Part shown: piece after piece, positions 1 through 47,825 of the stretch
Layout: each line of letters starts with the position of its first letter
Numbering within the stretch: the first letter of the stretch is position 1
NCBI GenBank assembly: GCA_025363655.1
Contig: JANYDK010000101.1
Coordinates: forward strand, 1 to 47,825
Reading direction: 5' to 3'
Source of the DNA: Deltaproteobacteria bacterium
Lineage (GTDB): Bacteria > Myxococcota_A > Polyangia > Polyangiales > JADJMO01
DNA length: 47,825 nucleotides
Made by a program: the position numbers and the translations under genes
The notes under the pieces: generated by a model
The model's database searches: none
What the model was told of the DNA's origin: nothing
Seen by the model: only the letters and a program-made list of their open reading frames with translations

Positions 1-305
1 GAACGTGCAGATCACCGGCGCACCCGCGGGCCAAGGCGCGCTCGTGGTCAAGGGGGCCTCCGACATCGGGCCGGGCATGAACCTCAGCACCAACGGCGCC
101 CACGTCGATGCTGATGCCGTTGTTGGCGTTGGTGTTGAAGAGGTTGTCGCCTGAGCTCGACCCGATGATGTGGACGTTGCCGCTGCCGATGACGTTGATG
201 CCGTTGGCGCCGTTGGTGCTGAGGTTCATGCCCGGCCCGATGTCGGAGGCCCCCTTGACCACGAGCGCGCCTTGGCCCGCGGGTGCGCCGGTGATCTGCA
301 CGTTC
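1..305. repeat. Perfect 100-bp inverted repeat at window edge
   Basis: Bases 1-100 are the exact reverse complement of 206-305 (position i pairs with 306-i), and the match stops abruptly at 101/205. The 105-bp spacer is unique. The right arm lies inside the beta-helix lipoprotein frame and reads sensibly there. The left arm therefore appears to be a folded-back copy, either a chimeric contig end or a real palindromic rearrangement. Confidence 0.95.
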
Positions 306-1021
306 TTGATTTTCGCGGGTGCGACGACGATGCCGTTGTTGAGGACGATCGCGTTTCCCGAGAAGCCGGTCGGCGGGAGCACCGCAAAGCCATCGACGGC
401 GCCCCCAGGCTCGATTTCGACGATGCAATTGCCGGAGCCGACCGGACAGCTTCCGCCGCCGGTGATGCGCGCGGCCACGCCTGGACCGACGAGCGCGATG
501 TTGTTGCGCACCACGACCACGCCCGTCTCGTTGTAAGCGACGACCGAAGCGCTGGTGCCGCCGACGACGTGAATCGTGCGCGTCGACAGCAGGATCCACG
601 AGAGCTCGGTCGCTTCGCGAATGGTGTGGAACGGGCAGTCGGAGGTGCCGTTGCTCGGCTTCTTCGACGTGGCGTCGACATAGAGATCGGGAGCAGCGGC
701 CGCGAGGACCGAGCAGGGACTGATCGCGTCGGTGCCAGCCTCGATCGGGATCGCATCGGGGGACGCGTCGAGGATCGGGTTGGTGTCGATGCCGCCGTCA
801 CTGCTGCCGCCGTCGGTCCCGCTGTCGGACCCGCCATCACTGCCAATGACGTCGCTGCCGACGTCGGGACTTGGGCTGGTGTCGAGGTCGGCGCTGTCGG
901 TGGGCGGCGCTCCGGTGTCGTCTCCTCCGCCGGCGACGTCGAAGCTCGCGGACGAGCAACCAAAAGTAGCGACCGTGAACAGAGCCGTCGAAGCACGCAG
1001 AGCGGCCGAGCGCAGGGACAT
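1..1021 (-). CDS. Partial surface lipoprotein with beta-helix-like repeats
   Basis: The frame opens at ATG 1021 and runs off the left edge with no stop. The N-terminus (MSLRSAALRAS...VATFGC) looks like a lipoprotein signal with the acceptor Cys near residue 20, though the lipobox is not canonical. A roughly 60-residue linker rich in Asp, Gly, Ser and Thr follows. From about residue 95 the protein has short repeats with Gly/Asn turns and Val/Ile strands (for example NGINVIGSGNVHIIG), as in right-handed parallel beta-helix proteins. I infer a secreted or outer-membrane anchored surface protein of unknown ligand. Only 101-1021 (307 codons) should be trusted: below 101 the sequence is the reverse complement of 206-305, so the frame reads antisense there. 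The true C-terminus is not in the window. Confidence 0.65.
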   Translation of the reverse strand, partial: MSLRSAALRASTALFTVATFGCSSASFDVAGGGDDTGAPPTDSADLDTSPSPDVGSDVIGSDGGSDSGTDGGSSDGGIDTNPILDASPDAIPIEAGTDAISPCSVLAAAAPDLYVDATSKKPSNGTSDCPFHTIREATELSWILLSTRTIHVVGGTSASVVAYNETGVVVVRNNIALVGPGVAARITGGGSCPVGSGNCIVEIEPGGAVDGFAVLPPTGFSGNAIVLNNGIVVAPAKIKNVQITGAPAGQGALVVKGASDIGPGMNLSTNGANGINVIGSGNVHIIGSSSGDNLFNTNANNGISIDVGAVGAEVHARPDVGGPLDHERALARGCAGDLHV

Positions 1022-1175
1022 TCGTTGCCTCCATCGTCGACACAGCAAGAGCCGAGCCCCGAGGTCAGGAGGAGAGCCCCGTCGACGAATCGTCGACAAA
1101 AATAGGGATCGCACACGTTGCCCCACACACGCGGAGACATTCGGTGCGTTGAACTTTTTGCGAGCGACGCTGGAA

Positions 1176-3782
1176 TCAGTCCCAGCGCGAGATGAGCGGC
1201 GAAGGGTCTCCGGTGGCCACGAGCCACAGCTGGTGCGCCGCGCGCGTGGCGCCGATGTGCAGCAGATGGCGCGACTCGTCGTCGTTGCCGTAGCTCTGCG
1301 CGTTGACGTCGAGGAGGACGACGTAGTCCCACTCGAGGCCCTTCACCTGCTTGACGTCGGTGACGTCGACGCCGTTGCGGAAGACGAAGTCCTGCTCGCG
1401 CACCCGCCGAAGGTTGGGGATCTCGGCGCGCGAGAGCACGTCGTAGTAGATTTCGGCCTGCCACGGGTGACGGGCGACGAGGGCGATGCTCGCCATCGGT
1501 TCACGCATCGCCAAGTCACGAAGCGCGCTCGCGAGAAAAGCCGCCGCGGCACCTGCGTCGCCGAAGAGGTGGCACTCGATGGGAGCGCCGTCACGCGTCG
1601 CCGTCGGCGGCACCTCGGGCGCGAGCGGTCCGAGCACCTCGCGTGCGAGCTCGAGCACCTGCCGGGTCGAGCGGTAGCCAATCGTCAGCGGCTCCACCTC
1701 GACGTGCGGAAGGCCTAGTTTTTCCAGGGCGGGAGCGAACTCACCGAGGCCGGTGTCGAGGGTGAGCCGCTGCGCGACGTCGCCCGCCAAGGTCATCGAG
1801 CGCTCGCCGCCGACGAGGTTGGTGCAGCCGACCAAGACCGCCAGATCGATGGCCGCGCAGTCCTGCACCTCGTCGACGAAGACGTGCTCGTACATCAACG
1901 TCTGCTTGCCCTTGCCGTGAATCGCGCCGCGCACGCGTTGGTAGAGACGGAGGAAGAGCGCGTCGTCTTCAGCGTCGAGCGCGGGGCCGAGCTCTTCTTC
2001 TTCGTCGGCGGCGCGACCGTCCATGCCTTGCCGACGCGCGGGCCCTTCGTCGCGATCGCCACCGTCGTCGTCGTCGCGATAGGCCGGGCGCTTCTCGTCG
2101 TCGTCGGCGGTGCTGCGCGCCTTCGGCTTCGGCCGGATGCGCTCGCCGTCGATCGAATCGTCGTCGATGCGCTCGGCCTCTTCGGCGGTGGCCCCACGAT
2201 CGTCGCGCGCGCGGCGGCCCGCTTCACCCTCGGGCTCGACGTCTTTCCCGTCTCGCCCGTCTTTGCCGCGAATCTCGGTGTGACCCCCGAGGAGCGAGAC
2301 GACGGCCTCGCAGCGACGCGAGCACCAACGAAGCGACTCTTCGACGTCGTTGCGCGTGAGCGGCGCCAAGCCAGCCACCGGCGGCGCCTGCAAGAGCCCG
2401 AGGATGGCTGTCCGATCGGTGAGCAGTTCAGCCCAAATCCAGACGATTTCGCGCGCACGTCGGTAGTTGCGCGTGACCGCGTGCTCGAGCGGAAGACGTG
2501 TCGTCGACACCGGAGGCGGCGCGATCGCCAACTTGACGAGCCCGGTGATCCAGCGACGAAGGCCGGCGAGGCGTCCGGCGATCGGACTCTCGTGGAGCGC
2601 ATCCCAGGCCGCGAGGAAGGGCTTGCCCACCTCGGGCGCGGCCTTCTCGAAGAGCGCGCGCAGCTCGACGTCGATTGATCGGCTCAGCTCGTCGACGCGT
2701 GACTCGAGGAGCCCGAGCAGCGCCGGATGCTTCTTCAGCTTCACCACCGCCGAGGGCGTCTCGTCGGTGACGCGCGACGGGAGCTGCGGCAAGGCCCGGA
2801 TGCGCGCGTCGCGTTGCCACTCTGCGAGGGTGACGACCGGCACGTCGGGCACCTCGAGCGCCGGGAGCACGCGCGCCGTGTAGTTCGCGAGCGCGCGGCT
2901 CGGCACGATGACGATCATCCGATCGGCGACGAAGCGACGCGGCGCCTGGAACGCGAGGTAGGCGATGCGATGCAAGCCGATCGTCGTCTTGCCGCTGCCC
3001 GCCCCACCCTGGATGACGACCACGCCCGCCGCCGGCCGAGAGATCGCCTCGAACTGCTTCGGATCGAGAAGAGCCGCGATTTCAGGGAGAAAACGATCGC
3101 GACGACCGATTCCCTCTTCGCCGTGCCCTTCGCCGAGCACGCCACGTCGCGTCGCCTGCTCGCTCGGAAGAACGGCGGTGCCTTGTCCGCCCGCGAGACG
3201 CGTCGCGCGCGCAGCGACGGTGCGAAAGCTCCCGTCCTTGGTACGGATGTAGATCGCCTCCGCACCGCCGACACGCATCAACTTCCCATGCGTGATGGTG
3301 ACGTCGCGCCGAACGACGACCTCGCCCTCGACGTCCTTGTCGCCGAACGACTCCTCGTAGGACTCACCCTCTTGGTAGCGGTAGTAGATGCGGCTCACCG
3401 GCGCGTTGCGCCAATCGACGACGCGCACGCCCCGCTCGGAGTCGAGATACGTCGCCCGCCCGAGGCACACGTCCCGCGCCCGCCCGCTCTCGAGCAGCCG
3501 CATGTGCGCAAAATAAGGCGATCGCGCGTCGAGCGTCCCCACCGGCACCTCGGCCCGCCGCGCCGCGACCGCCTGCAGACGCTCCATCTGCGCGATCAGC
3601 GGAGGAGCATCCTCGAGCCGCGCCTCGGCCAGCTCGTCACGCAACGCCACGAGCTCGGCGTCGTAATCACGCCGCACCGTCTGGAGCGTGCGCGCGCGCA
3701 GCGACTCATGGACGCGATCGAGCACTTTTTGCTCGTCGCGAACGACGTCGGGGAGGTCGGGATCCGGAAGGGGGGGGGTCAC
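1176..3782 (-). CDS. helD: HelD-like superfamily 1 helicase (UvrD/Rep-type ATPase)
   Basis: The product is 868 aa with a GTG start at 3782. An N-terminal helical arm (residues 10-80) precedes a beta-rich region with WRNAPVSRIYY and GESYEE, a signature of the HelD / helicase IV family. Walker A is GGAGSGKTT near residue 260. Walker B is VFVDEVQD late in the protein, followed by a C-terminal UvrD-like helicase segment ending near VKQVKGLEWDYVVL. A long acidic, low-complexity insertion (about 510-620) sits between the two helicase lobes. Known HelD proteins remove stalled RNA polymerase from DNA using ATP; that role is inferred here. The gene stands alone, 154 bp from the lipoprotein start and downstream of a decayed kelch gene. 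The start is uncertain because it follows a G-rich run. Confidence 0.85.
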   Translation of the reverse strand: MTPPLPDPDLPDVVRDEQKVLDRVHESLRARTLQTVRRDYDAELVALRDELAEARLEDAPPLIAQMERLQAVAARRAEVPVGTLDARSPYFAHMRLLESGRARDVCLGRATYLDSERGVRVVDWRNAPVSRIYYRYQEGESYEESFGDKDVEGEVVVRRDVTITHGKLMRVGGAEAIYIRTKDGSFRTVAARATRLAGGQGTAVLPSEQATRRGVLGEGHGEEGIGRRDRFLPEIAALLDPKQFEAISRPAAGVVVIQGGAGSGKTTIGLHRIAYLAFQAPRRFVADRMIVIVPSRALANYTARVLPALEVPDVPVVTLAEWQRDARIRALPQLPSRVTDETPSAVVKLKKHPALLGLLESRVDELSRSIDVELRALFEKAAPEVGKPFLAAWDALHESPIAGRLAGLRRWITGLVKLAIAPPPVSTTRLPLEHAVTRNYRRAREIVWIWAELLTDRTAILGLLQAPPVAGLAPLTRNDVEESLRWCSRRCEAVVSLLGGHTEIRGKDGRDGKDVEPEGEAGRRARDDRGATAEEAERIDDDSIDGERIRPKPKARSTADDDEKRPAYRDDDDGGDRDEGPARRQGMDGRAADEEEELGPALDAEDDALFLRLYQRVRGAIHGKGKQTLMYEHVFVDEVQDCAAIDLAVLVGCTNLVGGERSMTLAGDVAQRLTLDTGLGEFAPALEKLGLPHVEVEPLTIGYRSTRQVLELAREVLGPLAPEVPPTATRDGAPIECHLFGDAGAAAAFLASALRDLAMREPMASIALVARHPWQAEIYYDVLSRAEIPNLRRVREQDFVFRNGVDVTDVKQVKGLEWDYVVLLDVNAQSYGNDDESRHLLHIGATRAAHQLWLVATGDPSPLISRWD

Positions 3783-3932
3783 TGGGGGTTGGAGGGCGTA
3801 GGACGGGATTGGGGAGGATGCCAGTGGGCGCGGCCGCGGGCGCGGTACGCCGAGCGATGGCGTTCGACGAACGGACGTTCGATCGCCAGCGAGCGCGGCG
3901 ATCGAGCTCGCCCGACGACTATTCTTTACACA

Positions 3933-4250
3933 CTAAGGATGAAAGATGCCGCCGTCGGCGTAGCGTTTGGAGAAGCCGTCACTGCCACCCCAGATGATCG
4001 CTTCGCTTCCCGTCCAAACGATGTGTGCGCTGCGCCGCGCGATCGGAGCGCCGGCGGTATCGAGCTTCGACCAAGTGCCGCTCGCGAGATCGTAGGCGGC
4101 GCCGCCGCTCACCGGTGAAGGCATCGAGGTCGTGAGGCCCGACCAGACGAAGAGCTTCTTGCCGTCGCTCCATCGCCGCCGCTGGTGAGACGCGCGCCGG
4201 TCTTCTTTGCGAGGGTGCTGGCGTCGGTGCCCCCGTAACGCGAAAACGGC
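3933..4250 (-). pseudogene. Relic of a kelch-repeat protein gene
   Basis: The minus strand encodes a convincing kelch fragment, with WSDGKKLFVWSG, then SGGAAYDLASGTWSKLD, then RRSAHIVWTGSEAIIWGG, ending at a stop near 3933. The upstream part (YGGTDASTLAKKTGARL, roughly 4180-4240) is in a different frame, and the two join near 4173 only through a frameshift. A TGA lies just before that part. No start codon and no full set of blades is present. This is a decayed C-terminal piece of a kelch beta-propeller gene between the helD-like gene and a small membrane protein gene. Confidence 0.65.
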
Positions 4251-4270
4251 TCAGGTCATCGAGTCGAAGC

Positions 4271-4660
4271 TCAGACCTTCGCCTTCGTCTTCACGACGAG
4301 GGGAAGAACCACGGCGGCGACTGCGCCGAGGAAGACCATCCAAAGCCCGTAGCCGGCGGCGTCGTGGAACATGGCGAGGACGACGCGGGCGACGGAGAAG
4401 ACGCCGTAGCCAAGGATGCCGATGCCGGTGAGGAAGGCGGCGCGGCGGGCCATGATCGGGCTGCGGAGGGCGCCGAAGATCATGAAGGCGCCGCCGACGG
4501 GGATGATGAAGAGGGCGTAGCGATCCCAGCCGCTGGCGGCGCGCGCGAGGTCGAGCCCGCTGACGGTCGCGCCCCATCCACGCAGCCACTGCGTGAAGAA
4601 GCCGACGACGAGGAGGACCCCCGCGAACCCGATGAGCTTGGAGACCGAACGCTCTTCCAT
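4271..4660 (-). CDS. Small integral membrane protein, unknown function
   Basis: The product is 129 aa from ATG 4660 (MEERSVSKLIGFAG). A longer frame exists upstream but is Arg-rich and unlikely to be coding. Four hydrophobic segments are visible, around residues 7-22, 42-62, 70-92 and 100-122. A short basic tail (KTKAKV) suggests a cytoplasmic C-terminus. No enzyme motif is recognised. No clear ribosome binding site precedes the start, so the start is moderately secure. The gene lies 70 bp downstream of the histidine kinase gene on the same strand and may be its last operon member or independent. Confidence 0.6.
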   Translation of the reverse strand: MEERSVSKLIGFAGVLLVVGFFTQWLRGWGATVSGLDLARAASGWDRYALFIIPVGGAFMIFGALRSPIMARRAAFLTGIGILGYGVFSVARVVLAMFHDAAGYGLWMVFLGAVAAVVLPLVVKTKAKV

Positions 4661-4730
4661 TGCGGAAAGTCTCACCGAGCGTCGGCGTGTCGGCAAGGCC
4701 GGGCGAGCGCGACGAAGACGATGCGCTGCA

Positions 4731-6626
4731 TCAAGCAGGAGCGGCTTCGACGAGGGCAACGACTTGCGACGGCAAAAAAGGCTTCTCCAGGCACTCGTTT
4801 TGGATGCTGGCGAGGAACTCTTCGACGCCGGAGCCGAAGACGCCGCCGGTCATGAAGACGATTTTGGCGGCCGCGGAGGGGAGCTCGCGAAGGAGTTGGC
4901 GATAGAGCTCGATGCCGCTGAGCTCGGGCATCATCAAATCGCAGAAGATGACGTCGAAGACGCTGGCGCGGACGAGCTGCAACGCCTGCGAGCCGTGCGT
5001 GGCGACGACGACGTCGTGACGGGCGCCGAGGAGGAGCGCGAAGGCTTCACCGATCTCGACCTCGTCGTCGACCACCAGCACTCGCCGTCGCGACGTCGCC
5101 TGCGGCGAGTCCTTCGGCGGCACGATGCGTGGACGTGGCGCTTTGTCCGGCGCGGCGGAGGATGCCGGCGGAAGGAGCACGCGAAAGGTCGAGCCCTTGC
5201 CGAGCACCGTCTCGAGCTCGATGCGACCGCCGAACGAGGAGACGAGCTTTTGGCAGATGGCGAGGCCGAGGCCGGTGCCGACGCCGACGGCTTTGGTGGT
5301 GAAGAACGCTTCGAAGACCTGGGACACGTTCTCCGGTGCGATGCCGGTGCCGGTGTCACGCACCTCGACCACCGCTTCTCCGGCGGCGTTCGTGCGGGTG
5401 ACGAGGCGGATGCGTTGATGGACGGCGTCGCCGACGGGGATCGCGTGCGCCGCGTTCTGGATGAGGTTGAGGAAGACCTGCACGAGGCGTGGCTCGTTGG
5501 CGTCGACGAGCGGGACCGCGCCGAAATCTTTCTCCAGCGTGGCGTGGTGCCGAACCTCGTTGCGGATGAGGCTCGAGGCCGAGTCGAGGAGGCGACGAAG
5601 ATCGATGCGCGATGTCGTGTCTTGCTCGATGCGCGAAAATGCCCGCAAATCACGGACGATCAAGCGCACGCGTTCGGCGCCGCTGAGGCAGGCGCGGAGG
5701 CCCTTCATCACGTCTTCGTGGGTGGCGTCGTCGAGCGCCTCGCCCTTCGTTCGGCCGAGCGTGTCGAGGACGAAGTCGACGTTGCTCATGACGTAGGCGA
5801 GTGGGTTGTTGATCTCGTGGGCCACGCCCGCGGCGAGCGTGCCCATCGTCGCCAGGCGATCGGAGAGCTGCAGTTGCGCCTGCGCCCGGCGGAGCTCGCG
5901 ATCGTCACGGGCGACGACGACGATGCCCTCGAGCGCGCCGTCGCTCGCGAGAATCGGCGAGACGTTGACCGAGAGCGCGATCGGCTCGCCTGATTTTCCA
6001 CGGAAAATCAGCGCTCGATTGCGCACCGGACTCTTCTCGACGGCGACGGCGAGACCTTCGGCAAACGAGGCGTCGCGGGGGCCGACGAGGCCGTCGAAGC
6101 GGAGCCCGACGAGCGCGAGCGCGTGATCGAAGCCGAGGAGCCGCGCTGCCGCTCGATTGGCGCGCCGGACGTGACGTTGCAAATCGAGCAGGAGCACGCC
6201 GTCGACCATCGAGTCGAGGATCGTCTCGAGGACGGCGCGGTGACGATCGACCTCCGAGAACGCCTCACCGACCTTGCCCGCGGTGTTGTTGAGGAGCGAC
6301 GCGAGGACGTCGATCGGGTCGCCTTTCTCCGAGCGCTCGGCGCGCGCATCGAAGTTGCCGGCGGCGAGCGAGGCGAAGGCTTCGGTGAGCTGCGCGACCC
6401 CGCGCTCGAGCCCTTCGCGTTGACGTTCACGCTCTTTCCACAGCCGATCGAGCTCCTCGGCGATGACGTTGACGAACATCGCCATCACGTCGGTGGTGTC
6501 TTTTTTGAAGCTTCGCGGGACCCGCACCGTGAAGTCGGCGCGCGCCAAGCGTACGAGCGCGGGGATGACCTCCTCGGCGATGGCGCGTTCAATCGCGCGC
6601 TCGGGAGGCGTCGCTTCCTCGGTCAC
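4731..6626 (-). CDS. Soluble hybrid histidine kinase with C-terminal receiver
   Basis: The product is 631 aa from GTG 6626, chosen because it overlaps the preceding gene stop by four bases (GTGA). The longer upstream frame only shadows that gene. Residues 15-125 hold two HAMP-like stretches (ending GNFDARAERSEKGDPIDVL). A PAS-like domain follows (about 130-245), then a HisKA domain with the phosphoacceptor in AAGVAHEINNPLAY (His270). Next is an HATPase domain with DTGTGI and GTGLGLAI, and finally a receiver (about 510-631) with VVDDE, the phospho-Asp in FCDLMMPE (about 563) and EKPF. There is no membrane segment, so sensing is cytoplasmic. It is the last gene of a four-gene signalling operon. 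The signal and the output are unknown. Confidence 0.88.
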   Translation of the reverse strand: MTEEATPPERAIERAIAEEVIPALVRLARADFTVRVPRSFKKDTTDVMAMFVNVIAEELDRLWKERERQREGLERGVAQLTEAFASLAAGNFDARAERSEKGDPIDVLASLLNNTAGKVGEAFSEVDRHRAVLETILDSMVDGVLLLDLQRHVRRANRAAARLLGFDHALALVGLRFDGLVGPRDASFAEGLAVAVEKSPVRNRALIFRGKSGEPIALSVNVSPILASDGALEGIVVVARDDRELRRAQAQLQLSDRLATMGTLAAGVAHEINNPLAYVMSNVDFVLDTLGRTKGEALDDATHEDVMKGLRACLSGAERVRLIVRDLRAFSRIEQDTTSRIDLRRLLDSASSLIRNEVRHHATLEKDFGAVPLVDANEPRLVQVFLNLIQNAAHAIPVGDAVHQRIRLVTRTNAAGEAVVEVRDTGTGIAPENVSQVFEAFFTTKAVGVGTGLGLAICQKLVSSFGGRIELETVLGKGSTFRVLLPPASSAAPDKAPRPRIVPPKDSPQATSRRRVLVVDDEVEIGEAFALLLGARHDVVVATHGSQALQLVRASVFDVIFCDLMMPELSGIELYRQLLRELPSAAAKIVFMTGGVFGSGVEEFLASIQNECLEKPFLPSQVVALVEAAPA

Positions 6627-7051
6627 ATCCGACCGCCGCTCGCCGCGTTCATTTCGGCGATCCAGGCGCGCGCGTCGTCGAGCGATTTGAAGACGTTGGT
6701 CGGCCTCCCCGGCTTCGAGAGACCGGTGAAGACCTGCGAGGTGGCGTAGCCGTAGAAGGTCTCGCCGACGAGCGCGAAACAGGTCGTCGGCAAGGCGTTC
6801 GCTTCGTCCGCGTAGACCGCGCGCGCGCCGGCGTCTTGTTGCACGACCGTGTCCATGAAGACGACGACGGCCCCGGGATGACCGAGCCCGCGCCAGTGGC
6901 CTGCTTGGAAGGCGAGGCTCTCGCGCGCCGTCTTCTCGTCGTCGGTCGTGTTCTCGTGAGGGATGATGCCGAGGATGTCGGGCGCGAGTTCGTAGAAGTC
7001 GGCGTTGCTCGAAGAACCGACTTTCTTCCACGCAGGGTCGAGGTTGGTCAT
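6623..7051 (-). CDS. SpoIIAA/STAS-like small protein in signalling operon
   Basis: The product is 142 aa from ATG 7051. The order of beta and alpha segments (FYELAPDILGII, then AVVVFMDTVV, then TCFALVGETFYGYATSQVF) and the end motif FKSLDDARAWIAEM resemble the SpoIIAA-like/STAS fold. Proteins of this fold often carry SLDDAxAWL-type C-termini and act as binding partners of kinases or sigma regulators. No catalytic residues are evident. It sits between the response regulator (35 bp gap) and the hybrid kinase (4-bp overlap), which suggests it modulates or is modulated by the kinase. The family assignment rests on pattern only. Confidence 0.6.
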   Translation of the reverse strand: MTNLDPAWKKVGSSSNADFYELAPDILGIIPHENTTDDEKTARESLAFQAGHWRGLGHPGAVVVFMDTVVQQDAGARAVYADEANALPTTCFALVGETFYGYATSQVFTGLSKPGRPTNVFKSLDDARAWIAEMNAASGGRM

Positions 7052-7086
7052 GGTCGTCGCTCCTTCACGGACTCGTCACGGGTTCT

Positions 7087-7707
7087 TCAGGGATTCTCGG
7101 CGGTCGTCTGCTCGTCCCAAATCGGCCCCGTCGGGACGCTCGCGAGGAGCGTCGAGAGCACCGGCACACCCACACGATCGAGCACGTTTCGCAGGGCGAG
7201 GACGTCGATCTCGTGGACGCCGTCGACCGGGAGCCCGCCGCCGATGCCGGGGAATTGCTTCTCGAGCGCTTGGAGAAGTCGTGCACGCATCTGCAGCGCG
7301 GCGTCGGCATCGGCGCGACGACGGAGCTCTTCGACCCGGGCCAGCGCCTCGCGAATGCTCTGCCGGAGGACTTCGTTGCGCCACGGTTTGGTGAAGTAAC
7401 GATGGACCTCGCTGCGGTTGATCGCATCCATCGCCGACTCGAGCGACGCGTCGCCGGTGAGGAGCACGCGCACCACTTCGGGACGCGTGGCGCGCACGTG
7501 GGCGACGAGCTCGAGGCCGTTGAGCTCGGGCATGTCGATGTCGGCGATGAGCAGATCGACGACGCCGCGATCGACCAGCTCGCGCGCCTCGATCGCCGAA
7601 GTCGTGCCGAGGAAGCGATAGGGCTCGCCACGCAGCGCACGGCGCAAACTCTCGATGATTTCAGCCTCGTCGTCGACGGCGAGGACGGTCTTGGTGTTGG
7701 GGCTCAT
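7087..7707 (-). CDS. Response regulator with uncharacterised C-terminal tail
   Basis: The product is 206 aa from ATG 7707, whose ATGA overlaps the upstream kinase stop. Residues 6-125 form a receiver domain with VDDE, the phosphoacceptor in IADIDMPELNG (Asp56), LLTGDAS and YFTKPW. The motif set is typical of regulators paired with HD-GYP or kinase systems. The remaining 80 residues start with a short coiled coil (EALARVEELRRRADADAA) and carry no DNA-binding or enzymatic motif. It probably works by protein contact, for example with the co-encoded hybrid kinase or SpoIIAA-like protein. Confidence 0.85.
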   Translation of the reverse strand: MSPNTKTVLAVDDEAEIIESLRRALRGEPYRFLGTTSAIEARELVDRGVVDLLIADIDMPELNGLELVAHVRATRPEVVRVLLTGDASLESAMDAINRSEVHRYFTKPWRNEVLRQSIREALARVEELRRRADADAALQMRARLLQALEKQFPGIGGGLPVDGVHEIDVLALRNVLDRVGVPVLSTLLASVPTGPIWDEQTTAENP

Positions 7708-9014
7708 TCGAGCCACCTTCGCCATCCCGAGCGCGGCAACGATTTTCCGAGGTCGGCGAGGGCGAGCAGCAGCTCGTCGACCGTTTGGAAGCGCTCGGCC
7801 GGGAGCTTGGCCATCGCCCGCTCGACGAGGCGTTGGAGCTCGGTCGGCACCGGGCCCTCGACGCCGATGATCTCGGGCACCGGCTCGGTGCGGTGCTTGA
7901 GGAAGACGTCGGCCGGCGTCTGCCCGGTGAACGGCGCGCGCCCGCTGAGGATGCGAAAGAGGATGACGCCGAGCGAGTAGATGTCGCTCCGCGTATCGAC
8001 GGCCTCGCCGAGCCACTGCTCGGGCGACATGTAGCCGACCGTGCCGCCGAAGCCAGCGCGACCGCCCTGCCCTGGCGACTTCATGTCGACGATGCGTGCG
8101 AGACCGAAATCGCCGATTTTCGTCGCGTCGTTCTCACCGACGAAGATGTTCGCGGGGGTGAGATCGCGATGCACGACCCCCTCTGCAGCCGCCGCAGCGA
8201 GCGCCTCGGCGACGTTGCGGGCGATGACGAGGGCGCGATCGATCGAGAGGCCCTGGGGCGCCGTGTGCAACATCGTCGAGAGCGTCGGCCAGGCGACGAG
8301 CTCCATCACCAGATACGACCGTCCATCGCGGAGCGAGCCGAAGTCGGTGACGTCGACGATGCCGGGATGACGCGCCCGACAGGCGGCGCGCGCCTCGACG
8401 AGGAACTGCGCGGCGATGGTCGGCTCGTGCGCCGACGAGGGATGGAGCACCTTCACCGCCACGCTCTTCTGCAACGCGACGTGCTCGGCGCGATAGACGA
8501 CGCCCATCCCCCCTTGCCCGAGGAGGCCAGAAATACGGTACATGCCGATCATTCCGCGCCCGGCCGCGAGGCTCTCGGGGGAGCTGTCGTGCTCGTCCGA
8601 GGTCTCTCCCGAGGCGACGCGATGAATCTCGGCGGCGAGCCCTCCTCGCGTCGCGCGGACGGCGACGAGCAGCTCGGTGACCGGCGCGTCGAGACTCTCG
8701 TTTCGCGAGCTGGCCCGCACCCGCAGCCTGCCGAACTGAACGTCTGGGAGGCCGACGGTGAGGCCGGCGATGAGCGCGATGCGGGCAGCGAGCGCGTCCC
8801 CGAAGCTGGAAGGCACGGTCGCGACGGTGATCGACTCCAGCGCCCGCTCGTGAACGATGCCGTGAGCGTGCTCTTCCGGGACGATGGTGATCGAACCCGA
8901 CAGCTCGATCAGCGTCCAAAGGAGCAAGTCGACGAGCTCGACGGGAGATGCGCCCGGAGCTTTGGCGCTCTCCCGCAGAGTGTCGATGTCGTCTGCGGCG
9001 GCTAGCTGGCTCAT
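7704..9014 (-). CDS. Eukaryotic-type Ser/Thr protein kinase
   Basis: The product is 436 aa and first in the signalling operon. The kinase domain occupies about residues 157-436. It has the glycine loop GLLGQGGMGVVYRAEH, catalytic Lys in VAVKVL, catalytic loop HRDLTPANIF, DFGLA, and the activation segment GTVGYMSPEQ. These are the motifs of active myxobacterial Pkn kinases. No membrane segment or PASTA repeat follows; the protein ends soon after the kinase C-lobe. The first 150 residues hold EEHAHGIVHERA, TVPSSFGDALAARIALIAGL and VQFGRLRV. They faintly resemble the N-terminal part of GspE/PilB-type ATPases without the ATPase; this is a weak inference. Translation is coupled to the downstream regulator by a 4-bp overlap. 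Confidence 0.88.
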   Translation of the reverse strand: MSQLAAADDIDTLRESAKAPGASPVELVDLLLWTLIELSGSITIVPEEHAHGIVHERALESITVATVPSSFGDALAARIALIAGLTVGLPDVQFGRLRVRASSRNESLDAPVTELLVAVRATRGGLAAEIHRVASGETSDEHDSSPESLAAGRGMIGMYRISGLLGQGGMGVVYRAEHVALQKSVAVKVLHPSSAHEPTIAAQFLVEARAACRARHPGIVDVTDFGSLRDGRSYLVMELVAWPTLSTMLHTAPQGLSIDRALVIARNVAEALAAAAAEGVVHRDLTPANIFVGENDATKIGDFGLARIVDMKSPGQGGRAGFGGTVGYMSPEQWLGEAVDTRSDIYSLGVILFRILSGRAPFTGQTPADVFLKHRTEPVPEIIGVEGPVPTELQRLVERAMAKLPAERFQTVDELLLALADLGKSLPRSGWRRWLE

Positions 9015-9056
9015 CCGAACTAGCCAGCATCCTACGCCGAAATTCGTTCGGTCAGC

Positions 9057-9728
9057 TCACCAGCCGTCGGGCAATCCTGGGCGCAGACAGCTGATGGTGT
9101 GCGGCGCGCGCCACGACGACTCGAGCGGGAGGACGGCGCCTCCTCGCCGCTCGGTGCCTTCGTCGAGGCTCCAACTCGGCGCGTCGCCCGGAGAGATGGA
9201 GTGCGTGCCGCTCTGGAAGCCGCCGATGATGTACGTGTGGCCGGCGACGCGCGAGTGCAGCCTACCCGCCAGCTCGGGCGCGAACTTGGCGCCCGCCGCG
9301 GCGCCGAACGCGCTGCAACAGCGTAGCCAGACGAGCGCGCTGCCGAGGAGCACCTCGCGAAACCCGTCGAGCTCGGCGGCGATGGGCGAGCGCCTGCCGA
9401 GCGCCTCGTGATCGAGCGTGGTCTCGCCGAGGCGCATGAAGCCGAAGCCGCCGTGCCCCCACACCTGCAGCTCGCCGATTTGTCGCTCGGTCGTGCGGGC
9501 GAGCGACGTCGCCCAACGCAGCGCCTCGTCCCAACGATCGGTGCCGAGCGCGCCGTCGCAACGCATCATCAGTTTATGCATCACGCTGCCGAGCTTCCAC
9601 CACGGCGAAAGCCCACCGCTCCCGTGCGCGGTGCCGTCGTCCCGCCGCTCGACGCGTGGGAGTCGCAACACGCCGCGCAGCGAACCGACGTCGCTCGTGT
9701 CGTAGACGACGAGGTGGAGCGGCTTAAT
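9057..9728 (-). CDS. Caspase/CHAT-like fold protein, apparent ATT start
   Basis: The product is about 223 aa. The conserved first strand ([14 protein letters not shown]) begins directly after the clpA stop, and the only initiator before it is ATT 9728-9726, sharing bases with the clpA stop (ATTAA). The next in-frame GTG would delete the first strand. The fold shows a His in LQVWGHGGFGFM and a Cys in LVWLRCCSAFG. A conserved tail follows: AGHTYIIGGFQSGTH, PSWS and APHTISCLRPGLP. The His/Cys pair fits caspase-like (CHAT or DUF4347-like) peptidases; activity is not shown. Its position at the end of clpS-clpA suggests co-translation with ClpA and perhaps a protein-turnover role. Confidence 0.65.
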   Translation of the reverse strand: MKPLHLVVYDTSDVGSLRGVLRLPRVERRDDGTAHGSGGLSPWWKLGSVMHKLMMRCDGALGTDRWDEALRWATSLARTTERQIGELQVWGHGGFGFMRLGETTLDHEALGRRSPIAAELDGFREVLLGSALVWLRCCSAFGAAAGAKFAPELAGRLHSRVAGHTYIIGGFQSGTHSISPGDAPSWSLDEGTERRGGAVLPLESSWRAPHTISCLRPGLPDGW

Positions 9729-12180
9729 GAACCAGCTCGCCCTTCTTCTCGGCGTCTTCTTCCGGAGGCGGCGGGAGCGACTGGTAGGAGAAGACGAGCT
9801 CGCCGTCTTTGACGTCGACCGTGACCTCGCCACCGTGCTCGAGCTTGCCGAAGAGGAGCTCGTCGCCGAGCTTCTTCTTCACCTCGTTCTGGATGACGCG
9901 GGCCAGCGGGCGGGCGCCGTTCTCGCGGTCGTAGCCCTTCTCGCCGAGCCAGGTGCGCGCGGCCTCGGTGATGCTGATGGTGGCGTGTCGATCTTTCAAC
10001 TGCGCGTCGAGCTCCCCGATGAACTTGTCGACGATGCTGCCCATGATCGACGGATCGAGCGGGAGGAAGCTGATGCGCGCGTCGAGGCGATTGCGGAACT
10101 CGGGCGAGAAGGCGTTCTTGAAGGCCTTGTCGTCGGCGCCGGTGGAGAGCTGCGAGGTGTCGCCGAAGCCGACGCGCGCCTTGGCCATGTCACGCGCGCC
10201 GACGTTGCTCGTCATGATGAGGATGATGTGACGAAAATCGCTCTGCACGCCCTTGTTGTCGGTGAGCTTGCCGTGATCCATCACCTGCAGAAGGACGTCG
10301 TAGATTTGCGGGTGCGCCTTCTCGATTTCGTCGAGCAAGAGCACCGCGTGCGGCGTCTTCGCGATGGCCTCGGTGAGCTGACCGCCGTGATCGAAGCCGA
10401 CGTAGCCCGGCGGCGCGCCGATGAGGCGTGAGGCAGAGTACGGCTCTTGGTATTCGCTCATGTCGAAGCGGATGAAGCCGATGCCGAGCGCCTTCGCCAG
10501 CTGCTTCGCGAGCTCGGTCTTGCCGACGCCGGTGGGGCCGGTGAAGAGGAAGCTGCCGATCGGCTTCTCGCCGGTGCGCAGGCCAGCGCGCGCCAACTTG
10601 ATCGCCGCCGCCACCTCTTTGACCGCGCCCTCTTGACCGAAGATGACGCGCCCGAGATCACGCTCGAGGAAGCGAAGCTGCTCCTTGTCGGTGTTCGAGA
10701 CCTCTTTCGGCGGGATTTGCGCCATACGCGCGACCACCGCTTCGATCTCTTTGACGTCGACGATGGCGATGGGAGCGGGCTCGGTGGTGGCCGCGCCCTC
10801 GGCTGGCTTCGGCAACGCCCCCTTCACGGCGGGCACCGCACTCGCCGCGGCGGCAGCAGCAGCCGAGTTCTTCGCGTCCTCGACCGAGCCGGAGACGCCG
10901 CCGCTCGCGAGCTTGGCGCTGGCGCCCGCTTCGTCCATCAAGTCGATGGCCTTGTCGGGGAGCTTGCGGTCGTGGAGGTATTTGTTGCTGAGGTTGACGG
11001 CGGCCTCGAGCGAAGCGCGCGTGTAGCTGACGCCGTGGAACGACTCGTAGCGCGGCTTCAGGCCTTCCAAGATCGCGATCGCGTCTTCGAGGGTCGGTTC
11101 GTTGATTTCGACCTTCTGGAAGCGACGCGAGAGCGCGCGATCGCGCTCGAAGTGCGTGCGCAGCTCTTGAAAGGTGGTCGACCCGATGCAGCGGAGCTTG
11201 CCCGACGAGAGCGCAGGCTTGAGGAGGTTGCCGGCGTCGAGCGTGCCGCCGCTGGTGGCGCCGGCGCCGATGACGGTGTGAATCTCGTCGATGAAGAGAA
11301 TGGCGTGCGGCTTCTTCTCGATGGCCTTGATCACCGCCTTCATGCGCTCTTCGAAATCGCCTCGAAAACGAGTGCCGGCGACGATCGAGCCCATGTCGAG
11401 GACGTAGACCTGCGCCTCGGCGAGCGCCTTCGGGACCTCGCCGCGGTGGATCTTCCAGGCGAGGCCTTCGACGATGGCCGTCTTGCCGACGCCGGCGTCG
11501 CCGACGAGGAGCGGGTTGTTCTTGCGACGACGCGCGAGGATCTGGATGACGCGCTCGACCTCTTTGGCGCGACCGACGAGCGGATCGAGGCGACCCTCGG
11601 CGGCTTCTTTCGCCAAGTCGACCGTGAACTGCGCCAGCGGATCTTGCGTCGCCTTCTTTCGCTTCTCGGCGCCGGCGGGATCGCCGCGACCCTCGGCGGC
11701 GGAGTCGTCATCGTCGTCACTGCGGGGAACCGGAAGATCGTCTTCTTCGCCGATTTTCGAGACCTTGTGGGAGACGAAGTTGACGACGTCGAGGCGGCTG
11801 ACGCCTTGTTCGTCGAGGAGCGCCACCGCCATGCTGTCGCGCTCGGAGAAGATGGCGATGAGCACGTCGGACGCAGAGACCACGTCTTTGTCGGCGCCTT
11901 GCACGTGCATCAGCGCGCGACGGACGACCCGCTGCACGCCGAGCGACGGCGTCGGCGCCGCCTCTTCCTTCATGCTCGGCATCTCTTCGTCGAAATACTT
12001 GGTGAGCGATTTTTTCAGCGCCTCGATGTCGGCGCCGGCGTGACGGAGGATGCTCGCCGTCGTCTGCTCGAAGCAGAGCGCGTGAAGAAGGTGCTCGACG
12101 GTCATGAACTCATGACGACGACGCGCGGCCTCGCTACCGGCGTGCGACAGGGCGATCTCTACTTCGACGGACATCCGCAT
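9724..12180 (-). CDS. clpA: ATP-dependent Clp protease ATPase subunit ClpA
   Basis: The product is 818 aa. The first 140 residues are the Clp N-domain ([20 protein letters not shown]). D1 has Walker [20 protein letters not shown] and the [10 protein letters not shown] motif. D2 has [38 protein letters not shown] and a C-terminal lid ([15 protein letters not shown]). The arrangement and length match ClpA, which unfolds substrates for ClpP. An Ala/Pro-rich insertion ([20 protein letters not shown] region) between D1 and D2 is longer than usual. The start is ATG 12180; the second Met at 12174 is equally possible. It is 105 bp downstream of clpS on the same strand, as is common. Confidence 0.95.
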
Positions 12181-12285
12181 GATTTTCAGATTCTCCGAGG
12201 GCTGCTCGACGTCAGTGCCTCAATCAGATGCAGCCTAGCCACGATCGGCAACGCCGCACCGTCAGAAGCGCGTAGAAGCGCGCAT

Positions 12286-12708
12286 TCACTCGGGCTCGGC
12301 CGTGAGTCGCAGAGGCATTCCGTGTCCGCGCGCGTGCTTGGTCACCTGATCGACCTTCGATTCGGCGACGTCCTTCGGATAGAGGCCGGCGACGCCGCTT
12401 CCCTTGTGGTGGATCGACAACATGATGAACGTCGCCTCCGACTCGTCTTTCTCGAAGAAGCGCGTGAGCACGTCGATGACGAATTCGCGCGTCGTGTAGT
12501 CGTCGTTGTGGAAGACGACCTTCCATCGCTTCGGCTTCTGGACCTTGCGTTCTTGTTCGACGGCGACGTCGGCGTCTTCGTCGGGATTGCCTTTGGAGGG
12601 ACCGTTGGGGGTCCCGGGGCCGGCGTGCGGGCGGAGGAGCATGGGGAGGGTATGATTATCGAATGCCGGCGGCTTCGCGCCAGCAGAGACCGAGGAGGGC
12701 ATGGCCAT
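12286..12708 (-). CDS. clpS: ClpS adaptor for N-end rule substrates
   Basis: The product is 140 aa. The core from about residue 60 shows KVVFHNDDYTTREFVIDVL, then FFEKDESEATFIMLSIHHKG, then VAGLYPKDVAESKVDQV, which is typical of ClpS. It includes the NDD-type motif that binds N-degrons. ClpS hands substrates with destabilising N-termini to ClpA, encoded immediately downstream. The N-terminal 55 residues are a Pro/Gly-rich and Lys/Glu extension that is longer than in the roughly 106-aa E. coli protein. A downstream start is possible, but no better ATG is seen before the core. Confidence 0.93.
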   Translation of the reverse strand: MAMPSSVSAGAKPPAFDNHTLPMLLRPHAGPGTPNGPSKGNPDEDADVAVEQERKVQKPKRWKVVFHNDDYTTREFVIDVLTRFFEKDESEATFIMLSIHHKGSGVAGLYPKDVAESKVDQVTKHARGHGMPLRLTAEPE

Positions 12709-12745
12709 CGATTTGTCCGAGTATTTCCGCGCGAACTGGTGAACA

Positions 12746-12761
12746 TTCTGTTTTTACAGAA
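12746..12761. promoter_or_regulatory. Palindromic candidate operator upstream of hydroxylase gene
   Basis: TTCTGT and ACAGAA form a perfect 6-bp dyad separated by TTTT, in an AT-rich patch unusual for this genome. It lies 21 bp before the hydroxylase ATG and 38 bp before clpS, in the divergent intergenic region. It could bind a dimeric regulator, but no matching regulator gene is adjacent. Confidence 0.35.
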
Positions 12762-12781
12762 CACATGGTATGTTGAGGCCC

Positions 12782-13534
12782 ATGATGACGACGGCGACGC
12801 GCTTCGCTCCTCCCAAAGATGCACCGGCCATCCTTCGGGCACGCAGCGAGGCGCGAGCACGTCTGCATGCGGCCATCCCTGCAGGCTACAGCCCGTGGCT
12901 CCACCTCGCCGGGACCACCTCGGTGGCGATCGTCGCCCTCGCCCTCGGCCTCGCGAAGATGCACGCGCCGACCTGGGTCGAGCTGCTGACGGTGCCCGTC
13001 GTGCTCCTCTTCGCCAACGCCTTCGAGTGGCGCGCGCACAAGAACCTCCTCCACCATCGGCAGAAGCCGCTGCACCACCTCTACGATCGCCACACGCCCG
13101 AGCACCACATGGTCTTCGGCTACGACGACATGGCGATTCGCGATCCGCGCGAGCTCAAGTTGGTGCTGATGCCGGCCATCGGCGTCGCCGGCATCGTCGC
13201 CATGGCCGCGCCCATCGCCTTCGCGCTCGGTCACTTCTGGTCACCGAACCGCGGCTGGCTCTTCCTCGTGACGAGCGCCATCTACGTCGTCGCCTACGAG
13301 CTCTCGCACATGTCCTATCACCTCGCCGAAGACAGCTTCATCGGCCGCCTCTCGCTCGTGCGCGTGCTCCGCGAGCACCACCGTCGGCATCATCATCCGA
13401 AGCTGATGCAGAAGTGGAACTTCAACGTCACGATTCCCCTCTTCGATTGGGTGCACCGCAGCGTGGTCTCGAAAGAGGTGCTCGAAGAGACGCTGGAGCA
13501 CGATCGTCGCGAGAAGACGCCGCGCGACGAGTGA
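12782..13534 (+). CDS. Fatty acid hydroxylase superfamily membrane enzyme
   Basis: The product is about 250 aa. GAGG (12775-12778) precedes two adjacent ATGs at 12782 and 12785; ATG 12770 is an alternative. Four or more hydrophobic segments surround His clusters: RAHKNLLHHRQKPLHHLY, RHTPEHHM, SHMSYHLAED and REHHRRHHHPKLMQKWN. These are the di-iron ligands of the sterol desaturase/fatty acid hydroxylase superfamily. The reaction is likely O2-dependent hydroxylation or desaturation of a lipid in the inner membrane; the substrate is unknown. The gene is divergent from clpS and converges on the next gene with a 10-bp gap. Confidence 0.85.
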   Translation: MMTTATRFAPPKDAPAILRARSEARARLHAAIPAGYSPWLHLAGTTSVAIVALALGLAKMHAPTWVELLTVPVVLLFANAFEWRAHKNLLHHRQKPLHHLYDRHTPEHHMVFGYDDMAIRDPRELKLVLMPAIGVAGIVAMAAPIAFALGHFWSPNRGWLFLVTSAIYVVAYELSHMSYHLAEDSFIGRLSLVRVLREHHRRHHHPKLMQKWNFNVTIPLFDWVHRSVVSKEVLEETLEHDRREKTPRDE

Positions 13535-13544
13535 CGCTCTTGTT

Positions 13545-13973
13545 TCAGTCCCACTGCGCGCAGCTGCTGATCGAAGCGTAATTTCCCGACTTGTCGGGAT
13601 CGCGTTCGAGGTTTCTACGGAGCGATTCGCAGTCGTCGAGGCTGCGCGAGCAGGTGAAGCTCTCGGCGCTGTTCTTCGCGCTCACCGAGGTGAAGCAGCC
13701 GGAGCTCGGCGTCGGTTCGCACTCGGTGAACGTCTCGGCCGAGGTCTCGATTTTCCCGTTCGCCGACCTCGCGCCCTTGCGAGAAATGTCGCACTCCTCT
13801 TTCGTGCGCATGCAGCGCGACGCGTTGGCGGTGTGGGTGTTGCGCCAACAGAACCAGCCGCTGCCGGCGGGACGCACCCCTGCGTTGGCCTCTTTTCGCG
13901 GCTCGCCACACGCGAGGAGAAGCGCGCCCAAGACCAGTGATCCGAGCACTACACATGCTTGAAGACGTCGCAT
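13545..13973 (-). CDS. Small cysteine-containing lipoprotein
   Basis: The product is 142 aa from ATG 13973 (MRRLQACVVLGSLVLGALLLACGEP). The hydrophobic core followed by LLAC is a clear lipobox, so the protein should be lipid-anchored. The mature part has about eight Cys (including GWFCWRNTHTANASRCMRTK and FTCSRSLDDCESL), arranged as in a disulfide-rich domain with two similar halves. No family is recognised. The downstream frame from 14066 lacks the signal context, so the shorter start is preferred. The gene is convergent with the hydroxylase gene and divergent from priA. Confidence 0.75.
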   Translation of the reverse strand: MRRLQACVVLGSLVLGALLLACGEPRKEANAGVRPAGSGWFCWRNTHTANASRCMRTKEECDISRKGARSANGKIETSAETFTECEPTPSSGCFTSVSAKNSAESFTCSRSLDDCESLRRNLERDPDKSGNYASISSCAQWD

Positions 13974-14089
13974 GAGGCCCCCCCCGGGCTCGATACCCTT
14001 CGAGCATACGACAAACGCCCGGCGAATCGAGACGGTCGCGCTTGGAGGTCGGTTGCCGCGCCGCATCGTCCCTGCGACGACTGGCAGAC

Positions 14090-16468
14090 ATGGGACGTGG
14101 CGCGGGCACGATCGATCTCTTCCCGGTCACCTCGGAGCCCGAAAAGCCGGCGCAGAGCTCGCGCTGCGCAGAGATCGCGGTGCCGGTGCCGGTCGATCGG
14201 CCCTTCACCTACTTTGTCCCCGACGCGCTCGCCGGCAGCGTCGTCAGCGGCGCGCGGGTGATGGTCCCCTTCGGCGGACGTCGCCTGATGGGCGTCGTCA
14301 TCGAGGTCCGGGAGGCGACCGCCGAGGAGCGCGAAAACACACGAATCAAGCCGATTTTGGCGATCGTCGACGCGACGCCGGTGCTCCCTCGCGAGCTCCT
14401 CGCCTTCCTCGTGGAGGTCGCTTCGTACTACCTCGCGCCGCTCGGAGAGGTGGTCGCGCTCGCGCTACCTGCCGTCGATCGCCGCGCGATTCGTCGTCTG
14501 CACGCCGAGGGAATGACGCCGGCGAAGGCCCGCATCGCCCCCGAGCACATCGAGCGATGGGTGAAGCGCACGCTCCTGCCGCTCGGCGGAAAGCGCCTCG
14601 GTCGCGTCGCGCGGGTGCTCTTCGAGAAGCTGGAGGCCGAACGAGAGCTGAAGCTCTCCGCGCTCGCCGAAGAGTTCGCCAGCGCCGGCGCCATCATCCG
14701 CAAGCTGGTGACGGACGGCTTCGTCGAAATCGAAGAGCGGCAGCGCGAGATTCGCGCCTTCGAGGACACGGTGACGCGCGACGCGCCGAAGCAGCTCAAC
14801 GACGAGCAAGAGCTGGCCGTCGAGGTCATCGAACGAGGTCTGGCAGAGGCGAGCGATGTTGAGGGGAACTCTCCGAAGGCGATTCTCCTTCACGGCGTCA
14901 CCGGGTCGGGCAAGACCGAGGTCTACCTCCAGGCCATCGCGCGCACGCTGCAGCTCGGACGGGGCGCGCTCGTTCTGGTGCCGGAAATCGCGCTCACGCC
15001 GCAGCTCGTGGCGCGTTTTCGCGAGCGCTTCGGCGACGAGGTGGCGGTCGTGCACAGCGCGCTCGATCCGGCCGCGCGTCACGCGATGTGGCGTCGTCTT
15101 CATCAAGGAGAGCTCCGCGTCGCCATCGGGGCCCGCAGCGCGCTCTTCTCGCCGGTGCCCAACGTCGGGCTCATCGTCGTCGACGAAGAGCACGATCCGT
15201 CGTTCAAGCAGGAAGAAGGCGTTCGTTATCACGCGCGCGATTGCGCCCTTCTCCGCGCCCATCGTGCGCACGCGCTCTGCATCGTCGGCAGCGCCACGCC
15301 TTCGCTCGAAGTGCTCGAGCTCTCCCGCAAAGGGAAGATGCATAAAGTGGTGATGAAACGCCGGGCGCGCGCGCAGCCGCTCCCCGACGTCGAGCTCCTC
15401 GACCTCCGTCACGTCGGACCAGGGCCGACCGGGAGCAAGCTCCTCTCGCTGCCGCTGCACCGCGCGCTCGAACAGACGCTGGCCGCGAAAGAGCAGGCGA
15501 TTCTCTTTCTCAATCGTCGCGGCTTCGCGCCGGCGGTGATCTGCGAGAAGTGCGGCACGCTTCAACGTTGCCCCGACTGCGACGTCGCGCTGACGATGCA
15601 CAAGAAGTCGGGGCTGCGTCCGCTCAAGGATGGCGGGGTGGTGTCGGTCCCCTCGGGGATGCGCTGTCACTACTGCGACAAGGTCACGCCGCTCCCCGAG
15701 CGATGTACGAAGTGCGCGGGCCCGATGGTGCTCGAAGGCATCGGCACCGAGCGGCTCGAAGAGGTCCTCGCGCAAGGATTTCCCGGTGCACGCGTCGCTC
15801 GGCTCGATCGCGACGTGGCCAGCGGCAAAGACGTCGAGCGCATCCTCGCGCGCGTGCGGGCTCGTGAAGTGGACATCCTCGTCGGCACCCAGATGGTGAC
15901 GAAGGGGCACGATTTGCCGTTCGTCACGTTGGTGGGCGTGGTCAACGCCGATGGCGCGCTCTCGATGCCCGACTTCCGCGCCGCCGAGCGCACGTTCCAA
16001 CTCCTCGTCCAGGTCGCGGGTCGGGCCGGTCGCGGCGACGTCTCCGGCACGGTCTACGTGCAGACGCGGACGCCCGAGCACTGGGCGATCGCCTGCGCCG
16101 CGCATCACGACGTCGATGGCTTCGTCGAACGCGAGCTGAAAGATCGCGAAGAGCTCGGCTATCCGCCCTTCTCGCGCCTCGTCTTGGTGCGCCTCGATGG
16201 AGAGCTCGAGCCCGCCACCGTCGCCGCCGCGCAGGTGCTCGCCAACGTCGCGCTCGACACGCCCGAGGTGAAGGCTGGCCGCGTCGAGGTGAAGGGCCCG
16301 ACACCCGCGCCGATCCCGAGAATTCGTGGGCGATTTCGCTGGCGCATTCTTCTGCGAGGCGAGCGCAAAGAGCTCCGCGCGGTGGCGATCGCCGTGCGCA
16401 AGGCGGCCGAGATGGTGCACCGCGACGTGCGCATCATGGTCGACGTCGACCCGCTCTCGTTCATGTGA
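14090..16468 (+). CDS. priA: Primosomal replication restart helicase PriA
   Basis: The product is 792 aa from ATG 14090; a TTG at 14042 would add 16 residues. The N-terminal DNA-binding domain starts with IAVPVPVDRPFTYFVPD. The helicase has Walker A GVTGSGKTEVYLQAI, DEEHDPSFKQEEGVRYHARD and VGSATPSLE, and the C-terminal helicase lobe has GTQMVTKGHDLPFVTLVGV and QVAGRAGRG. The zinc region has eight Cys in CEKC, CPDC, CHYC and CTKC pairs. About 14 extra residues (around LRPLKDGGVVSVPSG) lie between the second and third pairs compared with E. coli. PriA reloads the replisome at stalled forks. Confidence 0.95.
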   Translation: MGRGAGTIDLFPVTSEPEKPAQSSRCAEIAVPVPVDRPFTYFVPDALAGSVVSGARVMVPFGGRRLMGVVIEVREATAEERENTRIKPILAIVDATPVLPRELLAFLVEVASYYLAPLGEVVALALPAVDRRAIRRLHAEGMTPAKARIAPEHIERWVKRTLLPLGGKRLGRVARVLFEKLEAERELKLSALAEEFASAGAIIRKLVTDGFVEIEERQREIRAFEDTVTRDAPKQLNDEQELAVEVIERGLAEASDVEGNSPKAILLHGVTGSGKTEVYLQAIARTLQLGRGALVLVPEIALTPQLVARFRERFGDEVAVVHSALDPAARHAMWRRLHQGELRVAIGARSALFSPVPNVGLIVVDEEHDPSFKQEEGVRYHARDCALLRAHRAHALCIVGSATPSLEVLELSRKGKMHKVVMKRRARAQPLPDVELLDLRHVGPGPTGSKLLSLPLHRALEQTLAAKEQAILFLNRRGFAPAVICEKCGTLQRCPDCDVALTMHKKSGLRPLKDGGVVSVPSGMRCHYCDKVTPLPERCTKCAGPMVLEGIGTERLEEVLAQGFPGARVARLDRDVASGKDVERILARVRAREVDILVGTQMVTKGHDLPFVTLVGVVNADGALSMPDFRAAERTFQLLVQVAGRAGRGDVSGTVYVQTRTPEHWAIACAAHHDVDGFVERELKDREELGYPPFSRLVLVRLDGELEPATVAAAQVLANVALDTPEVKAGRVEVKGPTPAPIPRIRGRFRWRILLRGERKELRAVAIAVRKAAEMVHRDVRIMVDVDPLSFM

Positions 16469-16492
16469 GAGCGGAGAGTCTCTCGCCGAAGC

Positions 16493-17929
16493 CTACTTCA
16501 CGGCCGGATCGACGCAACGCATCGGCGAGTACGTGCCGTCGAACTTCGGCTTGCAGATCCAGCCGCCGACGCAGTCGGTGTCGGCGCAGCAGGAGTCGTC
16601 GCAACGCAGACCGGTGCAGCGGTTGCTGCGGCACTCGGTGGCGGTCGCGCAGGTGTCGCCGCCGCGCTTCTTGCCCGTCGTCGAGGTCGATGAGAACGGC
16701 GAGCAGACGACGACCGGTTTGGTGCCGTATTTCTTGAGCTCGCAGCGATCGCGGCTGTCGGCGCAGTCGCTCGAGCTGCAGCACTGTTGCGAGCAGAAGC
16801 CGCTCGAGAGCCACCCGCTGCTGAGCGGATAGCAGAGGCCGCTCTTGCACTCGGTGTCGTCGCTGCAGGCGTCGCCGTAGGTGCCGGTGCCGAGCGAGGC
16901 GCGACAGGTGAAGGTCTCGTCGGCGCTGCGGAGCGAGCAGGTGCCGCTGGTGCCGCAGGTGAGATTTCCGCAGCAGCTGTCGATGCACTTGTTGCCGGTG
17001 CAGACGCCGCTGCGGCACTCGGAGCCGGCGTTGCACCCGGCGTTGGAGAGCTTGGCGCCGACCGGCACCGCCGCGTCCTTGATGCAAACGGCAGCTGAAT
17101 TTCCAAGCTGTCGGCAGAGGAGACCGTCGGGACAATCGGACGATTGGCAGCACGTCTTGGTGCAGATGGCGCCGCGCGAGACGGAGTCGAGGCAGTGGAG
17201 CCCGGTCGGGCACGACGCTTCGTTGGTGCACTGCTCGCCAGGCCCGACGCTGGGCACGCAGTTGTGCGACTTGGCATCGCAGGTGTACCCGGGCTTGCAG
17301 CCGCCGCCGGTGTGGGTGCAATCGGGATCGGTGCAGGTGCCGGTGGTCGTGTCGCAGCCGCCGTCGGTGCAGCCGTATTTGCGGCAATCGCCGGGGGTGA
17401 TGCAGCCCGGTGCCGGCTTGCCGGTCGCGTCTTTGCGCTCGGACCAGCACTCTTGCGTCTTCTGCGAGCAGTCGTTGGGCTCTTCGTCGACCTTGCCGTC
17501 GCAGTTGTCGTCGAAGCCGTTGCAGACCTCGAGCGCGCCCGGATGGACCGCCGGATCGTTGTCGTTGCAATCGGCGGTGTTCGGCATCGGCGTGCCGTCG
17601 CCCTGGAAGCGGCCGCAGACTTGGTAGGTGTCGCCGTCGACGTCGTAGCCCTCGTCGACCTGCGAGTTGCAGTTGTCGTCGACGCCGTTGCAGAGCTCGC
17701 CCTTCGGGTTGGGCACGCATCCGCGACAGATGCCGCCGGTGCAGACTTTGTTGGGATCGCCCGGGCAGCGCTCGCCTTCGTTGTCGCAGCGGATCTCGCC
17801 GTCGGGATCGGCGCGCAGCGCGAGCTGACAGCCGACGACGCCGCGACCGACGGCGAGCGCGAGCCCGAGCATCGTCAGTGCCGCGAAGACTCGTCGCCAA
17901 CGTGCGTGTCGCGAACGCGAAGAAAGCAT
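16493..17929 (-). CDS. MopE-type cysteine-rich lipoprotein
   Basis: The product is 478 aa. The N-terminus (MLSSRSRHARWRRVFAALTM...GRGVVGCQ) is a signal peptide ending in VVGC, so a lipoprotein is likely. Two MopE-like motifs follow, CNGVDDNCNSQVDEG and CNGFDDNCDGKVDEE, with an acidic DCNDNDP stretch between them, a pattern proposed to bind metal. The rest is a chain of short Cys-rich modules (CTGGICRGC, CCQSSDCPDGLLC, CCGNLTC, CCSSSDCADS, CCADTDCVGGWIC) typical of large myxobacterial surface proteins. Its ATGA start overlaps the stop of the upstream TPR gene, so the two are co-translated. The exact ligand is unknown. Confidence 0.8.
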   Translation of the reverse strand: MLSSRSRHARWRRVFAALTMLGLALAVGRGVVGCQLALRADPDGEIRCDNEGERCPGDPNKVCTGGICRGCVPNPKGELCNGVDDNCNSQVDEGYDVDGDTYQVCGRFQGDGTPMPNTADCNDNDPAVHPGALEVCNGFDDNCDGKVDEEPNDCSQKTQECWSERKDATGKPAPGCITPGDCRKYGCTDGGCDTTTGTCTDPDCTHTGGGCKPGYTCDAKSHNCVPSVGPGEQCTNEASCPTGLHCLDSVSRGAICTKTCCQSSDCPDGLLCRQLGNSAAVCIKDAAVPVGAKLSNAGCNAGSECRSGVCTGNKCIDSCCGNLTCGTSGTCSLRSADETFTCRASLGTGTYGDACSDDTECKSGLCYPLSSGWLSSGFCSQQCCSSSDCADSRDRCELKKYGTKPVVVCSPFSSTSTTGKKRGGDTCATATECRSNRCTGLRCDDSCCADTDCVGGWICKPKFDGTYSPMRCVDPAVK

Positions 17930-18744
17930 CAGAAGGCCATCTCCCAGTTCACCCCGGCGCCGCCGGTACCGAGAGGGCGAAGCGTCAACATCGACGTCGT
18001 CTTCGGCGGAGGCGGATGGGTGTCGGACGGATCGTCCGCCTTGGGGAAGTCGGAAAGAAAGTAGAGCGTAATCGCTGCGCCGCCGGCGGCCAGCCCGACG
18101 AAGCCGAAGACGTCCGCGAGGGTCGCATTGCGCTTGGATTTGTCGATGAGCGCCTGCCGGTCGTCGATGCCGCCGCCCGAGCCGACGACGAAAGCGCGGG
18201 CCTTCTTGTCCGCGTCGAGCGCCATTCCGCCGAAAATCAGGGCTGCGATGAAAGAAACCGACCCGCCGATGGCGAGCCCGGTGCTGAGCGGCGTGAAGCG
18301 GTGCTCGGTCTGCTTGGCCTCCCGGGCCTTGAGCTCGGCCTTGGCACCCTCGAGCCGACGGATGCCGCTCTCGATCTTCTTGCGCTCCTCCGGGTCGACG
18401 TCGTTGCCGAGGACCTTGAGGTAGCGCTTGTAGGCGTCGATCGCCTCGTCGGCGTCGCCCAGCTTCTCGTGCACCAGCCCGAGGTTGTAGAGGAGCTCGG
18501 CGCCCTTCGGATCGAGCTCGAGAGCCGCCTCGAGCTGGGCAATGGCCTCGCGATAGCGACCGAGCGAATAGAGCTCGCGCGCACGCTTGTAGTGCTTTTC
18601 TGCGCCCAATTGCGCCGGCGTCTTCACCGGCTCGGCGCCTTCCTCTTTGCCGGACTTGGCGTCGGCATCGCCCGCGGCGCGCGCAGGAGCGGACGACGCC
18701 GCAACCAGCACCGCCAAGGCAAGCGAGGACAGACGGCCCCTCAT
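17929..18744 (-). CDS. Exported TPR protein with two membrane segments
   Basis: The product is 271 aa from ATG 18744 (MRGRLSSLALAVLVAASSAPARA), a clear signal peptide. TPR repeats cover about residues 47-125 (KRARELYSLGRYREAIAQLE, then LYNLGLVHEKLGDADEAIDA). A charged coiled-coil linker follows (EERKKIESGIRRLEGAKAEL). Two hydrophobic helices (LAIGGSVSFIAALIFGGMAL and VFGFVGLAAGGAAITLYFL) come next, then a Pro-rich tail. This architecture recurs in myxobacterial envelope proteins of unknown role. It is immediately upstream of, and overlaps by one codon position (ATGA), the MopE-like gene, so the pair probably forms an envelope complex. Confidence 0.8.
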   Translation of the reverse strand: MRGRLSSLALAVLVAASSAPARAAGDADAKSGKEEGAEPVKTPAQLGAEKHYKRARELYSLGRYREAIAQLEAALELDPKGAELLYNLGLVHEKLGDADEAIDAYKRYLKVLGNDVDPEERKKIESGIRRLEGAKAELKAREAKQTEHRFTPLSTGLAIGGSVSFIAALIFGGMALDADKKARAFVVGSGGGIDDRQALIDKSKRNATLADVFGFVGLAAGGAAITLYFLSDFPKADDPSDTHPPPPKTTSMLTLRPLGTGGAGVNWEMAF

Positions 18745-18889
18745 GGCGGCGAACTTACCAGACAAGGGCTGAGAAGACATTCTACCGCAGCAAATCGGCC
18801 GATCGCGCAGCCCACGGGCGTCGCGGCTGGACGTTTCCGCTCGCGGACGGGTGTTTGCGCTGCGCCCGTGCACGGCCCAGGCTGTCGGC

Positions 18890-19237
18890 GTGCATCGCTT
18901 CGAATGTATTTCTTCACGACTCGGCTTCGGCTCGTCGGTCCTGCTCGTCGCGCTCGCAGGTTGCAGCAGCAGCAGCGATGCCCCCGCAGGGACCGCCGAC
19001 AGCGCCGTGACCGACCTCGGGGTCGACGCCAAACCAGACACCAATGTCGCGCACGACGCCTCGGCCGCCGAGACGAGCGACGACGCAGGCGACGATTCGA
19101 GCCGCGGCTTCCCCGACATCGGCGGCGGCGGCGACGGCAAGATCGACAAGTGCGCGGGGGTGAGCTGCGGGATCTACGAGCGCTGCTGTCCTTCGACCGG
19201 CAAGTGTTACGACACGCGCTCGGGCGTTTGTTACTGA
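18890..19237 (+). CDS. Short Cys-rich lipoprotein
   Basis: The product is 115 aa from GTG 18890. An upstream GTG at 18851 is possible but would put 13 residues before the signal peptide. LGFGSSVLLVALAGCSSSS is a signal peptide with lipobox LAGC. An acidic Asp/Ala/Thr linker follows, then a small disulfide-type tail (CAGVSCGIYERCCPSTGKCY). No family is recognised. It is divergent from the TPR gene, 145 bp away. Confidence 0.65.
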   Translation: MHRFECISSRLGFGSSVLLVALAGCSSSSDAPAGTADSAVTDLGVDAKPDTNVAHDASAAETSDDAGDDSSRGFPDIGGGGDGKIDKCAGVSCGIYERCCPSTGKCYDTRSGVCY

Positions 19238-19330
19238 GGTCTCGTTCACCTCACGGCACCTACGCCAGCACACGCTTGGTGGAGCGATGGCCGATCATGC
19301 ATACGGCGAGACCCTGCGGCACGTGGCTTC

Positions 19331-21487
19331 ATGGAGGAGATGCAGCGAACGTTTCTTCGACTCGTCGTGGTGTTGGCGACCTTCAACGGCTGTTCGAATC
19401 CAGCGACGTCAGAGGCTGGTGACGACGCGGGCGGCGTGCCCGACAGCTCGTCGGACACCTCGAGCCCGTCGGACACGTCGACAAGGGACGTTGCAGACGT
19501 TGCAGACGTTGCAGACGGGTCGACGGGCGACGCTCTCGTCGATGCCGCACCGGGAACCGATGCCGATGCGGGCGACAGTGACGGCTCCATCGCCATCGAC
19601 GATGGCGGGCCGGTGGCGGACGATCCCGACACCGTCGTGATTTATTCAGTCACGCAAGCTGCGGGAGAGGCGGCGAAGACGACGACGTCGATGGCCGATC
19701 GCGCGGCGAAGATCAAAGCCCTCCTCTCGGGAATGCCAGGGGTCGGCGCCGTCACCCAAGATGCGACCTACAATCTCCACGTCACGCTCCCCAGCGGTCA
19801 GACGCTCTTGGTCCTCGGCAATCGCTTGGCGCCCGACGACACGCCGGCGCCGCCGATCATGCGGCCGATGTCTCGCGTCTACGATCTTCCGAAAGAGAAG
19901 AGCGCGGTCATCTACGTGATGGAGGGCGGGAAGCCGGAGGAGTTCGCGCTGCAGTCCCAGCTCGGCACGTACCTCGATACTTCCGGTTACCTCAAGCCCA
20001 CCCAAGGGCACGGCACGATCGACGAGCTCCTCGCGGATTTCGCGGGAGCCAAGGTCGGGGTGCTGTTCTGGGCGTCCCATGGCACCGCCGATCACATCTG
20101 GACCGGCACGCCGTACACCGACGCGGCGGACAAGCCCTTTCGCTCCGAAGTCAAGGTCGGCACCCCGTTCCTCAAGGGCAGCGTGTCGAACAAGCGGCTG
20201 TGGGCGAAGATGGCCGACGGCGTCCCTGTCATGGTGGGCCTCGGCGTCACCATCGCACCTCTCACCGATTCGACGACGGGCAAAGGCTACTACGCAGCCG
20301 GCTACGCGATCACGTCGGGCTGGGTCAGCAAGCACATGCACTTGGCGCCGAGCGCGTTCGTCTACCTGGCCCAGTGCTCGACGCTCGAGACCCCCGCTCT
20401 CGTCGACGCCTTCCACGGAATCGGCGCCGAGACGTACATCGGCTTCGACAAGCTGGCGTGGCTCAGCCCCAACCTGTACGACGGCCCGAAGCGCATTTTC
20501 CAGGGTGTTCTCGGCCTCGACACGTTCGAGCCGCAGACGCCGAAGATGCGTCCCTTCGACGTCCAAGCGATCTTCGATTGGCAGAAATCCAACAGCCACC
20601 TCTATACGAAGGGCTCGGGTACCGACGGCCCGCCTTGGGAATACAACGACCCGCTGCTCAAACGTTGGACGCTCAACGAGGTCCTCGCGCCGTCGATCGA
20701 GAAGGTGTTCGTCGGCGGGACGGGCACGACCGTCACTCTCTCCAACACCAAACGGGCGACGAGCGATCGCGGCAAGGTCTATTACGGCACGACGCAGCTC
20801 ACGACCTGCGGACCCGCCTCGGCGGACATCTACGACGTCAATCTCGTGTGCGACGTGCCCGAAGCGGCGCGGGCGACTGCGGCTGACGTGTGGATCGACT
20901 ACAAAGGGACGCTGAGCAACAAGGTGAAGATGACGCAGTGGACGGGTCACGCCCACTACGAGGAGCACGGCCCGCTCGGATACACGATCGTCTTCGACGT
21001 CGACTTCGCGTTCGCCGCCGACATCCATGGCTTTCGCACCGACGCGTTCGGCACGGCGACTCCCCACAACAACAACAACGGCTACTGCTCGGCGACGCTG
21101 TGCAAAGGCACGTATGCGTTCTCGGGTGGGCCCTCGAGCTGTCTTTTGACCGGCAGTGGACCGATGACGGTGACCCCGACGCTTACGACGCCCAACGCCC
21201 TTTGGGCGAGCGCCTTCGTCGATCCGAGCGCAACGACGCCAGTGAAGCTGAGGCTCGACGCGTTCGGCACCGTCGCCGATTGCGCACCGGCGCGCCAAGG
21301 AGAGGCTGGTTGGGGCGTCTTCGCCGACACCGGCGTTCGCAACACCTTCGCCCTCGCGATGGATGACAGCTCCAACATCAAGGACAAGACGTACTCGCCG
21401 GTGACCATCGGCGGCGTGACGTACACGCTCTCGCTCACCGGATTCAAGGTGGCGAATACTCCCGATGCGACGAAGGATTTCGAGTGA
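19331..21487 (+). CDS. Lipoprotein with caspase/CHAT-like peptidase domain
   Basis: The product is 718 aa. Signal peptide and lipobox (FLRLVVVLATFNGCSNP) are followed by an acidic Asp/Ser/Thr linker of about 80 residues. The catalytic-type domain has GAKVGVLFWASHGTADHIW (His) and APSAFVYLAQCSTLETP (Cys) on successive strands, the layout of caspase, gingipain and CHAT peptidases. The last 250 residues are beta-rich with paired Cys and no clear family. I infer a cell-surface cysteine protease; no zymogen cleavage site is obvious. The start could be ATG 19331 or ATG 19340, both with poor ribosome binding sites. The gene converges with the next one at a 9-bp gap. Confidence 0.65.
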   Translation: MEEMQRTFLRLVVVLATFNGCSNPATSEAGDDAGGVPDSSSDTSSPSDTSTRDVADVADVADGSTGDALVDAAPGTDADAGDSDGSIAIDDGGPVADDPDTVVIYSVTQAAGEAAKTTTSMADRAAKIKALLSGMPGVGAVTQDATYNLHVTLPSGQTLLVLGNRLAPDDTPAPPIMRPMSRVYDLPKEKSAVIYVMEGGKPEEFALQSQLGTYLDTSGYLKPTQGHGTIDELLADFAGAKVGVLFWASHGTADHIWTGTPYTDAADKPFRSEVKVGTPFLKGSVSNKRLWAKMADGVPVMVGLGVTIAPLTDSTTGKGYYAAGYAITSGWVSKHMHLAPSAFVYLAQCSTLETPALVDAFHGIGAETYIGFDKLAWLSPNLYDGPKRIFQGVLGLDTFEPQTPKMRPFDVQAIFDWQKSNSHLYTKGSGTDGPPWEYNDPLLKRWTLNEVLAPSIEKVFVGGTGTTVTLSNTKRATSDRGKVYYGTTQLTTCGPASADIYDVNLVCDVPEAARATAADVWIDYKGTLSNKVKMTQWTGHAHYEEHGPLGYTIVFDVDFAFAADIHGFRTDAFGTATPHNNNNGYCSATLCKGTYAFSGGPSSCLLTGSGPMTVTPTLTTPNALWASAFVDPSATTPVKLRLDAFGTVADCAPARQGEAGWGVFADTGVRNTFALAMDDSSNIKDKTYSPVTIGGVTYTLSLTGFKVANTPDATKDFE
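19487..19519 (+). repeat. Nine-bp tandem repeat in lipoprotein linker
   Basis: The unit GACGTTGCA is repeated about 3.6 times without mismatch and encodes Asp-Val-Ala repeats in the linker of the caspase-like lipoprotein. Units are a multiple of three, so copy changes would keep the frame and vary linker length. Confidence 0.9.
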
Positions 21488-21496
21488 GCGTGAGCG

Positions 21497-23488
21497 TCAG
21501 CGCACGTAGCCGAGCACGCCTTCGTCGGTGACGCCGCTCGGGCACGCGCTGCCAATCGCGAGAAAATGCATGCCGTTGCCCGCGTTGTAACAACGGCTCG
21601 CGCGCCTCGGCATTTCGGACGTCGGCGCGTCGGCGAAATAAGCGACGACGGCCTCGACGGTCTGGCCTTCGCACTTCGAATCGAGCGTGTAGAAGTGATG
21701 CGTTCCGCCGGTGAGGCAGCGGTAAAGCGGCTTTCTTCCGGCACCTGCGGCGGCGAAGGCGAGGAACGGCGCCATCGGAGAGTCGGGATCGTCGCCGCGC
21801 AGACAGAAGAGGGTCGGTGAGCCGTAGCGCGAGCACACTTCGCGATACCCGCTGGCGACGACGGCGCTCTTTTCCGTGGCCGAGGTCGTGAGGAGCAGGT
21901 CGTGGAGGCCGGCGTGGGTGAGAGACCAGACGTTGCGATAGACGTCGGCGGTGGCGGTGGTGCAGCACGCTTCTTTCGGGTCGCTGCAGGTGGTCGCGCC
22001 GGTCTTGGCGTTGGCGCGGAAGACGCGGACGCAAGAGGCGGCGAGGTCGTAATAGAACGAGCCTTGCTCGACGGTGGGCTCGATGTCGCGACCGAGCTCG
22101 ACGCCGAACGTGTCGACGAAGAGGCTGCGTCCATCGGGGTCGCGCTCGAGGCCCACGCTCTTGGCGAACGGATCGCTGCCGAACGGATTGGGCTGCGGCT
22201 GGGCGATGAACTCGTTCCAACCGCTGATGAAGAGGTAGTCGGGGCGCTTCTCGAAGGCGGTGGCGAACTGACGCGCGAGGGTGAGGCCCGAGAGCTTGCC
22301 GGCGCTGCCGAAGGGGAGGCTGCCGTAACCGGTTTGGAAGGAAGGGGCGACCGCGACGACGCTGCCGAGCGTGCTCTTCGGCGTCGTCGGCTGCGCGCAG
22401 GCGCCCTCGCCGACGATGTTAGTGGTGAACTTCCCCGACCCCGGAGGGTCGGTGCAGTAGCTCATGAAGGCCCAACGATCGAGCGAGGCGTCGGTCTTGT
22501 CGAGGGTCCACATCTTCTGGATTTCGACGTCGTTTTTGCCGCCGTTGCTGGTGATCGACGACATGATGGCGGCGTCGGGGAAGCGACCCGAGTCGGGCGG
22601 GTCGACGACGAAGAAGACTTTCTTGCCCGTCTTCTTGTCGTGCATGACGAGCCCGTCGTACGCGGGATTGTCGTAGAGCGCGAGGTGCCCCTTCCACTGC
22701 GTGGCGCCCGAGGGAATCGCGTTCCATACGGCAATTTGAGGAGTTTTCTTCCCCGCGGCGCGCAGCTTGGCCCACTCTTCGAAGAGCACCTCGGTCGGCC
22801 GGAGCTGCAAGAGATCGCTCGCGCGGTCGGTGCCCGAGAGGTTGGTCTCGTCGAGCACCACATAGTCGACACCGGCGGCGACGAGCTGCGCGGCATGCGT
22901 CGAGAGCGTGGTGGTGATGTCGGGACAGTCGGGCACGTAACCCGTCTCGCCGGCGCGTGCGCGGTAGATGCAATAGAAGCCGAGCTTCGGGTGGCTCATC
23001 CAATAGAAGGACATGGCCTCGCCTTCGAGACCCCACTTCTTCAGGATGTCGCCGTAGGCAGGTGTGCCGTTGCCGCGGATGACGTCTTCGAGGGTGAGCG
23101 GCGTGCCGCCCTTCGCGACCACGGAATGCATCGCCGTCGCCGCCGGTGCGTGCCACACGAGATAGAACATTCCGACGCGCGGGGACGGCACGTCGGTGCC
23201 GACGAGGGTTTGGACGATGGGATCGACGGGGCGGCTGTCGGCGACGACGTCGACGGGCCCATCGGTCGCCGAGTCGAGGGGGCCGGCGTCACGTCCGTCG
23301 AGCGGTGCATCGAGGCGGACGTCGTCGAGTCGCGTGTCGACGCTCCCGTCGAAGGCGCCGTCGAGCGTGGAGTCGGTCGCGCCTGCAGCATCGTCGGGCG
23401 CTGCGTCTCCGTCGCCGCTCACACAACCGACGCCGAAAAGAAGGCACGGAAGTAGACAGAGCCCGCCGAGCCTCCGCGCGGTCGTCAT
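21497..23488 (-). CDS. Glycoside-hydrolase-like lipoprotein with DUF5648-like tail
   Basis: The product is 663 aa from ATG 23488 (MTTARRLGGLCLLPCLLFGVGC), a lipoprotein signal. An Asp/Ala/Thr-rich linker of about 60 residues follows. The main domain (about 90-450) has features of a TIM-barrel glycosidase-like fold: RVGMFYLVWHA, VDYVVLDETNLSG, LALYDNPAYDGL and FISGWNEFIAQPQPNPFG. The SGWNEF motif recalls GH99/GH71-like and DUF5010 proteins. The C-terminal 130 residues carry Cys/His-spaced repeats (LYRCLTGGTHHFYT, YNAGNGMHFLAIG) like DUF5648 modules, seen in secreted enzymes. The polysaccharide substrate is unknown. The upstream lipoprotein gene ends only 7 bp before this start, so they form an operon. 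Confidence 0.65.
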   Translation of the reverse strand: MTTARRLGGLCLLPCLLFGVGCVSGDGDAAPDDAAGATDSTLDGAFDGSVDTRLDDVRLDAPLDGRDAGPLDSATDGPVDVVADSRPVDPIVQTLVGTDVPSPRVGMFYLVWHAPAATAMHSVVAKGGTPLTLEDVIRGNGTPAYGDILKKWGLEGEAMSFYWMSHPKLGFYCIYRARAGETGYVPDCPDITTTLSTHAAQLVAAGVDYVVLDETNLSGTDRASDLLQLRPTEVLFEEWAKLRAAGKKTPQIAVWNAIPSGATQWKGHLALYDNPAYDGLVMHDKKTGKKVFFVVDPPDSGRFPDAAIMSSITSNGGKNDVEIQKMWTLDKTDASLDRWAFMSYCTDPPGSGKFTTNIVGEGACAQPTTPKSTLGSVVAVAPSFQTGYGSLPFGSAGKLSGLTLARQFATAFEKRPDYLFISGWNEFIAQPQPNPFGSDPFAKSVGLERDPDGRSLFVDTFGVELGRDIEPTVEQGSFYYDLAASCVRVFRANAKTGATTCSDPKEACCTTATADVYRNVWSLTHAGLHDLLLTTSATEKSAVVASGYREVCSRYGSPTLFCLRGDDPDSPMAPFLAFAAAGAGRKPLYRCLTGGTHHFYTLDSKCEGQTVEAVVAYFADAPTSEMPRRASRCYNAGNGMHFLAIGSACPSGVTDEGVLGYVR

Positions 23489-23495
23489 CGCGCGC

Positions 23496-23864
23496 TCAAC
23501 CGCCCTTGCACTTCCCGCCCGCGCACCGTTGGGTCGGATCGCATCCATTCCCGCACTTACCGCAGTTTTTCGTGTCGTTCGCGAGGTCGGTGCAGACGCC
23601 GCTGCAGGCGACCATCGGCGCGCTGCAGGCAACGTCGCCGCCGCCCGTGTCGATGGCGCTGCCGGTGTCGGTGCCGCTGCCGGTGTCGTTGTCTTTGCCG
23701 CTGTCGCCGCCGCCGATCGAGGTGTCGGTCGTCGTGCCGCCATCACCGACGGTGAAGTCGCTCACTTGATACGCGCAGCCGAAGCTCATCATGGCGAGGG
23801 CCACGCCGAGCGCGAGAACGTCGATCCTCGGCGCAACCGACGAGACGTGCGAGCGTGAAGGCAT
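23496..23864 (-). CDS. Stig1-like small lipoprotein
   Basis: The product is 122 aa from ATG 23864. LALGVALAMMSFGC is a signal peptide with lipobox SFGC. A Gly/Asp/Thr linker follows (TDTSIGGGDSGKDNDTGS). The C-terminal motif CSAPMVACSGVCTDLANDTKNCGKCGNGCDPTQRCAGGKC matches the Stig1-type cysteine pattern often seen in myxobacterial lipoproteins. The partner or ligand is unknown. It precedes the glycosidase-like gene by 7 bp on the same strand and is divergent from the flavin oxidase gene. Confidence 0.75.
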   Translation of the reverse strand: MPSRSHVSSVAPRIDVLALGVALAMMSFGCAYQVSDFTVGDGGTTTDTSIGGGDSGKDNDTGSGTDTGSAIDTGGGDVACSAPMVACSGVCTDLANDTKNCGKCGNGCDPTQRCAGGKCKGG

Positions 23865-23957
23865 CGTGCTTCGGATGGTAGCACCGCGATGCGCTGCCGC
23901 CCGCTGGCGAGGCCGCGCGCGTAGTTGGCGACGTGCGAATTGCGATAGATTGCCGAC

Positions 23958-25688
23958 ATGCGCACCCCGCTCATGTCGGCGATTCTCCGGGTCTTTCGAA
24001 CGATGCGGCTCTCTCGAGCGACGGGCATTCCCGCGGGCGAGCTGCGCGAAATGGCCCGGACACCGAGCGAGCGGCGTGGCCTTTCGCGACGTCTCTTCCT
24101 CGGCACCTCGGCGATGGGCAGCGCGCTCGTGCTCGGCGCATGCGGCGACAGCTCCTCCGAGGCCAACCCCGTCGACACGGGCAGTGACACCCGCGGCGGC
24201 GACGGCGGAACGGACTCCGGCGGCGACGCGAACGACGCGGGAGATTCCGGCATCTCGGCCAAGGTGGTGATCGTCGGGGGTGGCATCGCCGGTCTTCACT
24301 GCGCCTATCGACTCGGCAAGGCCGGCGTGCGCGCCGACCTCTACGAAGCGGCCAAGACCTTCGGTGGCCGCATGGTCACCGATCGAACGACATTTCCCGG
24401 CGGTCAGCACTGCGAGATCGGCGGTGAGCTCATCGATACGGGGCACGAGACGATGCACGCGCTGGCCAAGGAGCTCGGCATCGAGCTCCTCGACTACGAC
24501 ACCGACGACGCGACGTTGGCCAAGGTCGTCGGCTACATCGATGGCGCGAAGCAGACCGAGGCGGACATCATCGCGGCGTTCGATCCAGCCGTGTCGGCGA
24601 AGATCGACGACGCGCTGACGGCGTTGAAGGACGCCACCAAGGGCGTCGATTACAAAGACGCCAACGGCGGCGAGAAGCTCGACGCGATGTCGATCGACGC
24701 CTTCCTCGACTCGGCGGGCGCCACGGGGATGATTCGCAAGCTGCTCGCCGCCGCCTTCCTCGGCGAATACGGCCTCGAGACCAACGTCTCGAATGCGCTC
24801 AATTTGCTGCTTCTCATCTCGACCGACACCAGCGCGGGCTTTCAGGTCTTCGGCGACTCCGACGAGCGTTTTCACACCAAGACGGGCAACGCGACCTTCG
24901 TCGAAAAGCTCGCCGCGGCGGTCCCGGCCGACTCGCTGCACACCGAACTGCGTCTCACCGCGCTCGCGCCTTCGTCCGATGGCGGCTACGTGCTGACGTT
25001 CGACAAGGGCGGCACCAGCACCGAGGTGAAGGCCGCGCACGTGGTGCTCGCGATTCCGTTTTCGATTCTACGGGACGTGAAGATCACGGTCGATTTGCCG
25101 GCGGTGAAGAAGACGGCGATCGCCGAGCTCGGCTATGGAATGAACAGCAAGGTGATGGCCGGCTTCGCGACGAGGCCGTGGCGCACGGTGGGTAAGTCGA
25201 ATGGCGGCGTCTATTCGAACATGGCGATGCAAGAGACGTGGGAGACGAGCCGATTGCAGCCTGGCGACACTGGCATCGTCACCAGCTTTTTGGGCGGATC
25301 GGCGGCAGTCGCGGCGACGACGGCGACGAGCGATGCGGCACTGGCGGCGTTTCTCGCGGATTACGACAAGGTCTTTGCGGGCGCGAAGGCGGCGAGCAAT
25401 GGAAAGGTCGCGCGGGGGCTTTGGCCGACGAATCCGTTCGTCAAAGCCAGTTATTCGGCGTATTTGGTTGGGCAATACACGAAGTTCTCCGGCGCTGAGG
25501 GTGAGGCCGTGGGGAATTTGCACTTCTGTGGAGAGCACACGAGCACGGCTGCACAGGGGTACATGGAAGGCGGCGCCGAGTCGGGGGCGCGGGCGGCGCA
25601 AGAGGTGTTGGACGTCTTGGGGGTGAAGACGGCGGCGGCGAAGAGGATGCGGCGAGCGAGGTCGCGGATGTTGTCGGCAATGGGCTGA
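23958..25688 (+). CDS. Tat-exported FAD-dependent amine-oxidase-type lipoprotein
   Basis: The product is 576 aa. After a 40-residue cytoplasmic lead, SRRLFLGTSAMGSALVLGAC combines a twin-arginine motif with a lipobox, so the folded flavoprotein is probably exported by Tat and lipidated. The FAD-binding Rossmann motif is VVIVGGGIAGLHCAYRLGKAG (about residue 104), with GGRM and, near the C-terminus, HFCGEHTSTAAQGYMEGG. These are the hallmarks of flavin monoamine oxidases. The linker before the domain is Gly/Asp-rich like its neighbours. The substrate is unknown. It is divergent from the Stig1-like gene (93-bp gap) and convergent with rsmB. Confidence 0.83.
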   Translation: MRTPLMSAILRVFRTMRLSRATGIPAGELREMARTPSERRGLSRRLFLGTSAMGSALVLGACGDSSSEANPVDTGSDTRGGDGGTDSGGDANDAGDSGISAKVVIVGGGIAGLHCAYRLGKAGVRADLYEAAKTFGGRMVTDRTTFPGGQHCEIGGELIDTGHETMHALAKELGIELLDYDTDDATLAKVVGYIDGAKQTEADIIAAFDPAVSAKIDDALTALKDATKGVDYKDANGGEKLDAMSIDAFLDSAGATGMIRKLLAAAFLGEYGLETNVSNALNLLLLISTDTSAGFQVFGDSDERFHTKTGNATFVEKLAAAVPADSLHTELRLTALAPSSDGGYVLTFDKGGTSTEVKAAHVVLAIPFSILRDVKITVDLPAVKKTAIAELGYGMNSKVMAGFATRPWRTVGKSNGGVYSNMAMQETWETSRLQPGDTGIVTSFLGGSAAVAATTATSDAALAAFLADYDKVFAGAKAASNGKVARGLWPTNPFVKASYSAYLVGQYTKFSGAEGEAVGNLHFCGEHTSTAAQGYMEGGAESGARAAQEVLDVLGVKTAAAKRMRRARSRMLSAMG

Positions 25689-25699
25689 CGAGTTGAGCG

Positions 25700-25716
25700 G
25701 CTGATTGCCAATCAGC
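25700..25716. terminator. Candidate bidirectional terminator hairpin
   Basis: GCTGATT and AATCAGC form a 7-bp perfect stem with a GCC loop between two convergent genes. It overlaps the rsmB stop codon (25712-25714) and lies 12 bp after the flavin oxidase stop. There is no clear U-tract, so termination is only inferred. Confidence 0.4.
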
Positions 25717-26965
25717 GCGCGCGTCGCCAGATTGCTGCGAAGAATCCGTCGGTGCCGTGTCGATGGGGGCGCGGCATCAGGTAGGTGCCTGTCGGATCGC
25801 AGAGAGGCATGGCGCGTTCTTTTCCCCATATCTCGACGACGCGCATGGGTTGCCAATCGGGGTGCGCTTCTCCGATGGCGCGCGCGATGGCCTCGTTTTC
25901 CTGAGGGAGAATCGAGCACGTGGAATAGACGAGGCGGCCTCCGGGGGCGACCAGCGGGGCGACGCGTTCGACGATGGCGAGCTGGATGCGTGACAGGCGC
26001 TCGATGTCGGCGAGATCGCCGCGCTCGCGGGCTTCGGGGTTGCGACGGAGGCTGCCGGTGCCGGAGCAAGGGGCGTCGACGAAGACGCGGGCGCATTTTC
26101 CGGTGAGCGCGGTGACGGCGCCGGGGAGGGAGCCGTCGGGTTCGAGGGGGATGGTGCGGACGTTGGTGGCGCCGGCGCGTCGGGCGCGTTTTTTCGTGAC
26201 TTCGAGCTTGGCGGGATGGATGTCGGTGGAGATGACGCGTCCGCGATTGGCGAGGAGGCAGGCGATCGCGAGGGTTTTGCCGCCTTCTCCCGCGCAAACG
26301 TCGATGACGGTGCTCCCGGGGGGTGGGGCGACGACTTCGGCGAGGAGTTGACTGCCTTCGTCTTGGACTTCGAAATAGCCGTCGCGGAAGGAGGGTGTCG
26401 AATAGAGATCGTAGGCACCGTCTTCGACGTGGAGGGCGGAGGGGGAGTGAAGGCCGGGGCGGGTGGGGATGCCTTCGCGGGAGAGACGGGTGGCGAGGGC
26501 TTCGCGCGTGATTTTTAGGGTGTTGGTGCGGAGAGTTGTGGGCGGGGCTTCGGAGAGGGCGTGCGCGAGACTGGCACCTTCGTTTGGGCCGTAGGCGGTG
26601 AGGAGCTGGTCGGCGAGCCAGGGGGGGAGAGAGGCGGAGGCGGCGAGGCGATCGATGGGGCTGGTGATGCGGGAGAGTGAGGTGGCGAGTTGGGCGAGGG
26701 TGGCGGGGTCGTTGGCGGCGAGGGCGCGGAGGGCCGTGAGGCGGGCGAGGTCAGTGTTGGCGAGGAGCGCGAGCGTGCGGTGGCGACGCAACATCGAATA
26801 GACCGCGCGGGAGATGTCGCGGCGGTCCGATGGCGTGAGGCGGTTGGCGCGGAAGGCTTCGGCGAGGAGGGTGGAGGCGTGGGCGTGCGCGGTCGTTTTT
26901 GCGGCGCGGACGACGTCGAGGATGATGGGGTCGAGGGCGGGCACGGAGGAGCGGGAAAATAGCAT
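25712..26965 (-). CDS. rsmB: 16S rRNA m5C967 methyltransferase RsmB-type
   Basis: The product is 417 aa from ATG 26965. The N-terminal NusB-like helical domain (LAEAFRANRLTPSDRRDISR) is followed by a SAM-binding methyltransferase. Motif I is STVIDVCAGEGGKTLAIACL. The catalytic cysteines lie in VFVDAPCSGTGSLRRNPEAR and LVYSTCSILPQENEAI. These are the hallmarks of the RsmB/Nop2/Sun family, which methylates cytosine in 16S rRNA using SAM. Length and domain order match RsmB. A paired palindrome copy lies just upstream of the start. Confidence 0.92.
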   Translation of the reverse strand: MLFSRSSVPALDPIILDVVRAAKTTAHAHASTLLAEAFRANRLTPSDRRDISRAVYSMLRRHRTLALLANTDLARLTALRALAANDPATLAQLATSLSRITSPIDRLAASASLPPWLADQLLTAYGPNEGASLAHALSEAPPTTLRTNTLKITREALATRLSREGIPTRPGLHSPSALHVEDGAYDLYSTPSFRDGYFEVQDEGSQLLAEVVAPPPGSTVIDVCAGEGGKTLAIACLLANRGRVISTDIHPAKLEVTKKRARRAGATNVRTIPLEPDGSLPGAVTALTGKCARVFVDAPCSGTGSLRRNPEARERGDLADIERLSRIQLAIVERVAPLVAPGGRLVYSTCSILPQENEAIARAIGEAHPDWQPMRVVEIWGKERAMPLCDPTGTYLMPRPHRHGTDGFFAAIWRRAR

Positions 26966-26976
26966 GCGGTGGCGGG

Positions 26977-27014
26977 TTCCAGCCGGCTGGAAGTCCAGTG
27001 CCAGCCGGCTGGAA
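26977..27014. repeat. 38-bp paired palindrome element, copy 1
   Basis: Two copies of the 12-bp palindrome CCAGCCGGCTGG lie 22 bp apart (start to start), the outer one extended to TTCC...GGAA, with an 8-bp spacer. The same structure recurs at 35388 and 46016. It starts 9 bp after the stop of the PIN-like gene and ends 11 bp before the rsmB ATG. Confidence 0.93.
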
Positions 27015-27023
27015 GTTTATGGA

Positions 27024-27431
27024 CTACGGCTTCTTCGACGCCGCGCAGGCAACGACGACGCGGGTCTGACGCGCGGCCACGACCTGCGCAATGGATCCGT
27101 CGTACGTCGGCGGTCGACGCCAGCCGTCGAATGGCGTCGCCGCACGCTCGATCGCGTTCGCTCGGTCGGCGTCGAGGACGCCGCAGCCGACGAGCCACGC
27201 AAGCGTGTCGAGAAAGTCGAGCGTGACGACGCCGACGCCCGCGGCCTCTTTCGCTGCGGCGTTATCGTAAGTGACGAACGGCAGGCATCTCCCTCGAGCC
27301 TGCTCGTCCAGGCAAACTGCGAGGGACTCGGCCTCGCCGAGGTCTTTCGTCGAAAAGCGCCCACCGCGAATGCGACTGAAGTGATCCCACACCGGCAGAC
27401 CTGGATGGACGCGGTGCACTTCCGCGTGCAA
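27024..27431 (-). CDS. PIN-like domain fragment, N-terminal strand missing
   Basis: From a TTG at 27431 the frame gives 135 aa. FSTKDLGEAESLAVCLDE and PFVTYDNAAAKEAAGVGV match the second and third acidic motifs of the PIN ribonuclease fold. The first acidic strand (typically xxDxN near the N-terminus) is absent. The frame is open upstream only to a TGA at 27493-27495, with no ATG/GTG/TTG able to supply the missing strand. The gene may be truncated, or the active start may lie in another frame through a frameshift. It is the last gene after the ImmA/IrrE gene (42 bp gap). PIN proteins are often toxins; activity here is doubtful. Confidence 0.55.
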   Translation of the reverse strand: MHAEVHRVHPGLPVWDHFSRIRGGRFSTKDLGEAESLAVCLDEQARGRCLPFVTYDNAAAKEAAGVGVVTLDFLDTLAWLVGCGVLDADRANAIERAATPFDGWRRPPTYDGSIAQVVAARQTRVVVACAASKKP

Positions 27432-27472
27432 ATCGAGAAAGGCGTTCCGTGCCCGAGGCCGGAAACGCGGGG

Positions 27473-28642
27473 CTACAGCGCGCGGTGCTCATGGTCGATG
27501 TCCACTTGTCGCTCGGCCAAGAGATCGCGCCAAGCATGGGACAAATCGAGATCGAGGAGCTCACGCCAGCGCCCAACGGTGATGTCACCGCGCGCGAGCG
27601 CGAGCGTCGCGAGCTCGAGCACCTCGCCACGTCGTTCGATCGCCACGCTCGCTTCCGCGGGCGTGGGCCGATGCTCCATGTCGTCTTCGCCCGACTGATC
27701 GTGCGAGGTGAGCCCGCGATGCGCCACGACGTCTTCGGCAGTCCAATAGCGGCACGTCACCAGATGCCAGCCCAAGGCCTCGACGCCCATCCCGAAGTGC
27801 GCCGACAGCGAAAGGAGATGCTGTCGATTCGGCTTCTCGTGCTGACGCAACCCACGCTCTTCGAGGAAGCGACGAACGGCATGTCGCGGCGCCAGAAAGT
27901 GCGCAGCAAACGCATTCGCTCTCTGCTCGAAGCCCGCCTTCGACTCGGTACGAGCTTCGACCAGGCCGATCGACTGAGCTCGGCTCCCGTCGAAAAGAGC
28001 GTGGGCCAACTCGTGAGCAAACGTCATGCGGAGAGCGGTGGTCTTTCCACCGCGCGCGCGCACGTTCGCCGCAGCGCATTTCTCGCCGTTGGACGAGCGC
28101 CACATCAAACCGTCCACGTCGCTGGTGCCGAGATCGCAGAGGAAGGTGGCAACGCCGAGCCGCTTCATCGCAGCGCGCACGGATGCGATCGGTTCGAGCG
28201 AGTGTCCGATGCAATCGCGCGCATTCGATGCCAGCTCTTCGGCTTGCTGAACGACGTTCTCGGCGATCGCCGTCGGGGCCAGACAAGCCGTCGCATCACC
28301 GCTCGGAATTTGGAGCAGCTCGGCCAAACCGACACGAGCGCGCGCTGCAGCCGCGAGCCGAAGGAGGCCCTCACGAAGGAGCGCCGGCTCGATTCGATCG
28401 GGGGAGCTCTTGAAGGCGGCGGCTGGGGCGATCCAAAATGCGACGCCGTTCAACAAGTCGTCGAGCGTCCCGCCGAGGCTCGCCGCGATCGACGAGAAGT
28501 CGGAGACATCGGCCTCGCCTCGTTCAGCCGCGTCCACGACATCGAGCTCGATGCGCGCTCGTCGTGCGAGATCGTCCTTCGAGAGGGACCATGCCTCACG
28601 AGCTTCACGGACGAGACGTCCAAGCTCGGCCGGGGGAACCAT
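27473..28642 (-). CDS. XRE-family regulator fused to ImmA/IrrE metallopeptidase
   Basis: The product is 389 aa from ATG 28642; a GTG at 28648 is two codons earlier. The N-terminal XRE helix-turn-helix (LGRLVREAREAWSLSKDDLA) covers about residues 5-65. A central zinc peptidase domain carries the HExxH motif in RMTFAHELAHALFDGS and further His residues. This is the COG2856/ImmA class that cleaves repressors or antitoxins, often in mobile or defence islands. The last 70 residues (EASVAIERRGEVLELATLAL) are a separate helical region of unknown fold. It lies 39 bp downstream of addA and upstream of the PIN-like gene, so it may act as the antitoxin-like or regulatory part of a pair. Confidence 0.85.
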   Translation of the reverse strand: MVPPAELGRLVREAREAWSLSKDDLARRARIELDVVDAAERGEADVSDFSSIAASLGGTLDDLLNGVAFWIAPAAAFKSSPDRIEPALLREGLLRLAAAARARVGLAELLQIPSGDATACLAPTAIAENVVQQAEELASNARDCIGHSLEPIASVRAAMKRLGVATFLCDLGTSDVDGLMWRSSNGEKCAAANVRARGGKTTALRMTFAHELAHALFDGSRAQSIGLVEARTESKAGFEQRANAFAAHFLAPRHAVRRFLEERGLRQHEKPNRQHLLSLSAHFGMGVEALGWHLVTCRYWTAEDVVAHRGLTSHDQSGEDDMEHRPTPAEASVAIERRGEVLELATLALARGDITVGRWRELLDLDLSHAWRDLLAERQVDIDHEHRAL

Positions 28643-28687
28643 CGTCACGAAATAGCACCTATTTTGCGCGCGTCCAAACGACGGGCA

Positions 28688-31600
28688 CTACCCGACTCGC
28701 ACGACTCCCCCGCCGATCGAGAAGTGAATCCACTTCCCCACCACTACGGCCCGCGCCATCTCCAGAACCTGCGCGTACGCCTGAAGCTGCGGCGCCAGCT
28801 CGCGCGCCTTCTCGCTCCAGCGCTCCGAGGGCCCGGGAAAGCTCTTGTGATCGATGACCACGAGCCCCTCGTCGGTCTCGAGCAGCAGGTCGATGGTGCC
28901 ACGAACGCGCCGCGCCCCGCCGGGAAGCTCGACGAGCGCCGAGACCGGATACTCGGGGTGCCAAATGGCGTTCGGCCAACGACGGACAATCCATTCTCGC
29001 AGTCGATCGCCCGCAGCGAGGAGCGCTTCCACGGAGAGGATGGCCGAGGACTCCGACGCAGCAAGGATTCGGCTAGCACGAAGCCGTCGCCGATCGTCCG
29101 TCGTCACGTCGGTGTCCGCTGCGAGAAACGAGTGGAGAGCATCGCCCACGACGTTCCACTCCACGTCTTCAGAGCGACCGAGGGGAAGACGCGGACCGAT
29201 TCTCTCGGTCTCTTGGACTTCAGCAGTCGCGAGCTCTGGCCAGTCGGTCGACGCGGCTGAAGGCGAGATCCAATAGGAGAGTTGGCCTCCGAGGCTCTCG
29301 TCGCGATTCCGTGTTGCGAACCAGACGCGCGAGACGTCCTCGGCGAGACGGACGGGCGGATCACTCCCGAGGCCGAGCAGCCTCCAGCGCACACGTTCCC
29401 GCCGGAGCTCTCCGGTCGGTCCGCGTAAGACCAACTCCGCGTTACCGTTGCCGTCGGCGGCAGTTGGAAGCGTGACGAGCGGCCCTGCGGCATCACGAAG
29501 CTCGTTCAGCCACTCAGCCTTCGCACCGTTGCTTCCGGCGCGTGCAGCGAGAATGAGGTGATCGCGCGCTCTCGTGAATCCGACGTAGAGCAGCCGAGTG
29601 CGCTCACGCTGCTCTCGGCGTGTCACGGCGACGCCGGTTGCCGACTGTTCGGCCCGGTCACCGAGCGGCGCGGTGTGACCGGCGAAGGGCCAGGGCCAAT
29701 ATCGAATCCATCGACCGGCCAGCGGCTCGTCGGGGTCGAAGACCTCGCGATCGGTCTCGGGGCTCACTTCGAATGCATCCCGACGCGTCGAGCGGTCGAG
29801 ACTTCCGAGGATCACCACCGGCCACTCGAGGCCCTTGGCCTTGTGATAGGTGGCGATGGTCACGCCGTGACCTTCGGCGCTGACATGCTGGTCATCGCTC
29901 GCGCGCTCTTCGTCGCGCACCAGTCGGCGCTCGCTCGCCTCGTCGAGGAAGCGCACGAGGCCCGCCAGCGTCGCCGCCTCGTGCATGTGCGTGCATCGCT
30001 CTTCGTACTTCGCCGTGAGTGCCCGGAGCGCGTCGATGTTGCCGACTCGTTGCTCGGGATTGGGCCATCGACGACAGATGGCGACGACATCCATCGCGTG
30101 CAGTACCCGGTCGAGAGATTCGGACGGCGCCATGGTCTCGCTGTCGGAGCGCAGCCGGGTCAACCGCTCCTCCAGCGTGGGGACCAGCCGTTCATGGGAA
30201 ACGCTGGCCGTGAGACGCGCGTCGAGCCAGGCGTCCGGCCCGAGCCCGTCGAAATCGAGCATCGCCTCGAGGGTCGCCACCGAGACGGTGTCGTGGCGAT
30301 CGAGCACCACGCCGAGTGCCGCGCGAACCAACGTGCCTTCTGGCGTCGACATCAATTCCGTGCGTGCAACCGTCGCCGGAATGCCGCGTCGACCGAGCGC
30401 AATGGTCAGTCGCGACGCCTCGGCATTGGTGGCCACCAGAACTGCGACGTCTCCGGCACGAAGAGAGCGAACCTCGCCGTTCCAGCGGTCGACCGTCGGC
30501 GTCTCGCCCGGCGCCGCGAGAAGTTGCCGAACGCCTTCCGCGAGCGCCTCCGACTCGCCGGCAGCGTTCGTCACCGCGAGCGACCACACACCAAACGGGG
30601 AAAGGTCGGACAGTGCCGGTGGAGAGGGCCTCTTGGCAGTGACGACGACATCGGGCGGAGACGCGAAGGCCGCTGCAAACAAATGCGAACACGCGTCGAC
30701 CAATTCGGGTCGTGAGCGCCAATTGAACGCGAGCCTCTGCACGTCGCCGCCTTCGCGCCCCACCCACGTCGTCACCGACTCCATCAACCCTGGGTCGGCA
30801 CCGGCAAACTCGAAAATGCATTGCTTTCGATCGCCCACCCACGTCGAACGACCGACGATTCGATGGAGTCGCGTGAAAAGAGCGAGTTGAATCGGGCTCG
30901 TATCTTGAAGCTCGTCGACGACGAGGAGACGTAATCGACTTTGCAGCTCGTCCGCGACCGCGTCTTCGTCGAGCAGCGACAAGGCACGATCGATCATGTC
31001 GACGTAGTCGACGACCCGACGATGACGCTTCCAGCCGTCGTATGCCTCGAGACCGAGCCGTGCGGCCTCGAAGATCAGGGCCGTCACCTCGCCGAGGTCG
31101 TCGTGAAGACGAGGATGACTCTCCACGCTCGACGCCAGTGCCACCAACTCGGCGACGACGGGGCGAACCGCCTTCGCCGGTGCCAGCTTCGCGAGCTTGA
31201 TCCACGTCGGCCAGGGGAGCGGTCCCCGCTTCGCCTCCGCGAGCGCCTCTTCGACGATGGCACGCGCGAGCTTGGTGTTCTGCTTGCCGTCCTCGATCGA
31301 CGCGAGGCGGGCAGCGGCATCCTCGATGGCGGCAAAGATCGATTGATCGAGGCGCACGCCGTCGGGAACCGCGATGGGTAGCAGCGCGAGCATTCCGGCC
31401 ATCGAGCGTTGCCCCATGGCATGAAGGCGATCGGGCGCGATTCGATTCGTCCGCGCGAGCGTCATGATGTCTTGGACGGGGGTCAGCCAATCGAATTGTC
31501 GCGTAATGGGATTGAGCCGGAGCTGGAGACGCCGAGACAGTATGTCGATGCGTTCGCGCAGGCTCGACGGCAATCCCCATTCGAGGGCTTCGCGCAGCCA

Positions 31601-31963
31601 CCGGGCGTCATCCCCCGACAAGACGTCGACCTTCGGCGACAGTCCAGCATCGAGGGCCAGCTCCTGAACGAAGCGAAGACACACCGAGTGCACCGTTCCG
31701 AGGTAGGCCAAGGGCAGCGTGTGCGCGCGGTCGTAGGCACCCACGTCCAGGAGCCTCTTGCGAATGCGTGCGCCGAGCTCACCGGCCGCTCGTCGCGTAT
31801 AGGTCACCGCCGTGAGTTGCTCCGGCGAGATCGAATTGGGTTCGGCGGGATCGACCGCGCGACCGACCTCGTCCGTGATGCGGTGAGTCTTGCCACTTCC
31901 AGCGCTGGCGCCGACGAGCGTGAGACCACGCGCGGAGCTTGTCGTGCCTGTCTGCGCGCTCAC
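28688..31963 (-). CDS. addA: AddA-type UvrD helicase with C-terminal nuclease
   Basis: The product is 1091 aa from GTG 31963, chosen because it overlaps the addB-like stop (GTGA). Walker A is GASAGSGKT at residues 18-26. Other UvrD motifs are VVDELQDTSPIQL, AFNWRSRPELV, TYHKAKGLEWPVVILG and LYVGFTRARDHLIL. A C-terminal PD-(D/E)XK domain has RGTIDLLLETDEGLVVIDHKSF and LQAYAQV. This is the AddA/RecB architecture used for end resection at double-strand breaks. In other bacteria RecBCD or AddAB also generates fragments used by CRISPR adaptation, which fits the neighbouring type I-G system; the link here is inference. It is co-translated with the next gene upstream. Confidence 0.9.
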   Translation of the reverse strand: MSAQTGTTSSARGLTLVGASAGSGKTHRITDEVGRAVDPAEPNSISPEQLTAVTYTRRAAGELGARIRKRLLDVGAYDRAHTLPLAYLGTVHSVCLRFVQELALDAGLSPKVDVLSGDDARWLREALEWGLPSSLRERIDILSRRLQLRLNPITRQFDWLTPVQDIMTLARTNRIAPDRLHAMGQRSMAGMLALLPIAVPDGVRLDQSIFAAIEDAAARLASIEDGKQNTKLARAIVEEALAEAKRGPLPWPTWIKLAKLAPAKAVRPVVAELVALASSVESHPRLHDDLGEVTALIFEAARLGLEAYDGWKRHRRVVDYVDMIDRALSLLDEDAVADELQSRLRLLVVDELQDTSPIQLALFTRLHRIVGRSTWVGDRKQCIFEFAGADPGLMESVTTWVGREGGDVQRLAFNWRSRPELVDACSHLFAAAFASPPDVVVTAKRPSPPALSDLSPFGVWSLAVTNAAGESEALAEGVRQLLAAPGETPTVDRWNGEVRSLRAGDVAVLVATNAEASRLTIALGRRGIPATVARTELMSTPEGTLVRAALGVVLDRHDTVSVATLEAMLDFDGLGPDAWLDARLTASVSHERLVPTLEERLTRLRSDSETMAPSESLDRVLHAMDVVAICRRWPNPEQRVGNIDALRALTAKYEERCTHMHEAATLAGLVRFLDEASERRLVRDEERASDDQHVSAEGHGVTIATYHKAKGLEWPVVILGSLDRSTRRDAFEVSPETDREVFDPDEPLAGRWIRYWPWPFAGHTAPLGDRAEQSATGVAVTRREQRERTRLLYVGFTRARDHLILAARAGSNGAKAEWLNELRDAAGPLVTLPTAADGNGNAELVLRGPTGELRRERVRWRLLGLGSDPPVRLAEDVSRVWFATRNRDESLGGQLSYWISPSAASTDWPELATAEVQETERIGPRLPLGRSEDVEWNVVGDALHSFLAADTDVTTDDRRRLRASRILAASESSAILSVEALLAAGDRLREWIVRRWPNAIWHPEYPVSALVELPGGARRVRGTIDLLLETDEGLVVIDHKSFPGPSERWSEKARELAPQLQAYAQVLEMARAVVVGKWIHFSIGGGVVRVG

Positions 31964-34752
31964 GAGAATCCCTCCCAGCGCTTGCCGCAAATGGCATCGA
32001 ACGCGCAGTAGTCGCAGGCGTGCTTCTTTTCGAGCTCGAGATGGTCGTCGACTTCCCCGGGTGGGACGCCGAGGGTCTCGAGCATCGGCAATGCGCAGGA
32101 CACCCCGCCGACCGGGATGCGTCCTGATGCGAGAAATTGCTCGACGCGATCGACGGTCCGCTCGAGCCTCGGCCAAGTGCCCTCGAGAGACGGCGCGCCG
32201 TCGAGCGGACGAACCTCCACGAATATGGGCTCGCAGGTGTAGGCGTGGCCTCGCTTCAGAGAGAAGTAGCCGGCACGAGGAACCCGCATCGCGCCGGTCG
32301 AGAGTTTTCGCGAAACGACGTAGGCGGCCAACTGGATCGATCGGCCGTGCATCAGCAAATCACGATAGCGAGAGCTACCCCACTTGAGGTCGAGCACGAC
32401 CTCGGCACCGTCCGCGCCTCGAAGCAGAAGATCGAGATCACCGACCAGCTTCCGCCCACGCCAATCCACTTCGACGTGAAACTCGACATCGACGACGCGG
32501 AGCTGCGCGTTCCCGAGCAATGAGGAGAGTCTCGTCAGCGAGCGCTCCAGGCCCGCGGCGATCTGCGCGAGCTCGAAGGTCATTCCTGGTCGACGAAGCA
32601 CCGAAGCCTCTTCCGTCAAGAGTCGCTCGAACACATCGGTGAACCGCACGGCGACTTCAGCGGGCGTCGAAAGGGCGCCCTGCTCGTGCAGTTTTTCGAC
32701 CACCCTATGCGCGAGCGTCCCGTGGAGTTGGGGACCCTTCGGGATCGACACGAGATTGCCAGACCGTAGTCGAATGCCGCGACCAAGCACCGAGCGCAGC
32801 GGACAGCTCACCAGCTCTTCGAGGCTACTGGCACTGTATTCGAGAGAAGGCGGCACCGAACCGGCATCGACGCGCCACTCGCCGCGCGCTTCGGGGAGCT
32901 CGAGTGGCTTGGAGGTGACGAGTGGAACAGCGGCGTCGCTGGCAATGGAAACGCCTTCGCGACGAAGGAGATCGCGTACCTCGACCGTCACGCGCGCGAG
33001 TTTTTCGTCGCGTCCGAGTCGCGCCATGATCTCGTGAACGATCGGATGCGCAGAGGGCGCCTCGCCGCGCGCGCGCCGTGGCACCACCAACACCAAGCGC
33101 TTTCGTGCGGCGAGGACCGCTCGTCGCCACGATTCTCCTTCGGCCGACAATCGCGCGGCGATGTCAGCCAGTACGACGTTCGCGCCTCGCAAGGCTTCGA
33201 CCTCTCGCACACGCCACGGACGGGGTCGGGGTCGCCACGCCGTGTCTTCGATGCAATGCCACCAGACGATGGTGTCGCGCGCGGCCCGGAGCATGTTCGG
33301 TGCATCGGCCGCATCGAGCCGCCCCGCCTCTTCGGGAGACACCTCGAGTGAATGCCTCGAAGAGACTTGATCGAGGAGCAACCTCGCGTCGACCAGATCG
33401 AGGATGTCACGGGAGTCGTGCTCGAGCGACTGGCGAAAGGCCCGAGCTCGCGCCATCGCGGCGCCCGTGACGGGAATCTGTGAGATGGCATAGGCGGAGC
33501 CGAGCCAGGTGAGGACGCGATCGGCGATGGAGCTCAAAGCAGCGCGTGGTGCGCCGGTACGCGCCGAGTGACCCGGCATCTCGAACCACACTTCGATCTT
33601 CTCGAGCGTCTCGCGCGCGCGATCCTCACTGCCCGGATGCAACTCGTCGCCGACGCGAAGCCGCTCTGCGATGGTTTCCTTGCCTTGCCGCCACGGCCGC
33701 CCACCGATGCCCGGCGCCTTCGCCAGTGCCCGCGCGAGCGTGTTGCCGACGAAGCCGTGGAACGGGCCGTGCGGAAGGGTGAGCAGCTCGAGTACGCGAT
33801 ACGGATCGCGCGGCTCGAACGCGAGCTCGATCGCCAGCGGGAGGACTTGAAGCATTGGGCGCCACGCGGCCTCCGAATCGAGGCCTTGGCTGCCGAGACC
33901 TGCAGCGACGAGCGCGCCGTCGAGCGCGGAGACGTCGCCGCCGCGCAGCACGACTGCCCGAGAGTCGCGCCAAGTCTGGAGGAGCGCCGCGACGGCTGGC
34001 GCCAACTCCCAAGACGTCTCGCCACGCAGCACGATGAAGGAGCCGTCGCCACGCAATGCCGTCTCGGCGCGGGCGTCTCCGCGGAGAGCGGCTTGCACGC
34101 GCGCCAAGTCGTCGTCGGTTGCGCGTGCGGCGAACGAGGGCGATGCGTGACGGACGTCGACGCCGCGTTCGGCCAGCAGGCGAAAGACACGCTGCCACCT
34201 GCCGGGCCATGCCGTCGGCGGTTCGGCGAGGTGAAGAGCGTCGAACGGTTGGGCAGTCGTCGACGGAAGCTCGGCTTCGACGATCCGTAGGCGATCAGCG
34301 TCGCCAGGAGGGAGAGCGGCGTCGAAGTTGTCGAGGCCTTCGAGGTTCGTGAACGTCGCGAGGCGCTCACCGCCGTCGACGATGGGGTCGCCGTTCCATC
34401 CGGCGGCGACGAGCTCGTCACGCATCGCGAGAAGCGAGGAAGCCGTACCGAGTCGGTCGATCGCGAAGGAGCGCGCGTAGAACGGAGGATTGTTCGGTTG
34501 CGCGAGGAGGTGATCGAGCCGGCGCGCGAAGTGTTGGATGCGGAGGGACTCGCCGACCTCGGGCGTCGGCAAGCCGAGTCGGAGCTCGAGGTTGGCGAGG
34601 AGGGCCGGCGGGTTCCAGACCGGGGTGCCGAGGGAGGCGGGAGAGAGCGAGAGGTCGTTGTGTTCAGTGAGGGAGGAGCCGGAGAAGGAGAGGCCGACGA
34701 GGGGGGTGAGGGTTAGGCGTGCGTTGCCCGCCTGCACGCCTGGCCGGTTCAC
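31960..34752 (-). CDS. addB: AddB-type PD-(D/E)XK nuclease with FeS cluster
   Basis: The product is 930 aa, start GTG 34752. The C-terminal domain has GDLDLLL...EVVLDLKWGSSRYRD and IQLAAYVV, i.e. Asp, Asp-Leu-Lys and Gln-x3-Tyr of the nuclease fold. A first Cys in LEELVSCPLRSVLGRG and a late CDYCAFDAICG triplet form the 4-Cys pattern of AddB iron-sulfur nucleases. No GxxGxGKT Walker A is seen in the N-terminus, so it may lack the helicase activity of classical AddB. The middle is a long helical region of unknown match. It is the first gene of the addB-addA-immA-pin block and divergent from uma2 by 14 bp. Confidence 0.82.
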   Translation of the reverse strand: MNRPGVQAGNARLTLTPLVGLSFSGSSLTEHNDLSLSPASLGTPVWNPPALLANLELRLGLPTPEVGESLRIQHFARRLDHLLAQPNNPPFYARSFAIDRLGTASSLLAMRDELVAAGWNGDPIVDGGERLATFTNLEGLDNFDAALPPGDADRLRIVEAELPSTTAQPFDALHLAEPPTAWPGRWQRVFRLLAERGVDVRHASPSFAARATDDDLARVQAALRGDARAETALRGDGSFIVLRGETSWELAPAVAALLQTWRDSRAVVLRGGDVSALDGALVAAGLGSQGLDSEAAWRPMLQVLPLAIELAFEPRDPYRVLELLTLPHGPFHGFVGNTLARALAKAPGIGGRPWRQGKETIAERLRVGDELHPGSEDRARETLEKIEVWFEMPGHSARTGAPRAALSSIADRVLTWLGSAYAISQIPVTGAAMARARAFRQSLEHDSRDILDLVDARLLLDQVSSRHSLEVSPEEAGRLDAADAPNMLRAARDTIVWWHCIEDTAWRPRPRPWRVREVEALRGANVVLADIAARLSAEGESWRRAVLAARKRLVLVVPRRARGEAPSAHPIVHEIMARLGRDEKLARVTVEVRDLLRREGVSIASDAAVPLVTSKPLELPEARGEWRVDAGSVPPSLEYSASSLEELVSCPLRSVLGRGIRLRSGNLVSIPKGPQLHGTLAHRVVEKLHEQGALSTPAEVAVRFTDVFERLLTEEASVLRRPGMTFELAQIAAGLERSLTRLSSLLGNAQLRVVDVEFHVEVDWRGRKLVGDLDLLLRGADGAEVVLDLKWGSSRYRDLLMHGRSIQLAAYVVSRKLSTGAMRVPRAGYFSLKRGHAYTCEPIFVEVRPLDGAPSLEGTWPRLERTVDRVEQFLASGRIPVGGVSCALPMLETLGVPPGEVDDHLELEKKHACDYCAFDAICGKRWEGFS

Positions 34753-34766
34753 GCTAAACTCGCGGC

Positions 34767-35372
34767 GTGGCTGGAAATGTCGCCTCGCGAACCCTCATGA
34801 CCCCTGCCGAATATCGCGTGATGGAGCGTGACGCGTCGGAGAAGCACATCCTTTGGAACGGCGAGGTGTTCCCCATGTCCGGCCCGTCGTTCGCGATGGC
34901 TGGGGCCTCCGTTGCGCACAACCGGCTCGTCGCTGCGCTGCTCCTCGCGGTCGGTCGCGCGCTGCGTGGAAAGAACTGTGAGGCGCTGCCGTCGGACATG
35001 CGCGTTTGGATTCCGTCTGTCGCCGGCTACGTCTACCCCGACGTCAGCGTCGCGTGTGCCCCGCTCGATCTCGAGAGGCTCGACGGCGTCGAGACGTTGA
35101 AGAATCCTCGCGTCGTCGTCGAGGTGCTGTCGGAGTCGAGCGAGGCTTTCGATCGGGGCGCGAAGTTCGATGGGTATCGGAGCGTGGAGTCGCTCGAGGA
35201 GTACGTGTTGGTGTCGAGCGTGAGGCGCGAGGTCGATCACTTCGTGCGGCAAGCGGATGGTGCGTGGCTGCTGCGGGCGTATCGAGGGAGTGACGTGGTG
35301 CGGATTGGGGTGGTGGGGGTGGAGTTGGGGATGGACGAGTTGTATGAGCGGGTGGGGGCAGAGGGGGCGTAG
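34767..35372 (+). CDS. Uma2-family PD-(D/E)XK endonuclease
   Basis: The product is 201 aa from GTG 34767; an ATG at 34797 (MTPAEYRVMERD) is a common alternative start in this family. The Uma2 pattern includes DASEKHILWNGEVFPMSG, YVYPDVSVAC (Asp), NPRVVVEVLSESSEAFDRG (Glu-x-Leu) and KFDGYRSVESLEEYVLV. This fold belongs to PD-(D/E)XK nucleases; many family members are expanded in cyanobacteria and myxobacteria without known function. It is divergent from addB and followed by the second paired palindrome. Confidence 0.85.
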   Translation: MAGNVASRTLMTPAEYRVMERDASEKHILWNGEVFPMSGPSFAMAGASVAHNRLVAALLLAVGRALRGKNCEALPSDMRVWIPSVAGYVYPDVSVACAPLDLERLDGVETLKNPRVVVEVLSESSEAFDRGAKFDGYRSVESLEEYVLVSSVRREVDHFVRQADGAWLLRAYRGSDVVRIGVVGVELGMDELYERVGAEGA

Positions 35373-35387
35373 ACGGGCGAGGCGGAG

Positions 35388-35425
35388 TTCCAGCCGGCTG
35401 GAAGTGGAGTGCCAGCCGGCTGGAA
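35388..35425. repeat. 38-bp paired palindrome element, copy 2
   Basis: The same arrangement as copy 1, with two CCAGCCGGCTGG dyads 22 bp apart and only the spacer (GTGGAGTG versus GTCCAGTG) differing. It lies between two convergent genes, 15 bp after the uma2 stop and 12 bp before the csb2 stop. It marks the left edge of the cas block. Confidence 0.93.
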
Positions 35426-35437
35426 ATCCAACAGCGT

Positions 35438-37081
35438 TCATCGAGATGTCGCTTCTGGCGCGAAAAGACCGAGGCCGAAGTGAGATGCGTAGCCGAGCGA
35501 AATCGGGCCCTCGAGCGGCGCCTCAAAAGACAGTCTGAGCGATAGACCAATGGCAACAGGAGGCGGCTTGTCCCAGCGAGCGCGGTTGAAGCCTCGGAAC
35601 CGGCGACTCGGTCGCAGCCAGCGGTCCTCGACCACTGCCCCGAGCTCGTTACCGCGCGTGCCGGCAATTACCTGCTCGGCCGAGGCCCACCGGCCATCAT
35701 CCATTTCCACTTCGACGGCGGCCGCCGCAGGAAGTCTACGATGGGCTAGCTCTCGCTGGACTTGTCCGAGCAAGGCATCGTGGCCCTTGGCCTTCAGATA
35801 TCTGGAAGGGACGAATGGCGTCACGCTGCAAAATCTTGACGCCCGAAGCAGAAGCGGAATCGTTTGCCGAAACGACTCGATACTTCCCAGACCGGCAAGG
35901 GCAACGAAAAGATCGGGATGACCCTTCCTTGCGCGATGGCCACGGACGCCGAAAAGAGCGTCGCGTGCGCGTTCATCGAAGCCCATCGGACAGTAGACCA
36001 AAACGTGATCAAGACGTTCGGGTCGCCGACCGAGCGTGAGAGGGATCAGACTCGCATGGCGATGACCTGAGGTCCGCTCGCCCTCTACCTTTCCGGTGAA
36101 GCATGGACTCGGACCGGCGGCCGTCGACGAGCTGCGAATCAGCTCGTCGTGAAGGACCTCGAGTCGCCGCAGCGCGTCCGACATCAGCGGCAGAACCTCG
36201 TCGTTTGCGGTATCGGAGGTCAGCGCGAAGAGCGCTGCGGTTGGTTGTTCGTCCTTTTCCATGGGCCGGGTCGCGTAGATCCTCGGCACAAGCGCGTCGC
36301 GCTCGCGGAAGTAGCTGAGCCACCGCGTGCCAGGAGGCTGACTCCAGCCCTCCCTTCTCAGTGTCGCCGTGTCCTGCATCAGGACTGCGACCATGTCGAC
36401 CGGAATAGCCTCCTCAATCTTGGAGGTCTCCCTCTTCGAGAGCGCCTTGAATTCTTTTCCTTTCGAGGCAGCCTTTGCACGCTCCTCACGCTCGCGCCGT
36501 TCAATCGCCGTCGCCACGGCGCGACGGCGCCATTCTGTATAGTCGGCAGGCTGATCCGGAGCGAGCAGCTCCACCCGTTCAAACCCCGGCCCGGGCGGGC
36601 GATCTTCAGGGATAAGCCAGACGACACCGGTCGGCACATCAGCCAGCAGCCTCGCTTCGACCCATGACTCCGCACGTCCAAGGTACGGCTGAACGCGAAG
36701 CAATTCGGCAAGCACACCACGGCAGGCGGCCGGGAGCTCGGTGGGATATCGGACGAGCATCTCATCGCCGTCCGAAAACCGCAGAAACGCGTCTAGGACC
36801 TTGGTCGTATTTCCCTTGAATGGTGGCATGTAGTGACGAGTGTGGCTCGTAGTTCCACGAGGGAGTGCGTAGGACGGCGCCGCCGCTGTCAGAACGTCGA
36901 CGAGCTCGCGGGCGGCCCCTTCGACGGCCGTCCAGCCGAGTCGCGAGAAGCCCGTCGCTATGAGTGCCCGCAGCAGCCGAAATGGGCTCGGCGGCCACTC
37001 GACGAGTCCCTCATTGACGTGCGCGCCCCACGGCGTCGCGTGATAGCGGCCCGCGAGAAAGCGATACGAGACAGTGAACAT
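35438..37081 (-). CDS. csb2: Type I-G Csb2 (Cas5-Cas6 fusion) protein
   Basis: The product is 547 aa from ATG 37081 (MFTVSYRFLAGRYHATPWG), 2 bp after the csb1 stop. The N-terminus with NEGLVEWPPSPFRLLRALIA is the signature of the GSU0054/Csb2 family. It is followed by a long central region (residues 90-330) and a C-terminal RAMP with the glycine-rich loop SLGYASHFGLGLFAPE, typical of Cas6-type processing subunits. In type I-G, Csb2 combines the Cas5 and Cas6 roles, processing pre-crRNA and binding the 5' handle in Cascade. It is the last gene of the effector operon. Confidence 0.93.
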   Translation of the reverse strand: MFTVSYRFLAGRYHATPWGAHVNEGLVEWPPSPFRLLRALIATGFSRLGWTAVEGAARELVDVLTAAAPSYALPRGTTSHTRHYMPPFKGNTTKVLDAFLRFSDGDEMLVRYPTELPAACRGVLAELLRVQPYLGRAESWVEARLLADVPTGVVWLIPEDRPPGPGFERVELLAPDQPADYTEWRRRAVATAIERREREERAKAASKGKEFKALSKRETSKIEEAIPVDMVAVLMQDTATLRREGWSQPPGTRWLSYFRERDALVPRIYATRPMEKDEQPTAALFALTSDTANDEVLPLMSDALRRLEVLHDELIRSSSTAAGPSPCFTGKVEGERTSGHRHASLIPLTLGRRPERLDHVLVYCPMGFDERARDALFGVRGHRARKGHPDLFVALAGLGSIESFRQTIPLLLRASRFCSVTPFVPSRYLKAKGHDALLGQVQRELAHRRLPAAAAVEVEMDDGRWASAEQVIAGTRGNELGAVVEDRWLRPSRRFRGFNRARWDKPPPVAIGLSLRLSFEAPLEGPISLGYASHFGLGLFAPEATSR

Positions 37082-37083
37082 GG

Positions 37084-38049
37084 CTAGGCCACGAACTCCA
37101 CGGTAGTGATCCCACCAATCTCCGCAAAGCGACTCGCGCACGCTTGAATGGCTGCGGGAAGCTCCTTCGTCAGCGCGGCGAGTGCAGGAAGATTGAAGCC
37201 TGCCGGCCGCTTGGCGCTGACCTCTCCGGCACCGGCTACCTCCAGATCGCACGCTGTCCGAAGGCGCAGGCGCCCGTCGAGCATCTTGCGAATCTTGAAC
37301 AGAGCAAGAAGTACGAGAAGGCGCTCGCCTTCATCGCCGAGGCCGAAAGCGCGAATCTCTTCGAGGTCCAGATTGAAATATGCAACGATACGTTTCGCGG
37401 TGTATTCGTCACGCTGAAAAGGGACGTGACCGAATCCTTCCTTCGCCTCGCCGCTAGGATTGACATGATCTTGTTTCACACCGCCCGACGCCGCCACTTG
37501 GACGTCCTCGGCCTCGATGAATGCGCTGAGCGCGCGCTCTAAGCGGAGACGGCCGCCCACGAGGTCCTTCTTTGCGAGAAAGACTCCATGGAGTAGGGCA
37601 CTCGCGTCGTACCGAAAGATCAATTTTGCCAGCTTCGATCGCGAGATCGCCCCATCCTCGAACTCTTTAGTCTGCTCTTTGAACTTCTTCAGGAACGCGT
37701 CGTTCTTGCTCTCGAGGATGTAGGGCGAATTCAAACGGTGCGCCTCCGTGACCGACGAGGTGAGGTACGCGCCCTTCTTTTCGACGCGAACGTAGGAGAG
37801 ACCGTGCAAGTCCTTCACGAGGGCGTTCTCGACGCCGTCCCAGCACACGGCCTCGAGACGATTCGCCATACTCTGTGCGCTCTCCACCAGCAGACGTGTG
37901 CCCTCTTGCGTTTGGTAAACGGCTGCGCCGAGGTCCGGAAATCCCGTTGGCTGAAAGCGTGAACCCTGCACCGGGCGAAGCTCGACCTCGAACAGAAGGC
38001 GGGCTGCTTGGGCGGACTTGCCGACGACAGGAGACAGATCGAGCGTCAT
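37084..38049 (-). CDS. csb1: Type I-G Cas7 (Csb1) backbone subunit
   Basis: The product is 321 aa, ATG 38049 overlapping the csx17 stop (ATGA). The GSU0053/Csb1 features are ELRPVQGSRFQPTGFPDLG, VESAQSMANRLEAVCWDG and EAHRLNSPYILES. A long RAMP-like region with YDASALLHGVFLAKKDLVGG and TAKRIVAYFNLDLEEI follows. Cas7 subunits polymerise along the crRNA to form Cascade. GC is a little lower here than in the flanks, as is also true of csb2. Confidence 0.93.
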   Translation of the reverse strand: MTLDLSPVVGKSAQAARLLFEVELRPVQGSRFQPTGFPDLGAAVYQTQEGTRLLVESAQSMANRLEAVCWDGVENALVKDLHGLSYVRVEKKGAYLTSSVTEAHRLNSPYILESKNDAFLKKFKEQTKEFEDGAISRSKLAKLIFRYDASALLHGVFLAKKDLVGGRLRLERALSAFIEAEDVQVAASGGVKQDHVNPSGEAKEGFGHVPFQRDEYTAKRIVAYFNLDLEEIRAFGLGDEGERLLVLLALFKIRKMLDGRLRLRTACDLEVAGAGEVSAKRPAGFNLPALAALTKELPAAIQACASRFAEIGGITTVEFVA

Positions 38050-40157
38050 GGTAATTCTTCCTGGTTGAAGGGCTTGGTGACGCGGCCAAGAAGCCGCTCA
38101 GCATCGAGTTGTGAAACTGGAATTGCAACGGTCGCAGCGAGGCGCATCGCGAAGGCTGAATCGCCTGTCAGTACGCCGAGCTTCGGGCGCAGCCCCGCGC
38201 CGGCAAGGCGGCGGAGAAGCAATTGCCCTCCGTCGGTCAATCGCCCTGCCGCAAGCAAGCGAAGTGGCGCGGCGTCGACTCGCCTCTTTATCTGGCCCAG
38301 ATCGAATGGGAGATAGGCGACACGCGTCAGCGCGTGCATCGGCATGGGCTCGCCCGCAGTGCGGGACGCCTGGACCGGGACGCTGGCCCAGTCGATCGAG
38401 AGTAGACCACGCGCAAGGCGCGAGATCTTCGCGTCGTCGACACGTGCCTCCACGAAGAGCCGGATGTCCTCGAGCCGTGCGTTGACTCGCGCCTGTAGAG
38501 GGAACAGGTCGACACCGGACCTGGTGGCGTCGATCACACGACGTAGAGCGATCGCGGCGAGGTCGGCCACCAGCGAATGTCCGCGCCAAACGACGCGCGG
38601 ATCCTTGGCGAGTGAATCCGCGGTCGTATGAAAGTGCTCGAATCGAGGTGATTCGAGTGGAATGACGTTGGCACGAAGCGGACCGAGCTTTCCGTGTCCC
38701 TGCGAGGCGATCGCAATCGCGAGACGCACCTCGGGCGATCCATCGTTGAGAAGCGACAACCACCTCAGAGAAAGCTTTGGTAGGGGCCGCAGGTACGCGC
38801 CCTTCGTGCTCTTGCCATGCGCCACGAAGCCCCCCTCGACGTCGCCGAGGACGCCAATGAGCTCGCACCACGTCTCAGCCGTTGCGGTCGGAAGGCTCGT
38901 CGCCATCAAAGCGCGTTCAAGGGCACGGAGGCCGCGGCCCAGTGCGAGTGGTGCGCCAGTCTTCCCCGCCGCACCGGACAGCCTGCGTACGAAGCCATCG
39001 AGCTCGTCGAGGACGCGGACCTCGGGCCGATGCTTCACCTCGAGAGTTCCAAGAGGGACTGCCAGGTTCGATTGCCCGTTTCGTTCGAAGTAGCCGAAAC
39101 GAGCGAAGCCCGTCACGCCTCGAGCAACGCCAAGATTGGCGATCGCCCGGGTTGCGTCGAGGGTGCCACGTGCAGCGCCGTGTCCCCCGTGTAGGCGGCC
39201 CTCGTCGAAAAGAGCGCGCACTTCCGCGAGCGTTGACGGCTGTGACCAAAGCGGAGCCCATTGCTCGCCCCGCGAAGAGCCATCGGCCGGGGATGCGCTC
39301 GCGTAACCCGATGCCTGGGACCGAAGCGCAAACGGAGCGGCTGCTTGGACCAAGTCGTCGGCATCGAGCCCGCGCAATGAGGCGACGCGAAATACCAGAG
39401 CACCCTCCAACATGAGGACAAAATCCCAAGCGTTCACCAGTGCGCCACCATCGAAGCCTGACGAGGCATTCGCCCCTCCTGCTGCACCCGGAAAAAACTG
39501 TCCGATCGCATTCGGCGTCAGGACCGCCGCCGTAGTGCGCCACATGGAAACGCGCAACATCGACTCCGCCCCCTCGGTGGGAAATCCCGAATCGACGTCG
39601 AATAGCGAGACGAGGCGCTGCATGTAGTTGTTGGTGAAGTCGAGGCGCCGGTCGTTCCCACCAGTTCCGAGCAGCGCGGGGTAACGAGGTTCACCAGCAG
39701 AGTCGACGGTGAACGCCGCCCGTAGCCACTGATATGCCGGCGTGTCCCAGCTCGCCAGACAATCACGGAGCACGCGTGCCTTCGCCTCACCTGTTGGTTT
39801 TTCGACAAGTCCACCCAACTCGTCGATGGCATCGACAATGGCCTTCGCGAACGCATCGAAGCGCGGTGCCTTCGCGCAACGAATCGGATCGAATCCTTCC
39901 TTGTTGTCGCCCTGATAGAAGCCGCTTCCACCATTCCATGGACTGAGCATTGGGGTCGGCGAGTAGCGCTCGAGAAAGTAGCGGGCGAGCTCTTGCGCAT
40001 CGAGCGTGGTGACGAGCGAAAAGACATCGTCGCGCCAAAATCCGCGTGCGCCTGGGTCAGCTTGCTCGGCCACGAGGCGCAACACGCCCAATGCCTTCAG
40101 GTAATGTGCGAGGGGAGCCGGGGCGCAGCCATGAAGCGCGTGTACGTGAAGGCTCAT
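38046..40157 (-). CDS. csx17: Type I-G Csx17 large subunit (Cas8u2)
   Basis: The product is 703 aa from ATG 40157, overlapping the cas3 stop by four bases. The start MSLHVHALHGCAPAPLAHYLKALGVLRL is the conserved Csx17 N-terminus. Other family stretches are FWRDDVFSLVTTLDAQEL and SPWNGGSGFYQGDN. It has no nuclease motif; its role is expected to be PAM and target recognition as the large subunit of the I-G Cascade. A longer frame upstream of 40157 is just the cas3 C-terminus in another frame. Confidence 0.92.
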   Translation of the reverse strand: MSLHVHALHGCAPAPLAHYLKALGVLRLVAEQADPGARGFWRDDVFSLVTTLDAQELARYFLERYSPTPMLSPWNGGSGFYQGDNKEGFDPIRCAKAPRFDAFAKAIVDAIDELGGLVEKPTGEAKARVLRDCLASWDTPAYQWLRAAFTVDSAGEPRYPALLGTGGNDRRLDFTNNYMQRLVSLFDVDSGFPTEGAESMLRVSMWRTTAAVLTPNAIGQFFPGAAGGANASSGFDGGALVNAWDFVLMLEGALVFRVASLRGLDADDLVQAAAPFALRSQASGYASASPADGSSRGEQWAPLWSQPSTLAEVRALFDEGRLHGGHGAARGTLDATRAIANLGVARGVTGFARFGYFERNGQSNLAVPLGTLEVKHRPEVRVLDELDGFVRRLSGAAGKTGAPLALGRGLRALERALMATSLPTATAETWCELIGVLGDVEGGFVAHGKSTKGAYLRPLPKLSLRWLSLLNDGSPEVRLAIAIASQGHGKLGPLRANVIPLESPRFEHFHTTADSLAKDPRVVWRGHSLVADLAAIALRRVIDATRSGVDLFPLQARVNARLEDIRLFVEARVDDAKISRLARGLLSIDWASVPVQASRTAGEPMPMHALTRVAYLPFDLGQIKRRVDAAPLRLLAAGRLTDGGQLLLRRLAGAGLRPKLGVLTGDSAFAMRLAATVAIPVSQLDAERLLGRVTKPFNQEELP

Positions 40158-42757
40158 TGCAGCGTCTCCGGAGGAAGCGCCGAGGAGCGCCAATCCGCTA
40201 CACGCAGGACTGTTTCGAGGAATGCCAGTCCGAACGGACCGTGGCGAGCCCGTAGGCGCTCGCACCGATCGGTCCAGGACGCTCCAAATCGTTCCCCGAC
40301 TCCCAAGGCCGCGATCGACAATGACATGGGGAGCGTGGGAAGCTCCGTCGGCTCGCCGTTCGCGCCCGCGAGGGAGACTGTCGGCACGATGTCCCCGTCG
40401 ACGACTCCGTGGATTCCACCGTGATCGGCTTCAACGTCGAGCGGAGTGCTCGCGAGTCGACCGCGGACCTTGCCGTGGTGCGCACATACGAGGTACGCGA
40501 CGAGATCCACCTCGTCCGCCGAGAGCGCCGCAATTTCAGCGGCGAGTGGATTGGTATCCATTTGTGGGTCGAGCCGCGCGTCGAGCGTCTGCACTCCAAT
40601 TAAGGCAAACATTTCCCGATGCGGTCCCAGAAGCGCGGGGTGCTCAGGGTTACTGCGACGGAGCACCTCGAACAAAAGCAACGTGCTCGCCAACTCGTGA
40701 CGAAAGCCGGGGCGCGCCCCATATGGAGGTCTGCAGAAGGCAGCGGGCGGCGCTTTCGCCAAATCTCCTCGTGGCCCGAAGTGCGGGTCGAGAGCCCTCG
40801 CGGAAGAGCTTATGGCAGCCTGGAAGACCGGGTGAGCTTTGCCGGCATCGTGCCAACGGGCTGCAAGCCCCAGGAGACACACCATCCGGTCAGGGAGACG
40901 GATACGTCGGGCCAGGCGCTCGACTTCGACGCGGGCTTCGTGTCCATGCAACCGAATGGTCTTGTAACCGACCAGTTGGGACAGCGCATCGTCGTCGGTC
41001 GACAGACTCGCTTCGAGGAGACTCGCTTCGACAGGAGAATCCGGCGCGACGATCGAAACCGCGCTCTTGCTGCTTGGGTCCCACCCGCCGTCGGGTCGAT
41101 ACCCGCCTTCGTCGGCGGCGAGCAACACAGTCATGCCAGGAACGATCCGATCTTGACCGCGCTTTCGCTCCCATCGACCGCTCAGAAAGTCGAAGACGAA
41201 CGCTCGCTTGTCCCCCTTCTCGATGTATCGACGCAGCTCTGCGACCGGGACTGGGCACAGCTCCTGCCGCGACGGAAAAGAAACCGACGCGAGGAACCTA
41301 GCGTCGCCCTCGATCGATCGCCAGAAGACGGCGAGATCGCGCTCCTCGCCCGAACGAATGTAGCGACCGATGTCGAGATCCGCTCCGGATAGGTCCGCTG
41401 ATGTGTCGAAGAGCTCCTCGAAATCAGGTCGCCGCAAGACGTGCTTGGGTTCGTATGGATAGAGGCGCGCAAGCCGAGACGGCTCATCCGCGGCGAGTCG
41501 CTCCTCGAACGACTCGAGGCTTGCAGGTCCAACATCCGCGGACGTCGACTGGAGATGCTCGAGCGCTTCCGCCGCACCCGCGAGACTCTCGCGCTCATAG
41601 GGTCGTGCATCGGAGTCCTTTGCAGGCACTTCACCGAGGACCACGACGACGGCGCGCTCGCCCGCCCGACGTGCTGCCCGGCCAAAGCGCTGCACCAACG
41701 ACGACCACGGTGCGAGGTCCGTGAGTAGTGCCTTGGCCGAGATGTCGACGCCGGCCTCGACCACTTGTGTGGCGACGACGATTCGGCCGGCTGGGGGCAA
41801 CGAGGCTTCCTTGTGAAGGAATTCCCATCGCTGACGCTCGGCACCTCGAAAACGCGAATGGACCAATCGGAGATCGGGCGCGGATGCTGCACGTGCTGCG
41901 CGAACCGCCTTCTCGAGTGCCGCAAAGACCTTGTTTGCACGATCCACGGTATTGACGATGACTAAAGTGAGGGTTTCGTGTTCGTGTTTCGCAATCGCCA
42001 GCTTCGCCACGTCCTCGGGCGTCTCCAGATCGCGTCGAACTTCGAGAGGCTTCTGTACCTCCCATAGCCCACCGTCGCGGGCAGCGGCGGGAATGCTCGA
42101 CCGCGGCAGCGCTGCGACGGCATCCCGGAAGTCAATGCTTTGCAGCCAGCTCGGTTGCAGCGTGGCACTCATCCACCATGTCACCGTTGGCCGATACTGG
42201 ACGTGCCCTGCCGAGACGTCGTAGCGACGAAACGCCGCGAGCTGCGAGGTGGTCGCTAGGCCCGTGTCCATGAGCTGCACTTCATCCCCGACCCACAGGG
42301 CATCGTTGTGAAGTCCTGCGAACTCCATGGGCCACAGCCCTCTCGCTGAGCCATACCCACGATTCAGTGCACGGGAGAGGAGCATGTCCTGCGTGCCAAC
42401 GAGTATGGACGGCTCTTCGAGCCGATCGACCCAACGGGCTGCTTCGCGCCCGCCAAGCAGAGTGAAGACCGGAATATTCATTCCGGACCTCGCCACCCAT
42501 TCCCCAAGCACTCGCTCCGTCTGTTCGACGAGAACACGCATGGGCAGACAGATGACGAGACGCATCGGCCAAGCGTCGTTGCTCAGATGTGCCCTGTGAT
42601 AGAGCCACGACAACGCAATGCCGGCCGTCTTTCCGAAGCCCGTCGGAATTCGAATCAATCGGTCCCGACACTGCGGGTCAGCGCCCAGCTCGGACTGCCA
42701 GCAGTGCGGAGCGACCCGTGCAATTCGCTTGAACCAGCTGTCGTAGTCTTCGGCCAT
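40154..42757 (-). CDS. cas3: Cas3 helicase with C-terminal HD nuclease
   Basis: The product is 867 aa from ATG 42757, preceded by GAGGG with a proper spacing; ATG 42790 and TTG 42835 extend the frame without such a site. Walker A is RIPTGFGKTAG (residues 37-44), Walker B is WVGDEVQLMDTG, and SAT is WWMSATLQPS. Helicase lobe two has VVATQVVEAGVDIS and VQRFGRAARR. The HD nuclease is C-terminal with LAARWHDAGKAHPVF, then HELAST and CAHHGKVRG. Helicase-before-HD order is characteristic of type I-G Cas3. It unwinds and degrades target DNA once Cascade binds. Confidence 0.93.
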   Translation of the reverse strand: MAEDYDSWFKRIARVAPHCWQSELGADPQCRDRLIRIPTGFGKTAGIALSWLYHRAHLSNDAWPMRLVICLPMRVLVEQTERVLGEWVARSGMNIPVFTLLGGREAARWVDRLEEPSILVGTQDMLLSRALNRGYGSARGLWPMEFAGLHNDALWVGDEVQLMDTGLATTSQLAAFRRYDVSAGHVQYRPTVTWWMSATLQPSWLQSIDFRDAVAALPRSSIPAAARDGGLWEVQKPLEVRRDLETPEDVAKLAIAKHEHETLTLVIVNTVDRANKVFAALEKAVRAARAASAPDLRLVHSRFRGAERQRWEFLHKEASLPPAGRIVVATQVVEAGVDISAKALLTDLAPWSSLVQRFGRAARRAGERAVVVVLGEVPAKDSDARPYERESLAGAAEALEHLQSTSADVGPASLESFEERLAADEPSRLARLYPYEPKHVLRRPDFEELFDTSADLSGADLDIGRYIRSGEERDLAVFWRSIEGDARFLASVSFPSRQELCPVPVAELRRYIEKGDKRAFVFDFLSGRWERKRGQDRIVPGMTVLLAADEGGYRPDGGWDPSSKSAVSIVAPDSPVEASLLEASLSTDDDALSQLVGYKTIRLHGHEARVEVERLARRIRLPDRMVCLLGLAARWHDAGKAHPVFQAAISSSARALDPHFGPRGDLAKAPPAAFCRPPYGARPGFRHELASTLLLFEVLRRSNPEHPALLGPHREMFALIGVQTLDARLDPQMDTNPLAAEIAALSADEVDLVAYLVCAHHGKVRGRLASTPLDVEADHGGIHGVVDGDIVPTVSLAGANGEPTELPTLPMSLSIAALGVGERFGASWTDRCERLRARHGPFGLAFLETVLRVADWRSSALPPETLQ

Positions 42758-42847
42758 CTTTTCCCTCGGCAGCTCTGCCGCCCGGCTCATCTTGTATGCA
42801 CTCGCGAGCGATTCGCACGGTTCACCACGTCGCAAGCAGTCGTCCGA

Positions 42848-43780
42848 TTAGCGCTGACTGCCCGCGTGTTCAGCTTGTGCGAGGGCACCCTCCGCCAAGC
42901 GCTTCACGGTGTCCTGCAAGGCAACGCTCTCTGGCAAAGCCGCATCCCCCAACCCCACGACGAAGCGCGCCAAAACCTCCACCCCTGCCGTCACCGCACT
43001 CACCCGAATCCCCCCCTCAATCATCTCCACGACGAACGTCCCCTTCGGCAGATTGCTCTGCACCCACCGCGCCGCCTCCCCGCGCACCACGAACGCGCAG
43101 CGCACCGCCTCCCCTTTCCCCGCGTACCCGTCGATGCTCGCCCCAATGAACTTCGCGACGTCGACTTCTGCGATGGTCCGAAACGGCTCGCCCGTTTCGA
43201 GCTTCGCCGCCAGCACTCGATCAATCCGGAAATGCCGCAGCTCACCGCTGCGATGACAGAGCGCGATCATCCGCGTGGTGTCGCCGTACTCCACCCGGGC
43301 GACCGACGCCGTTCGCCACCCACGCACGCCGCGCGCACCGCTGAGGTAGTCGAAGGCGAGCGTGACACGCTTCGCCGCCGCGTCTTCGATGATCGGCAGC
43401 ACGTGCTCACCAACCTGCAGCTCGACGTTGGCGACGGGCGTCGTGACGTTGGGCGATAGCTTCAGGAGACGAGCGATCAAGCGGTCGCGCGTCTGCGTCC
43501 GCCGAAGACGCGCGAGCAATCGCAGCATGTTGCGTACGTCGTCACCGTCGAGCGCGATGCCGCCCGGAATCCATCCGCTTCGAATGTCCCAATGGACCTG
43601 CGGATGCTCCTCGCTTCGAACCAGCGGGAGGCCTGCGTCGCGCAGCCGATGGAGCAACTTTCGAATCGTCGCCGCGCTCACACCCACGCGCGTGGCGAGC
43701 TCCGACTGCGTCCACCCGGATTGCTCCATGAACGCGACAAAGACGTCGACGACCGAGTCGTGTGCGCCCCGCCTCCCCAC
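42848..43780 (-). CDS. HTH-WYL transcriptional regulator of cas operon
   Basis: The product is 310 aa from GTG 43780. An N-terminal helix-turn-helix (QSELATRVGVSAATIRKLLHRL) covers about residues 10-60. The WYL domain follows (about 120-260), with VTLAFDYLSGARGVRGWRT, MIALCHRSGELRHFRIDRV and a C-terminal WCX-like part (VRCAFVVRGEAARWV). WYL regulators bind ligands, often nucleotides, and control CRISPR and DNA-damage genes. It is the first gene of the effector operon and divergent from cas4-cas1, so it may control both directions. A dyad in that gap is a candidate operator. Confidence 0.88.
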   Translation of the reverse strand: MGRRGAHDSVVDVFVAFMEQSGWTQSELATRVGVSAATIRKLLHRLRDAGLPLVRSEEHPQVHWDIRSGWIPGGIALDGDDVRNMLRLLARLRRTQTRDRLIARLLKLSPNVTTPVANVELQVGEHVLPIIEDAAAKRVTLAFDYLSGARGVRGWRTASVARVEYGDTTRMIALCHRSGELRHFRIDRVLAAKLETGEPFRTIAEVDVAKFIGASIDGYAGKGEAVRCAFVVRGEAARWVQSNLPKGTFVVEMIEGGIRVSAVTAGVEVLARFVVGLGDAALPESVALQDTVKRLAEGALAQAEHAGSQR

Positions 43781-43830
43781 GCGGCGAACATATCGGAACT
43801 CGCGGCCTCAGAAGCCCAAGACGTCACGTA

Positions 43831-43842
43831 CCCCCGCGGGGG
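43831..43842. promoter_or_regulatory. Palindrome in cas divergent promoter region
   Basis: CCCCCGCGGGGG is a perfect 12-bp dyad in the 121-bp gap between the WYL regulator and cas4-cas1. It is a plausible regulator site, but a GC-rich palindrome of this size can occur by chance here. Confidence 0.3.
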
Positions 43843-43901
43843 CGACTGCGCCGATGTTCATGTCGGCATGCACGTCGCCCTCGCCCGTCCCATACCTACC
43901 G

Positions 43902-45701
43902 ATGGCCGAACGCCCAAGCTCAACTGCCGAAGCACTCGAGGTCGAGAATGAGGCCGCGCGCGCCAAGGCGCTCCCGCTCCGTTTGCCGATGGTCGAGTCG
44001 TCGGACGCCGTGCCGGCGCGCATGGTCAACGAGGTTCTCTACTGCGAGCGCCTCCTCTATCTCGAGTGGGCCCAGGGCGAGTGGGCGGACAACTACTTCA
44101 CCGTCGACGGCAACTACGCGCATCGCCGTGCGGACGAGCCGTCGGGTGATCTGCCGCCGCCCGAGGTGTCACCAGATCGGCCGCAGACCGCGCGATCGCT
44201 CTGGCTGACTTCAGAGCGTCTCGGGCTGACGGCGAAGATCGACGTGGTGGAGTCGGATGCCGAGGGGCTGGTCACACCGATCGAGTACAAGCGCGGCGCG
44301 GCGCCGGATGTTCCTGAAGGCGCACACCTGCCGGAGCGTGCACAGCTCTGCGCGCAGGTGCTCTTGTTGCGCGATCATGGGTTTCGTTGTGACGAGGCGG
44401 CGCTGTATTTTGCGGGCAGCCGACGACGCGTGCCCATCACGATCGATGACGCGCTGATCGCGACGACGATGACGGCGATTGCGCGAGCCAAGGAGCTTCG
44501 CGCGCGCTCGAAGCCGCCGCCTCCGCTGAAGAACAGCCCGAAGTGTGATGGGTGCTCGCTGGTTGGAATTTGTCTGCCGGATGAGACGAACCATCTTCGC
44601 TCGGCCACGCCGGCGCAGGTCGAATCGGACGAAGATCGCGAGCCGGCAGCGCTCCGGCGATTGCACCCATCGCGCGATGAACGCCTGCCGCTCTACGTCC
44701 AGGAGCAGGGCGCTCGCATCGGCGTCGACGGGGAGGTGCTCTCGATCAAGCTGCCGAAGGGAAAGGCGAATGGCGACGAGGCCGCTGTGGAAGCGCGTCT
44801 CGCCAACACGTCGCAAGTCAGCATCTACGGCAACGTGCAGGTGAGCACGCAAGCGATGCGAACGCTCGCCGAACGCGGGATTCCACTCTTCCTCTTCACG
44901 TACGGAGGGTGGTTCACCGGCAGGTTGGTGGGGCTCGATCCGAAGAACGTCGAGCTACGCATCGCCCAGTATCGGGCGTCGACGGACGAGGCGTTCTGTC
45001 TGTCGTTCGCGAAGGGAATCGTGGCGGCGAAGATCCGCAACGCTCGGACGATTCTTCGGCGCAATCACTCGGCGCCCGATCCGGTGATGCTCAAACACAT
45101 GGAGCAGATGGCCGTGCTCGCCGAGCAATGCGATGCGATCGAGTCGCTGCTCGGCTACGAAGGTACGGCGGCGCGAGACTACTTCGGCGCGTTCGGTGGC
45201 ATGCTCAAGGGAGATGCGGCGCTCGGTGGGGCGTTCGATCTCGCAGGGAGGAATCGACGGCCGCCGCGTGATCCAATCAACGCGCTGCTCTCGTTCGTCT
45301 ATTCGCTGCTGACGAAGGACGTGGTGCTCGCGGTCACTTCGGCGGGGCTCGATCCGATGATCGGTTTCTACCATCAGCCTCGCTTCGGACGCCCCGGACT
45401 GGCGCTCGATCTCATGGAGGAGCTGCGGCCGATCGTCGCCGATTCGGTCGTGATCGGGGCGCTCAACACCGGGGTCGTCACCGCCGAGGACTTCGTGGCT
45501 CGGTCGGGAGGCGTCGCGCTCTCGGGCCCGTCTCGAAAACGCATCATCGCGGCGTACGAGCGACGCATGGGGCAGGAGTCGATTCACCCGCTGTTCGGCT
45601 ACGCAATCAGCTACCGACGGACGATCGAGGTGCAGGCTCGGTTGCTCGGAAGGCTTCTCTTGGGAGAGGTCGATCGATATCCGTCGCTGAGGCCCCGCTG
45701 A
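43902..45701 (+). CDS. cas4-cas1: Cas4-Cas1 fusion, adaptation nuclease-integrase
   Basis: The product is 599 aa from ATG 43902; ATGs at 43854 and 43860 would add 14-16 residues. The Cas4 half (1-230) has VNEVLYCERLLYLEW, TAKIDVVE and VTPIEYKRG, and the FeS Cys set KCDGCSLVGICLP. The Cas1 half (260-599) has LGYEGTAARDYFGAF (Glu), GFYHQPRFGRPGLALDLMEELRP (His and Asp/Glu) and EDFVARSGGVALSG. The fusion is standard for type I-G. It processes prespacers at the PAM and integrates them. It is divergent from the effector operon and followed 3 bp later by cas2. Confidence 0.95.
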   Translation: MAERPSSTAEALEVENEAARAKALPLRLPMVESSDAVPARMVNEVLYCERLLYLEWAQGEWADNYFTVDGNYAHRRADEPSGDLPPPEVSPDRPQTARSLWLTSERLGLTAKIDVVESDAEGLVTPIEYKRGAAPDVPEGAHLPERAQLCAQVLLLRDHGFRCDEAALYFAGSRRRVPITIDDALIATTMTAIARAKELRARSKPPPPLKNSPKCDGCSLVGICLPDETNHLRSATPAQVESDEDREPAALRRLHPSRDERLPLYVQEQGARIGVDGEVLSIKLPKGKANGDEAAVEARLANTSQVSIYGNVQVSTQAMRTLAERGIPLFLFTYGGWFTGRLVGLDPKNVELRIAQYRASTDEAFCLSFAKGIVAAKIRNARTILRRNHSAPDPVMLKHMEQMAVLAEQCDAIESLLGYEGTAARDYFGAFGGMLKGDAALGGAFDLAGRNRRPPRDPINALLSFVYSLLTKDVVLAVTSAGLDPMIGFYHQPRFGRPGLALDLMEELRPIVADSVVIGALNTGVVTAEDFVARSGGVALSGPSRKRIIAAYERRMGQESIHPLFGYAISYRRTIEVQARLLGRLLLGEVDRYPSLRPR

Positions 45702-45704
45702 GCC

Positions 45705-45995
45705 ATGCGTCAGACGTACATCGTGACCTACGACGTGTGCCACCCGAAGCGCTTGCGCAAGGTCTTCAAGTTGATGAAGGGCTATGGGGTGCACATTCAA
45801 CTCTCGGTGTTCCGCTGCGAGCTCGATCTACGTGAGCTGGTCGAGCTGCGCGCACGCCTCGCCGACGAGATCGACCATCATCAGGATCAGGTGCTGTTCG
45901 TCGACATCGGTCCGAGCGAGGGCCGCGGTGCGACCTCGATACGTGCGCTCGGTAAGGCGTACGTCGCGCCGGAGGGCATCGCGTTGATCATCTGA
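45705..45995 (+). CDS. cas2: Cas2, adaptation dimer subunit
   Basis: The product is 96 aa, ATG 45705, 3 bp after the cas4-cas1 stop. MRQTYIVTYDVCHPKRLRKV places the conserved Asp at residue 10. KGYGVHIQLSVFRCELD follows and FVDIGPSEG marks the beta-5 strand. Cas2 dimers bridge two Cas1 dimers during spacer integration. Translation is likely coupled to cas4-cas1. Confidence 0.96.
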   Translation: MRQTYIVTYDVCHPKRLRKVFKLMKGYGVHIQLSVFRCELDLRELVELRARLADEIDHHQDQVLFVDIGPSEGRGATSIRALGKAYVAPEGIALII

Positions 45996-46015
45996 CACGA
46001 GCTCACGAACCGGAC

Positions 46016-46053
46016 TTCCAGCCGGCTGGAACTCCACCTCCAGCCGGCTGGAA
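46016..46053. repeat. 38-bp paired palindrome element, copy 3 (inverted)
   Basis: The same 38-bp structure, but on the opposite strand relative to copies 1 and 2; its reverse complement differs from copy 2 at two positions. It lies 20 bp after the cas2 stop, so it marks the right edge of the cas block and separates it from the next gene (ATG 46130). Confidence 0.93.
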
Positions 46054-46129
46054 GTCTCGCAATGCGTGTTCCGTTTTCGGGGCTCGACGAGGCGCCCACG
46101 TCCTGATGAGATGCGCAACGGAGGGTCAC

Positions 46130-46831
46130 ATGGCGACCAAGAAGCGCGCGTCGACGAAGACCGTGGCGAAGAAGGCGAGCAAGACGAAGTCGGCGGTGCT
46201 CGCGACCGCCAAGGCAGGGAAGCTCGCATCGAGTGCGGCTGCGCGGCGCGCAGAGGAGCTGATCGATCTCATCGTCCGCCGCAAGCAGCGCATTGCCGAG
46301 GACTTCTACGACATCGGCGTCGCGCTCCACGAGCTCGAGAAGAAGAAGCTCTATGCGCCGTTGGGCTACGCTTCCTTCAGCGAGCTGCTGGAGAAGCACA
46401 AGCTGATGAGCGTGTCTTCGGCGAGCAAGCTGATGGCGATCGTCGGCGCGATGTCGCGTGATCGCGCGCTGCCCCTCGGTTCGGAGAAGGCTTATGCACT
46501 GGCGCGGTTGGTGGAGAACTCGCCGGACCTCACCACCGTCGATCAGGCGCTCGAACAGGGCGTGAAGGTCAAGGGCAAGACGGTGCGGGTGAACGATCTT
46601 TCGCGACGAGAGATCGAGAAGCTGGCGAAGAAGGCGCGGAAACCGTCCGCGGTTCCCGCGCAGGATCGGGCCGCAATTGCTGCCGCGAAGGAGGCGCAGC
46701 GCGTGCTGCGCAGGGCGGGCGCTCCGCATGCGCACGCGAAGGATGTTCGTCGTGGCGGAACCTGGTGGGTGCAGCTCGAGCTGTCCGTCGACGAGCTGGA
46801 TGTCGTGCTACGACGTGTCGAGAGGAAGTGA
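46130..46831 (+). CDS. Basic-tailed helical protein between cas2 and CRISPR leader
   Basis: The product is 233 aa from ATG 46130, with GGAGGG 4 bp before it; an in-frame ATG at 46106 lacks such a site. Residues 1-40 are Lys/Ala/Thr/Ser-rich (MATKKRASTKTVAKKASKTK), similar to histone-H1-like tails that bind DNA. Residues 45-110 are helical (ELIDLIVRRKQRIAEDFYDI, then GYASFSELLEKHKLMSVSSA), loosely like DUF3102-type modules. The rest is helical with WWVQLELSVDELDVVLRRVE at the end. No known Cas family matches. Its location just before the array leader suggests a nucleoid-type or CRISPR-associated DNA-binding role; this is inference. Confidence 0.7.
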   Translation: MATKKRASTKTVAKKASKTKSAVLATAKAGKLASSAAARRAEELIDLIVRRKQRIAEDFYDIGVALHELEKKKLYAPLGYASFSELLEKHKLMSVSSASKLMAIVGAMSRDRALPLGSEKAYALARLVENSPDLTTVDQALEQGVKVKGKTVRVNDLSRREIEKLAKKARKPSAVPAQDRAAIAAAKEAQRVLRRAGAPHAHAKDVRRGGTWWVQLELSVDELDVVLRRVERK

Positions 46832-47014
46832 TGGCTTCGAGCGCCGGAGTGACGCCCGAAGTCCGGGCACCGCTCGCAGCGGCTTGATCTTTGGCAATTC
46901 AATGACTTGCGAAGCACCACTCGGCGGGAGGGTGGTGCTTCGGGTATGGTTGGGGTGGTACCGCTCGCAGGAGCGGTTGGAAGTGATGGAAGGTGTTTGG
47001 GTCCTGGTGGGCCC
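46832..47014 (+). promoter_or_regulatory. Candidate CRISPR leader with direct repeats
   Basis: This 183-bp non-coding stretch directly precedes the first repeat, so it is the likely leader. It has two direct repeats: ACCGCTCGCAG at 46869-46879 and 46960-46970, and GGAAGTGATGG at 46824-46834 (crossing the stop codon) and 46979-46989. Small self-complementary motifs surround the first pair. No clear promoter is visible because the region is GC-rich. Confidence 0.55.
46910..46942. repeat. Inverted repeat hairpin in CRISPR leader
   Basis: CGAAGCACCAC (46910-46920) pairs perfectly with GTGGTGCTTCG (46932-46942) across an 11-bp loop. It could terminate the upstream gene or form part of a leader recognition structure. 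No U-rich tail follows, so it is not a standard terminator. Confidence 0.6.
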
Positions 47015-47825
47015 CTCTCTGCGACCAACGGGTCGCAGCCCCGTTGAAGCTCGAGGCGGAAGGAGGAGGCGACACGGGCGTCCCGACTCTCTGCGACCAA
47101 CGGGTCGCAGCCCCGTTGAAGCTCGTCGTCCTCTTCGGCTTCGCGGTGTGGAAGACCCACTCTCTGCGACCAACGGGTCGCAGCCCCGTTGAAGCACGAT
47201 CACCCGCAACCGCGGCTCGTACCTCGATGACGGCTCTCTGCGACCAACGGGTCGCAGCCCCGTTGAAGCTCCAGGCGCGACTCGATCGCGGACTTGATCA
47301 GCTCTTCTCTCTGCGACCAACGGGTCGCAGCCCCGTTGAAGCTCGAATGACCTGCACGGCGATCACCACGACGAAGACCGCCTCTCTGCGACCAACGGGT
47401 CGCAGCCCCGTTGAAGCACGTTGTGCTGCTCGTCGAGCAGCACGTTGCGGCTCTTCTCTCTGCGACCAACGGGTCGCAGCCCCGTTGAAGCAACGCCGCA
47501 CGCCTCGCCGCGCAGCTCACGCAAGAGCGCTCTCTGCGACCAACGGGTCGCAGCCCCGTTGAAGCCTGCAGGAGCTCGTCGTCGGACGTGCGCACGATGT
47601 ACCTCTCTGCGACCAACGGGTCGCAGCCCCGTTGAAGCAGGATCGACTGCAGTTCGCGCGGGTCGAAGTCGCTTCGCTCTCTCTGCGACCAACGGGTCGC
47701 AGCCCCGTTGAAGCTCGACGCCCTTCCGAGGCACCGGCGGATTGCGCCGCTCTCTCTGCGACCAACGGGTCGCAGCCCCGTTGAAGCTACGCGATCACCC
47801 ACTGGGGTGAGGTGACGGGGTGGCC
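47015..47825 (+). CRISPR. Type I-G CRISPR array, 11 repeats, open at right edge
   Basis: Eleven identical 36-bp repeats start at 47015, 47087, 47160, 47234, 47307, 47382, 47456, 47530, 47603, 47679 and 47752. They separate ten spacers of 36-40 bp, and the 38 bases after the last repeat may be an eleventh spacer. The repeat begins CTCTCTGCGACC and ends CCCCGTTGAAGC. TGCGACC and GGTCGCA within it form a 7-bp stem with a 4-base AACG loop for Csb2 processing, and GTTGAAGC would be the 5' handle. The orientation puts the leader on the left, after the cas genes, and the newest spacer at 47051. No repeat variant is seen, suggesting an active array. Confidence 0.98.

Follow-up and report, generated by a model that had tools for sequence, protein, structure and literature searches.

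A candidate ParB/Noc-like protein and its linked palindromes at the edges of a type I-G CRISPR module in a Polyangiales genome

Known regulators and accessories of CRISPR loci include Csa3, WYL and Csx proteins, and to our knowledge none of the known CRISPR regulators is of the ParB type with sites at the edges of a module. CvkR of CAST is also a regulator-type gene at a cas locus (PMC9938897). The gene described here shares with Csa3, WYL, Csx and CvkR a regulator-type character and a place in or next to a cas locus, but those are wHTH, WYL or MerR proteins, and we found no link in the literature between ParB-type proteins and CRISPR loci. A survey of myxobacterial CRISPR systems describes type I-G as common in Sorangiineae, and a term search of its text turned up no gene placed in the interval from cas2 to the leader (PMC11237760).

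By predicted architecture, a close relative in kind is ParT of the Streptomyces plasmid SCP2, a ParB-like protein without the CTPase that moves along DNA in an NTP-independent manner after loading at a gene-linked inverted repeat of 18 bp; its listed homologs are mainly from Actinomycetota and Cyanobacteriota (PMC12260392). Set against that published description, the protein studied here is predicted to share the flexible N-terminal peptide, the long helix, the ParB-type HTH, the linker, a C-terminal domain that may serve dimerisation and the lack of a CTPase (PMC12260392), and a linked inverted-repeat site is found in both. The family here differs in being chromosomal, multi-copy and from Myxococcota, and in having tandem sites spaced by 22 bp and a CRISPR-linked lineage. 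It also differs in its neighbourhood: no ParA-type Walker motif was found among the 397 genes adjoining 61 family members, which makes a partition role unlikely, and the reading as a partition system was considered and dropped. What would be new is the setting, the tandem sites and the CRISPR-linked branch, while a ParT-like build, as judged from predicted structure, is known.

ParB/Spo0J and Noc are matched by the predicted DNA-binding domain, the predicted C-terminal domain matches the ParB dimerisation domain, and the linked 16-bp palindromes with a C|G centre are parS-like. In contrast to these proteins, the family here has neither the N-terminal CTPase domain nor a detectable sequence family match, and its site sequences are unlike parS and differ among members. 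KorB of plasmid RK2, a ParB-type regulator that acts from distant operators as a CTPase clamp with the partner KorA (PMC11790492), offers a functional model for regulation from sites at a distance, but neither a CTPase clamp nor a KorA partner was seen in the system of the window.

The gene between cas2 and the leader

The window, which is the whole stretch of DNA analysed, is a complete contig of 47,825 bp from a 9.0-Mb genome in 150 contigs (G000). Its CRISPR system was assigned to type I-G with NCBIfam (Cas4g/Cas1g E 1e-215, Csx17/Cas8g, Cas3g, Csb1, Csb2). The features are as follows, with the evidence in brackets.

26977..27014, no strand: site 1, the same palindrome pair as site 3, 8.4 kb further out than site 2 (palindrome search)
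34767..35372, + strand: Uma2-family gene adjoining site 2, outside the I-G module (PF05685, E 2e-27)
35388..35425, no strand: site 2, palindrome pair as at sites 1 and 3, far edge of the I-G module (palindrome search)
35438..37081, - strand: cas5g/csb2 (TIGR02165)
37084..38049, - strand: cas7g/csb1 (TIGR02570)
38046..40193, - strand: cas8g/csx17, start approximate (NCBIfam)
40154..42835, - strand: cas3g (TIGR02621)
42848..43780, - strand: gene for a WYL-domain regulator inside the bracketed module (PF13280)
43902..45701, + strand: cas4g/cas1g fusion, start approximate (Pfam, NCBIfam)
45705..45995, + strand: cas2 (PF09827, E 1e-18)
46016..46053, no strand: site 3, 16-bp palindromes TTCCAGCCGGCTGGAA / CTCCAGCCGGCTGGAA, 22 bp centre to centre (palindrome search)
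46120..46124, + strand: ribosome binding site GGAGG (sequence)
46130..46831, + strand: gene for the candidate ParB/Noc-like (ParT-like) protein, 233 aa (predicted fold)
46832..47014, + strand: leader, with the conserved motif CGCTCGCAGC...GATCTTTGGCAATT at 46871-46899
47015..47787, + strand: type I-G CRISPR array, 11 repeats of CTCTCTGCGACCAACGGGTCGCAGCCCCGTTGAAGC, reaching the contig end (repeats)

The array may continue beyond the window, since the contig ends at 47825. The coordinates and the GGAGG 5' of the ATG start codon agree with the initial annotation, which had placed a gene with a ribosome binding site between cas2 and the I-G leader and array, on the same strand; cas2, the gene and the array are all on the + strand. 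The ORF is a real gene, as judged from dozens of intact homologs and from dN/dS values of 0.18-0.46 between close family pairs, which also indicate purifying selection on the family protein. Scans with Pfam, PADLOC and NCBIfam gave no significant match; the initial annotation had recognised no Cas family in it. Two PHROGs of unknown function match the protein (E 4e-8 and 8e-5), weak matches to HepT and XerD (E 0.01 and 0.03) were dismissed, and a PDB sequence search with the family profile returned chance matches only.

A predicted ParB/Noc-type fold

The AlphaFold model of the 233-aa protein (pLDDT 80.5; residues ~40-130 mostly above 90) is laid out as a Lys/Ala tail (1-35), a long helix (36-71), an HTH domain to ~170, a linker and an abba domain (177-233). 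The tail is disordered, with pLDDT below 50 across most of it, and the rest is predicted to be helical with two small beta hairpins. The H1-like tail and helical core of the initial annotation are present in outline, with the tail at the N-terminus and the hairpins in addition to the helices.

Residues 38-173 of the model match the Noc DNA-binding domain 6y93 at Z 8.6 (110 residues aligned, 3.4 Å), and the ParB structures 6s6h and 6t1f follow at Z 7.7 and 7.3; all of the top eight structural matches are ParB or Noc chains (Z 8.6-6.8), although Z values of 7-8.6 are middling and the Foldseek E-values are not significant. The last ~55 residues (177-233) match the C-terminal domain of B. subtilis ParB, 5noc, at Z 4.6 with a Foldseek TMt of 0.60. 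A model of a second member, from Sorangium and 35% identical, has Noc, ParB and Spo0J among its 12 best matches and, below them, KorB, SopB and P1 ParB, with the Noc/ParB matches at Z 7.2-5.2; both models were built on three-sequence alignments. Pfam HTH_ParB has no sequence-level match in the protein, and a profile comparison with myxobacterial ParBs gave a weak match in the expected register (probability 24%, P 9e-4). Three lines agree in the ParB-type reading: the uniform top matches of both models, a site geometry like that of parS, and this weak profile match.

A central ParB-type HTH domain is thus present by predicted structure only. The N-terminal ParB CTPase domain is absent: Pfam gives no match, residues 1-35 are disordered and 36-71 form a single helix. 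Structure prediction, suggested with the initial annotation as a check, was run and places two members with the DNA-binding domains of ParB, Noc and KorB, and the predicted fold is in line with the earlier description of an unrecognised, basic-tailed protein of DNA-binding type. Most likely, the gene encodes a site-specific DNA-binding protein built like ParB, minus the part that uses CTP.

Palindromes linked to the gene and its family

The initial annotation had overlooked the three palindrome pairs at 46016-46053, 35388-35425 and 26977-27014. Site 3 lies 20 bp past the cas2 stop and 76 bp 5' of the 233-aa gene; site 2 is flanked by the converging 3' ends of uma2 and of cas5g/csb2, where a promoter is not expected; and site 1 has an rsmB-like gene on one side and a 135-aa ORF on the other. 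The I-G module (cas5g, cas7g, cas8g, cas3g, WYL, cas4-1, cas2) has its edges at sites 2 and 3, and the 22-bp spacing puts both palindromes of a pair on the same face of the helix. A scan of the window at up to 3 mismatches gave six palindrome matches against 0.22 expected by chance, and in the 9.0 Mb of the genome TCCAGCCGGCTGGA (up to 1 mismatch) occurs as only three pairs, all in the window contig and within 19 kb. No copy was found in the leader or the array, and we found no evidence in support of the earlier suggestion that the protein shapes the DNA there.

The block between sites 1 and 2 (27024-35372) carries the 135-aa ORF, an HTH-ImmA-type (Peptidase_M78) gene, an AddAB-like helicase-nuclease pair and the Uma2 gene, and is possibly a second module marked by sites. 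An inverted repeat occupies the start of the contig (1-305; 80% over ~310 bp). Long inverted repeats of up to ~400 bp (80% self-complementary) were also seen near family and Uma2 genes in G055 (L048:8269-8663, L052:8466-8783, L047:9443-9585, L072:335-827). Uma2 genes seemed to recur as a linked partner of the family, but their frequency near family genes (5/201) and far from them (4/328) does not differ significantly (p 0.31).

Homologs were found at E 1e-3 in 33 of 56 relatives, a count into which a more distant and mostly single-copy protein also enters. At E 1e-15, 32 genomes out of 183 in the order carry the family, often more than once (10 copies in G003, 7 in G023 and 6 each in G055 and G011). 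Searches of genome contigs gave relatives in, among others, Sorangium cellulosum So ce26 and a Polyangiaceae MAG; the plasmid, phage and viral contig collections searched held no close relative. The distant paralog occurs in many genomes of the order (L068-L071 among them), mostly as a single copy, and lacks the palindromes; a conserved KLGIKGAAPWAARHAAKHAAEARARAAEP stretch was seen in L068-L070.

Most close family genes adjoin palindromes of at least 16 bp, usually repeated at 21-22 bp and placed 5' of the start or just 3' of the stop codon; nearly all family sites have a C|G centre, like parS. By a strict tandem-pair criterion, a pair lies within 250 bp of 27/79 family genes against 7/327 control genes from the same loci (Fisher p 2e-15). 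The tandem-pair pattern has 29 forward matches in 6 of 56 genomes, all of them with close homologs, and the reversed control has 1 match. The palindromes vary between members, and half-site similarity tracks protein similarity (Mantel r 0.44, 0/5000 permutations). Such co-variation is expected of a protein with its own binding site, which, judging from these sequences, the family protein would bind. In many relatives not linked to CRISPR the site lies 3' of the family gene's stop codon, so that promoter autoregulation cannot be general.

Several further arrangements of sites were observed. One family gene of G419 is edged by a long tandem run of about 15 or more palindromes of the GCCAACGCTGGC type (L237:3955-4310). 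In G023 (L117, L118, L120), palindrome pairs adjoin decayed 3' remnants of family genes and are solo sites of lost copies, and a solo site in G015 is absent from the orthologous spot in G030. In G003 (L104-L107), S23-type genes or remnants (23S rRNA IVP, PF05635) each have, no more than ~10-15 bp past the stop, the palindrome pair that also accompanies the CRISPR-linked homolog of that genome, and the mutual homology of these copies stops at the edge of the second palindrome. Readings as a site-specific recombinase or an integron-like cassette were considered, and no catalytic signature was found.

CRISPR linkage and possible roles

The order cas4-1, cas2, site, family gene, leader, array is found in five genomes (the window, L033, L187, L220 and L226). 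The tree of 49 Cas4-1 proteins places the five linked ones within one clade of seven (support 95/92) with two unlinked ones, as would result from one gain and one loss of the linked gene, and none of 500 shuffles came out as low. The CRISPR-linked members do not form one clade in the tree of the family protein itself, where the L033 protein groups with a paralog from its own genome. Among 50 I-G loci surveyed across the phylum, the family gene is present only in the window, and a CRISPR neighbourhood is lacking for 56 of the 61 well-scoring members found. As to the earlier idea of a new type I-G accessory, the position between cas2 and the leader recurs within one Cas4-1 clade, and a general accessory is not supported, at 1 of 50 loci. 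The association is stable in one I-G lineage and is neither universal nor a single accident. A CRISPR-linked homolog in L267 (G420:C404) adjoins a Cas4-1/Cas2 module whose set of effector genes is different, with a weak match to Cas3, and the contig edge there carries a WYL-like gene.

Sites at both module edges were found in three genomes (G000, G003 and G453), each with a different palindrome; in the other two CRISPR-linked loci (G420, G441) the far edge lies beyond the contig ends. The 6.6 Mb of G453 contain just two copies of TCCAGGCGCCTGGA, one in the interval from cas2 to the homolog and the other past cas3, which are the two edges of its I-G module. In G003, one copy of the palindrome GCGCAGGCGCCTGCGC separates cas2 from the homolog and another stands ~1.2 kb past cas3, bracketing the module even though its cas operon has the opposite orientation to that in the window; this palindrome is also found at seven other places in that genome. 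The restriction of the window palindromes to the module edges and one nearby spot suggests an undescribed way to mark off or control a CRISPR locus.

Computation supports the gene and its family, the linked sites with their genomic restriction and co-variation, the predicted fold, the bracketing and the lineage association; binding, dimerisation, autoregulation and any effect on cas expression or adaptation we infer. In the reading we favour, whose chances we judge to be about even, a CTPase-less dimer of the ParB/Noc type binds its own pair and the pair at the far edge, setting the cas module apart and tuning its transcription. The protein would recognise, as a dimer, its own parS-like site of two 16-bp palindromes. 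Binding at site 3, before its own gene, may lead to autoregulation and may form a barrier that separates cas2 transcription from the leader. The protein would also bind the matching pair at site 2, and with both edges bound, perhaps by sliding or bridging as ParT, KorB and Noc do, the module would be set apart; the bound, sliding or bridging protein could then tune or silence its transcription, by analogy with KorB (PMC11790492). The middling structural scores, the weak sequence-level match, the location of site 2 at converging gene ends, the downstream sites of many relatives and the seven further copies in G003 weigh against this reading. A bolder version, which we regard as doubtful, is that a CTP-independent ParB-type clamp loads at parS-like sites of its own at the two edges, from which the whole module would be coated, bridged or silenced as a single domain. 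That such a clamp is a domesticated partition-type protein, acting as a chromatin-like boundary of a defence locus and forming one branch of a diverging protein-site family, we hold equally doubtful.

There are two main rivals. In the first, the protein would be a plain local autorepressor that binds site 3 and controls only its own expression, the other two pairs being incidental or relics. The palindromes resemble operators, and in 5/5 CRISPR-linked loci the site lies in the interval between cas2 and the gene, a likely place for a promoter. However, all extra copies in the genome are confined to the window contig, three genomes, differing in their palindromes, have a site at the far module edge, and the site is 3' of the gene in many relatives; we consider this explanation rather unlikely. 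The multi-copy, scattered family, the decayed copies with their site in G023, the S23-type genes dispersed with the site in G003 with homology ending at the site edge, and the G015 solo site missing from G030 would fit a mobile or selfish cassette of gene plus site that landed between cas2 and the leader with no CRISPR role. Retention of the gene in 5/7 members of one Cas4-1 clade, purifying selection, the sites at both module edges and the lack of any transposase or recombinase signature found speak against it, and such a cassette seems unlikely.

An IHF-like adaptation factor, which would shape the leader for spacer integration by Cas4/1-Cas2, is suggested by the basic tail, by the gene lying directly 5' of the leader in five genomes and by the unknown host factor that has been proposed for I-G adaptation (PMC10504553). 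This is very improbable: the leader and array hold no palindrome copy, most I-G loci do not have the gene, and gene-less loci have an identical leader motif at the normal distance, directly following cas2. The Lys/Ala tail would also suit a generic H1-like nucleoid protein without sequence specificity, the other possibility raised in the initial annotation. The predicted ParB/Noc fold and the linked, co-varying palindromes run counter to it, the specificity implied by linked sites arguing against purely non-specific DNA binding, and we find this barely credible.

ParB-type proteins without a CTPase domain have been described only recently, on a plasmid. The family here is chromosomal and multi-copy, with proteins and sites that diverge in step, and so offers a natural series for following how the specificity of a ParB-type HTH changes. 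If confirmed, the proposed dimer binding at both module edges would represent a form of CRISPR control or insulation for which we know of no precedent.
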